Source: a virus
Direction: 5' to 3' (one strand)
IMG/VR virus record: IMGVR_UViG_3300046459_000343
Coordinates: 1-39,791 of that record
Length of the DNA stretch: 39,791 nucleotides
Shown: positions 1 to 39,791 of the stretch, in pieces
Layout: the number at the start of each line of letters is the position of its first letter
Numbering within the stretch: position 1 is the stretch's first letter
Notes under the pieces: generated by a model
Seen by the model: only the letters and a program-made list of their open reading frames with translations
Told to the model about the DNA's origin: nothing
Database searches by the model: none
Translations under genes and position numbers: made by a program

Positions 1-129
1 ACAACTAAAGGAGGCGGTGAGCATCGTGTACCGTGCGTCGACCGCGCTAATCGGAACATCCGTGATGCCCGGTCCCCAGTTCGCCTGGATGTACTGCACG
101 CTTTGAACAAACGAGGGAATGTACGTCAT
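1..129 (-). CDS. Partial gene after the tail fibre, N-terminal 43 residues only
   Basis: An ATG at 127-129 opens a frame that stays open to the window edge and begins MTYIPSFVQSVQYIQANWG. It overlaps the stop of the upstream fibre gene by four bases (ATGA), the coupling used through most of this genome. I do not recognise the protein. Its place after the fibre gene suggests a further tail component, fibre chaperone or virion protein. The 3' end lies outside the window. Confidence 0.6.
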   Translation of the reverse strand, partial: MTYIPSFVQSVQYIQANWGPGITDVPISAVDARYTMLTASFSC

Positions 130-1670
130 CGTACCCACCAGTTCCCATTCGCACCGACGACGGTTACTGATTGATTAGGTACGGACAGGAGATAGGTCGT
201 CGCTGGGTAATCGAGATACACACCCCCAGACGCGGCAACCGTCACCGGTCCCGCACCGTACATTTTAATGTCGATGATGCCTCCCTGCACGACCGCTGGA
301 AGGGTGACGGTGAACGAGCCGCTGTCGATTAAAATGAAATCTCCAACGACTGCGGTAACGGCTGAATTTGCGGCGCGGACGTTGAAGCGTGGGCTGGACG
401 GCAGGTTGCCCTGCATTTGAATCGTCCCCACGTTGCTGGAGTCGATCCACATCTGCACCGTGCCGTTCCAGTTGATGTTGAACACGTTCGCCGTCGCGCC
501 CCCGATCCCCGCGCGACACAGATACCCTCCGGCGTTGACCGTGTTCGTGACCGTCAGCCCGCCGACGGTCATTCCACCCGCCACGGACGCCGCGCCAGCG
601 ACGGTGAGCGCGCTTGCGAGGTACAACCCCGTGTTGGAATACAGGCCGTACGTCGGATGACTCCCGAGCCACCACGAACCCTGGGTCTGCCCGCCGCCGA
701 TGTCGATGCGTCCGGGAAAGATCACGCCTTGCGTTTGCAGGTTGCCGTTCACCCCCACGCTCCCGGTGACACTCAACGAGGCGGCGGTGATCGCCCCGCC
801 GACGGTGAGCGCGCCGGTCACGCCCAGGTTTCCCGTCACGCCGGTCGCGCCCAGATTCGTGGGACCGTTGACGGTAAGGGAGGTCGCCGTCACGCCTTGG
901 AGCGACGTGGCGCCGGACACCGCGAGCGCGCCCGAGAACACCGCGTCGCCGCCCACATGAAGCTGGCCGACAACGGTCGCAACACCGCCCGACGGCGTCC
1001 ACATCTGGAACTGGCCCGCGACGACAATCGCGAGCAGGATCGACGACGTGGAATCCGGGATGCCGATCTGGAGGATGTTCGTGGCGGGCTTGACGTTGGT
1101 CATCACGCCAGGTGTGGTCGACGCGTAGTACACGGTTCCCACCACGAGCCCGGTGAGCTTGGTCATCCGGCCGACGAGTCGCACGGAGCCGCTTGCGCCC
1201 GCTGCGAAGTCCGCCGTCGCCAGCCCCACGACGGTCGCGGCGCTGCTGGACCAGTCGTTGGTCGCGCTGGTTTTGTACCAGAGGCCCGGCGTCTTGCCGC
1301 CGAGTCCAATCGAGTCGTAGACCACCGTACCGTACGTAACCGATTCCCCGAACACCGCTGGCGTGTCCACGTCGAGTGAGGCGGATGGGACCGACGACAC
1401 CAGATCGTCGTCCCATTGCACGACGCCTGCGGCGTCCTTCACGTAGAAGTGGTAGGACCCTGGAAGCAGGAACATCGCCTCCGAGGTCATGCCTGCGGCA
1501 TTGAGCGGAATCGGCCACGGGTGCGGGACCGTGACGGTCTGGTCTTGATAGACCACAGCGTGCGCGACCGTTCCCGCGACGAACACCTCAATCGTGCCGT
1601 TCGCGAACGGGTGACCCGCTGGGTCGCAAAACTGTTGTCGCCAGACCGGGGCGACCGTTCCCATCGGCAT
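126..1670 (-). CDS. Tail fibre or tailspike-like protein
   Basis: This 514-residue protein is rich in Gly, Val, Thr, Ser and Ala. Residues 1-100 form an attachment-like region (VAPVWRQQFCDPAGHPFANG onward). Residues about 240-390 carry short alternating strands such as LTVNGPTNLGATGVTGNLGV, a pattern typical of trimeric beta-structured fibres. The C-terminal part ends in a compact beta-rich segment closing with NGNWWVR. The start is supported by GGAG six bases before the ATG. It lies directly after the giant polyvalent protein and just before the truncated gene at the edge, in the position where P22-like phages keep receptor-binding genes. No endosialidase or lyase catalytic motif was recognised, so adsorption is the likelier role. 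No intramolecular chaperone motif was seen either. Confidence 0.7.
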   Translation of the reverse strand: MPMGTVAPVWRQQFCDPAGHPFANGTIEVFVAGTVAHAVVYQDQTVTVPHPWPIPLNAAGMTSEAMFLLPGSYHFYVKDAAGVVQWDDDLVSSVPSASLDVDTPAVFGESVTYGTVVYDSIGLGGKTPGLWYKTSATNDWSSSAATVVGLATADFAAGASGSVRLVGRMTKLTGLVVGTVYYASTTPGVMTNVKPATNILQIGIPDSTSSILLAIVVAGQFQMWTPSGGVATVVGQLHVGGDAVFSGALAVSGATSLQGVTATSLTVNGPTNLGATGVTGNLGVTGALTVGGAITAASLSVTGSVGVNGNLQTQGVIFPGRIDIGGGQTQGSWWLGSHPTYGLYSNTGLYLASALTVAGAASVAGGMTVGGLTVTNTVNAGGYLCRAGIGGATANVFNINWNGTVQMWIDSSNVGTIQMQGNLPSSPRFNVRAANSAVTAVVGDFILIDSGSFTVTLPAVVQGGIIDIKMYGAGPVTVAASGGVYLDYPATTYLLSVPNQSVTVVGANGNWWVR

Positions 1671-1679
1671 GATGTGCTC

Positions 1680-4600
1680 CTACTGACCCGACGCGATCTT
1701 GCGCGACGTGAATGGTAGCGCGAGCAACGCGTCTTTCCGTGCGTAAAACGCAGGCTTGTCGTCCGCTGGCACACGCGCGCGTTCCGTGTTCGATTTGTTG
1801 ATCAGTTGCTGGCGAATCACGCCGCGTTCCTCGGGCGTGGCTTCCTCGTAGACGTGCGCCGCCTGCGCCCACGAGAGACGCGGGAACCCGGCGACGAGCG
1901 GGAGCCGAAACGCGGTCTTGCGCGCGCTGGCCGCTTCCTTCGGTGAGAGATGTGGTGTCTCTGGCGCGGCCGTGCCCTCGCGCTTCGCCTCACGGATGCT
2001 GCGCTTCTCGTCCGCGCGCTCGGCTTGCTCTTTTGAAAGATGGGGCGGGCCGAGGTAGTCCGACATGAGGAGTTCAGCGTCGCTCATCGTGTCGCGATGC
2101 GACGCGGGAGAAATCCCCACAAGGCTTTCCGCTTTTTCGACCGCGCTCCCTGAGCGCCGTCCGTAGCTGCTCACGGAAATCGGTTTGAGCTGATCGGCCA
2201 TGAATGCCGCGTAGTCCCGCATCTGCACTCGCCACGGGTCGCCCTCGTCGACAATCGCCACCCCGTAATCACTGTTATGGTAGATGTCCCCAATCGCCGT
2301 GGGGAGCGGCGAGCCGCCGCCGAGAATGTAGTCGACCAGCGAGCGCGGGAGATGATGCAGGATCGCGTAGAAGATTGCGGAGTACCCAGGGAGCTTGATG
2401 CGCTCGGGCTCTCCCGTGACCTTGTTGACCTCGCCGGTCCGTGGCAGCGCCACATCGGCGATGCTGCCGACGTGTCCGGCGCCGTGCGCGAGTTGATATA
2501 GCTCCGCCGCGAGGACCTGGATCAGCGTGATGCCGATGGCGAGCGAGGTCCAGTTGCTCCAGTACTTCTCTTTCACGTCGACGGTCGGCGCGGACGTCCT
2601 CGGCGTCTGTTTCGGGAGCGGGGGCGCGGGTCCCCCACCGGGCGGAGGCGGCGGCGCGGTCGGCGGCTTGAGGACAGTGTAGGTTTCGCGTTGACTCGGC
2701 ACGAGCCGTCGAATAGGGTCGGTCAGCCCGCGTCCGAGAATGATGAGCGAGCCGCCGCGCCAGCCGGGCGACATGATCATGAATTGCAGGACGTTCAAGA
2801 ACACGCGCGGCAGCGCCCGGTTGTCCCAGATCACCTCGCCCAATGTGGCATCCGTCAGATCCGATGCCTTCCGGGCAATCGCCAGTAACGTGGCCTGCGT
2901 CGGCACGCCGGGGAGTTCGTCGATCCCTTGCCGGATCTGCGAGACCATCGCGCCCGCTTTCGCCACCGGGACGAGCCATCCCAACACCGGCCACGCGGTC
3001 GCTTCCACCACGGCCGGGATGAGCCGGAGCGCCGCGACAAACGACTCGGTCGCCACCTGCTTCGGGAGTCCTCGGATATAGGCTTCGTTCGCCCGGCGCA
3101 GGTTGTCCATGAACTTATTCATGGCCCGGTTGGTGTAGTCGCGACTCTGCTCCATGCGCCCGCCGCCAGCGATAAAGAGGTTGGTTGCCGCGTCCCACGC
3201 TAGCGACTCAGTATCGAGCGTCGACCGGTACTCCCGCTTGTGCTGGACGCCGCGATGAATTACCGCCGCAGGCTCAATCACCGCCCGACCGATGCGTTTC
3301 ACCGCTGACACGGGCCGTCCCCGTGCGAGATCGTTGAGCCCGCGCGCCGCTTCCATCCCCGCCGAGGCGAGGTTCACGGTGAAGCCGTGGAAAGCGGAGA
3401 ACGAGAGCTTGGCCTGCACCATGATGTTGCTGGGGACCCGCACGAGTGCCCATGCCTTATGCGCACCCAGCCCTGGTTCCAGGTACCGGCGGAACACCGT
3501 CGCGACTTCCGGGGGTGCGTAGTACTGCCCAAGGTAGATCGGTCCCGCGAGCGCCTGCGTCGTGGTGCGTTCCGCAAAGACGTGCGTCCGCATCTGTTGC
3601 AGGTCGGGCAGCATCTGGAGTTGCGGGTTGCTGTCGATGAGATGCTCGAACGCCGCGTACGTCTGCGGCGCCGCCTGCTGGGTCGCCACGGGACTATAGA
3701 GATAGCCAAACACCAGATTCGCGATCTGCTCGCTGGGCTCCTCCACGTACGCCCTGAACGCCGGGTCCGTGTTCGGGTACCCGGCGAACCGGAGCTGCGC
3801 CAGATTGATGAGTTCCTGCTCCGCGTCAGGAACGACCTGGAGGAGCTGGGTTCGCAGGTCGAACAATGTGTCGATGGTGTGCCCGACCTCGTGCATCAGG
3901 ACCTCGACCGGCCCGCCAAACTTCGCCTTGATGTCGCCGCTCTTCGAGCCCGACACGCCCCAGCGCGTCCCAGCGGTCGCCTTCCGCGTGTAATTCACGC
4001 CAAGCTGGGTAATGAAACTCTCCAGCCCTTCCATCAAGCCCTTGTCGTAGGCTTCGTGCACCGTGAGTTCTGGCGGCGCGAACACCTTGCCGATGATGTC
4101 AGGAATCTCCATCATGCCGTCGGGCCGTTTCCTGAGCGAGCTGCCCCACACGAACGTCCCGAGCTGCTTGTTGTCCTCCAGGGTTTGCCGCGCGAGGACG
4201 AACTTCGCCATCTCCGCGATCTTATGGAGGTCCATCTCGACGAGGTTCCAGGTGATCGGCGTTTTGCCGTACACCTCGACGCCTTCACGCATCGTGGGAA
4301 TCTTCTTCCGGCGCATGAACGACCCCGGTCCGCCGAGCGGCCGACGCGCCTGCCCCAGCACGGAGTCGGGCTTGTACTCGTTTTCCCACGCCTGCCCGAG
4401 GTAGTAGTCCTTCCAGTCGCGCTCGATGCCGAGGTCTTTGAGCTGTTGCTTGAGATGGTCAAATATCTCGGTACGGATCGTCTCCCACGGTTTCAACTCC
4501 GCTGGGACACGCTTGCCCGTCCCTGTTGGATCCTGGAGCGCGTCCGCAATGTCGAGGATTTGGCCGTGGTCGAGTGTCATGCGCTCGACCGCGTTTCGAT

Positions 4601-7600
4601 ACTGCGTCAGCGCGTGGTACGCGTAGGACAAGAGATGGGCCTGCTGCGCCAGTCGCCACTGGAAGTAGCGGGCCGAGGTGCGCGACGGTGTGGTCATACT
4701 TGCCGCCGCGAGGGTGGATTTAATCGCGCCCGCCGCTTGTGTAAGGCCCTTTCCTGCGGACCGAAGCGCCATCAGTCGATGAAACTGCTCGCGGGAGCCG
4801 GGCTTGGCTGGCTTGCTGGGCTCGGCCAGTAGGTCCTGCTGCCCTTCCTTCTCCAGCGCCAGCCGGTGAAGGGTGCTGACAATGACCTCGCGCACATGGT
4901 CGAGCGTGACGGGGTCGTGGTCCGCGTCGGGGTCGGCCGGGTCCTCATCGTACCGGGCAAAGATGCCCATCGGGAATCCAGCAGGCCACTCCACGTCCTC
5001 CAGACTCTCGTGCTCGATGGCGTCGAGGACGCCCCGAATCGTCTCCGCTGATTGTTTCTTGTACGCCTTCCGCAGATCCGCGCGGGTTTTCACATCAGGG
5101 TCCGGGCGCTCGTCGGGCTGCGCGGACGACACCATCGGGACCTTCCGTTCCAGCGTCGCGGTCCCGTCCTCCGTCTCGGCCTTGCGCTGCGCGTCGGCTT
5201 CTGCATCGCGCGCCCGGCCTTCCGCTTTCAGTTCCGTTTCGATCCGGGTCATCTCCTCCTTCGCGTCGTTGAATTTTCGGACGGCGTCGGGCGGATGGTC
5301 GAGCAATGCCTTCGAGCGCGCGACGATGTCTTCAGATTCCTTGGCTTCCTTATTGAGCACGTTGGGTTGGGCGGCGAGGCTCGTGTAGTGACTCACGTAC
5401 GACGCCACGACGTTGCGGCCCTCGATGACGGCCAGTTTCGCGTCGGCAGGGACCGGTATCCGCGTGACGTATTGCACGTCCCCCGAGGCGGGGCGCGCAT
5501 CGAGAAACGTCTGAATGTCGTACCCCGCCTTTAGGGTCCCGAAGAGTTGCGCATACATCGGCAGATGCCCCAGTTCGCCAATCGTGACGCGGTCCGTCAC
5601 GTGATGCTTGCGGATCGACTCCAGGGCCTCACCGATGGCGGCGTTCGCATCGGCCTGTTTCGTGTACTTCGTCCCGTCGACGGTCATTGCGAACTGGTCG
5701 CCGTGGACGGGCACGTAATGCGCCTTGAGCCACGTTTCCATATTGGCGACTTGTGCCCGCAACGCCGTCGCGAGTTTTTCGTGCGTGACCTGATCCGCGC
5801 GCGCCTTGCCCATCGCGCGCTCGGCCGCTGCGGCCTGCGCGGCGAGACGAGTAGTGGCGGCGCGTAGCTCGGTGAGCCGCTTGCCACGCGGATCCCCTGT
5901 CGCCTGAATCTGCGCCTCCTCGATAGAGAGTTCGCTCGGATCAAACTCCTTGTACTCGGTCAGGTTGCCGCGCATGAACTGGGTGATCGCGTTGGACTTG
6001 TCGCCCAGGAGCCCATAGAGCCATTCGTCAGTCGACCCTTCCGTCACGTAGCGCGTGATGTCGATTTCCTTGTAATCGTTCCCTTGCCGAATCCCTCGCC
6101 CATCGCGTTGCCGCATGTCGCCGGGCCGCATCGCGCGCGGCGCGTCGATGTGATGGATCGCCATCAGGCGCTTCTGGATATTCATCCCCACGCCGCCCTT
6201 GTCGGTCGAGGCGAAGAGGAACCGGATCCTCCCGCTCTCTGCGGCATCAAAGAGCGCCTTGCGTTCCGCCGCATTTCGGGCCTGATGGATATAGGCGATC
6301 TCGTCGCGCCTCACGCCGCGCTTCACGAGCGCGTCGCGCAGCGCATCGTACAGATTGAAAATCCCGGTGTCGCCGAGGGGCGCTGTTTCGTCGTCCTCGG
6401 TCTCGCCCTCCTCGTCTTCAGTGCCGAGCGCGGCGCCCTCGGTGGTGTCCTCGGTCGCGGCGCCACGGAGGAACGCGAGCGGTTCGAGGGTTTTCGGCGT
6501 GCCGACGTCGAGGAACACGAGCTGCACGCCTTTGTAGGCGCGCTCCTTCTTGTAGTTCTCGGCGAGAAGATTGGCGGCGGTCTGAATGCGGGAGGTTGGG
6601 ACATCCGTCGCCGCGTCGCCCAGGACCAGACGAATATCAATCGCGGCGAGCTTGGCATCGTTCATCACGGCCAAGATGTTGTCGTTCCTCCCTGTGGGTT
6701 CCCCCGTGATGGGATGGGGCCGGTCGGGCGCGTGGTGGACCCCCTGCCGATCCGTGTAGGGCGGATTCTCGCGCAGGTTCTGGAGGCGCGTCGCAAACCA
6801 CTTCTTCACCTCGGGGTACATCGGGTGGGGTTGCGTTTTCACGATCCGCACGCGGTCGTTCACGAGTTTCGGCAGATCGAGATACGGCATATCGTCCCAG
6901 CCGACGTAGTCCATGACCTGCGCCATCGTGCGATAGAGCAGGTCGAGGTTCCGATACCGTTTTAGGCGCATGACCTCGTGGTAGGTGCCGTCGGGGCGTT
7001 GCTCGGTATTGACGCGCGCGTCGCCAAACATCGCGTACCAGTTATCGAACGCCTTGACGCCGAGCTGGTCGATGGTTTGGGGTTGGAGGTACCGCTGCAT
7101 GGTGTACAGCTCGGCGATGCTGTTCATGATCGGCGTCGCCGTCGCGAGCACGAGATTGCGATAGTTCGAGCTTTCGTTGATCTCCTGCACCTTCACGTAC
7201 ATATCGAGCGAGCGATCCGACTCAGACTTACTGAGCCCACGGAGGTTGTCGATCTTCGAGAAGAAGAAGAGATTCTTGAATGCCTGCGCCTCGTCCACCA
7301 TGAGGGCATCGACCCCGAGGTCCTCCCAGCGCAGATTGTTATCCTCGCCCTTGTTGACGGTCTTGAGTTTTTCGGCGACCTTCCGTTCGATGCGTTTTCG
7401 CTGGGCCGCGAGCTTTTTCACGCTGGCCTCGTCTTGCCCGCGCTCCTGCCGGGCATTCGCCTCAGCGTCTGACAGCTCTTTGATCCAGTTCTGCATCATC
7501 TCCGCCATGCGCTCGTCGGAGGTCTTGAGGAGCTGGAACGAAGAGTGCGGAACCAGGACGATGTCCCAGTCGCCAAACGCGATCCGCGCCATCCCCTGCT

Positions 7601-10600
7601 GGCGCTTCTTGGCCGAGAGGTCCTTGTCGTCGAACGCGAGGATTTTCGCGTCTGGGTACATCTGCTGAATCGAGGCTTTCCACTGCCCCAGGAGATAGGT
7701 CGGGACCGTAATCATCGGTTTGCGCGCCCGGCCCGTGCGACGCCACTCCATCGCGGTCGCAATCATCTCGTAGGTTTTGCCCGCGCCAACTTCATGCGCC
7801 AGGAGCGTGTTCCCGCTGGTCAGCATCCGCCAGATCGCGTTGAGCTGGTGCGGGTAGAGTTTGAACGGCAGCGCATTGCCGGGCAGCGTGAGATGGGATC
7901 CATCGAAGGTCCGTGGCACATCCCGGTTGAACCGATAGTTGTAGACCTTCATCAACTTGTCGGTCGTGGCGGGCTGCGTGTACAACCACGCGAGCCATCG
8001 CTCGCGAATGTCCTCGACGTTGGCTCGCGCGGCGGTCTGCCCTTCCACGTCCTTCACGTAGTGACGGTTGTCGCCGCGCCCCTCCCACCATCCCACGACG
8101 GGCTGATTGAGGTTCAGCGCATCGAGAAAGAGATCGGTGGCGCTGTAGATTTCCGTCGGCTTGTAATACGAACTCCCTTTCTCGCCCACGTAGTGAAACG
8201 GGACCGCGAGTCCGTGCTGCCTGCCCGCCCTGATGGCCTCGTTGCCGTACCCCACACTCCACCGGACATAGGTCTCGGTGGCGTCGAGGTGAATCGTAAA
8301 TTCGCTAGGGTCGACGCCTAACTCGTGCGCGAGATACGCCCCGACGACGGCGGTGTCGACCCAGTGCGATCCGAAACCAATCGTGACGTCGTCGAGGGTT
8401 TTCGGCGCGGGCTGCACCGCTTTCAGCGCCGCCTTATTGGACTCGAACTGCGGGCGCCCGTCGGCCTCGACGTCGGCGAGTTTCGACGTCACGTCGCCGC
8501 TGAGATATTCCTCGGCCAGCGTCCAGGACCCGTCGGGATGGTCATACACACGGCCAGACGCTTTCAGCGCCTGCTGGAGGTCCTTCGCCGGTTGCCCGCT
8601 GATGCGCGCCATGTACGGCCAATCAATCACGGTCCGCGTCCCGAGGGAGGCGAGCAACGCCTCCTCGGGCGAGTCCGCGTGGTCAATGTCCCGTACCGGA
8701 TTCAGCGTGCGTTTCTCGAAGATGTCGGCCAGCCCTTTGAACTCGTAGCTAATCCGCAGGACCGGTCCGCGCTTGGTCTCGACCAGTTTTGCCGTGGGTT
8801 TCATCACCTCCAACATGAGGAGGTTTTCTGCTTCCGGGTCGGACGTGAACAGGCGCTTATTAGTCAGGTCGTTCAGTCGACCGTACTGGCGCACGAACGC
8901 GCTGTACGCTTTGGCGAGCACGAGCTGGGCTTGCTCGACCTGCGTATTGGTCGCCTGCGGGTCCCGCATCGTTTGGATCGTGGAGCGGAGCGCGTCCCGG
9001 ATCCCGATCATGTGCTTGATGCGGTCGAACGAGTTTTTCTTGTCCGCCTTCGGCGTGACGTCGGTGACTTCTCCGCCGCGCGCGACGCGCACGATCTTGG
9101 TCCCGTCGACCCGAAGTTCGCCCGGCTTATACGGACCTTCGACGACACGGCTCGCGGGCGTCTCGGCGGCAATCTCGCTCGCAGGTTGATACGTGCCGGG
9201 CGGCAGGATCTGGGCGAGTCCCGTGCGCATGGCGTCGATCACGCCGTCGCGCGCCGCCGTGACGGTGTACTCCTTGTCGCGATACATCGACCCTTCGAGG
9301 GTTTCCGTGCCGAGCACGAGTTCGGGATGAGCGTCGTACCACGCCGAGCGATACACGTTCTGCTCGACGGTTTTTTGCTTCTTGCCGTACCCGGTGGTGT
9401 AGGTCGTGGAGAACGTCGCCGAGCGCGGCGCGTTGATGAACAGGTCGGCGTTGCGCGCGGTCTCGCCCGGCTGAAGCCGTTGCAGGATGATGAGGTCGGT
9501 GACGACCTGCGTCTTGGCGCTTTTGTCGAAGGAGGTGTTCGGAAGCCGGACCGCCCCCACAAAATGCGCGCGCTCCATCAGGTACTGGCGAAACGCGGTC
9601 GACTGGTTGTCCATCGTGTAGCGCGACGTGATAAACGCGACGAGTCCGCCCGGCCGCACATGCTCCAGCGCCTTCCCGAAGAAGTAGTTATGGATAGGCT
9701 TGCGCACCAGTTCCGGCATCAACGGGTCATCGACGCCTTCCTGCGAGAAGGGCGGGTTCCCGATAATGAGGTCCTGACTCCCGCGTGCGATCCGCGATTG
9801 CTCATAGCCTCGGACCTGGACATTCGCCGAGGGATAGAGCGCGGCAGCGATGGCGGCGGTCAGCGGTTCCAGCTCCACGCCGTTGAGGGTGGAGTTCCCG
9901 CGCACGTCGCCGGGCATGAAGCCAAACGCGTGACCGGTACCCACCGACGGCTCTAGCACGCGACCACCAGTGAATCCCGCGTTGACCAGCGCCTCCCACA
10001 TCGGCTCGAAAAGCTGGTACGTGAAGTGGGCATTGGTTGACGAGTCCGCCAAGGCGCGGCGTTCCTGTGGCGTCGTGGCGGTCTGGTAGTCGCGCCAGAG
10101 CTGGCTTTCGGTCTCTCGCCAGGAGTAGTCCTCGGTTTCCGCGAGGAAGTCGGCGACCGTGGTGTCGCCGAAGCCGACATACCGCGCGAGCACGTGTTGT
10201 TCGTCGAGGGTTGCGTGTCGCTGTTCCGCGAGGAGGATCTTGACCAGCGTGATCGCGGCGAGATTATTGCGCGCGCGGGTCATCGTCCCGCCCGCAATGA
10301 TGTCGGCGATGCGCGCGGCCGAGAGCGTGTAGTCTAGCGGCGCGGGTCCTGGGTCGTGCGTGCTTCCGGGAGTGGGTAGAGCGGGTCCGGGTTCAACTGC
10401 TCCAGCGCCTGGAGTCGGTGCATTTTGGGGTTCCGCGCCAGCGTTAAGCCGATCTGGTATTCCCGGTCCCACCACGCCTTGCGGATGGCCGTCGGTAGGG
10501 CCTGGGGGGAGCGTTGGTTGAGTTGCTGGCTGAGACGCGGGAGGAACCGTTCCCAGTACTGAAGGGCTTCCTGTTCCCCCGGCGACAGGGGCTCCTCCTT

Positions 10601-13600
10601 CACTGACGGGAAGTTGTCCGGGTCCATTTCGTTTCGTTGGTTGGCGTCCGGCATCAGTGTCTACCTTACCCTGGATGATGGGCGCTGGCGCCCCTTCCTC
10701 TTCCTCGGTGTCGACGTCGCCTTCGTCATACGGCTCCGACCCGGCAATCGACAACGGGAAATCGTGGTTCGCCATAAAGAAGGCGTACGCGAATCCCTCG
10801 GGCGTGACGGACCGTTCGAGCTGGTCCTCTTTCGTGTAGCCCGTCATCTGCTCGTGGATCTTGCTGCCCTCACCGCCGTCCTCTTTCGACCCGCCAACGC
10901 GCGCCGTCGGGAGGTGCGGATTGAACTCGCCCCAGAGCTGCGTCCGCTTCGTGTACGGGTCGCCGTACGCGTTGGGATCGAAGAAGAGCGTGTACTTCGG
11001 AAGCTGGTTCTGTTTCGCGATGCGCCCGACGGGGTTCTCCATCGCGTAGACCTTCGGGTTCGCCTGCTCGACCACCAGCTTGACGACCGCGACGAGGTGA
11101 TTGGCGTAGTCGACCGGCGTGTCGAACATCTTCGCGGCCCACTCGCCGTACGACTTCTTCACCATCGCCTCGTTCGCGCTGCCGTGGTGCGTGAGCCACG
11201 TCGCGTTACCGGAGACAGCGAAACTGGTGCAGGGCGGCGCAGCGAGGACCGCGACCACGTCATAGCCTTCGGAGATGATTTCCTCGATGTCGCCCATCCA
11301 GGATCCGAAGTCCATTAGGTCCTTGCCGTTTTCGATGTCGTACCGCATGACGTGATAGCCCGCGTCGGCATACGGTTTCGACCACTCGCCCGTGCGGTCA
11401 AACAGCGAGATGACGACCTGTCGCGAGTGGTCCTCCTCGCGCCCGATGCGCGCGGCCTCGTCCTTCCACGATTGGATGATTGGCGCCGACAGCTCGCGCC
11501 ACGACTCGGGCGTCTGTCCGGCCGCTGGGGCGATGAGTGGCGGCGCGTCATCCGTCACGAGAATCCGCACGGTGTCGGTGGGGACCGGGAACACGTCCGC
11601 CTGCGGTTTGCGGAACTCCACCATCCCGAACGCGGTGTTGAACTCCTCGGAGTCGAACGCGGCCGTCCTGGGATTGAGCGTGTCGAAGATGAGACGGCCC
11701 GCTTCGGCGGCGGACGCGAAGACTTCGTTCTCCAGCAGGTTGGCAGGGTCCGGGTCCTCCTCGCCCGTGATGCGCTGGAGCCCGGTATGCGCGGCGGCGT
11801 CGACCTCTCCCGCCCCGTCGTGTGTGGGGTTGCGAAAGAACGCGTCGACCACGTCACGTAGGGTCTTCGCGTCGGCGTGCGCCTCCGGCGTGTCCATCTC
11901 CAACAGCCGCTGGTACACCTCCATCGCCTCGCGGACGTGGCGCAGGTCGCGACTCTTGTTGCGCTGTTTGAACCAGTGGCCGAGCGTGGCTTGCGCTTCG
12001 GGGCTGAGCGCGTCTTCGAGCGCGTTGGAGTTGATCGCGTTCCGGCGCACACGCCCGGCGACGCTCTGGCGCATGTTTTCAAAAATCGTCTGTGCGTCGG
12101 CAAACGTCGGATAACTCTTCAGCGAGACCAGCTCGCCGCTGTCGTGATCCATGATCCGAATCACGCCGCGCTGCGTGGGCGAGTTATACAGTTCCGCGTG
12201 GACGCCCTCGCGGTCCTTGATGGTCTCGACGTGCGTGACAGGAATCCCCATGAGGCGCGTCGGGTGTGGTTCGGTTGGCGCCTCGGTCTGGAGCGCGGCC
12301 TCTGCTGGCGCGGCCTGTGTCGCGCGGGCGCGGCGTAGCGGGACTTGTGCCTCCGCTTTACCCTCGGCGAGCATTCGGGCGAAGTCCTGGACGGTCGCCT
12401 CTGGCTTTTCCTGCTCGCGAAGGTATTGCGCGTAGCCGTCGCGCACGTCGGCGAACGGCGGCGGTTGGAGCTTGATCAGTTTAAAGAAGCCCGCCAGCCC
12501 GTTGTACGCCGCTTCGGTATAGCGGGCGGCGAACTCGTCTCCACGATCCGCTGGCGTAGCGACGGGCGCGGGCGTCGGCACGGCCTCGGCGGGCTTTTGA
12601 ACAGCGGCCGTCTCGCCGGGTGAAGGCGCGGTGCCCTCACGCTCGGTCGGTGTCGAGAGGTCGATCTCTCCGCCCAGCACGCCGCTTCGTCCGAGCGGCT
12701 CGCCCTTCCTTCGCACACGGATGGGTCGCTCGTCCCCGCTGCCCTCCATGAACTCCTGGAGGCGTGTCAGTTGCTCCGTGGTAAGGTCGCCGTCGACGAC
12801 CGCGTCAACAAAGTGACCGCCATCGCCTACCTTCGAGTCGCGGAGGCGCATGTTGCCGGACGTGAGGAAGCCCTCGCCTTCGACGATGGTGCGTGGGCGC
12901 GTCACCATCGTTACCGGCACGCCCTCAAACTCTCCCTTCCATGTGTACTCGTCGGCCGGGAACGTCTTCGCACCACCGCCCACTTTGCGCTGCCCGACAA
13001 TCGTGAACGCGTCGGTGAATTTGGGCGCCGCTGGCGCCTCGGTGCCGGGCGGTTGGGACGGTATCGGGGCCGTTTCAGGGGCTGATGCTGTCTCAGGTGT
13101 CGGCGCGGCGGCGGGCGGCTGCGCGTTCCAGAGGATGTTCGGAATCGGGACTTCGCCTTCGGGCTGGTCCTTGACCGCTTCCTTGACGGCGGTTTTCACC
13201 TGCTGCCCGAGCGCGCGCGCGCCAGCCTCATCCGTGCCGGTGTGGCGCATGACGAAGTCGAGGTAGTCCGCGTCGCGCTTCGACGGCGTCTTCTGCGCCA
13301 GAATCAGCGCGGCCTTATCGAGGTCGCTTTCAAAGACCGGCGTGTACTGCGTCGATCCGATATTGAAACGCGGCGCCGCACCAGCCAACCCCTGCGGGAG
13401 CGTGGGCGGGACGCGAATCGTCGGAACCGTGCCGGTCTCGTCGACGCCGAGCTGGAAGGCCGGTTTGAACGGCGGAGTGACCGGTATATCGACCGTGGGG
13501 GTGACGGGTGCCGGTGTGCCCAGGGTCTCGTCGAGGATGCGCGTGACGGGGTTCTGGACGGCCGGAGGTGGTGTCGGCGTCTCCGGCGTCGCCGTGCCTT

Positions 13601-14645
13601 GCTCGAACTGCTCCCGCATGTCCGCTTGCGTGCGGACTTGCTCGCGCACCCAGTCCGCCACCGGGGTGCTGCTGATGAGTTCGCCAGCCGTCTCGCCGAC
13701 GGCCGGTTGGTTGATCTCCTCCGAGAACGTCTGCGGCGTGCGTCCGAAGGTCGTGGAGAGTCCGGCGCCTTGTTGCACCTGTCCACGAATCGCGGCGACG
13801 TCGAGCGTGCCGCGCAGGACACCGGCTCGTGCGGTTGACTGCACCGCTTCGGCGGTTTTCCCGGCGACGTCGGCCAGCCCGTCGTAGACCCGCTTCACGC
13901 CCAGCGTCGCTACAGCGGTCCCGGTAAGATTGCGGTAGAAGCGTTGTGTCGCGGGGTCCGCGCCCGCATACTGCGCCGCTTGCTCAGCGGCGGAGCCCGC
14001 GAGCCAAGCCGCGCCGATGGCGGCGGCGGTCACCGGGAAGTCGACGATGGCGCCGGTAATCGCGAGCGGCGTCGCCATCTTCGCGACGCCTTCCATCATG
14101 TCTGACGCGGCATTGAGCGCGGCGGCATTGTCTCCAGGTCGTGGGGGCTGGAGTAGATGTGGTTCGGTGGGGAGGACGCGCGGATGCGAGACCGACTCGA
14201 CGGCGCCATGTGCGAATTGGCCGACGCCTTCCGGGATGACATCGAGAAACCCTTGTCCTCGTGGGGGCTGGATCGCGGCGCCGCCCGTCTTGGCGCTGCC
14301 GAGGCGTCCGGGTTGTTCGACGTACGGTTGCGGTTTCGGCAGGACGTAGGTCGGCGACTGCGTGGTTTGCGTCGGCTGCGACTGCCAGATCGTTTCGAGT
14401 TCTTCTGGTGAGAACTGCCCGCTGGCTTTGGCGGCGACGTACGTGGACGGGCCGCTCGACACCGTCGAGGGCGGCTCCTCGTCCTCCAGCGGCTCGACAC
14501 TCACGATGCCCAGCGGCTTGAGCTTGCCTGACTCGCGTGACGCGGGCAGTGGACTGAAGCCGCCGTACTGCGTGTACGTGTTCGGGTCTTTCGGTTCGTC
14601 CTCCAGCGGCTCAACGCTGACGATGGCGAGCGCCTTCTGCGCCAT
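1680..14645 (-). CDS. Giant 4321-residue polyvalent protein: two methyltransferase-like domains, SNF2 helicase, zincin motif
   Basis: One open frame covers a third of the window. Residues 7-17 and 46-56 carry twin IVSVEPLEDE motifs, and about 188-225 is hydrophobic. About 1075-1250 is cytosine-methyltransferase-like (LFDRTGEWSKP, APPCTSF near 1136, ENPVG near 1202, YTKRT near 1230). About 1260-1435 is a Pro/Gly/Ala linker. About 1440-1760 is adenine-methyltransferase-like (LEPSVGTG near 1563, NPPF at 1630). About 2260-2900 is an SNF2-type helicase (HEVGAGKT near 2283, DEAQ near 2452, ATATP near 2501, RQRDGRGIRQGN near 2847). Coiled-coil-like segments follow. HEVGH at 3585-3589 is an HExxH zincin motif, and hydrophobic stretches lie near 3930 and 4035. 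This resembles DarB-type and other polyvalent antirestriction proteins injected with phage DNA. Its start overlaps the previous gene's stop (TAATG). Virion packaging is inferred from context. Confidence 0.85.
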   Translation of the reverse strand: MAQKALAIVSVEPLEDEPKDPNTYTQYGGFSPLPASRESGKLKPLGIVSVEPLEDEEPPSTVSSGPSTYVAAKASGQFSPEELETIWQSQPTQTTQSPTYVLPKPQPYVEQPGRLGSAKTGGAAIQPPRGQGFLDVIPEGVGQFAHGAVESVSHPRVLPTEPHLLQPPRPGDNAAALNAASDMMEGVAKMATPLAITGAIVDFPVTAAAIGAAWLAGSAAEQAAQYAGADPATQRFYRNLTGTAVATLGVKRVYDGLADVAGKTAEAVQSTARAGVLRGTLDVAAIRGQVQQGAGLSTTFGRTPQTFSEEINQPAVGETAGELISSTPVADWVREQVRTQADMREQFEQGTATPETPTPPPAVQNPVTRILDETLGTPAPVTPTVDIPVTPPFKPAFQLGVDETGTVPTIRVPPTLPQGLAGAAPRFNIGSTQYTPVFESDLDKAALILAQKTPSKRDADYLDFVMRHTGTDEAGARALGQQVKTAVKEAVKDQPEGEVPIPNILWNAQPPAAAPTPETASAPETAPIPSQPPGTEAPAAPKFTDAFTIVGQRKVGGGAKTFPADEYTWKGEFEGVPVTMVTRPRTIVEGEGFLTSGNMRLRDSKVGDGGHFVDAVVDGDLTTEQLTRLQEFMEGSGDERPIRVRRKGEPLGRSGVLGGEIDLSTPTEREGTAPSPGETAAVQKPAEAVPTPAPVATPADRGDEFAARYTEAAYNGLAGFFKLIKLQPPPFADVRDGYAQYLREQEKPEATVQDFARMLAEGKAEAQVPLRRARATQAAPAEAALQTEAPTEPHPTRLMGIPVTHVETIKDREGVHAELYNSPTQRGVIRIMDHDSGELVSLKSYPTFADAQTIFENMRQSVAGRVRRNAINSNALEDALSPEAQATLGHWFKQRNKSRDLRHVREAMEVYQRLLEMDTPEAHADAKTLRDVVDAFFRNPTHDGAGEVDAAAHTGLQRITGEEDPDPANLLENEVFASAAEAGRLIFDTLNPRTAAFDSEEFNTAFGMVEFRKPQADVFPVPTDTVRILVTDDAPPLIAPAAGQTPESWRELSAPIIQSWKDEAARIGREEDHSRQVVISLFDRTGEWSKPYADAGYHVMRYDIENGKDLMDFGSWMGDIEEIISEGYDVVAVLAAPPCTSFAVSGNATWLTHHGSANEAMVKKSYGEWAAKMFDTPVDYANHLVAVVKLVVEQANPKVYAMENPVGRIAKQNQLPKYTLFFDPNAYGDPYTKRTQLWGEFNPHLPTARVGGSKEDGGEGSKIHEQMTGYTKEDQLERSVTPEGFAYAFFMANHDFPLSIAGSEPYDEGDVDTEEEEGAPAPIIQGKVDTDAGRQPTKRNGPGQLPVSEGGAPVAGGTGSPSVLGTVPPASQPATQPTLPPGPTDGHPQGVVGPGIPDRLNAGAEPQNAPTPGAGAVEPGPALPTPGSTHDPGPAPLDYTLSAARIADIIAGGTMTRARNNLAAITLVKILLAEQRHATLDEQHVLARYVGFGDTTVADFLAETEDYSWRETESQLWRDYQTATTPQERRALADSSTNAHFTYQLFEPMWEALVNAGFTGGRVLEPSVGTGHAFGFMPGDVRGNSTLNGVELEPLTAAIAAALYPSANVQVRGYEQSRIARGSQDLIIGNPPFSQEGVDDPLMPELVRKPIHNYFFGKALEHVRPGGLVAFITSRYTMDNQSTAFRQYLMERAHFVGAVRLPNTSFDKSAKTQVVTDLIILQRLQPGETARNADLFINAPRSATFSTTYTTGYGKKQKTVEQNVYRSAWYDAHPELVLGTETLEGSMYRDKEYTVTAARDGVIDAMRTGLAQILPPGTYQPASEIAAETPASRVVEGPYKPGELRVDGTKIVRVARGGEVTDVTPKADKKNSFDRIKHMIGIRDALRSTIQTMRDPQATNTQVEQAQLVLAKAYSAFVRQYGRLNDLTNKRLFTSDPEAENLLMLEVMKPTAKLVETKRGPVLRISYEFKGLADIFEKRTLNPVRDIDHADSPEEALLASLGTRTVIDWPYMARISGQPAKDLQQALKASGRVYDHPDGSWTLAEEYLSGDVTSKLADVEADGRPQFESNKAALKAVQPAPKTLDDVTIGFGSHWVDTAVVGAYLAHELGVDPSEFTIHLDATETYVRWSVGYGNEAIRAGRQHGLAVPFHYVGEKGSSYYKPTEIYSATDLFLDALNLNQPVVGWWEGRGDNRHYVKDVEGQTAARANVEDIRERWLAWLYTQPATTDKLMKVYNYRFNRDVPRTFDGSHLTLPGNALPFKLYPHQLNAIWRMLTSGNTLLAHEVGAGKTYEMIATAMEWRRTGRARKPMITVPTYLLGQWKASIQQMYPDAKILAFDDKDLSAKKRQQGMARIAFGDWDIVLVPHSSFQLLKTSDERMAEMMQNWIKELSDAEANARQERGQDEASVKKLAAQRKRIERKVAEKLKTVNKGEDNNLRWEDLGVDALMVDEAQAFKNLFFFSKIDNLRGLSKSESDRSLDMYVKVQEINESSNYRNLVLATATPIMNSIAELYTMQRYLQPQTIDQLGVKAFDNWYAMFGDARVNTEQRPDGTYHEVMRLKRYRNLDLLYRTMAQVMDYVGWDDMPYLDLPKLVNDRVRIVKTQPHPMYPEVKKWFATRLQNLRENPPYTDRQGVHHAPDRPHPITGEPTGRNDNILAVMNDAKLAAIDIRLVLGDAATDVPTSRIQTAANLLAENYKKERAYKGVQLVFLDVGTPKTLEPLAFLRGAATEDTTEGAALGTEDEEGETEDDETAPLGDTGIFNLYDALRDALVKRGVRRDEIAYIHQARNAAERKALFDAAESGRIRFLFASTDKGGVGMNIQKRLMAIHHIDAPRAMRPGDMRQRDGRGIRQGNDYKEIDITRYVTEGSTDEWLYGLLGDKSNAITQFMRGNLTEYKEFDPSELSIEEAQIQATGDPRGKRLTELRAATTRLAAQAAAAERAMGKARADQVTHEKLATALRAQVANMETWLKAHYVPVHGDQFAMTVDGTKYTKQADANAAIGEALESIRKHHVTDRVTIGELGHLPMYAQLFGTLKAGYDIQTFLDARPASGDVQYVTRIPVPADAKLAVIEGRNVVASYVSHYTSLAAQPNVLNKEAKESEDIVARSKALLDHPPDAVRKFNDAKEEMTRIETELKAEGRARDAEADAQRKAETEDGTATLERKVPMVSSAQPDERPDPDVKTRADLRKAYKKQSAETIRGVLDAIEHESLEDVEWPAGFPMGIFARYDEDPADPDADHDPVTLDHVREVIVSTLHRLALEKEGQQDLLAEPSKPAKPGSREQFHRLMALRSAGKGLTQAAGAIKSTLAAASMTTPSRTSARYFQWRLAQQAHLLSYAYHALTQYRNAVERMTLDHGQILDIADALQDPTGTGKRVPAELKPWETIRTEIFDHLKQQLKDLGIERDWKDYYLGQAWENEYKPDSVLGQARRPLGGPGSFMRRKKIPTMREGVEVYGKTPITWNLVEMDLHKIAEMAKFVLARQTLEDNKQLGTFVWGSSLRKRPDGMMEIPDIIGKVFAPPELTVHEAYDKGLMEGLESFITQLGVNYTRKATAGTRWGVSGSKSGDIKAKFGGPVEVLMHEVGHTIDTLFDLRTQLLQVVPDAEQELINLAQLRFAGYPNTDPAFRAYVEEPSEQIANLVFGYLYSPVATQQAAPQTYAAFEHLIDSNPQLQMLPDLQQMRTHVFAERTTTQALAGPIYLGQYYAPPEVATVFRRYLEPGLGAHKAWALVRVPSNIMVQAKLSFSAFHGFTVNLASAGMEAARGLNDLARGRPVSAVKRIGRAVIEPAAVIHRGVQHKREYRSTLDTESLAWDAATNLFIAGGGRMEQSRDYTNRAMNKFMDNLRRANEAYIRGLPKQVATESFVAALRLIPAVVEATAWPVLGWLVPVAKAGAMVSQIRQGIDELPGVPTQATLLAIARKASDLTDATLGEVIWDNRALPRVFLNVLQFMIMSPGWRGGSLIILGRGLTDPIRRLVPSQRETYTVLKPPTAPPPPPGGGPAPPLPKQTPRTSAPTVDVKEKYWSNWTSLAIGITLIQVLAAELYQLAHGAGHVGSIADVALPRTGEVNKVTGEPERIKLPGYSAIFYAILHHLPRSLVDYILGGGSPLPTAIGDIYHNSDYGVAIVDEGDPWRVQMRDYAAFMADQLKPISVSSYGRRSGSAVEKAESLVGISPASHRDTMSDAELLMSDYLGPPHLSKEQAERADEKRSIREAKREGTAAPETPHLSPKEAASARKTAFRLPLVAGFPRLSWAQAAHVYEEATPEERGVIRQQLINKSNTERARVPADDKPAFYARKDALLALPFTSRKIASGQ
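10334..10654 (-). CDS. Candidate nested gene, 106 residues, out of frame inside the giant gene
   Basis: This ATG-initiated ORF lies on the same strand as the giant gene in another frame. Unlike other alternative-frame ORFs here, which are Arg/Ser/Pro-rich shadows, it has a balanced protein-like composition with acidic, aromatic and amphipathic stretches: QEALQYWERFLPRLSQQL, then AIRKAWWDREYQIGLTLARN and a Pro-containing tail. A TAAGG lies about nine bases before the ATG. In the giant frame the same DNA encodes only the low-complexity linker between the two methyltransferase domains, about residues 1330-1437. It could be a true overprinted gene, or a former in-frame domain displaced by frameshifts. 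I do not recognise its function. Confidence 0.45.
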   Translation of the reverse strand: MPDANQRNEMDPDNFPSVKEEPLSPGEQEALQYWERFLPRLSQQLNQRSPQALPTAIRKAWWDREYQIGLTLARNPKMHRLQALEQLNPDPLYPLPEARTTQDPRR

Positions 14646-16690
14646 TACTTCTGCACCGTCGCGATGGTCCCGTCTTTATTGAGTTTCACGATGGTGCCGT
14701 CACGGTTGACGCGCCACCTCGACCCATCAGTCAAGGTGTACTTCGAGGGCTTCATGCCCTTGAGGAGTTCCGCTGGCCCCGGTGGCGGCGGGATGACGTA
14801 CTGCGAGCCGGGCTCGCGCGCGGCTGGCGCAGCGGGCGCCGCTTGCGGACTCTCGTCGGGACCGGCAAACGGTGACAGCCCGTCCTTGATGCGCTGCCTC
14901 GCGAACGCAATCGCCTTGTCCTTGATCGGCGCCGGGATGTTCTGAGGGTTTTTAATATCGTTCGACAACAACCAATCCACTTCACTCTTGCTCAGTGTCG
15001 GGACCATCGTCGGAATCTCGACCTCTTTCCCGTCGATGCCAACACTGATCGAAATCTCCGACGACACCCCGCCGTCCTTCCGTTTTAGGAGTCCCAGGAA
15101 CCCATCACCCTTCGGCGTGCCATCTTCGCGCAGCCCATACGGCGCCGGAGTGGGAGTGGCGGGGGCGGCGCGACCCCCGCTGGGCCTCGGCGGGAGCGTC
15201 GGAAGCGCACCATCGGCCAGCGGCGCCACGACGGGCGGCGCGGCTGGTGCGGCGCGGGGATCGAACGGCGTGGGTTTGAACGGCGCGGCCGTCGTCGCCC
15301 CTGCTTGTCCCATCGCGATGCGGTAATTCGCGTCGATGCGCGCCTGTCGCTCGGCGAGCCCCTGTGGGTCCTGGTCGTAGACACCGTTCGCCTTGTCGCG
15401 CGCGAGGCGATCCAGATCCGACGCGCGCCGATTCGTGGCCGCAGTGACCTGCTGCTGTGTGGGCGCATCGAAATCCTTGAACCCGGCCTGTGCGAGCGGA
15501 ACCATCAACTGACCGCGCAGGGTTTCTGTCAGGTGGTTATACGCGCCGGGGTGTGCCTTCAGGACGTCCACGTAGCCTTGGATCTGTTGCGGCGTCAGGT
15601 TCGCCGTGCCGTCGCTCACGTGCGTCGCTTGGTGGTAGTCCTTCACGAGCTTCAGGACCTGTTCGTCGGCAATCTTGTCCGGCGTCGTGCCGTGCTCCTT
15701 GGCCCATCGCTGGATCGTGTCTTCCAGCGTGCCCGCCTTTGGCGGCTCGTCGGGTTTGCCCTGCGCGAGGACGCGCGCGACGTTGAGCGCCTGCGGCGAA
15801 AACTCCTTGGGGAATTGCGCCAGCACCGCATCACTCGCGCCGCGCGCCTTGGCGTCCGCGAGGTACTTATCCCAGTCGCCCTGGTTCTGCGCCGTGGTGA
15901 GAAAGAGTCCTGTCGCCGACGTGTTGTGCTCGTCGGCTTTGGCTTGGTCCCGTTTCTCGTTGAGCGCCAACTCGGCCTTGGCGATGCCGACGCGCTGAAT
16001 CTGTGTGGCCTGCGTCGCCGTGGTGCCCCACTTCTTGACCTCGTTGAGTTTATTGAGAAGATCGGGATCGTCAGGGTCTGGTAACCCCGCTGAAAATTTC
16101 TGACCAACTAACGCCGTGATGTTGGGCCGCGCCCGACGGTAGGACTCTCGGTACGCGGTCATCTGGTCGACGTCGTCCGGTTTGTCTGGAGCGTCAGGAA
16201 CCATCTGGTTCATTTGCTTCAGGACGTCGCTCTGGTAGTTCAAGGTGTCGTGCTGGCTCTTGAGCGCGGCGTTGCGCGACTCGTCGGCCATCTTCTGGAG
16301 CTTGCTGATCGCCGACACCGAGACGTTCCCGCTCTGTCGCAACGCGCCGAGCGCCTTCTCGACATCCCCACCATTGGAGGCGACCGTCTTTTGAATGAGG
16401 TCGTCGTCGGCCATGTCCTCCATTTCTTTTTGGACCTTCAGCTTCTGGAGCTGGACGACCGGAGACCGTTGCGCGAGTTCGTACTTCGCGTAGTCCATGA
16501 GCGTGCCGCCGACGTTCGACCCAATCGCCTCGACGCCCTTGGCGCGCGCCGCTGCGGATTGCTGAATCGCCTCAGCCTGATACCGGTCGCCCGCGCCAAT
16601 GAGCTGCGCCATCGACTGGACATAGGGCGACTGGTACGGCTGGGGAACCGGCCGCACGTCGAAGTGGAACATCGGGATGTCCATCGCCAT
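14645..16690 (-). CDS. Probable internal virion / DNA ejection protein (681 aa)
   Basis: The N-terminal 130 residues are Gln/Ala-rich and helical (MAQLIGAGDRYQAEAIQQS). The middle, about 130-430, is charged and predicted helical. A Pro/Ala linker follows near 455-530. Then comes a compact segment with GFLGLLKRKDGG, DGKEVEIPTMVPTL and AFARQRIKDGLSPFA, a motif I associate with phage internal and polyvalent proteins. The C-terminus repeats short GxxWRVNRDGTIVKL-type strands. It sits between another helical virion protein and the giant gene, the position of P22 ejection genes 7, 20 and 16. The ATG is preceded by AAGGGAT at normal spacing. Ejection function is inferred from order and composition, not from a recognised catalytic motif. 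Confidence 0.55.
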   Translation of the reverse strand: MAMDIPMFHFDVRPVPQPYQSPYVQSMAQLIGAGDRYQAEAIQQSAAARAKGVEAIGSNVGGTLMDYAKYELAQRSPVVQLQKLKVQKEMEDMADDDLIQKTVASNGGDVEKALGALRQSGNVSVSAISKLQKMADESRNAALKSQHDTLNYQSDVLKQMNQMVPDAPDKPDDVDQMTAYRESYRRARPNITALVGQKFSAGLPDPDDPDLLNKLNEVKKWGTTATQATQIQRVGIAKAELALNEKRDQAKADEHNTSATGLFLTTAQNQGDWDKYLADAKARGASDAVLAQFPKEFSPQALNVARVLAQGKPDEPPKAGTLEDTIQRWAKEHGTTPDKIADEQVLKLVKDYHQATHVSDGTANLTPQQIQGYVDVLKAHPGAYNHLTETLRGQLMVPLAQAGFKDFDAPTQQQVTAATNRRASDLDRLARDKANGVYDQDPQGLAERQARIDANYRIAMGQAGATTAAPFKPTPFDPRAAPAAPPVVAPLADGALPTLPPRPSGGRAAPATPTPAPYGLREDGTPKGDGFLGLLKRKDGGVSSEISISVGIDGKEVEIPTMVPTLSKSEVDWLLSNDIKNPQNIPAPIKDKAIAFARQRIKDGLSPFAGPDESPQAAPAAPAAREPGSQYVIPPPPGPAELLKGMKPSKYTLTDGSRWRVNRDGTIVKLNKDGTIATVQK

Positions 16691-16699
16691 CGTGATCCC

Positions 16700-18112
16700 T
16701 TACCCGACGGGTTGACTCTGCTGGTTCAGGACCTGATACGGCCATTCCTGATTGCGCTTGAACGCGTCGTACTGCTGGAGGTACTGCTGCCAGTCCTGGT
16801 TCCAGTTCACCTGATTCGAGGCCATCGCGTTCGCGTTCTGCGTCTTCCAGATGTCGGTGTTCAGCGCGTTGGTGCCCTGCCAGCCCTGCATAGCTGCGTT
16901 GTAGACATCCTTCTGCGCGCCCCAGTTCGTGTTGTACACGTTGGCGTTGTTGGCGGTGTTCGCCTGCCAGCCCTGGAGCGCGTTGCCGAAATTGGTCTGA
17001 TAGTTCTGGAACGCGTTCCCGCGATTCGTGTTGTACGCGGTCAGGCCCATGTTCGCGTTGGTGTTGTAGATGTCGGCGGCGTTGGCGCGATTGGTGTTGT
17101 ACGCGGTCTGCCCGAGGGTCGTGTTCTTGCCCCAGATGTCGGCCGCATTGGCGCGATTGGTGTTGTAGGTCCCGAGCTTCGCGCCGTAGTCGGTGTTCCA
17201 CTCGCCGAGGGCGCGGTTGTAGACCTGTCCATACTCCTGCGACGCGGCCTCCTGGTTGTAGTTGATGAAATCCTTCATCGTGCCGCCGCTGCGGCTCAGG
17301 CCCTTCGCGGCAGCGGAATTGAGGAACTCCTGCTGCCCGGTCTTCTGGCGGAACTTCCAGCCCGGATCGTTCTGCATCGTGACGTCATCGGGCGCGACGA
17401 ACTTATCCGGCGCGTTGAACGCGTCGTAGCTGAAGTTGTCTGGCGCTTGGTAGTCGCCGTAGCTGAACTTGTCCGGCGCCTGATAATCGCCGTAGCTGAA
17501 CGATCCGCCACCCGGCGCCGTGAATGCGTCGCTACTGAAGGCGCCGCTCGCGGGACCACTCAGTGTGGGTGCGGGCGTAATCGTCGGCGGCGGCGTTCCG
17601 AGGTTGGTTCCCGCAGGACGCGGCGTGAACGGTTGCAACCACGGGTCGAGCATTCCCGGTCCGCCCATTTGGGAGGACGCGGAATACGGATTCGGCGTGT
17701 TGCCGTAGTTTGCGCCGCCGCCCGACGATCCACCGGTCCCAGGATCGGTCCCCGTTGACGTGTTTTTCATGTAGCGCGCCATCTTCGGATCCCAGTGCCA
17801 GTCGGGAAAGAAATCCGATTGGGGCTGACCGGTCGCCGGATCAATAGGCGGCGCTTTTTCGCCATAACCAGGGGGAGTCGAGTACGCCCCGGTCGGGTCA
17901 TTACCAGCGGCGGCAGCGGCGGCAGCGGCAGTGGCTGCGGCGCTGGGCGTATTCGCTGCTTGTGTCGCTTGCTGCTGATAGGCGGCTATCCCGGCGCCGT
18001 TTGAGTACACCTGACCATTGATGCGGATATTGCCCCCACCGTTGGCGTTGCCGTCACCAGGGACATAGGGCACCCACATGCCGCTGCGAGAATCTTGGAT
18101 TTCAGCAGTCAT
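16700..18112 (-). CDS. Asn/Tyr-rich virion protein with an 11-residue repeat, probable ejection protein
   Basis: This 470-residue protein has three parts. A Gly/Asn/Pro-rich N-terminus leads into tandem 11-residue units near 200-240 (FSYGDYQAPDK, FSYGDYQAPDN, FSYDAFNAPDK). A conserved-looking segment follows (DPGWKFRQKTGQQEFLNSAA, then a SRSGGTMKDF stretch), a signature I know from many phage virion proteins. From about residue 291 to 455, roughly fifteen contiguous 11-residue units occur, most with Tyr or Trp at position two (TYNTNRANAAD, AYNTNRANAAD, IYNTNANMGLT, AYNTNRGNAFQ). An 11-residue period suggests a long helix or helical tube. AGGA seven bases before the ATG supports the start. It lies between two other probable ejection proteins, so a structural role in the DNA-delivery conduit is plausible. 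Confidence 0.6.
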   Translation of the reverse strand: MTAEIQDSRSGMWVPYVPGDGNANGGGNIRINGQVYSNGAGIAAYQQQATQAANTPSAAATAAAAAAAAGNDPTGAYSTPPGYGEKAPPIDPATGQPQSDFFPDWHWDPKMARYMKNTSTGTDPGTGGSSGGGANYGNTPNPYSASSQMGGPGMLDPWLQPFTPRPAGTNLGTPPPTITPAPTLSGPASGAFSSDAFTAPGGGSFSYGDYQAPDKFSYGDYQAPDNFSYDAFNAPDKFVAPDDVTMQNDPGWKFRQKTGQQEFLNSAAAKGLSRSGGTMKDFINYNQEAASQEYGQVYNRALGEWNTDYGAKLGTYNTNRANAADIWGKNTTLGQTAYNTNRANAADIYNTNANMGLTAYNTNRGNAFQNYQTNFGNALQGWQANTANNANVYNTNWGAQKDVYNAAMQGWQGTNALNTDIWKTQNANAMASNQVNWNQDWQQYLQQYDAFKRNQEWPYQVLNQQSQPVG

Positions 18113-18121
18113 CGTTGGTTC

Positions 18122-19669
18122 CTACACTGCGCCCATCGGACCATACAGGTCGGCGAGCGTCATCGTGGATTGCGCCCCCGGAATGACGACGGGCGTGAAC
18201 GCGGCCAGCGAACTCGCGCTGGGTTGAAATGGCGCGCGGGTCGTGGTTGGCACAACCGCCGCGAGCGTGGTGGATCCCCCCGTGCGATTCGGATCGTTGG
18301 CGAACTTCTCGTTCCAGTACGCGGCGCTGCCCGCCTGCTCGGTCGGATTTGCGCCCGGCTGGCCCTTGACCTTGCCCTTGTAGTAGTCGACCAACCCCGG
18401 TACCGCTGCGGCGTTCCCGAGTCCCTTGGTCACGAAATCCGTCAACTGCGCGTCGTTCCCCACGAGCGCCATCCACTTCGACGGGTCCGACAACGACGGA
18501 TCAGTGGGCGTCGGGGCGACGCTCGCGGCGCCACCTGCCGCGCCCCCGCCGCCGCCATAGAGCGACGCGTCGGCGAGCGTCACGGGCGGATTCGGGACGT
18601 TCCAGCCTCCGGTCGGCGCGGGCAACCCAAGACGGCGCGACAGCTCTTGTCCGGCCGCGAGCGACTTCTGCCGGTAGGGTTCGAGTTGGGCCTGTCGGCG
18701 ATTCCACTGCGCGAGATTCAGGCCGGTCGTGGTGTCCCACTCGCGTTTCGCTTCGGCGTCGCGCACGAGTTGGGCGGCGCGGTCCGCCGCGTCTTTCTCT
18801 TTCAAAAAGGCGAGCTGTGAGGCGGCGCTTTGCGAGTTAAGGAGCGCGGCCTGTTGCGCCGCGTCCGCCTGCTTGTTCATGCCGTAGATGCTGGTCGCGG
18901 CGTTGATGCCCGTGCCGATGAGGCCAAGCCCCATCGGCGAATTGACCCAGCCCGCGCCGAGTCCGCCGCCTGCGGGGATGTTGTAGGTGCTGCTGCCCAC
19001 CCAATTCCCGGCCGCATCGAAGCCGCTCGTCGCTGCGCCGCCACCTGCCGCTGCGACGCCGCCCCCGGCTTCCGGCAGCTCGCCCGCCATCGCCCCGAGT
19101 TCGGCCGAACTGAGGCCCCCGCCACTCGCCGCCGCCGCCGTGCCTGCTGGAACCGCCGTCGAGGCGCCGCCGCCTCCCGCCGCGATGCCTTCGAGCGTGA
19201 CGCCCGCAGGCAACGCGCCCGCTGCCGCGACGCCCCCCGCGACTGGAACCGCGCCCATCGCGCCCGTGCCGAGACCGGCGAGCGCCGCATCGCCGACACC
19301 GTACGCCCCGACACCTTCAGCGGCGCCCAGCCCGGTCCCCGCCGCGCCCGCGAACACACCCGCTGCGCCCATCGTCGCAATCGTCGCTGCCGCCATACCG
19401 ACGACAATCAGCGTGTTGCGGAGTTTGTGGCCGATGGGATTAAAGTTGCCGTGGTCGTCCATCTCGATATGGCCCTCGTCCACGACAAAGCCGTTCGCCT
19501 GTGCCGCGCGCGTCAGCGCCGTTTTCTGCCGGTCGTTTAGCTTGCCGGGATGACCCGGATCCATCCCCCAGGACCGCAGTTGGTCCTGATACCAGGGCAT
19601 CGCGCGCATAGCGATATTGGCTTGGTCAATCGTCGCTTCGCTCTGTCCGCCGAGCACGGAGGTAGGCAT
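18122..19669 (-). CDS. Probable membrane-active ejection protein (515 aa)
   Basis: The first 85 residues form a small charged domain (MPWYQDQLRSWGMDPGHPGK, then a LNDRQKTALTRAAQ helix). Residues about 86-115 are strongly hydrophobic (LIVVGMAAATIATMGAAGVF), and residues 115-240 are Ala/Gly-rich and low in charge. A central helical stretch near 285-330 (AAQQAALLNSQSAASQLAFL) may be coiled coil. The rest is mixed, with Pro-rich linkers. Such Ala/Gly-rich hydrophobic segments are usual in P22 gp7/gp20-type proteins that enter the host envelope. The ATG has only a weak GGAT-type ribosome site. No peptidoglycan hydrolase motif was seen. The function is inferred from order and composition. Confidence 0.5.
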   Translation of the reverse strand: MPTSVLGGQSEATIDQANIAMRAMPWYQDQLRSWGMDPGHPGKLNDRQKTALTRAAQANGFVVDEGHIEMDDHGNFNPIGHKLRNTLIVVGMAAATIATMGAAGVFAGAAGTGLGAAEGVGAYGVGDAALAGLGTGAMGAVPVAGGVAAAGALPAGVTLEGIAAGGGGASTAVPAGTAAAASGGGLSSAELGAMAGELPEAGGGVAAAGGGAATSGFDAAGNWVGSSTYNIPAGGGLGAGWVNSPMGLGLIGTGINAATSIYGMNKQADAAQQAALLNSQSAASQLAFLKEKDAADRAAQLVRDAEAKREWDTTTGLNLAQWNRRQAQLEPYRQKSLAAGQELSRRLGLPAPTGGWNVPNPPVTLADASLYGGGGGAAGGAASVAPTPTDPSLSDPSKWMALVGNDAQLTDFVTKGLGNAAAVPGLVDYYKGKVKGQPGANPTEQAGSAAYWNEKFANDPNRTGGSTTLAAVVPTTTRAPFQPSASSLAAFTPVVIPGAQSTMTLADLYGPMGAV

Positions 19670-19672
19670 GGC

Positions 19673-20137
19673 TTATCCGTTCACCTGCTCCACAACAAGG
19701 TCGAGGGTGTATTGCAGGGGCGTCGTGCCACTGGAGGTGTACGCGACGTCGTACATGATCGGTTGATTGCAATCGGCGTGAATGAGCACGGACCGCAGGT
19801 CGAACACGTTGCCCACCGTCCCGTGCAACACCGTGCTCTGTGCGAGCTGCGCCGTCGTATCCGTCCAGCGCAACGTCAACACGACTTGCCCGCTGCCGCT
19901 CGCCGGGCGTGTCACGGTCAGCAGGTAGTTCACGCGCAGGAACGCCACGACGCCGCGCTGCTGCGGCACGAGCGACGTGGCTGGAATCGCGGCGGTGTAT
20001 GGCGAGGTCCCGACGAACCGCTGTGTCGCGGGCAGGTGCCGCACGAGTCGCAGGAGCCAATCAACCAGGGGCTGCGTAAACAGGAGGCTCGTGCGGTCGA
20101 CCACCGGTTCCAGCATTGGCACTTGGAGGTCCTTCAT
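19673..20137 (-). CDS. 154-aa neck or tail protein of unknown function
   Basis: I do not recognise a family. The N-terminus has a helical, membrane-like or interface-like stretch (LLFTQPLVDWLLRLVRHL), and the remainder alternates hydrophobic residues as in a beta-sandwich, ending LQYTLDLVVEQVNG. The start shares one base with the stop of the gp10-like gene (TGATG), so translation is probably coupled. In P22 this position, after gene 10, is held by the tail needle gene 26. The sequence here is far shorter than gp26 and lacks its long coiled coil, so a needle is not supported. Confidence 0.5.
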   Translation of the reverse strand: MKDLQVPMLEPVVDRTSLLFTQPLVDWLLRLVRHLPATQRFVGTSPYTAAIPATSLVPQQRGVVAFLRVNYLLTVTRPASGSGQVVLTLRWTDTTAQLAQSTVLHGTVGNVFDLRSVLIHADCNQPIMYDVAYTSSGTTPLQYTLDLVVEQVNG

Positions 20138-21561
20138 CACACCCCCCGTGGCACGTTGACGCTGGCGCCATGAATGAGCCACGGCACGGGATCCGAGACC
20201 ACAATGCGGGGCGTGAATTGGCGAAACTGACCGAGCCGATTCCACTCCAATCGGATCCTGAACTCGCCCATCTTCCCGGCACTGCGCCGACGCGTCGGGC
20301 CGAACGTCTTCCCGGCATCCTTCGAGTAGCTCAGCTCCACCAGGGGATCGCTCCCTTGTCCGCTCACGAGGCCGAGACCGGGCTGGAGAAAGAGCACGAA
20401 GTTATCGAGGATGAATGGGGTTTGCTCCTGCACGAGCGTGGTCCCGGTGCGCTCGCGGCGGATGAGTGCGCCGTCGGCGTCGAATGGAAACGCGCTCGAC
20501 ATCTCGAACAGAGTGCCGCTGGTGCGGTCGCCGACGAGATGCTTCCCGAACGCAAACGCGTACGAGCGTGGACGCCAGAACGCGTATTGCGCGAGCGCCG
20601 TATTCCAGAAGCCACGCTGGTGCCAGCCGCCGCCCTCGTGATAACACCACGTCACGTTTTCGGAAGGCAGCGTCAGGCAGTAGAACGTGATGCCCAGCTC
20701 CTGGTAGACCATCGCCTCGGCATCGTCGACTTTCTTGTAGGTCGACAACTGATAGTTCAGGGCCTCGTCGGAGATAATCTCGGCGCTCCCGTAGCCGGTC
20801 GCCCGCACGACGACGCGCGCGCCAAACTTCGAGCGGCCCAGCCACGTCATCGCGCCGTTGAACTCCTCAGCCGAGAACGGTGCCTCGATGCCGTAGGGCA
20901 CGACACCGCCCGGAATCGGCGCGAAGGGCATCGGCGAGGACCCGGCGTTGTAGAACACGTCGGTCAGCTCCTGCCCGAACATCCAGGCTTTCTGGCTCGC
21001 GACCTTCATCGCCCTCCACGGGTCCGGCGACGAGCTGCGCTGGAAAATTTGTGTGCCGTCCCACACCATGCCGTCGAGCAGGTCGGAGATTTTCAGCGTG
21101 GAGCTTTCCACGTCGAGCAGCATGAAGAAGCCGTCGATCATGCCGCCCATGAACGCGTGGTCCTGGACTTTGATGAGCGTGTTGTCGTCGAGGTTGAGGA
21201 TGTAGGCGCTGTTCCCGCTCGTGATCATGACCTGCCCGCCGCCGTCCCCGTTGGTGGTCAGGGTGCAGGGCGTGCCATCGTCGGCCATCGAGCCGCGCGA
21301 TGTGAACACGAAGTCTTTGTTGACGTCGTAGAGGACCGCGCCGTAGACGGCAAAGAGTTTGTCGGCATTCGTCAACAAGCCGCGACTGGGTTGCGTGGGC
21401 GTGGTATGGAGGACCTGAACCCCCGGTGCGGGGTACAGGGCGGTCTTGGCGGTCGCGCCGGACATGCCGATGATTTGGACGTAGTAGTTGACGAGCGTCT
21501 CATCGTCGACGCTGGCGCTCTGGCTCCGAAAGGATGGTCCACAAAATCCCGGTAGTTGCAC
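20137..21561 (-). CDS. P22 gp10-like head-completion / tail hub protein
   Basis: The 474-residue length matches P22 gp10 (about 472). It opens with LPGFCGPSFRSQSASVDDE followed by ETLVNYYVQ, the usual beginning of this family, and continues as repeated beta strands (a propeller-like fold) with Trp/Gly-rich blades. It would bind below the gp4-like adaptor to close the portal channel and hold packaged DNA. Order (portal, coat, gp4-like, gp10-like) agrees with P22. The start is GTG: AAGGAG lies 25 bases upstream, but a perfect 6-bp hairpin (21563-21579) ending one base before the GTG would shorten this to eight bases. Confidence 0.7.
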   Translation of the reverse strand: MQLPGFCGPSFRSQSASVDDETLVNYYVQIIGMSGATAKTALYPAPGVQVLHTTPTQPSRGLLTNADKLFAVYGAVLYDVNKDFVFTSRGSMADDGTPCTLTTNGDGGGQVMITSGNSAYILNLDDNTLIKVQDHAFMGGMIDGFFMLLDVESSTLKISDLLDGMVWDGTQIFQRSSSPDPWRAMKVASQKAWMFGQELTDVFYNAGSSPMPFAPIPGGVVPYGIEAPFSAEEFNGAMTWLGRSKFGARVVVRATGYGSAEIISDEALNYQLSTYKKVDDAEAMVYQELGITFYCLTLPSENVTWCYHEGGGWHQRGFWNTALAQYAFWRPRSYAFAFGKHLVGDRTSGTLFEMSSAFPFDADGALIRRERTGTTLVQEQTPFILDNFVLFLQPGLGLVSGQGSDPLVELSYSKDAGKTFGPTRRRSAGKMGEFRIRLEWNRLGQFRQFTPRIVVSDPVPWLIHGASVNVPRGV

Positions 21562-21562
21562 G

Positions 21563-21579
21563 GCGGGGGTCAGCCCCGC
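21563..21579 (-). promoter_or_regulatory. Hairpin bridging ribosome site and GTG start of the gp10-like gene
   Basis: GCGGGG and CCCCGC form a perfect 6-bp stem with a 5-base loop ending one base before GTG 21559-21561. AAGGAG at 21587-21592 would be eight bases from the start when the hairpin is folded, against 25 in linear form. Confidence 0.6.
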
Positions 21580-21594
21580 GATCTCACTCCTTCC

Positions 21595-22269
21595 CTAAAA
21601 CACGGCCAGCATCGCGCCGCCCGACACACTCGGATTGTTCCGCGCGGCATAGTGTGCGGCGACCTGCGTGGTGGTCAACGCTTTGTTATAGAGCGCGACC
21701 TCGGCCAAAGACCCTTGGTAGTACTCGGCGTTATTGGGCTTGTCCCATCCGATGTAGGTCGAGTTCGCCGCCGTCGCCGGATGCGTGAAGGCGACCCCAT
21801 TGATCGACGACACGACTCCGTCCACCATGATCGTGACGACTGATCCGTTGGTGATCCAGGCGACGTGATGCCACGCGCCGTCGTTATACGCACCAGCGAG
21901 GGCGGAGGCCGGTGTCGAGCCGCCGTTGTACCAAAACAACCCTGCACCCTGAAAACCGATGTACTCGCCCGTTGCGCCACCCACAGGGCGGTTACTCCAG
22001 AGCGGCATCTGCGCCGTGGTGGTGTATTTGATCCACGCTTCGAGCGTCATGGCCGCTGTGGTGGGAAGCGCGGGCAGCGTGACACTGCCCGTCGCGCTGA
22101 ACACAGTGCAGAGTGAGGTTCCACCCAGTAAGGGACCATTCGGCTGATTCGCCGTCGCACCAGGGTTCAGGCCCCCGCCGTTCGTGCCCACCGAATCATT
22201 CGCGTTGAGATTCAATCGCCAATAGGCGAATGGTCCGTCGGCCATCACGGTGGCTTGATACGATGGCAT
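21595..22269 (-). CDS. LamG / concanavalin A-like lectin-fold protein
   Basis: The 224 residues match a LamG-type jelly roll: YQATVMADGPFAYWRLN opening, MTLEAWIKYT strand, a central NDGAWHHVAWITNGS motif, IMVDGVV, and a closing YQGSLAEVALYNKALTTTQV, which is the classic end of LamG_3-type domains. Such domains bind glycans or act as decoration and adhesion modules on phage particles. It starts two bases after the adaptor-fibre fusion stops, with GAAGGG upstream, and sits between the gp4-like and gp10-like genes. That suggests a surface-exposed neck lectin working with the fibre. The ligand is unknown. Confidence 0.75.
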   Translation of the reverse strand: MPSYQATVMADGPFAYWRLNLNANDSVGTNGGGLNPGATANQPNGPLLGGTSLCTVFSATGSVTLPALPTTAAMTLEAWIKYTTTAQMPLWSNRPVGGATGEYIGFQGAGLFWYNGGSTPASALAGAYNDGAWHHVAWITNGSVVTIMVDGVVSSINGVAFTHPATAANSTYIGWDKPNNAEYYQGSLAEVALYNKALTTTQVAAHYAARNNPSVSGGAMLAVF

Positions 22270-22271
22270 CG

Positions 22272-25200
22272 CTAGAAGCCCTTCACGTAGGCCACGACGT
22301 CCCACATGCTGAACCAGTTGTTGTACACCGCGCCGATCACGTCGTACTTCCCGCTCACCGTTTGTGTGAGGGCGGGAATGTCCGTGCTGAAGCGGAACCC
22401 GCCTGCGGCCGTACTCAGCGTGAGTGTGCGAGCGGCGCCCGACGCGTAGTGGAAAATCATGATCTTTTTGCCGTTCCGCGCGTTCGTCGGCGGACTGATG
22501 GTGCGGTCTCCAGCCGCCATGACTCGGAACATCGTGCCGTACGTCGCATCGAGCGCAACCGTTGCGCCATCAGTCAGGTCGATGGCATAGGCTGTTTCAC
22601 GCGTGACGGACCAGATGTTGGCGACTTGGCTCCCCGTGCCGCCGACGGTGGGCGTCGTGGTGAGAACCGCGCCGATGTTGCCGGTGCTGACCGTGATCGC
22701 CCCATTGATGGTGCAATTTGCCCCAACGATGATGTTCCCCGAGCGGTCCATCGTCACGGTTGTCGCCAGGGTTTGCGCGAGCGCATCGTCAGCCGGACCG
22801 AACGAGAGGCCCAGGTTGGCGTTCGCGAACAGGAAGTTCTTGGATCCCGCCGCCTGCGAGCTATCCGAGAGGATCAGCCGCGCGGATCCGGCGTTGGTCA
22901 CCTGCAAACTGCCGCCCGAGGACATCGTGAGATTGGAGTTCCGCAGGACCTTGCCGGTCGTGTCGTTGTAGACCGCCACGCCATCCAGCGTCGCGCTCGC
23001 GGGTCCCGTGACGTTGCCGGTGCCGCCCGGCGCGACCCACGTGCCATCGCCGCGCAGCCACGTCGTGGTGTTCCCGGCGAGCTTGGGGAGGAACCCGTGT
23101 GCGCTCGCGCTCGCGTTCGCGGTCGTGATGTCGGTCAACGCGAGCGCCGCTTCAGCGAGGGTCCCGCCGCCTGCGGCGTTCGTGTGGCTATGCGTCGCGT
23201 TGGTGAAACTCGCAATCGTCGGCGTGGTCAGTGTTTTATTCGTCAGCGTTTGCGAATCGGTCGTGCCGACGACGATGCCGGTCGGGAGCGCCTTGCCGCT
23301 ATCGGCCAGGAGCTTCCCGGTCGCGTCGGCAAAAATTGGGACGTTGCTGGAGACCGAGGTGCCCGGACCGACGACGTTGCCGGTGCCACTCGCCGGAACG
23401 GCCCACGCGCCCGCGCCGTTGAGGAATTGCGTCGAGACGTTCGAGAGCTTCGGCAACAGGCCGTGCGCCGTCGCGGAGGCGTTCAACGTCGTGATGTCCG
23501 TCGTCGCCGCGAGCGTGTCGAGGGCAATGACGTCACTACCGCCGCTCTTGTGCGTCGCCGCATGGGCGGCGGGCGCGGCGCCCGCGATGGCATACCCCTG
23601 CGCCTTTACGAACGCGGTCGTCGCGACCTTTGTGGTGTTATCCGCCGTCAGCGGGGTCGGCGCGCTAATCGAGCCCGTGGTGAAATCATTCGCCGCCGTG
23701 AAGACGTTCGCGACGTTTTCCAGCACCACATTCGCAGAGAGCCGTGCGTCGACGACGGTGCCGGAGGTGATGACCGCGCCACTGAGCGCCGTGATCGCAT
23801 CCGCGCCGCCTGTGTCATGGGTCGTGTGGTGCGCGGTCGACGCTTTCCCCGCGAGGGCGGCGGTCAAGCCGCTGACGTCCGCCTGCGGAATCGACGCGAC
23901 GGCCGGGTCGAGCACGCTCGCCGTGACGTGCGCGTAGCCGGTGCCGGTCGGCGCGGGACCTGCGGGTCCCGTCGGTCCCGTGGCCCCAGTCGGCCCCGCT
24001 GGACCTTGTGGCCCTGCGGGTCCCTGCGGACCGGTACTGCCGGTGCCGCCATTCGCCAGCACGAAGGCGGTCGTCGCGATCTGTGTCGTGTTCGTACCGG
24101 CGGTCGCGGTCGGTGCCGTCGGCACACCCGTCAACGCAGGTGACGCGAGCGGCGCTTTCGCGGCGAGCGTGGGCACAAGGCTGTTGACGTCGGCTTGCGG
24201 AATCGAGAGGACGGCCGGATCCCAGATCCCGCCCGTGACGTGCGCGTAGCCGGTCCCAGCGGGCGGCGGCGCCCCGCCACCGCTCCCGCCGCCGCCGTTG
24301 GACATCACAAACGCGGTCGTCGCAATCTGCGTCGTGTTGGTGCCCGTTGCTGCTGTTGGTGCCGTCGGGACGCCGGTCAAGGCGGGAGAGAGCAGCGGCG
24401 CGAGGCTGGAGATCGCGATACCGCTGTCCTTCACCAGTTTGCCGCTGCCGTCGGCAAACGTCGCGACGTCGTTGACAACGGACGAGCCCGGCCCGACCAC
24501 ACTCACGGCGAGCGAGGCCGTGACGTACCCGGTCGTCGCGAGCTGCGTCGTATTCGTGCCCGGCGCCGCCGTCGGCGCCGTGGGAATCCCCGTCAGCGCG
24601 GGCGAGGCGAGCGGCGCTTTGAGCGCGAGGTCTGAGACGAGATTGACGACACCGCTCTCGGGAATCGGCAGCGTCGCATAGCCCTGCGACTGCACGTACG
24701 CCGTCGTCGCGAGCTGGCTGCTGTTATCCGCCTTGGGCGGTGTGGGCGCCGTCGGGGTGCCGGTGAACGCCGGAGAGTTCAGGGGCGCGAGACCCGCGAG
24801 ACTGCCCGATTGCGCGGTGACGACAAACGCGGTTGTCGCGATCTGGGTGGAGTTGGTGCCCGGCGCGGGCGTGGGCGCCAGCGGGATACTGGTGAAGTGC
24901 GGGGAGTCCAGCGGCGCCTTCAACGCGAACTGCGCCATCAGGTCGGCCTGATTGGTAATCACGCCCCAGATGGAGCCCCACGGAACCGCCGCTGCGGGCG
25001 CCCACGCGGGCGGCGCGCCGACACCCTGCGACGTCAACACCTGCCCGGCTGGCCCAGAGGAGAGCGCCACGAGATGCGTCGAGTCCGACGCGACCAGGAG
25101 ATCGCCCGTCGTGTAGGTCGTCAGGCCAATGCCGCCCTGGGCGACCGTCAGCGTCCCCGTGATCTTGCTCGCCGCCAACGCCGTGATCCACGCGGGATCG

Positions 25201-26048
25201 TAATAGCTGCCGGTGAGGTCGACCTTCCCGTTCAACGCGGCTTGCAGATCGGTCTGACTGGAGAGCTGGCCGATGATCTGGCCCCACACGGGCGGCGTAC
25301 CTGACGCGCTCTTCGCGATCAACATCCCCGTGCCGCTGGCGCTGCCGCTGCCGCTGCCGCCGCCGAGCAGGGCGGCATCGCTGCGTTGTGTGGCCGGACC
25401 CGGATCGTTCATGCGCTTGACGGTCCCGAGCGCGCGATTGGCCGATTCCGCCAGTGTCGGCGCTTCATTCGCCGCGAAGGGGCGCACGAGCCGCCGCGCG
25501 AGGTTTAGCATCCACGCTTCGTAGTAGCCGGGCAGGAAAATCAGAACCGTCGTGAGCGTCGCGGGCGTTTGCAGGGGTTGGACGGCGCGGAGAATCAACG
25601 TCGCGTTGGTGTTCGGGACCGGCCAGACATAAACCTCGCCGGTCTCATCCGTTGCCGACTGAAAGTAATAGACCCAGGGATAGTCGGAGTCCAGCGTCTT
25701 GGTGGAAATCTGCGCCCATTGATCCGGCGAATACCCTTCGAGGAAGAGTTCAGTGCCCGTGGCGTCGCCCGCCGCGATCACCGAGACGGAAGCAATCTGC
25801 GACGGGACCGGCCCGACCCAGTCTGGACCCGCAGGGCCGACGACGTACATGCGCTGGCCTGGTACGAGGAGGTAGTCGTCACGGCGTTCGGCGTAGGTGA
25901 GAAAGCCGTCGATCTGGAACAGGTCGACCATGCCCTGGAAGTAGCGCAGCGCGAGATCGGCATCAGCCGCATCCACTTGGGCGTCGGCGCCGAGGACGCG
26001 AATCTCCTGAAGCGCCCGCGTGATGAGTTCCAGAACGGTCACGCGCAC
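22272..26048 (-). CDS. P22 gp4-like head-tail adaptor fused to a long collagen-like fibre (1258 aa)
   Basis: Residues 1 to about 225 match the gp4 tail-accessory type (LELITRALQEIRVLGADAQ, LALRYFQGMVDLFQ, then ...YYEAWMLNLARRLV). P22 gp4 is about 166 residues, so this is already a full adaptor. A Gly/Ser linker follows, then fibre sequence. Five or six phage tail-fibre repeats occur between about 380 and 850, for example PALTGVPTAPTATAGTNTTQ then IATTAFV. A collagen-like GPQGPAGPQGPAGPTG run lies near 673-698. The C-terminus is beta-rich and ends DVVAYVKGF. The start is GTG with AAGGAG six bases upstream, overlapping the previous stop. In the ring of adaptor subunits this would display a collar of fibres at the neck. 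Confidence 0.75.
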   Translation of the reverse strand: MRVTVLELITRALQEIRVLGADAQVDAADADLALRYFQGMVDLFQIDGFLTYAERRDDYLLVPGQRMYVVGPAGPDWVGPVPSQIASVSVIAAGDATGTELFLEGYSPDQWAQISTKTLDSDYPWVYYFQSATDETGEVYVWPVPNTNATLILRAVQPLQTPATLTTVLIFLPGYYEAWMLNLARRLVRPFAANEAPTLAESANRALGTVKRMNDPGPATQRSDAALLGGGSGSGSASGTGMLIAKSASGTPPVWGQIIGQLSSQTDLQAALNGKVDLTGSYYDPAWITALAASKITGTLTVAQGGIGLTTYTTGDLLVASDSTHLVALSSGPAGQVLTSQGVGAPPAWAPAAAVPWGSIWGVITNQADLMAQFALKAPLDSPHFTSIPLAPTPAPGTNSTQIATTAFVVTAQSGSLAGLAPLNSPAFTGTPTAPTPPKADNSSQLATTAYVQSQGYATLPIPESGVVNLVSDLALKAPLASPALTGIPTAPTAAPGTNTTQLATTGYVTASLAVSVVGPGSSVVNDVATFADGSGKLVKDSGIAISSLAPLLSPALTGVPTAPTAATGTNTTQIATTAFVMSNGGGGSGGGAPPPAGTGYAHVTGGIWDPAVLSIPQADVNSLVPTLAAKAPLASPALTGVPTAPTATAGTNTTQIATTAFVLANGGTGSTGPQGPAGPQGPAGPTGATGPTGPAGPAPTGTGYAHVTASVLDPAVASIPQADVSGLTAALAGKASTAHHTTHDTGGADAITALSGAVITSGTVVDARLSANVVLENVANVFTAANDFTTGSISAPTPLTADNTTKVATTAFVKAQGYAIAGAAPAAHAATHKSGGSDVIALDTLAATTDITTLNASATAHGLLPKLSNVSTQFLNGAGAWAVPASGTGNVVGPGTSVSSNVPIFADATGKLLADSGKALPTGIVVGTTDSQTLTNKTLTTPTIASFTNATHSHTNAAGGGTLAEAALALTDITTANASASAHGFLPKLAGNTTTWLRGDGTWVAPGGTGNVTGPASATLDGVAVYNDTTGKVLRNSNLTMSSGGSLQVTNAGSARLILSDSSQAAGSKNFLFANANLGLSFGPADDALAQTLATTVTMDRSGNIIVGANCTINGAITVSTGNIGAVLTTTPTVGGTGSQVANIWSVTRETAYAIDLTDGATVALDATYGTMFRVMAAGDRTISPPTNARNGKKIMIFHYASGAARTLTLSTAAGGFRFSTDIPALTQTVSGKYDVIGAVYNNWFSMWDVVAYVKGF

Positions 26049-26051
26049 CGG

Positions 26052-26459
26052 TTACTCCTTGTCCTTCACTTTCGGCACGAGTCGCGTCGGCGTGTGCACG
26101 GGCGGCGGTGTCGCATTGATGGGCGGCGCTTCGACGGGCGGCGCGATAGCTCCGCCTCCCGGCGCGTCCTTCCAGACGGATCGATCAAGGAGCGCGTCCG
26201 CCTCGGCGGTCTCAACCAGCTTCGCCTCGCCGTTGGTGTGGTAGCGCCACGAGGGATAGGCCACGAACGGACGGCCTCCACGCGCGAGGAAGTCGAATTG
26301 GGCGTCTTCGGTGAGCGGTGGCGGCGGCACGTAGGTGGGATCAAAGGCGGCGGGCGTGGACACCCAGCCCTCGCCGGAGGGTTCGTCCTCTGCGCGATGA
26401 ATAAACAGCCCTTCGGGCGCGTGCTCCTTGTGATAGACCCACTTCGGATACGTCGTCAT
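26052..26459 (-). CDS. 135-aa protein between coat and adaptor, unknown function
   Basis: The start ATG at 26457-26459 follows an AAAGGCGG ribosome site and lies behind the terminator-like hairpin after the coat gene. The protein opens TTYPKWVYHKEHAPEGLF, includes a second similar motif (GRPFVAYPSWRYHTNGEAKL) and ends in a Pro-rich basic tail (PPPVHTPTRLVPKVKDKE). The duplicated [YP][KS]W[VR]YH pattern suggests an internal repeat. I do not recognise the family. Small genes in this position are often head-decoration or connector proteins, but that is only context. Confidence 0.6.
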   Translation of the reverse strand: MTTYPKWVYHKEHAPEGLFIHRAEDEPSGEGWVSTPAAFDPTYVPPPPLTEDAQFDFLARGGRPFVAYPSWRYHTNGEAKLVETAEADALLDRSVWKDAPGGGAIAPPVEAPPINATPPPVHTPTRLVPKVKDKE

Positions 26460-26481
26460 AACCGCCTTTCGGCCGAGAGGG

Positions 26482-26517
26482 AAAAGCGGCGCACGCCGGA
26501 GACAGAAGCGTGCGCCG
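26482..26517 (-). terminator. GC-rich hairpin behind the coat gene, probable partial terminator
   Basis: CGGCGCACGC and GCGTGCGCCG pair in a perfect 10-bp stem with an 11-base loop, seven bases past the coat stop, followed on the minus strand by CTTTTCCCTC. The weak U-tract suggests attenuation or mRNA protection rather than full termination, which would keep coat protein in excess over downstream neck proteins. Confidence 0.6.
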
Positions 26518-26523
26518 GAGGGT

Positions 26524-27753
26524 CTACGACGCGATGCGGCAGCAGAAATCTTCGTACGTCTGCTTGAGCCCGTAGAGGACGTCGAGTCGGCACAGCTCCT
26601 GGTTGCTCTGGATGTCATACCCCTTGACGATCCGAATCGAGAGCCCGAGCTGGTCGCTCTTGGCACGCGCGGCCATCGCCATCCCCTTCGGGAGGTCGAG
26701 GTCGACGAACGCGGCCGTGAGCCACTCCTTGTGGAACGCGAGGCCCTGCTTGCTGACCACGTTCTGGCGGGAGAGCGGATCGCCGAAGACCTTCACCTGC
26801 GCGCCGTCAGCAGGCGAGGCCGTGACGTTCTGGAGCGCGCCCGAGGTCACAATCGCCGGGAAGATCCCGACGCTCGCGTTGCCCGACGCGTCCGAGCTGA
26901 CCGGCGCCGTGACCACGAACATGCGGAGTTCCCCGTTGTCCGACCGCGACTGGGGATTGACCGAGTTCGTGCCCGCGAAGGTGATCGAGTCGCCCTGCTT
27001 AAGGCGCGGCGCCGCTGCGGCGGTGAAGCCCTTGAGCAGGATGGTGCTGCCGGTCTGGTTCGCGCCGTTGACGAGTGGCGCGCCGCCGAGCGCCCCGACG
27101 GTGTGCGCGACGATGTTCTGGTCCATGTACCAGTCAAAGCCGATCACATGGCCCATCTCGCCCGTCGTGTACTGGTCGGCGATCTTCGACGCGGCCTGGA
27201 ATAGGCCCTTGAGCGCGTTGACAATCGTCGCCTCCATGCGCGGCGAGATGACGATGTTGCGCTTGCCCTGCGGCACGCCGAAGTTGCTGAGCGTGACCGA
27301 CGCGTCGAAGTACGGATCGAGCGCGGCGGGGATGACGCCGGGCACGCCTGCGACGTTCGGGCAGTTGATGTACTGCGCGCACACCGACTGATCGATCCGG
27401 TTCGCAATCGAGGCGCACGCGGTATCGAGGTACCGTTCCTTGAACTGATCGATTTTCAGGGTGAGGTCGACGTTGGAAAACTGGAGGTCCTGGCCGATGA
27501 GCTGATCGATCTTCAATGGGATCGTCCGCTCAATCGCGGGCTCGGGGGTCATCGCTTCCCCCGTGCGGCCCTGCCAGCGCACCGGCAGGCGGATGTTCAG
27601 GGTGTCACCAATCTTGTTGCCGTCCTGCGCGAACTTCGGTTCGTACCGGCGGTTAATGAGCTTGGTGATGGTCAGGTTGTTCTCGACAATCATCAACGCT
27701 TCCTTCGCGATGACGTTGTCGGTGAGGAGGACGTTTCCAATCGGTGCGGGCAC
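26524..27753 (-). CDS. Major capsid protein, P22 gp5-like coat protein
   Basis: The 409-residue protein begins MPAPIGNVLLTDNVIAKEAL and continues VENNLTITKLINRRYEPKFA, the characteristic N-terminus of the P22 coat family (P22 gp5 is 430 residues). It also has the expected RLPVRWQGRTG strand and the GFDWYMDQNI segment. It would form the HK97-fold icosahedral shell, assembled on the scaffold encoded just upstream. The start is GTG, with AGGAG seven bases away, a strong site as expected for an abundant protein. A GC-rich hairpin follows the stop codon and may limit downstream transcription. The call is firm. Confidence 0.9.
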   Translation of the reverse strand: MPAPIGNVLLTDNVIAKEALMIVENNLTITKLINRRYEPKFAQDGNKIGDTLNIRLPVRWQGRTGEAMTPEPAIERTIPLKIDQLIGQDLQFSNVDLTLKIDQFKERYLDTACASIANRIDQSVCAQYINCPNVAGVPGVIPAALDPYFDASVTLSNFGVPQGKRNIVISPRMEATIVNALKGLFQAASKIADQYTTGEMGHVIGFDWYMDQNIVAHTVGALGGAPLVNGANQTGSTILLKGFTAAAAPRLKQGDSITFAGTNSVNPQSRSDNGELRMFVVTAPVSSDASGNASVGIFPAIVTSGALQNVTASPADGAQVKVFGDPLSRQNVVSKQGLAFHKEWLTAAFVDLDLPKGMAMAARAKSDQLGLSIRIVKGYDIQSNQELCRLDVLYGLKQTYEDFCCRIAS

Positions 27754-27763
27754 GGTGACGCTC

Positions 27764-28777
27764 CTAGCCCGTGCGCTGCTTCAGGGCGGCGCGGCGGGCG
27801 GCGATGTAGGCATCGGCGTCGTCGTCTTCCGCAATGGATTGCAGGCTGCGGGCGTGCTGCGCGTTGCCACTGATCGGTGTCAGCGGCGCCGACGCGGCGG
27901 TGATGGGGGTGGCGGGCGCCGGAGGCGGTACCGGCATCGGGCGAGTCGGGGCCGAAGCCGTGATAGCTCCAGTCGCTCGCATTTCCATTTGGGCGAAGGC
28001 GTACACGAGCGCGGGCGGATTGGGCGCTTGCGCAAGGGCCTGCACTTCTTCGGGATGTTTCCCGAGGAAGTAGAGGATCTGCGGGGCGTGCTCGCCCGAG
28101 GCTCGAATCATCTGATAGAGCGGCGACGGCGTGCCGTCGGGTTGAATCTGTGTGACCGGCGTGACGGGCACGACGGTCGCTTCGAGGACCGCATCGAAGT
28201 CGGCGTGATCCTGACGGAATGTCTCGTGGGCTTTTTCCCACGCGACCTTCCGTTCGGCATCGACACGGGCGTGCTCGCGTTGCTGGGCGGTGAGCGCGTC
28301 TTTCTGTTTGTTCCACTCCCAGCGGGCATCCGCGCGCGCGTCGTTGTAGTCCTCGTACGTGCCTTCGGCGTGTCCCGCGACCTGCCACGCATCGAAGTCG
28401 GGAAAGGCGAACTTGTCGGGCGAGGGCGCTGCCGGAGCAGCGGGCGGTGGTGGCGGCGCAGCGGGTTTGACGGGCGGCTGCGAGTCCCGTTTCTGGGCGC
28501 GTTCCAGCTCTTCGCGCTCGTAGTCGAGGCGGGCCTGCGTGCGCTTGCGCGCAAGGTCCTCGATTTCTGCTTGCAGTTTGGCTTTGCGGGCGTCCCCGCG
28601 ACTCATGCGGAGCGTGCGTCCCGCCTCCGACAACGCGGAGTCGGGCTTGCTCGGATCGTCGGCTTCTTGCTCGGGCGTAACGTCCTTGGACGTTGTCGGC
28701 TCGCCAAGACTCTGGTGAATCTCGTCGGCGGACATCGTCGCCGTCGTCACGATGAGGTCGTCAGGTTGCGCGGTCAT
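27764..28777 (-). CDS. Probable scaffolding protein (337 aa)
   Basis: The gene lies between portal and coat genes, where P22-like phages carry the scaffold (P22 gp8, 303 residues). The sequence is highly charged and helical: EIEDLARKRTQARLDYEREE, then a long helix with KRDSQ, a Pro/Ala linker (PPPPAAPAAPSPD), a second helical block (EWNKQKDALTAQQREHARVD) and an acidic-basic mixed C-terminus ending DADAYIAARRAALKQRTG. A basic C-terminal helix is the coat-binding element in P22 scaffold. AAGGAT before the ATG supports the start. No protease motif was seen. Identity rests on position and composition. Confidence 0.65.
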   Translation of the reverse strand: MTAQPDDLIVTTATMSADEIHQSLGEPTTSKDVTPEQEADDPSKPDSALSEAGRTLRMSRGDARKAKLQAEIEDLARKRTQARLDYEREELERAQKRDSQPPVKPAAPPPPPAAPAAPSPDKFAFPDFDAWQVAGHAEGTYEDYNDARADARWEWNKQKDALTAQQREHARVDAERKVAWEKAHETFRQDHADFDAVLEATVVPVTPVTQIQPDGTPSPLYQMIRASGEHAPQILYFLGKHPEEVQALAQAPNPPALVYAFAQMEMRATGAITASAPTRPMPVPPPAPATPITAASAPLTPISGNAQHARSLQSIAEDDDADAYIAARRAALKQRTG

Positions 28778-28831
28778 GGGTATCCTTCACGCGCGACTGA
28801 CACGAGCCCGCTCGCGCGATAGCGGGAGCAG

Positions 28832-29173
28832 CTATTCCTCTTCGTCGGGTGGTGGCGCGCCTGCGGGTGGTCCCTGTGGCGGACCTCCCTGCGGCGGTCC
28901 CGGTGGCGGCGGCGGTCCTTGCGGCGGCGCACCAGCACCGGCCGAGGGACCAAAGGCTTTACCGAGGAGCTGGATCAGCGCCTCGAAGGAGGGCACGGGA
29001 ATCGGCGTCGGCGGTCGACCGTCCTTGGTGAACGCGGCGACCTGAAACCCGCCTTGCCCGGTGGGCGCGATTTCTACCTTTGCGATGTTGCCGGTCCCGC
29101 CGTTCTGCGGCGACGGTGGCGCGGCGTACGAATTTCCGTCCGGTCCGCTTTGAATCGGTGTTCCTGGGGGCAC
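28832..29173 (-). CDS. Proline/glycine-rich small protein in the head operon
   Basis: The first 75 residues look folded (NIAKVEIAPTGQGGFQVAAF, then PSFEALIQLLGKAFG). The tail is almost only Pro, Gly, Gln and Ala and ends PPPDEEE, so it should be disordered. I do not recognise it. The start is uncertain: the only usable codon is GTG at 29171-29173, with no ribosome site, and its first base lies at the end of a 9-bp inverted repeat (CGCCGTCGA / TCGACGGCG) that could hide it. A stop codon in frame lies 12 codons upstream, so the N-terminus cannot be much longer. It may be a scaffold partner. Confidence 0.5.
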   Translation of the reverse strand: MPPGTPIQSGPDGNSYAAPPSPQNGGTGNIAKVEIAPTGQGGFQVAAFTKDGRPPTPIPVPSFEALIQLLGKAFGPSAGAGAPPQGPPPPPGPPQGGPPQGPPAGAPPPDEEE

Positions 29174-29222
29174 GCCGTCGATGGTGGACGAGGCGTCTCG
29201 ACGGCGTTAGGGGGTAGTTCGG

Positions 29223-29249
29223 AAACGGGGTAAACGGGGTAAACGGGGT
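29223..29249. repeat. Three perfect tandem copies of a 9-bp unit, AAACGGGGT
   Basis: Three exact head-to-tail copies stand between the HTH protein gene and the next gene, in a short non-coding stretch. They begin six bases past the HTH gene stop codon. Tandem short sites of this kind are typical binding arrays for small HTH proteins, so the neighbouring gene product is the obvious candidate ligand. Binding is inferred. Confidence 0.8.
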
Positions 29250-29255
29250 AGCGAT

Positions 29256-29450
29256 TTATGCAGGGTCTGACGCCTCCCGTACGAGCTTCGTGACGTCACC
29301 TCGGCGGACGCGTAAGCTCGGCCGCTCGCCGACTTCCACGTGCGGCACGACACCTTTGCGCAGCCATGTGTGGAACGTGTTGTAGTCGACGCCGCACAAG
29401 GCGGCGGCTTGTTTTAGTGTCATCAGCTCCGACTCAGGTTCACGCAACAC
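29256..29450 (-). CDS. Small MerR/excisionase-type helix-turn-helix protein
   Basis: The 64 residues read as a winged HTH of the helix_turn_helix_17/excisionase type: MTLKQAAALCGVDYNTFHTW forms the HTH (residues 10-29), LRKGVVPHVEVGERPSLRV follows as the wing, and a RRGDVTKLVREA helix closes it. Such proteins bind DNA and act as transcription regulators or excisionases. The GTG start is strongly supported by GGAGGTGACCG directly upstream and overlaps the portal gene end by 11 bases. An internal ATG at codon 10 is the alternative. A DNA-binding regulator inside the head operon is unusual, and a triple 9-bp repeat follows its stop. Confidence 0.75.
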   Translation of the reverse strand: MLREPESELMTLKQAAALCGVDYNTFHTWLRKGVVPHVEVGERPSLRVRRGDVTKLVREASDPA

Positions 29451-31962
29451 CGGTCACCTCCCCGTCGTGTGTGCCTTCGGTGGCGAGCTGTTCTTCTTTG
29501 GCTTCGGTCGCCTTGTCGGCCGACGCAGCCTTGATGCGCGCGACCTCAATGGTCGTGGCGTGGTCCATCTCGGCAAGGAGCAGCTCACGATCCTGCTGGG
29601 CCTGCGCGTCGGCGGCTTGTAGCGTGAGGTCCTGCGCGTGTTCGCGCGTCGTCGCGACGCGGTCGTTCTGCTTATCGCCGGTCGTCTTGAGGTGTTCGAG
29701 TTCGGCCTCCAGCAACGTCACCGCGCGTTCGGCTTTCAGTTCGAGCTGGCGCTCGATATAGTTCGCGCGCTGCTTCATCCGCTGGAGATTTTCCTGTGAG
29801 GCGAGCGTCGCCGCGTTGATCTTCTCGCGCGACTGCGCCTCGACCTGTGTCTCCTGCTGCTTGCCCTGGACCTCCTCGTGCTTCATCTTCATCATCGCGT
29901 CGTACTTCGGCTGCTCGGTGTCGATCTGCTGCTTCAGATGTTTCGCGACGTCGGTGAGCTGCTTCACCTGTCCTTTGAGTTGGTTCAGTTCGGCCTGTGC
30001 CTGTGGCGGGATGCGCTCGTCCTGATTCTCGGTTTGCAGCTCGGGCGGGAGCATCATCTTGGCGCGGTCCGCCATCTCCTGCCCCATCGGGAAGTCCATC
30101 ATCTCGAAGTACAGGTCGAGGAACTTCACCGTAATCTCGGGCGGGAGTCGCTCGAAGAGCGCCGACATCGCTTCCACCGCTTCTTGGCGTTTCGTGCCGG
30201 AGGTCGGTCCCGCACTCACTTCGATGTCGAACTCCCCGAGCGAGAGATCGTAGATTTCCTGCACACCATCGGGCAGGTTGAAGGGCACGGGTTTGCCGTC
30301 GGGACCGTTGGGCCGGTATTGCGGCAAGCGGGGATCGTTGCGCGCCCCCGAGAACACCATCACCTTGCGCGCCTGATCTTTTTTGCCGTTGATGCGAAGA
30401 ATGGTAGGGACGTCGTAGGTCGAGCGAATCAGGTCGACGAGTTGTCGGCCCACCGCGCAGAGCGCGAAGCGGAGGTTATCGAGATAGTGCGAGCTGCCTA
30501 GCTCATCTTGCTTCTGCCGCGCGAGAATCGCTTTGCCCGATTCCTGTGGCCCACGTTCACCGAGCGAGGCGTCCTGAAACCCGGCCGTGCTCTTGTAGTC
30601 CTGGTCGGTTTGTCGAATCGCGACGACGATGCCTTCGATGGGTTGCTCGAACGACATCGGCTCGGGCCGTGGCGCCGGTTTCCCGTCGATGTCCATCGGC
30701 TCGATTTCGAGGAACGCGTGCATCTTCGTGCTGGCCGACTCCCACGCGCGACGCATGGCGGAATCAGGCGGGCCGAATTGGCCGCGTAGCCCGACGACGG
30801 GCCGCTTCTGCCCGACACCGACAGACTCGGTCAACGCCGAGATTTGCACGTTGTAAATCTGGCCCGAGGACTTCGAGTCGCGCACGACGCCGCGATAGTC
30901 CAGCTCGCCGTCGATCATCAGCTCGTCGCCAATGACCGGAATCCACGGCGGCGCCTTGCTATCCCAGGTCGTCTCCTCGTGAATCGTCACCGCGTCGCAC
31001 TTGCGCCAGACGATGACCTTCTTCTGGACCCAGCGGTCCATCTTGACGGTGATGCCCAGCTTTTCGAGTTCCTTCTGCTGCTTCTCGTCGGGGTAGGTGA
31101 TCTCTTTGCCGGTGGAGAGCAGGGCGAGATGCTTCTTGTCGCCGCGCGGTTCTCTGGAGAAATACTCGACCCATCGCACCTTGCCGTTCGGGAACCAATC
31201 GCCGGTCATGTCGCCTTCGCCACTCAGCGCATCGAGGGACCCTTCCGGGGGCGGTTCCTTGCCGGTGATGTCCTCGAACGCGTCCCGGTCCAGGTCGGTC
31301 ACCTTCATCTGCCAGTCGGCATCGGAGGCGTCCATCTCCTGCGCGGCCGGGTCGGAGTAGATCGCGAGCGGGTTCTTCTCGCGCTTGATCTTGAGCCGTT
31401 GCTTGAAGCCCTGGTCCGGGTCGGACCACTCTTTCAGGATGCGGATGTAGCCGCGTCCCTGCTCCGCCTGCTTGTCGCTCGCCATCGCGTAGGCGCGGTC
31501 GGCAAAGCTGTTGACTTCGACGTTGCGGATGATGCCCTGAAGCACTTCGGCGACCTTCGGGTCCGACTGGTCGTCGACCGGATTGACCGTGATCGCGAGA
31601 TGCGCGGCGCGCGCAGCGTTGGTGACTTGGCGAATGAAGGCAGGCATCCGATTGACGGTGAGACACGGGCGCCCGGCATCTTTGCGCGCCTGTTGAATCC
31701 CGGCAGGCCACTGATACGAGGTGTCGCCCCACGTGCCCGAGCGAAACTTCGCATCATCAATCGCCTCGGCGCGGTAGTGCTCCTCGGCGTCGAGACACTG
31801 CCGGAGGCGTTTGCGCATCAGCGCGAGGACCTCGGCGTCCTTGTTCGGCTTACTCTTTTTCCGGGGGTCGTCGGTCCCGTCGTCGGTTTCGATGGTGCCG
31901 TCGGCGCGCTCCGTGGTCACGTCGGGGGCCTTGACGGTCGAGGGATCGTCGATGGTACTCAT
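29440..31962 (-). CDS. Portal protein, P22-like
   Basis: The 840-residue protein shows the P22 portal type: LRQCLDAEEHYRAEAIDDAK, GRPCLTVNRMPAFIRQVTN, then FADRAYAMASDKQAEQGRGY, with AIYSDPAAQEMDASDADW downstream. P22 portal is 725 residues, and here a long helical, Gln-rich C-terminus (about 640-800: LNQLKGQVKQLTDVAKHLKQ, YIERQLELKAERAVTLLEAE) corresponds to the barrel region. It forms the dodecameric DNA channel and docks the terminase. The chosen ATG at 31960-31962 overlaps the terminase nuclease stop by four bases (ATGA). A longer in-frame version from 32052 would overlap the nuclease gene and lacks support. Confidence 0.9.
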   Translation of the reverse strand: MSTIDDPSTVKAPDVTTERADGTIETDDGTDDPRKKSKPNKDAEVLALMRKRLRQCLDAEEHYRAEAIDDAKFRSGTWGDTSYQWPAGIQQARKDAGRPCLTVNRMPAFIRQVTNAARAAHLAITVNPVDDQSDPKVAEVLQGIIRNVEVNSFADRAYAMASDKQAEQGRGYIRILKEWSDPDQGFKQRLKIKREKNPLAIYSDPAAQEMDASDADWQMKVTDLDRDAFEDITGKEPPPEGSLDALSGEGDMTGDWFPNGKVRWVEYFSREPRGDKKHLALLSTGKEITYPDEKQQKELEKLGITVKMDRWVQKKVIVWRKCDAVTIHEETTWDSKAPPWIPVIGDELMIDGELDYRGVVRDSKSSGQIYNVQISALTESVGVGQKRPVVGLRGQFGPPDSAMRRAWESASTKMHAFLEIEPMDIDGKPAPRPEPMSFEQPIEGIVVAIRQTDQDYKSTAGFQDASLGERGPQESGKAILARQKQDELGSSHYLDNLRFALCAVGRQLVDLIRSTYDVPTILRINGKKDQARKVMVFSGARNDPRLPQYRPNGPDGKPVPFNLPDGVQEIYDLSLGEFDIEVSAGPTSGTKRQEAVEAMSALFERLPPEITVKFLDLYFEMMDFPMGQEMADRAKMMLPPELQTENQDERIPPQAQAELNQLKGQVKQLTDVAKHLKQQIDTEQPKYDAMMKMKHEEVQGKQQETQVEAQSREKINAATLASQENLQRMKQRANYIERQLELKAERAVTLLEAELEHLKTTGDKQNDRVATTREHAQDLTLQAADAQAQQDRELLLAEMDHATTIEVARIKAASADKATEAKEEQLATEGTHDGEVTGVA

Positions 31963-32735
31963 CGGTTCATCCACCCATAGCTCTCCGATGCGGTCCCGGC
32001 GAAGCGCGCGAGCGGGTCTTCCAGGACGGGAATCGGTTTCGCTTGGAGCCACGCGTCACCCGACGCGAGGCAGTAGCGCCCGGCGTCCATCGCATGGTCG
32101 TTCTTCTTGATGACTTGGCCTTTTTCATTGCGGCGGTAGAGACGACGTTCGGCAATCCAGTTCGGGCAGCGGTGTTTCATCACCTTCAACGTGCCCTGGC
32201 TGAGCGCCATCAACGTGTCGTAGATGCCGGTCTCCACCGCGTTGGCGGCGAGCCCGAGATGCCGCTGGCCCACGAGGTCATCGCCGTAGATCGCTTCGCG
32301 ATAGAGCTTCAGGAGCTTCTTGCCGTCGCTCTGCCCGCGTCCGCGTGCGGCCGGGTCGATGCGACCGGGAATCCAGTTCCCCCGTCGACGAATCGCCGCG
32401 CCGTGCACCGTCGGATCCGCCTCGCCCCGGTAGTACTCGTCGTAGAGATAGGACACGCGCGTGTCGGGATTGATCGCGCGCCAGATGACCGCCGTGCGGT
32501 TCCAGCCCACGTCCAACCCATAGCCACGCGGCCAGTGATCAGGAATCGAAAACGGATCGCACTCGATGTCATCGTCGGGGATGGGATAGATGACGCCCGC
32601 GCCGAGCTGGGGAATGCCGCGTGTGCGGGCGTCGATCTGGTAGGCGGGAATCGACGCCTTTAGCTCCGCCTTCGCATCTTCCGTGAGATGCGGGGCGTTG
32701 TTATCCCAATCGGCCGTGATGATGAATCGGCTCAT
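31959..32735 (-). CDS. terL: Large terminase, nuclease half
   Basis: The 258 residues align with the C-terminal RNase H-like nuclease domain of phage large terminases. It starts at the ATPase-nuclease junction (ADWDNNAPHLTEDAKAEL), then ARTRGIPQLGAGVIYPIP. Acidic residues expected to bind metal are D75 (YGLDVGW), D127 (IDPAARG), and D213/D217 (KNDHAMDAGRY). It cuts concatemeric DNA at the start and end of packaging. There is no ATPase domain in this ORF; that half is a separate gene at 33768-34616. It overlaps the previous gene and the portal gene by ATGA. The motifs look intact, so the split protein may work as two chains. Confidence 0.85.
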   Translation of the reverse strand: MSRFIITADWDNNAPHLTEDAKAELKASIPAYQIDARTRGIPQLGAGVIYPIPDDDIECDPFSIPDHWPRGYGLDVGWNRTAVIWRAINPDTRVSYLYDEYYRGEADPTVHGAAIRRRGNWIPGRIDPAARGRGQSDGKKLLKLYREAIYGDDLVGQRHLGLAANAVETGIYDTLMALSQGTLKVMKHRCPNWIAERRLYRRNEKGQVIKKNDHAMDAGRYCLASGDAWLQAKPIPVLEDPLARFAGTASESYGWMNR

Positions 32736-33142
32736 AACGTCAACTGTCGCGAGCGGTCATAGCTGCGTCGCCACCGTTCGTCGTCGCGGCCGGTGCGGTC
32801 CCACGTCGCCCCATCCCCGCGCCTGCCGCCGCGTGACCAGCCCACGAGGAGTCGCGTGACGCCGGACACCCCGTACGGCCGCGCGAGCCGCTTGTCGGTC
32901 TCTGGGTCGAAGCGCGTGCGACGGCGCACGCGACGCGGCGCCGCCACGACCGGCGCGGCGACCACAGGAGGCGCCGCCACAGGGGAGGGCGGCGGCGGAC
33001 GCTGACGGAGGGTCGCCCCCTCCACCACGACCTCCACTAGCTGCTGTCGGTACGGCTCCGGTTCCCATCCCGGCGCCTTGATGCCGTACAACGTCCAGGC
33101 TTTCCCCGGACTCATCCCCGCAATGGTGTCGAGGTAGTGCAT
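32732..33142 (-). CDS. 136-aa protein inserted between the terminase halves
   Basis: The N-terminus (DTIAGMSPGKAWTLYGIKAP, then GWEPEPYRQQLVEVVVEG) looks folded. A PPPPSPVAAPPVVAAPVVAA linker follows, then a very Arg-rich C-terminus (RRVRRRTRFDPETDKRLARP and WSRGGRRGDGATWDRTGRDD). The basic tail suggests nucleic-acid or protein docking. No GIY-YIG, HNH or LAGLIDADG motif is present, so it is not a homing endonuclease. It starts one base after the 25-aa ORF and overlaps the nuclease start by ATGA. It might tether the two terminase halves, but that is speculation. Confidence 0.6.
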   Translation of the reverse strand: MHYLDTIAGMSPGKAWTLYGIKAPGWEPEPYRQQLVEVVVEGATLRQRPPPPSPVAAPPVVAAPVVAAPRRVRRRTRFDPETDKRLARPYGVSGVTRLLVGWSRGGRRGDGATWDRTGRDDERWRRSYDRSRQLTL

Positions 33143-33143
33143 C

Positions 33144-33221
33144 TCAACAAGCCCGATAGACCGCGATGATCACCAGAACGACGACGAGGTCCCCGAGGAG
33201 GACCACCGCGAGCCACCGCAC
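33144..33221 (-). CDS. 25-aa single-pass membrane microprotein (GTG start)
   Basis: Reading GTG at 33219-33221 gives MRWLAVVLLGDLVVVLVIIA plus VYRAC. It is a single hydrophobic helix with a basic N-terminus. It begins immediately after the stop of the 33-aa ORF and ends one base before the next start, filling what would otherwise be the only gap in this block. Exact tiling and strong hydrophobicity support it, but the non-ATG start and short length leave doubt. Function is unknown. Confidence 0.45.
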   Translation of the reverse strand: MRWLAVVLLGDLVVVLVIIAVYRAC

Positions 33222-33323
33222 TCAGTAGCCCTTGCCGTAGCCGCCGCCCGTCTTGCTGATCTTGATGGCGCCCGCGCCGTGGTTGTGCTTGCCCGGCTTC
33301 GCAACGACAACGGTTTTCTTCAT
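33222..33323 (-). CDS. 33-aa basic, glycine-rich microprotein
   Basis: The ORF encodes MKKTVVVAKPGKHNHGAGAI then KISKTGGGYGKGY. It is rich in Lys, Gly, His and aromatic residues with no acidic residue, so it could bind nucleic acid or an acidic surface. It overlaps the upstream stop by four bases (ATGA), and AGAGA lies before the ATG. It is one of five small ORFs between the terminase halves. I do not recognise it. Confidence 0.55.
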   Translation of the reverse strand: MKKTVVVAKPGKHNHGAGAIKISKTGGGYGKGY

Positions 33324-33580
33324 GGCTGTTCTCTCTGATAAAGGGTTTGCATCGTGGTGACGTAGCGGTCGAGGTACTCGTACATCCAGCGAATTTCCTG
33401 GTCGGTGAAGCGATAGTCGGCCTCGCTCTTAAAAAACCGTCGCGCCGCGACGCGAAACTTGTGATACCCCTCGATCCGCACGAGGCGATAGAGCCGCGCC
33501 GGATCGAGCACCGCTCGCAACGCGCCCGCCGCCTCCTTCACGAAATACGCGCGCGGGAGCTTCTGTAGCTCGGGGTCCAT
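33320..33580 (-). CDS. 86-aa basic helical protein between terminase halves
   Basis: The protein reads as mostly helix with many Arg and Tyr residues: LRAVLDPARLYRLVRIEGYH, RVAARRFFKSEADYRFTDQE, then a WMYEYLDRYVTTMQTLYQ helix. It shares one base with the previous stop (TAATG) and overlaps the next start by ATGA. I do not recognise the family. It has no nuclease or ATPase motif. Its conserved-looking aromatic helix could be an interaction surface. Confidence 0.6.
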   Translation of the reverse strand: MDPELQKLPRAYFVKEAAGALRAVLDPARLYRLVRIEGYHKFRVAARRFFKSEADYRFTDQEIRWMYEYLDRYVTTMQTLYQREQP

Positions 33581-33765
33581 TACAGGTCCTCGTCGAGCGC
33601 CTGAAACTCGGCGACCCACTCCAGGGGAAACTTGAACGTGTCGTGCGACGCGACGACGGCGACCATCCGGCCGTCGCAGGTAATCGCCTCGACATCGTGA
33701 AAGCGGTCCACATCCCGTGACGGACGCGAGAACGACGTCCAGCGCCAGTGAATCAAGACATCCAT
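33580..33765 (-). CDS. 61-aa small protein directly after the terminase ATPase half
   Basis: The sequence starts MDVLIHWRWTSFSRPSRDVD and continues VEAITCDGRMVAVVASHDTF, a pattern of short beta strands, ending in an acidic AEFQALDEDL helix. The start lies two bases after the ATPase stop and its own stop overlaps the next ATG (TAATG). I do not recognise it. Confidence 0.55.
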   Translation of the reverse strand: MDVLIHWRWTSFSRPSRDVDRFHDVEAITCDGRMVAVVASHDTFKFPLEWVAEFQALDEDL

Positions 33766-33767
33766 CG

Positions 33768-34616
33768 TTAGTGGTCTCCTCGCGGCACGTCGTCGGTGTC
33801 CTCCGGCGAAACGCCAAACATCCCTTCCTTCCCGTTGATGAGCGTGCCGTCGGCCATGCACATCAACGAGGTTTCGAGGTAGTGATCGATGAAGGGCGTG
33901 AGCCCCCGCAGCGGCGTGAGCGTCGTCATCAGCAGGCCGTTGGTCGTGGCCGTGCGCAGCAAACACTCGGTGTAGATGTCGCCTGCGCCCGACGGCACGC
34001 CACCGCCCGTGGGTTGCTCACTCGCGTCGGGCGGTTCTTCGTCGAGCCACACCCCGCCCGTCAACGACGTGCCTTGAAAACTCTCGCGGCCCTGGTCGTA
34101 GCTCTTGAACTGAATGGTGGAGGTGGTCGGTGCGCCGTGTCGGCGTTCACTGTGCCGAATCCAGACGGTGTCCAGACAATCAGCCACGCCGTTTTTCATC
34201 GTGCGGTCGACGATGAGGTGCGCCGGAATCATCCCGGAGTACGTCCCATGTCTGATCGCTTCCCGCGCGCCGAAGAGTTCCCACTGTAAAATGTCGCGCG
34301 TGGTTTCGCGCGTATCACCCGCCACCCACCAGCCTGTGGCTTTCGGAAAGCGTCGGCCTTCCCACCACGCGGGATAGTCGCCGGTCACGTGCGCCGTCAG
34401 CTCGTAGGCGGCGCTCACCGTTTTGCCGGTGCGGTTCGCGGCGAGGAACAATCGCTCGCGATTCGTTTTCCCCTCGCGCCAGAAAATCAGCGAGCGCGGA
34501 TACAGCTCGCGCCGCAGCGGTCCCTCGTCAGGAAAGTACGCGCGGAACGGACACGCGCGCCGACGGGCGAGTTCCTCTTCGAGCCGGAGAATCGTGTCGC
34601 GTTGCTCCGAGGTCAT
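33768..34616 (-). CDS. terL: Large terminase, ATPase half
   Basis: The 282 residues hold the packaging motor ATPase: adenine-binding region, Walker A ANRTGKT at 60-66, Walker B VWLDEE at 189-194 with the catalytic Glu, and coupling motif TTLTP at 231-235 followed by LRGLTPFIDHYL. This is the Terminase_6 type. The frame stops soon after (GVSPEDTDDVPRGDH) without a nuclease domain. The nuclease is a separate gene about 1 kb downstream. Intact terminases of this group run about 450-500 residues, close to the sum of the two halves. The start overlaps the 42-aa zinc-ribbon gene by ATGA. Confidence 0.85.
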   Translation of the reverse strand: MTSEQRDTILRLEEELARRRACPFRAYFPDEGPLRRELYPRSLIFWREGKTNRERLFLAANRTGKTVSAAYELTAHVTGDYPAWWEGRRFPKATGWWVAGDTRETTRDILQWELFGAREAIRHGTYSGMIPAHLIVDRTMKNGVADCLDTVWIRHSERRHGAPTTSTIQFKSYDQGRESFQGTSLTGGVWLDEEPPDASEQPTGGGVPSGAGDIYTECLLRTATTNGLLMTTLTPLRGLTPFIDHYLETSLMCMADGTLINGKEGMFGVSPEDTDDVPRGDH

Positions 34617-34741
34617 GCGGGCCTCGGCGGGACCGGCGTGACAATCCAGAGCTTCCCGCAGGTGTTACAGAAGCCCTGACGTCCGAGCACGTCGATCTGT
34701 TTGGTTTCGCCGCAGTGCGGGCAGGAGACGAGCGGACTCAT
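34613..34741 (-). CDS. 42-aa zinc-ribbon microprotein
   Basis: The ORF encodes MSPLVSCPHCGETKQIDVLG then RQGFCNTCGKLW. Two CxxC knuckles at residues 7-10 and 25-28 are the four ligands of one zinc ribbon. A Pro-rich tail follows. It overlaps the stop of the 59-aa gene and the start of the terminase ATPase gene by four bases each, so it is translationally coupled to packaging. A role in binding DNA or protein is plausible. Confidence 0.65.
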   Translation of the reverse strand: MSPLVSCPHCGETKQIDVLGRQGFCNTCGKLWIVTPVPPRPA

Positions 34742-34917
34742 CGTGGCCGCTCCGAGACGCGGGGCTGCGCCATCGTTTCCGCCACGATGAGTTTGGAGAG
34801 ATGGACGGCCCAGGTGACCGCTTTGAGGTCGGAGTCGTGCCCGCCGCCGCCAAAGGGCATCCGGCCGGTGAGGATGTTCCCGGCAATGAGGGCCACGGTG
34901 CGGTCCTCGTCCGTCAT
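34738..34917 (-). CDS. 59-aa protein, paralogue of the next upstream gene
   Basis: The ATG at 34915-34917 opens MTDEDRTVALIAGNILTGRM, then GHDSDLKAVTWAVHLSKLIV. It closely follows the pattern of the 61-aa protein encoded just upstream (LLAAAILAADRL ... HDEHVSRVVCWAVAVADHLA), so the two look like a tandem duplication. It is helical, with a conserved Trp-Ala-Val core. It overlaps both neighbours by ATGA. I do not recognise the family. Confidence 0.6.
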   Translation of the reverse strand: MTDEDRTVALIAGNILTGRMPFGGGGHDSDLKAVTWAVHLSKLIVAETMAQPRVSERPR

Positions 34918-35099
34918 CCCTCGGACCCACGAAGCGTCTCGACTTCACTGGCGAGGTGGTCCGCGACCGCGACCGCCCAGCACACGACTCGGCTGACGTG
35001 CTCGTCGTGCTCCTGGGAACTCTCGAACGGGACCTGTGGCAGACGGTCAGCCGCGAGAATCGCCGCCGCGAGGAGGACGTGGCCGTTGCTGTGATTCAT
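34914..35099 (-). CDS. 61-aa helical protein, paralogue of the 59-aa gene
   Basis: The protein begins MNHSNGHVLLAAAILAADRL and continues EHDEHVSRVVCWAVAVADHL. It resembles the downstream 59-aa protein. AGGAG (35127-35131) lies 27 bases from the ATG, and a perfect 7-bp hairpin (35101-35118) fills the space and ends one base before the start. Function is unknown. Confidence 0.6.
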   Translation of the reverse strand: MNHSNGHVLLAAAILAADRLPQVPFESSQEHDEHVSRVVCWAVAVADHLASEVETLRGSEG

Positions 35100-35100
35100 C

Positions 35101-35118
35101 GCGACCGATGACGGTCGC
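35101..35118 (-). promoter_or_regulatory. Hairpin bridging ribosome site and start of the 61-aa gene
   Basis: GCGACCG and CGGTCGC form a perfect 7-bp stem with a 4-base loop. The AGGAG (35127-35131) would be nine bases from the ATG once the hairpin is folded out, against 27 in linear form. A spacer hairpin that restores ribosome-site distance is known for T4 genes 25 and 38. Confidence 0.65.
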
Positions 35119-35181
35119 TAACACCTCTCCTGTGATGCGCCCCACACCCTCGACCGACGGTCGTCGTGGTCGCGATGCGCG

Positions 35182-35430
35182 TTACGCTTTGCGCGCGACG
35201 GGCGGCTCGACGGGCGGCGTGTCCGCCTCGACCGCATCCTTCACGGCCTGATCGACCGACGCCGCGATCTTCACCGCGAGGTCGGACGCCCAGTCGATGA
35301 TCGACTGGTTGTTCTTGAGCGACTGCTCGTCGTTGCCCATCACCAACCGCGAGGCGACCAAGGTGGCCGTCACGACGTTGAGATCCGTGGCGCTGGCGGC
35401 AGGAACCGACTTCGTGTCTTTTGTGGTCAT
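35182..35430 (-). CDS. 82-aa acidic helical protein, unknown
   Basis: The chosen ATG gives MTTKDTKSVPAASATDLNVV, then a helix TATLVASRLVMG, NQSIIDWASDLAVKIAASVD and an acidic Pro-rich tail. A longer frame from ATG 35542-35544 has a good GGAG site but would overlap the upstream gene by 95 bases and add an Arg/Pro-rich stretch. I prefer the shorter form because AAGGAG (35455-35460) is placed ten bases from it by a 5-bp hairpin. The family is not recognised. Confidence 0.6.
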   Translation of the reverse strand: MTTKDTKSVPAASATDLNVVTATLVASRLVMGNDEQSLKNNQSIIDWASDLAVKIAASVDQAVKDAVEADTPPVEPPVARKA

Positions 35431-35431
35431 A

Positions 35432-35445
35432 GCGCCCGTAGGCGC
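35432..35445 (-). promoter_or_regulatory. Hairpin bridging ribosome site and start of the 82-aa gene
   Basis: GCGCC and GGCGC pair over a 4-base loop and end one base before the ATG at 35428-35430. AAGGAG at 35455-35460 would then sit ten bases from the start instead of 24. The geometry is the same as at 35101-35118 and 21563-21579. Confidence 0.55.
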
Positions 35446-35449
35446 CACC

Positions 35450-35758
35450 TTACGCTCCTTCGGTTGGGGCGACGGCGTCTTCGTCGAGCGTCCACGGACC
35501 GCCCCCGTGCGTGGACGTGGGCGCTGGCGTCGCGAGGTCTTCATACCATCTCCGTAACCGCAACGCCCGGTGCACACCCTGAATCGCCGCCGTCGCCTGC
35601 TCGCGTAACGCCTCCCGATCCTCCTCCGCCATCGCACACGGTTCGTGATCGGGAATCACTTCGATCTTCACGTCGATCTGCCAGCCGTCCTGGTTCGCAC
35701 ACTGGTGCACCAACCACTCGGCCACACGTTCCGTTGTCACTTCAGCCTTGTCCTGCAT
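35450..35758 (-). CDS. 102-aa protein, unknown
   Basis: The N-terminus reads as a folded domain (TTERVAEWLVHQCANQDGWQ, IDVKIEVIPDHEPCAMA), followed by an amphipathic helix (EEDREALREQATAAIQGVHR, ALRLRRWYEDL) and a disordered acidic tail ending DEDAVAPTEGA. The GAGGGG eight bases from the ATG supports the start. The leader holds a hairpin and short direct repeats. I do not recognise the family; its position between the packaging genes suggests an accessory role. Confidence 0.6.
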   Translation of the reverse strand: MQDKAEVTTERVAEWLVHQCANQDGWQIDVKIEVIPDHEPCAMAEEDREALREQATAAIQGVHRALRLRRWYEDLATPAPTSTHGGGPWTLDEDAVAPTEGA

Positions 35759-35760
35759 CT

Positions 35761-35797
35761 CACTATCCCCTCACCATCTCCTCACCATAGTGAGGAG
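35761..35797 (-). promoter_or_regulatory. Leader hairpin with short tandem repeats before the 102-aa gene
   Basis: On the minus strand CTCCTCACTATGGTGAGGAG (35778-35797) is an 8-bp hairpin with a 4-base loop. Its 3' arm runs into GGTGAGGAGAT, GGTGAGGGGAT and a shorter AGTGAGAT, three imperfect direct repeats. The hairpin locks one GGAG while the second repeat supplies the ribosome site, so this could be a translation control element. Confidence 0.4.
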
Positions 35798-35803
35798 CCG
35801 TGC

Positions 35804-36046
35804 TCACTGGTAATGCAAGGCCACGAGGTTGGTCGCCGTCGTCCCCGCCGCGTTCACCCGCTTGGCCTGCACCTCCAACCGCTGCCCGGCCGGAACCCCC
35901 TTGAACACCACCGCAATATTGTTCTGCTGCACCACCGCAATGTCCCCGGTCACCCCCACGTAAATCGCGTCACACAGCCGCTCCATGTCCACCGTGTCAC
36001 TAGGCACCACCGGCAGCATGTAGTTGTAGGGCGCTCGCTGAATCAT
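35804..36046 (-). CDS. 80-aa small conserved phage protein (VPSDTVD ... AKRVNAAGTTAT type)
   Basis: The sequence has an N-terminal VVPSDTVDMERLCDAIYVGV and C-terminal AGQRLEVQAKRVNAAGTTAT, then NLVALHYQ. This pattern recurs in small phage structural proteins (spike-base or decoration type, all beta), which I recognise by motif but cannot name firmly. AAAGGGAT before the ATG supports the start. It is the first gene after the 303-base non-coding stretch behind the small terminase gene. Confidence 0.6.
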   Translation of the reverse strand: MIQRAPYNYMLPVVPSDTVDMERLCDAIYVGVTGDIAVVQQNNIAVVFKGVPAGQRLEVQAKRVNAAGTTATNLVALHYQ

Positions 36047-36349
36047 ATAAATCCCTTTAAGCTATCGACTTACACGCTCTGAGCTGTGAGCCCCCTCGAA
36101 TTACGCTTCCCGAAAGCTCGATCACCAGGGCCGGGCCGCAGAAAAAAGTGCGTCGTTCGAAGTCTCCACACGGTGAGAGGATCGCATTTTCCTTAACAAA
36201 ATCTCGATCTGCAGTTCGGGGCCGGGCTGGGATTTCGGTCTCGTTGTTTGCGTATTGGGTGTGCCCACGTACGCCGGACCCCCCGAAGTCGTCCGGGCCC
36301 CCACGCCCCTACCCCCCTCCGAAACTGAGGCCACGCCCCTCCCCCACGC
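36047..36349. other. 303-bp non-coding stretch with G-rich tracts on the minus strand
   Basis: I find no convincing gene here. On the minus strand it carries five G-tracts (36298-36302, 36306-36309, 36312-36317, 36336-36339, 36341-36345) and a 10-bp direct repeat CCACGCCCCT (36301-36310 and 36331-36340 on the plus strand). No clear terminator or promoter was found. A 70-codon ORF at 36122-36334 has poor composition and no ribosome site. Confidence 0.6.
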
Positions 36350-36886
36350 TTACGCAGAGCGTCGCTTGCCGTCGCCTTCGCCCTTGAGACTGCGGACGGT
36401 GGCCTCGAACTGGGCCATCAGCTCCTCATCACTGAGCTTGCTGAAGTCACCTACCCTGCCCAGCTCGACACGCTCCACTGGCTTACCAAAGGCGTATGCC
36501 CAGAGCACCGCTTCCATCTGTGGATGGACCTTGCGCTTACGTAAATCGCGGCGCAGTGTCCGCATGTACATCCGATCTTCCAAGAGGTTACGAGCTAACG
36601 CCTTCACTTCCACCGTGATGCGGTTCGGCGAGCCCTTTGGACGTCCGCCGAACCCTGGTTGCCCGACACGGTTCGGTGGACGGTTGTTCTTTCGGCCATC
36701 CACCTTTACGGAAGGCGTAAGCGCCTTGGTCTCAACCACTTGGCTTACGTCAGGCGTAAGACTTGGTTCATCGGTCGCTATTAGGCGCGAAGGATATTCG
36801 GAACTTGGGCGGTCCTCGGAACCGAGCCCGGCACCCTCGCTGGGAGCGTCAACGAGTGGCGGGAACAGGAATGGGTCGTCTGCCAT
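36350..36886 (-). CDS. Probable small terminase subunit
   Basis: The C-terminal half has the pattern seen in many small terminases: GFGGRPKGSPNRITVEVKAL, a helical stretch with LLEDRMYMRTLRRDLRKRKV, then EAVLWAYAFGKPVERVEL. Small terminases bind the packaging start site and load the large subunit, and this gene leads the packaging region. The start used is ATG at 36884-36886. A TTG at 36929-36931 is also in frame but lies inside an inverted repeat with a TTGACA box. Two matching interrupted palindromes (CTTACG N5 CGTAA) lie inside the gene and could be packaging sites. The assignment rests on motif and context, not on a recognised HTH. Confidence 0.55.
   Translation of the reverse strand: MADDPFLFPPLVDAPSEGAGLGSEDRPSSEYPSRLIATDEPSLTPDVSQVVETKALTPSVKVDGRKNNRPPNRVGQPGFGGRPKGSPNRITVEVKALARNLLEDRMYMRTLRRDLRKRKVHPQMEAVLWAYAFGKPVERVELGRVGDFSKLSDEELMAQFEATVRSLKGEGDGKRRSA
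36706..36760. repeat. Two interrupted palindromes inside the small terminase gene
   Basis: Copy one (TTACG, five bases, CGTAAG) spans 36707-36721; copy two (CTTACG, five bases, CGTAAG) spans 36744-36760. The shared GGCGTAAG motifs are 39 bp apart. Further single sites are TTACGTAA near 36537 and GCTTACG at 36348. Phage pac sites often lie in the small terminase gene, so terminase binding is a possible role. Confidence 0.5.
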
Positions 36887-36917
36887 GACTGGTCGGTAGG
36901 TATCCTGCGCTTGAGAG

Positions 36918-36941
36918 GATTTAGCTGTCAACGGCTAAATC
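36918..36941 (-). promoter_or_regulatory. Inverted repeat enclosing a TTGACA box upstream of the small terminase gene
   Basis: GATTTAGC (36934-36941, minus strand) and GCTAAATC (36918-36925) form perfect 8-bp arms around an 8-base centre that contains TTGACA (36926-36931). A -10 is unclear: AGGATA or GATACC at 19-21 bases is only a weak match. It could be an operator covering a -35 box, or only a hairpin. Confidence 0.35.
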
Positions 36942-37129
36942 GTGGGTGTCCGAGAGGTCGACGGAAGGCGAGATCGTGCGTCCTGGGGCATCCTCGCGAG
37001 CTGAAAACGGCCTTTCGAGCTATGAAGTGAGGTTTTGGGAGAAATGGGGGAATTTGAAGAGCAGGTAGGTAATTCGGATTCGGTTGAGCTGGTCGGCGTC
37101 GGGCGCCGCCAGCTCGCCCTGTCGAGCGG
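36942..37129. other. Non-coding stretch between the winged-helix gene and the small terminase gene
   Basis: About 190 bases. A 76-codon minus-strand frame (37020-37250) is mostly a shadow of the neighbouring gene and has no start of its own in this part. An imperfect hairpin around 36999-37021 (AGCT, GAAA arms) is too weak to be called a terminator. Confidence 0.5.
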
Positions 37130-37480
37130 TCAGTTGGTGGTCAGCTTCTCGACGGCGTCGAGCAGCCGGGAAGCGATGGCACGCGAGCAGGAGAACTTGA
37201 GCTGAAGCCAACCAACCGCGTCGGTCTCTTGCCGTTCGAGCGCCTTCCACTGGTCGACGAAGACGCGCGCCAGGGCGACGCGCGGATCCGTCTTGGCTCG
37301 CTTGACCTTCAGCTCGAACAGGTGTCGGGCGTTGGTCAGCTTCTCGTGGGCGCCTTCGAGCACGGCGCGGACGTGGTCGTCCTCGTCATCCTCCAGTTCG
37401 CCCGCGAGTCGGAACCCACACGCCTCGCCGAGTGCTTCCAGCTCTTCGAGCGTGAAGCGGACAGGCCATGTGCGAGCCAT
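37130..37480 (-). CDS. 116-aa protein with possible FtsK-gamma-like winged helix
   Basis: Residues 1-60 are acidic and helical (FTLEELEALGEACGFRLAGE, DDEDDHVRAVLEGAHEKL). Residues 86-114 (TDAVGWLQLKFSCSRAIASR, LLDAVEK) match the FtsK gamma winged-helix pattern, in which a Leu-Gln pair is followed by a short turn and a recognition helix ending LLD.LE. That domain reads DNA motifs in FtsK, so a DNA-binding regulator is possible. No ATPase part is present. The start overlaps the upstream stop (TGATG). The match is by eye only. Confidence 0.5.
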   Translation of the reverse strand: MARTWPVRFTLEELEALGEACGFRLAGELEDDEDDHVRAVLEGAHEKLTNARHLFELKVKRAKTDPRVALARVFVDQWKALERQETDAVGWLQLKFSCSRAIASRLLDAVEKLTTN

Positions 37481-37884
37481 CAGTAGCCCATCCTTCGCTC
37501 TGCCGCTTCGCACGCTCGGCAGTCGGCCCACTCGTCGATGTGGGCATCCACGCGGGCCAGGAGGTCAGGCGAGCACTGGTCGCGGTCCAGCTCCGGCATG
37601 ACGCGCCGTCCGTGGCATTCGACGCAGGGGACGTCGTAGGCGCCCCGGAAGTAGTCCTCGGCGAAGTCGGGGTCTTCGTCGAAGTCTTCACGTGACAGGC
37701 CGTGGCTGTCGATGCCCGCTGCCACGTGGGAGCCTTTGCCGTTGCAGGTGTCGCAGACCTCGAACTTCGCCGGAAGGTCGAGATCCTCGCCGTCCTCGCC
37801 GATGCCTTCGATGGTGAGGACCATGCGCTGGGCATCGAATCGCTGGAACCAGTTGTGGGTGAAGTCGGAGTCGCGTCGGTCCAT
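37480..37884 (-). CDS. CxxCxGxG zinc-finger protein (DnaJ-type cysteine repeats)
   Basis: The 134 residues include CDTCNGKGSH and CVECHGRR, two DnaJ-like zinc knuckles separated by an acidic segment (EDFDEDPDFAEDYFRGAYDV), plus a C-terminal CRAC motif. I have seen this arrangement in small phage proteins of unknown function. No J domain is present, so it is not a DnaJ co-chaperone. It overlaps both neighbours by one base and belongs to the leaderless transcription unit starting near 38.43 kb. Confidence 0.65.
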   Translation of the reverse strand: MDRRDSDFTHNWFQRFDAQRMVLTIEGIGEDGEDLDLPAKFEVCDTCNGKGSHVAAGIDSHGLSREDFDEDPDFAEDYFRGAYDVPCVECHGRRVMPELDRDQCSPDLLARVDAHIDEWADCRACEAAERRMGY

Positions 37885-38072
37885 TACTGCGCCCCTCCCA
37901 TCAGAATCAGGAGACTCAGCATGAAGCCGAAACCCTGGACCAGCGTCAGCGCGAACCACATGACGTGCTCGCTGGCCTTCGAGCTGAACATCGTGGCCGC
38001 GATGCTGCACAGCGTGCCGAAGCCCAACACCATCGAAACCGTGACCATCTCCTGTGCCATTTGCGCGTTCAT
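37884..38072 (-). CDS. 62-aa two-helix membrane protein, possible holin
   Basis: Two hydrophobic segments, about residues 9-29 (VTVSMVLGFGTLCSIAATMF) and 36-60 (HVMWFALTLVQGFGFMLSLL), are separated by a short charged loop (SSKASEH). Small two-helix proteins in phages are often holins or other membrane proteins. There is no endolysin or spanin next to it, so the lysis role is weak. It shares one base with both neighbours (TAATG). Confidence 0.6.
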   Translation of the reverse strand: MNAQMAQEMVTVSMVLGFGTLCSIAATMFSSKASEHVMWFALTLVQGFGFMLSLLILMGGAQ

Positions 38073-38191
38073 TAGATACTCTCCAACCAGTTGATGAGTT
38101 GTTGTGCCGCCGTCCGTGCTGCGCCGAGTTTGCCGACTGCGAGATAGGCGAACACTCTCGCCAGCTCGCGCGATGCTGTTGATCGATCCAT
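38072..38191 (-). CDS. 39-aa helical microprotein
   Basis: The frame from ATG 38189-38191 encodes MDRSTASRELARVFAYLAVG then KLGAARTAAQQLINWLESI. It is one amphipathic helix or a helical hairpin. It shares one base with both neighbouring genes (TAATG on each side), which is strong evidence for a coupled gene despite its size. No family is recognised. Confidence 0.6.
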   Translation of the reverse strand: MDRSTASRELARVFAYLAVGKLGAARTAAQQLINWLESI

Positions 38192-38424
38192 TACCGTTTT
38201 CTCCGTTTCGTTGTTGGTGTCCGATAGAAGTGATTGGCGCAATCCACGCAGCGCGTGGCGTCGTCGTCGACGCGATGGTCAGGACAGGTGTAGCAGCCAC
38301 AATCGCCACAGCCCGCCAGTGAGTTACCCGCGTCAGGATGAGTCGAGCAGTCCGTATGGCAGAAGGCACACGGCTGATGTTCGATGCCCGCGTCGTCAAC
38401 GTATCCCGTCCAAGTGGTCACCAT
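38191..38424 (-). CDS. 77-aa zinc-finger protein, first gene of a leaderless unit
   Basis: Nine cysteines fall in CAFC, C, CGDCGC, C and CVDC groups (residues 19-62), with histidines at 23, 29 and 50, enough ligands for two zinc sites, and a basic tail ending TKRRKR. It may bind nucleic acid. There is no ribosome site before the ATG; the promoter -10 ends nine bases upstream, so the mRNA probably starts within a few bases of the start codon. Confidence 0.65.
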   Translation of the reverse strand: MVTTWTGYVDDAGIEHQPCAFCHTDCSTHPDAGNSLAGCGDCGCYTCPDHRVDDDATRCVDCANHFYRTPTTKRRKR

Positions 38425-38433
38425 GAGAGAACC

Positions 38434-38464
38434 AAGATACCATGAATCATATGATTCGTGTCAA
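38434..38464 (-). promoter_or_regulatory. Sigma70-type promoter with a palindromic operator in the spacer
   Basis: TTGACA (38459-38464) is the -35, and TGGTATCTT supplies an extended -10 (TATCTT, 38434-38439), 19 bases apart. The spacer contains the 14-bp perfect palindrome GAATCATATGATTC (38444-38457). A repressor bound there would block polymerase directly. It drives the 77-aa zinc-finger gene and possibly the packaging genes behind it. Confidence 0.6.
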
Positions 38465-38473
38465 TCCCCCCTC

Positions 38474-38503
38474 AAAAGAAAAAGCCGGGCGAGATGCCCG
38501 GCT
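38474..38503 (-). terminator. Rho-independent terminator
   Basis: AGCCGGGC and GCCCGGCT pair as a perfect 8-bp stem with a 5-base loop, followed on the minus strand by TTTTCTTTT. It lies just past the stop at 38529 and directly before the next promoter, so it closes the first operon. Confidence 0.85.
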
Positions 38504-38528
38504 GTGTCGGTTCGAGCTGGTTGGACGG

Positions 38529-38741
38529 TTACACGTCCGCTGGAATCCTTTCGCCGTCCACGTACCGGCCCATCACGAGCTGTCGATTCGCGAACGCCAG
38601 TGTCCGCACGTCCGCCCCTGGATGTCGACGCACAAACGCCGCTGTCACCATCCGCACGGACCCGCGCGGTCCGCGAAACGTCCCGAGTCGAACCCACGTC
38701 CCGTCCGCTTGCCGTTGATACGCCGCATACGTGGCGCTCAT
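38529..38741 (-). CDS. 70-aa small protein, unknown
   Basis: The start chosen is ATG 38739-38741, which overlaps the previous stop (ATGA). It encodes MSATYAAYQRQADGTWVRLG, then FRGPRGSVRMVTAAFVRRHP and FANRQLVMGRYVDGERIPAD. It looks like a small basic beta-alpha domain. It is the last gene before the terminator. No family is recognised. Confidence 0.6.
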   Translation of the reverse strand: MSATYAAYQRQADGTWVRLGTFRGPRGSVRMVTAAFVRRHPGADVRTLAFANRQLVMGRYVDGERIPADV

Positions 38742-38950
38742 TGTGCCTCCCTGCGGAGAATCATCTCCCCGGCTGTCATCGCGCAATCGCGGGCGAACCC
38801 TTCGAGCGCCAGGACCTCGTCATACAGCTCCGCGTTACCGTCGCGGAACCGCTCGCCGTTGTCGTCGAGCTGGGTGTCCATGATGACGCGAACGCGCGTG
38901 AGCACGTCGATCATGTGCGTCAGCGTCGGTTCCTCGCGCGTGTCGTTCAT
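38738..38950 (-). CDS. 70-aa helical protein, unknown
   Basis: The ATG at 38948-38950 overlaps the upstream stop (ATGA). The protein is acidic and helical (THMIDVLTRVRVIMDTQLDD, ELYDEVLALEGFARDCAMTA). A longer reading from 39040 would overlap the previous gene and has poor composition. No motif is recognised. Confidence 0.6.
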   Translation of the reverse strand: MNDTREEPTLTHMIDVLTRVRVIMDTQLDDNGERFRDGNAELYDEVLALEGFARDCAMTAGEMILRREAQ

Positions 38951-39189
38951 GACTGCGCCTCCGTGAACACCCATACCCGCCCGCCCTTGACACTGCCGCC
39001 GATGAGCGTATCGGCGCCGGGCCAGTTCATCTTCGCGCACAACGCCACCGCTGCCGCCCGGTGAGCATCGTCATACGGAAAGTCACCATCCGCCGAAACC
39101 GCCGCGCGATTGCCGTCCATGTCGGAGGCAACCACGCGCGCGGGTAGTTGATTCGTCGGGCCGACGTAGCGCGTGCTAATCGCCTTCAT
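38947..39189 (-). CDS. 80-aa small protein, unknown
   Basis: It begins MKAISTRYVGPTNQLPARVV, continues ASDMDGNRAAVSADGDFPYD, has an alanine helix (DAHRAAAVALCAKMNW) and ends in strands (GGRVWVFTEAQS). It starts directly after the previous stop codon. The alpha-beta pattern is typical of small phage accessory proteins, but no family is recognised. Confidence 0.6.
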   Translation of the reverse strand: MKAISTRYVGPTNQLPARVVASDMDGNRAAVSADGDFPYDDAHRAAAVALCAKMNWPGADTLIGGSVKGGRVWVFTEAQS

Positions 39190-39417
39190 TTACAGTCCCT
39201 CCACGTTCACGCCCGCGAACGCTTTCAACATCTTCCTCGCGTGCTTGATGTCTCCGTCGACCACGCGCAGTTCGCGTCGTAGCCGTCTCCGCTTCGCCAA
39301 CAACCGCTCCAACCTACGCGCCTCTTCGATCACGAGCTGTTGATTGCGCGGCCGACTCTGCCTCGCCGGTAGGTCGTTCTCTAGCACGCGCGACGCCTCC
39401 GCGACTTCCTTCCGCAT
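39190..39417 (-). CDS. 75-aa basic coiled-coil-like protein
   Basis: The start at ATG 39415-39417 overlaps the upstream stop by one base (TGATG). Most of the protein is one Arg/Lys/Glu-rich helix (QQLVIEEARRLERLLAKRRR, LRRELRVVDGDIKHARKMLK) with heptad-like leucines, so a dimeric coiled coil is likely. It may bind nucleic acid. No family is recognised. Confidence 0.6.
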   Translation of the reverse strand: MRKEVAEASRVLENDLPARQSRPRNQQLVIEEARRLERLLAKRRRLRRELRVVDGDIKHARKMLKAFAGVNVEGL

Positions 39418-39767
39418 CACAGCACCTTGCCGCACGTGTCGCAGACTTCGCCGTCCGCGATGTCCGCGTTTGGCTCGTTCACGGCATCAATGGACGCGCC
39501 GATGAACGTCGCGAGTGCAACCTGTCGGCAGTGTCCAGAGCAGTAGTGATGCGCGTGAAAGGCTAACCCTTGTCCGTCCAGCTCGTAGATCGTGGGCGTC
39601 GACGTGGCAGACGGGGCGATCTTGCCGCACGCGCAGCAGTAGTGGCCGGGTATGACCGTACCACCGCAGCATTCGCAAACCGCCTCCCCTTGGTCGTCAC
39701 CTGCGTTCTCACAGCCGTCAGCGTGCGGTTTCGGGTAGACGGCGCCGCACACACTGCACGGTGGCAC
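39417..39767 (-). CDS. 116-aa zinc-ribbon protein, possibly truncated by the window edge
   Basis: The sequence is Cys-rich: CSVC (4-7), CECC (31-34), CCAC (44-47), C76 and C80, CDTC (109-112), enough for two or three zinc sites. The middle contains a beta segment (TIYELDGQGLAFHAHHYC). The GTG at 39765-39767 has GAGGAAG eight bases before it, but the frame stays open to the window edge and reads like protein (APEEGADV), so the true start may lie outside. It heads the first operon of the window. Confidence 0.6.
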   Translation of the reverse strand: MPPCSVCGAVYPKPHADGCENAGDDQGEAVCECCGGTVIPGHYCCACGKIAPSATSTPTIYELDGQGLAFHAHHYCSGHCRQVALATFIGASIDAVNEPNADIADGEVCDTCGKVL

Positions 39768-39791
39768 GTCGGCGCCTTCCTCTGGCGCCGG

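Follow-up and report, generated by a model that had tools for sequence, protein, structure and literature searches.

The large terminase (TerL) of this phage is very probably a natural gene in pieces, whose two products would assemble in trans into a two-chain packaging motor. In the window, which is the whole 39,791-nucleotide stretch of DNA that was analysed, an ATPase half and a nuclease half are encoded by two ORFs that sum to one ancestral gene, each with its own start and stop codon. P22-like (Terminase_6) TerL carries both domains on one polypeptide, whereas here they occupy separate ORFs with five genes between them. The preliminary description had proposed that packaging uses two separate chains, and this proposal gains support from the motifs kept in both halves, purifying selection, separate genes at 81 of 208 related loci, and the lack of a match to any intron family.

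Two terminase genes and a five-gene cassette

The features of the locus, in the order of transcription, are as follows.

33768–34616, minus strand: TerL chain 1 (282 aa), the ATPase (ASCE) core with Walker A/B and the coupling motif
33580–33765, minus strand: o61 (61 aa), coding by codon test with its own frame best
33320–33580, minus strand: o86 (86 aa), a predicted helical protein, supported by codon test and by homologs in contigs L002 and L083
33222–33323, minus strand: o33 (33 aa), Gly/Lys-rich, supported by codon test
33144–33221, minus strand: o25 (25 aa), GTG start, a single hydrophobic helix, from direct reading and codon test
32732–33142, minus strand: o136 (136 aa), Pro/Ala- and Arg-rich, supported by codon test
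31959–32735, minus strand: TerL chain 2 (258 aa), the end of the ATPase domain (~41 residues, including the lid), the linker and the RNase H-like nuclease
29440–31962, minus strand: P22-like portal protein (P22_portal, E 4.9e-119), immediately downstream of the nuclease half

Read directly from the sequence, the ATPase half contains ANRTGKT, VWLDEE and TTLTP, and the nuclease half YGLDVGW, IDPAARG and NDHAMDA. Pfam Terminase_6N matched the ATPase half (E 2.6e-8), and Terminase_6C scored just under its cut-off on the nuclease half (E 1.5e-4; 22.2 bits versus 22.6). On the PHROG profile phrog_2, the ATPase half occupied columns 269-412 and the nuclease half columns 422-590; these columns abut, so together the halves represent one terminase without loss. 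Four acidic residues of the nuclease half (D75, D127, D213 and D217) were invariant across 33 relatives, and its AF2 model matched the nuclease of P22 gp2 (4dkw) in Foldseek at E 1.1e-13. The neighbourhood of the split gene is likewise P22-like, with portal, scaffold and coat. Within this record, a linear fragment that covers part of the phage genome, no second TerL was found.

Codon usage scored the own frame best as coding for all five cassette ORFs (5/5). Their junctions are, in order, a 2-nt gap, TAATG, ATGA, an abutting TGA/GTG, a 1-nt gap, and an ATGA in which the o136 stop overlaps the start of the nuclease half. No Pfam or PHROG match was obtained for o61, and o136 had no match in the phage collection. 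Pfam and PHROG detected no homing endonuclease gene in the window junction, and Rfam intron families, searched across 31.5-35.0 kb down to E 10, returned weak, irrelevant matches only.

Much of the preliminary description was reproduced by these analyses. The coordinates, frames and motifs of both halves agreed by direct reading, Pfam and PHROG; the complementary phrog_2 columns, with nothing missing, match its statement that the halves make up one intact terminase. Its account of five small ORFs tiling the interval almost gap-free is matched by both the junction list and the codon test. The lack of a homing endonuclease motif in the cassette was also found with Pfam and PHROG, and that of an intron core fits the Rfam result and an interval filled by coding ORFs.

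The window also contains similar small genes upstream of TerL. A 42-aa zinc-ribbon-like ORF (34613-34741, minus strand) lies directly upstream of the ATPase half; it had weak Pfam matches only and the weakest codon score among the ORFs tested. Elsewhere, one third of the record (1680-14645, minus strand) encodes a 4321-aa protein that combines SNF2-helicase and Eco57I-methylase domains.

Position of the cut and its recurrence

A profile built from ten intact relatives matched the D6E terminase (5OE8) and the P22 gp2 nuclease (4DKW). In the D6E mapping, a sequence alignment at E ~1e-6, the first residue after the cut aligns with D6E chain position 194. The D6E lid residues M216 and R224 precede a linker at 230-241 (Xu et al., PMC5727402); assuming a D6E chain offset of 3, they would be chain positions 219 and 227. 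By this alignment, residues 2-41 of the window nuclease half correspond to the end of the ATPase domain, residues 42-53 to the linker, and the remainder to the nuclease. The P22 gp2 nuclease construct aligns about 41 positions past the cut, in agreement with the D6E mapping. These alignments show the cut to lie inside the predicted ATPase domain, in one variable loop, and not at the ATPase-nuclease linker. The preliminary description had the nuclease half start with the normal inter-domain linker, a view that has to be given up, as the D6E counterpart of its first ~41 residues is the end of the ATPase domain, including the lid residues. AlphaFold modelled residues 51-200 of the nuclease half mostly above pLDDT 85-90; the averages of 51 to 80 over the first 50 residues are what a segment missing its partner should show. 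The cut loop of intact relatives, measured from motif III to a conserved Trp, is 23 to 64 residues long.

We propose that TerL was ancestrally a single chain and was then cut in this variable loop, which runs from the motif III helix (TTLTPLRG...) to the conserved segment closing the ATPase domain. Most likely the cut would have arisen when an endonuclease inserted into this tolerant loop or when a stop/start mutation occurred there. The products would be an ATPase core chain and a second chain that joins the last part of the ATPase domain (lid) to the linker and the nuclease. A working motor would require the halves to associate non-covalently, since part of the ATPase domain resides on the second chain, whose lid segment would complete that domain in trans.

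Searches of IMG/VR, GTDB genomes and phage records yielded 208 loci at which both halves are present; a two-sequence profile of the nuclease half reached no new relative, and a 33-sequence profile did. This comparison of split and intact relatives, which had been suggested at the outset, revealed separate ORFs at 81 loci (57/155 viral records and 24/53 bacterial genomes), cut at the same place; as the searches were first seeded with split sequences, these fractions do not represent population frequencies. Two independent IMG/VR contigs have the same split, with halves 69% (ATPase) and 76% identical in L002 (insert of 0.76 kb) and 61% and 63% identical in L083 (insert of 3.3 kb); the split is therefore not an assembly error. 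Insert content differs among the window, L002 and L083. The complete circular phage MW202785 was deposited with two ‘large terminase’ genes, and split TerL genes are present in isolate genomes or prophages of cultured Alphaproteobacteria, including Sphingomonas melonis, Sphingopyxis flava, Aminobacter aganoensis and Azospirillum cavernae. Comparison of the window with L002 and L083 gave dN/dS of about 0.25-0.35 for both halves, and by this measure both TerL halves are under purifying selection in the window clade. Given the same cut in dozens of related phages, the textbook single-chain TerL is probably not essential.

A start codon exactly at nuclease residue 1 was found in 20/28 zero-gap splits, 33/52 gapped splits and 1/112 intact genes. 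This enrichment indicates that the zero-gap cases, as a class, are not sequencing frameshifts, though the 8/28 that lack a clear start codon may include errors. When the joined halves were placed on a maximum-likelihood tree of 121 rows, built without the junction columns, the split/intact state changed 18 times (18-20 in a bootstrap that had not settled), with at least 8 changes forced by well-supported branches, each count covering fission and re-fusion alike. An earlier 60-row tree gave 11 changes, 4 of them forced, and a 143-row quick tree gave 18 and 6. One supported clade of 18 rows, mostly alphaproteobacterial where the host is known, is entirely split, which indicates that the split state can be stable.

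Junction cargo and a possible coupler

What lies between the halves varies from clade to clade: in many relatives the gene is cut without an insert, the halves overlapping by ATGA, and in others 0.1-5 kb of unrelated genes separate them. A homing-type endonuclease is the only junction gene at L138 (HNH and AP2), L153 (T5orf172), L154 (EndoVII) and L166 (HNH/EndoVII), and these junctions adjoin zero-gap splits on the tree. Other junction cargo includes a resolvase, KTSC, Cpn10 (a GroES-like chaperonin) and TatA. Zero-gap or short-gap splits also stand beside cargo-bearing ones: L158 (gap of 0) with L153 (445 bp), L089 (3) with L154 (999) and L125 (1074), and L040 (28) with L048 (381). This proximity on the tree implies that cut and cargo are separable. 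The cassette had been put forward as what split TerL; that role is contradicted by relatives that are cut at the same place without an insert and by cassettes that differ completely between relatives. The window cassette is cargo, and nothing suggests that its insertion caused the split. The junction would be a tolerated landing site with a turnover of homing-type endonucleases and unrelated small genes, with cargo exchanged after the cut and the five genes of the window representing one such load. Very large loads, of 3.3 and 5.3 kb, were noted at L091 and L199 (13 and 18 ORFs by greedy tiling), whose nearest tree relatives are intact.

TatA-like genes lie between the TerL halves at L083:5116-5292 (TatA_B_E, 4.8e-22) and L023:6496-6708 (2.1e-15; both Pfam), and are adjoined by genes for proteins with twin-arginine signals (L083:3993-4376 and L023:6905-7570); a similar signal is encoded at L042:6776-7372. 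This arrangement suggests that these phages may bring their own Tat substrates together with TatA. Such pairs at L083 and L023, along with KTSC, Cpn10 and further domains among the junction genes, would also fit a junction that is not neutral and serves as a regulated site for useful accessory genes, such as TatA-like and Tat-signal proteins, a GroES-like chaperonin, and structural proteins. We think this unlikely, in view of junction content that differs between almost all clades and of the similar small genes found upstream of TerL in the window.

Two junction families are constant within a clade: o86 is shared by the window, L002 and L083, and the L016-L072 group has a family of 66-72 aa. 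The homologs of o86, its clade’s sole common cassette gene, are at L002:4669-4932 (Z 12.1) and L083:5587-5994 (Z 9.0), each with 0/3000 shuffles scoring as high. The AF2 model of o86 is all helix (pLDDT 85), and the predicted fold had no significant match in the PDB; o86 had no match in the phage collection or in IMG/VR searches. A small, weakly o86-like family was seen downstream of the nuclease half at L090:1972-2244 and in L093, L102, L117, L094, L088 and L086. Compared with this family, which belongs to a neighbouring split group, o86 gave an hmmsearch E of 0.1 and, in a single hhalign comparison, an E of 0.0035 at a probability of 9%.

Retention of o86 in all three junctions while the remaining cargo differs, the presence of the 66-72-aa family at every locus of its own group, and the well-folded helical protein predicted for o86 raise the question of a dedicated coupler: o86, or elsewhere the unrelated 66-72-aa protein, would bind both chains and hold the motor together. 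Many splits, however, have no junction gene at all. The rapid evolution of o86 (dN of about 0.9, versus 0.2-0.4 for the TerL halves) and the weakly similar proteins outside the junction in the neighbouring group lead us to regard such a bridge as doubtful. Equally speculative is a fuller scenario of repeated evolution to obligate two-chain motors, in which the lid of the nuclease chain would complete the ATPase domain in trans and a clade-specific junction coupler of the o86 type would regulate assembly in some clades.

Introns, inteins and other divided phage genes

The halves could in principle be exons, joined into one protein through an unrecognised intron or other RNA-level joining, as reported for terL of phage ICP1, and terL is a known intron target (PMC10448857). 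We consider this very improbable: there was no Rfam intron match, five coding ORFs occupy the insert, the zero-gap ATGA splits leave no space for an intron, and both halves have a stop and a start of their own, the start being enriched only in split relatives. An intron at the cut was rejected on the Rfam result and the zero-gap splits. An intein or split intein at the cut was rejected as well, since neither half had a Pfam intein match and the half ends (...VPRGDH* and MSRFII...) lack intein splicing motifs. Inteins do occur elsewhere, in the nuclease half of some split relatives, where they interrupt the NDH active-site motif: L016:5950-7632 (Intein_splicing, Pfam 1.5e-11) and L034:5578-7275 (5.9e-6, under the curated cut-off); those of L017, L035 and L037 were judged from equally long ORFs alone. 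A frameshift or assembly error is countered by the start-codon enrichment and the isolate genomes. Least probable of all is a decayed, non-functional terminase or chimeric assembly, for although the window is known from a single fragment, the arrangement repeats in independent contigs, isolate genomes and a circular phage, and both halves keep their motifs under purifying selection.

The split TerL can be set beside several known counterparts. The large terminases of P22, Sf6 and D6E (P22 gp2, 4DKW; D6E, 5OE8) share the domains, motifs and P22-like portal and coat context, but are single chains, whereas here there are two chains cut within the ATPase domain. As cited in PMC3653736 and PMC10448857, nrdA (ribonucleotide reductase) of phage Aeh1 is split by a homing endonuclease and its pieces are functional. 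It resembles TerL in being an essential phage gene in two coding sequences, with homing-type endonucleases in the junctions of several TerL relatives. It differs in the gene concerned, in the roughly 18 changes of TerL cut state on one tree, and in that most TerL junctions have no endonuclease or other cargo only. N4-like phages have a two-subunit RNA polymerase, RNAP1/RNAP2, with zero to eight spacer genes (PMC5418858), likewise a single ancestral protein now encoded by two genes that varying numbers of unrelated ones separate; that case concerns a polymerase rather than a packaging motor, and one phage group. The TerL coding sequence of ICP1 is also interrupted, but by an intron, and the RNA is spliced to give one protein (PMC10448857), whereas here no intron is present, the halves have start and stop codons of their own, and the gap is often zero. 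Cyanophage Mic1 TerL has two inteins (PMC7156551), insertions paralleled by the nuclease-half inteins of L016 and L034; those of Mic1 are spliced out as protein, unlike the cut described here, which lacks intein ends.

We found no paper on TerL as two separate chains in the open-licence literature searched. Gene fission itself is already known; what is unusual is that it affects a motor ATPase, which it divides within the catalytic domain, and that the cut recurs. Some phage annotation schemes name terminase ATPase and nuclease proteins separately, so annotators have probably met split TerL genes before. For annotation pipelines, the relatives described here mean that ‘half terminases’ are not to be equated with decayed genes. 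The junction represents one defined site at which an essential phage gene tolerates both fission and gene traffic. Terminase has been presented as a single chain whose two domains are tethered, and models of force generation are built on a lid that moves in cis. Naturally occurring motors with a divided ATPase domain would make it possible to ask whether the tether and a cis-acting lid are needed.
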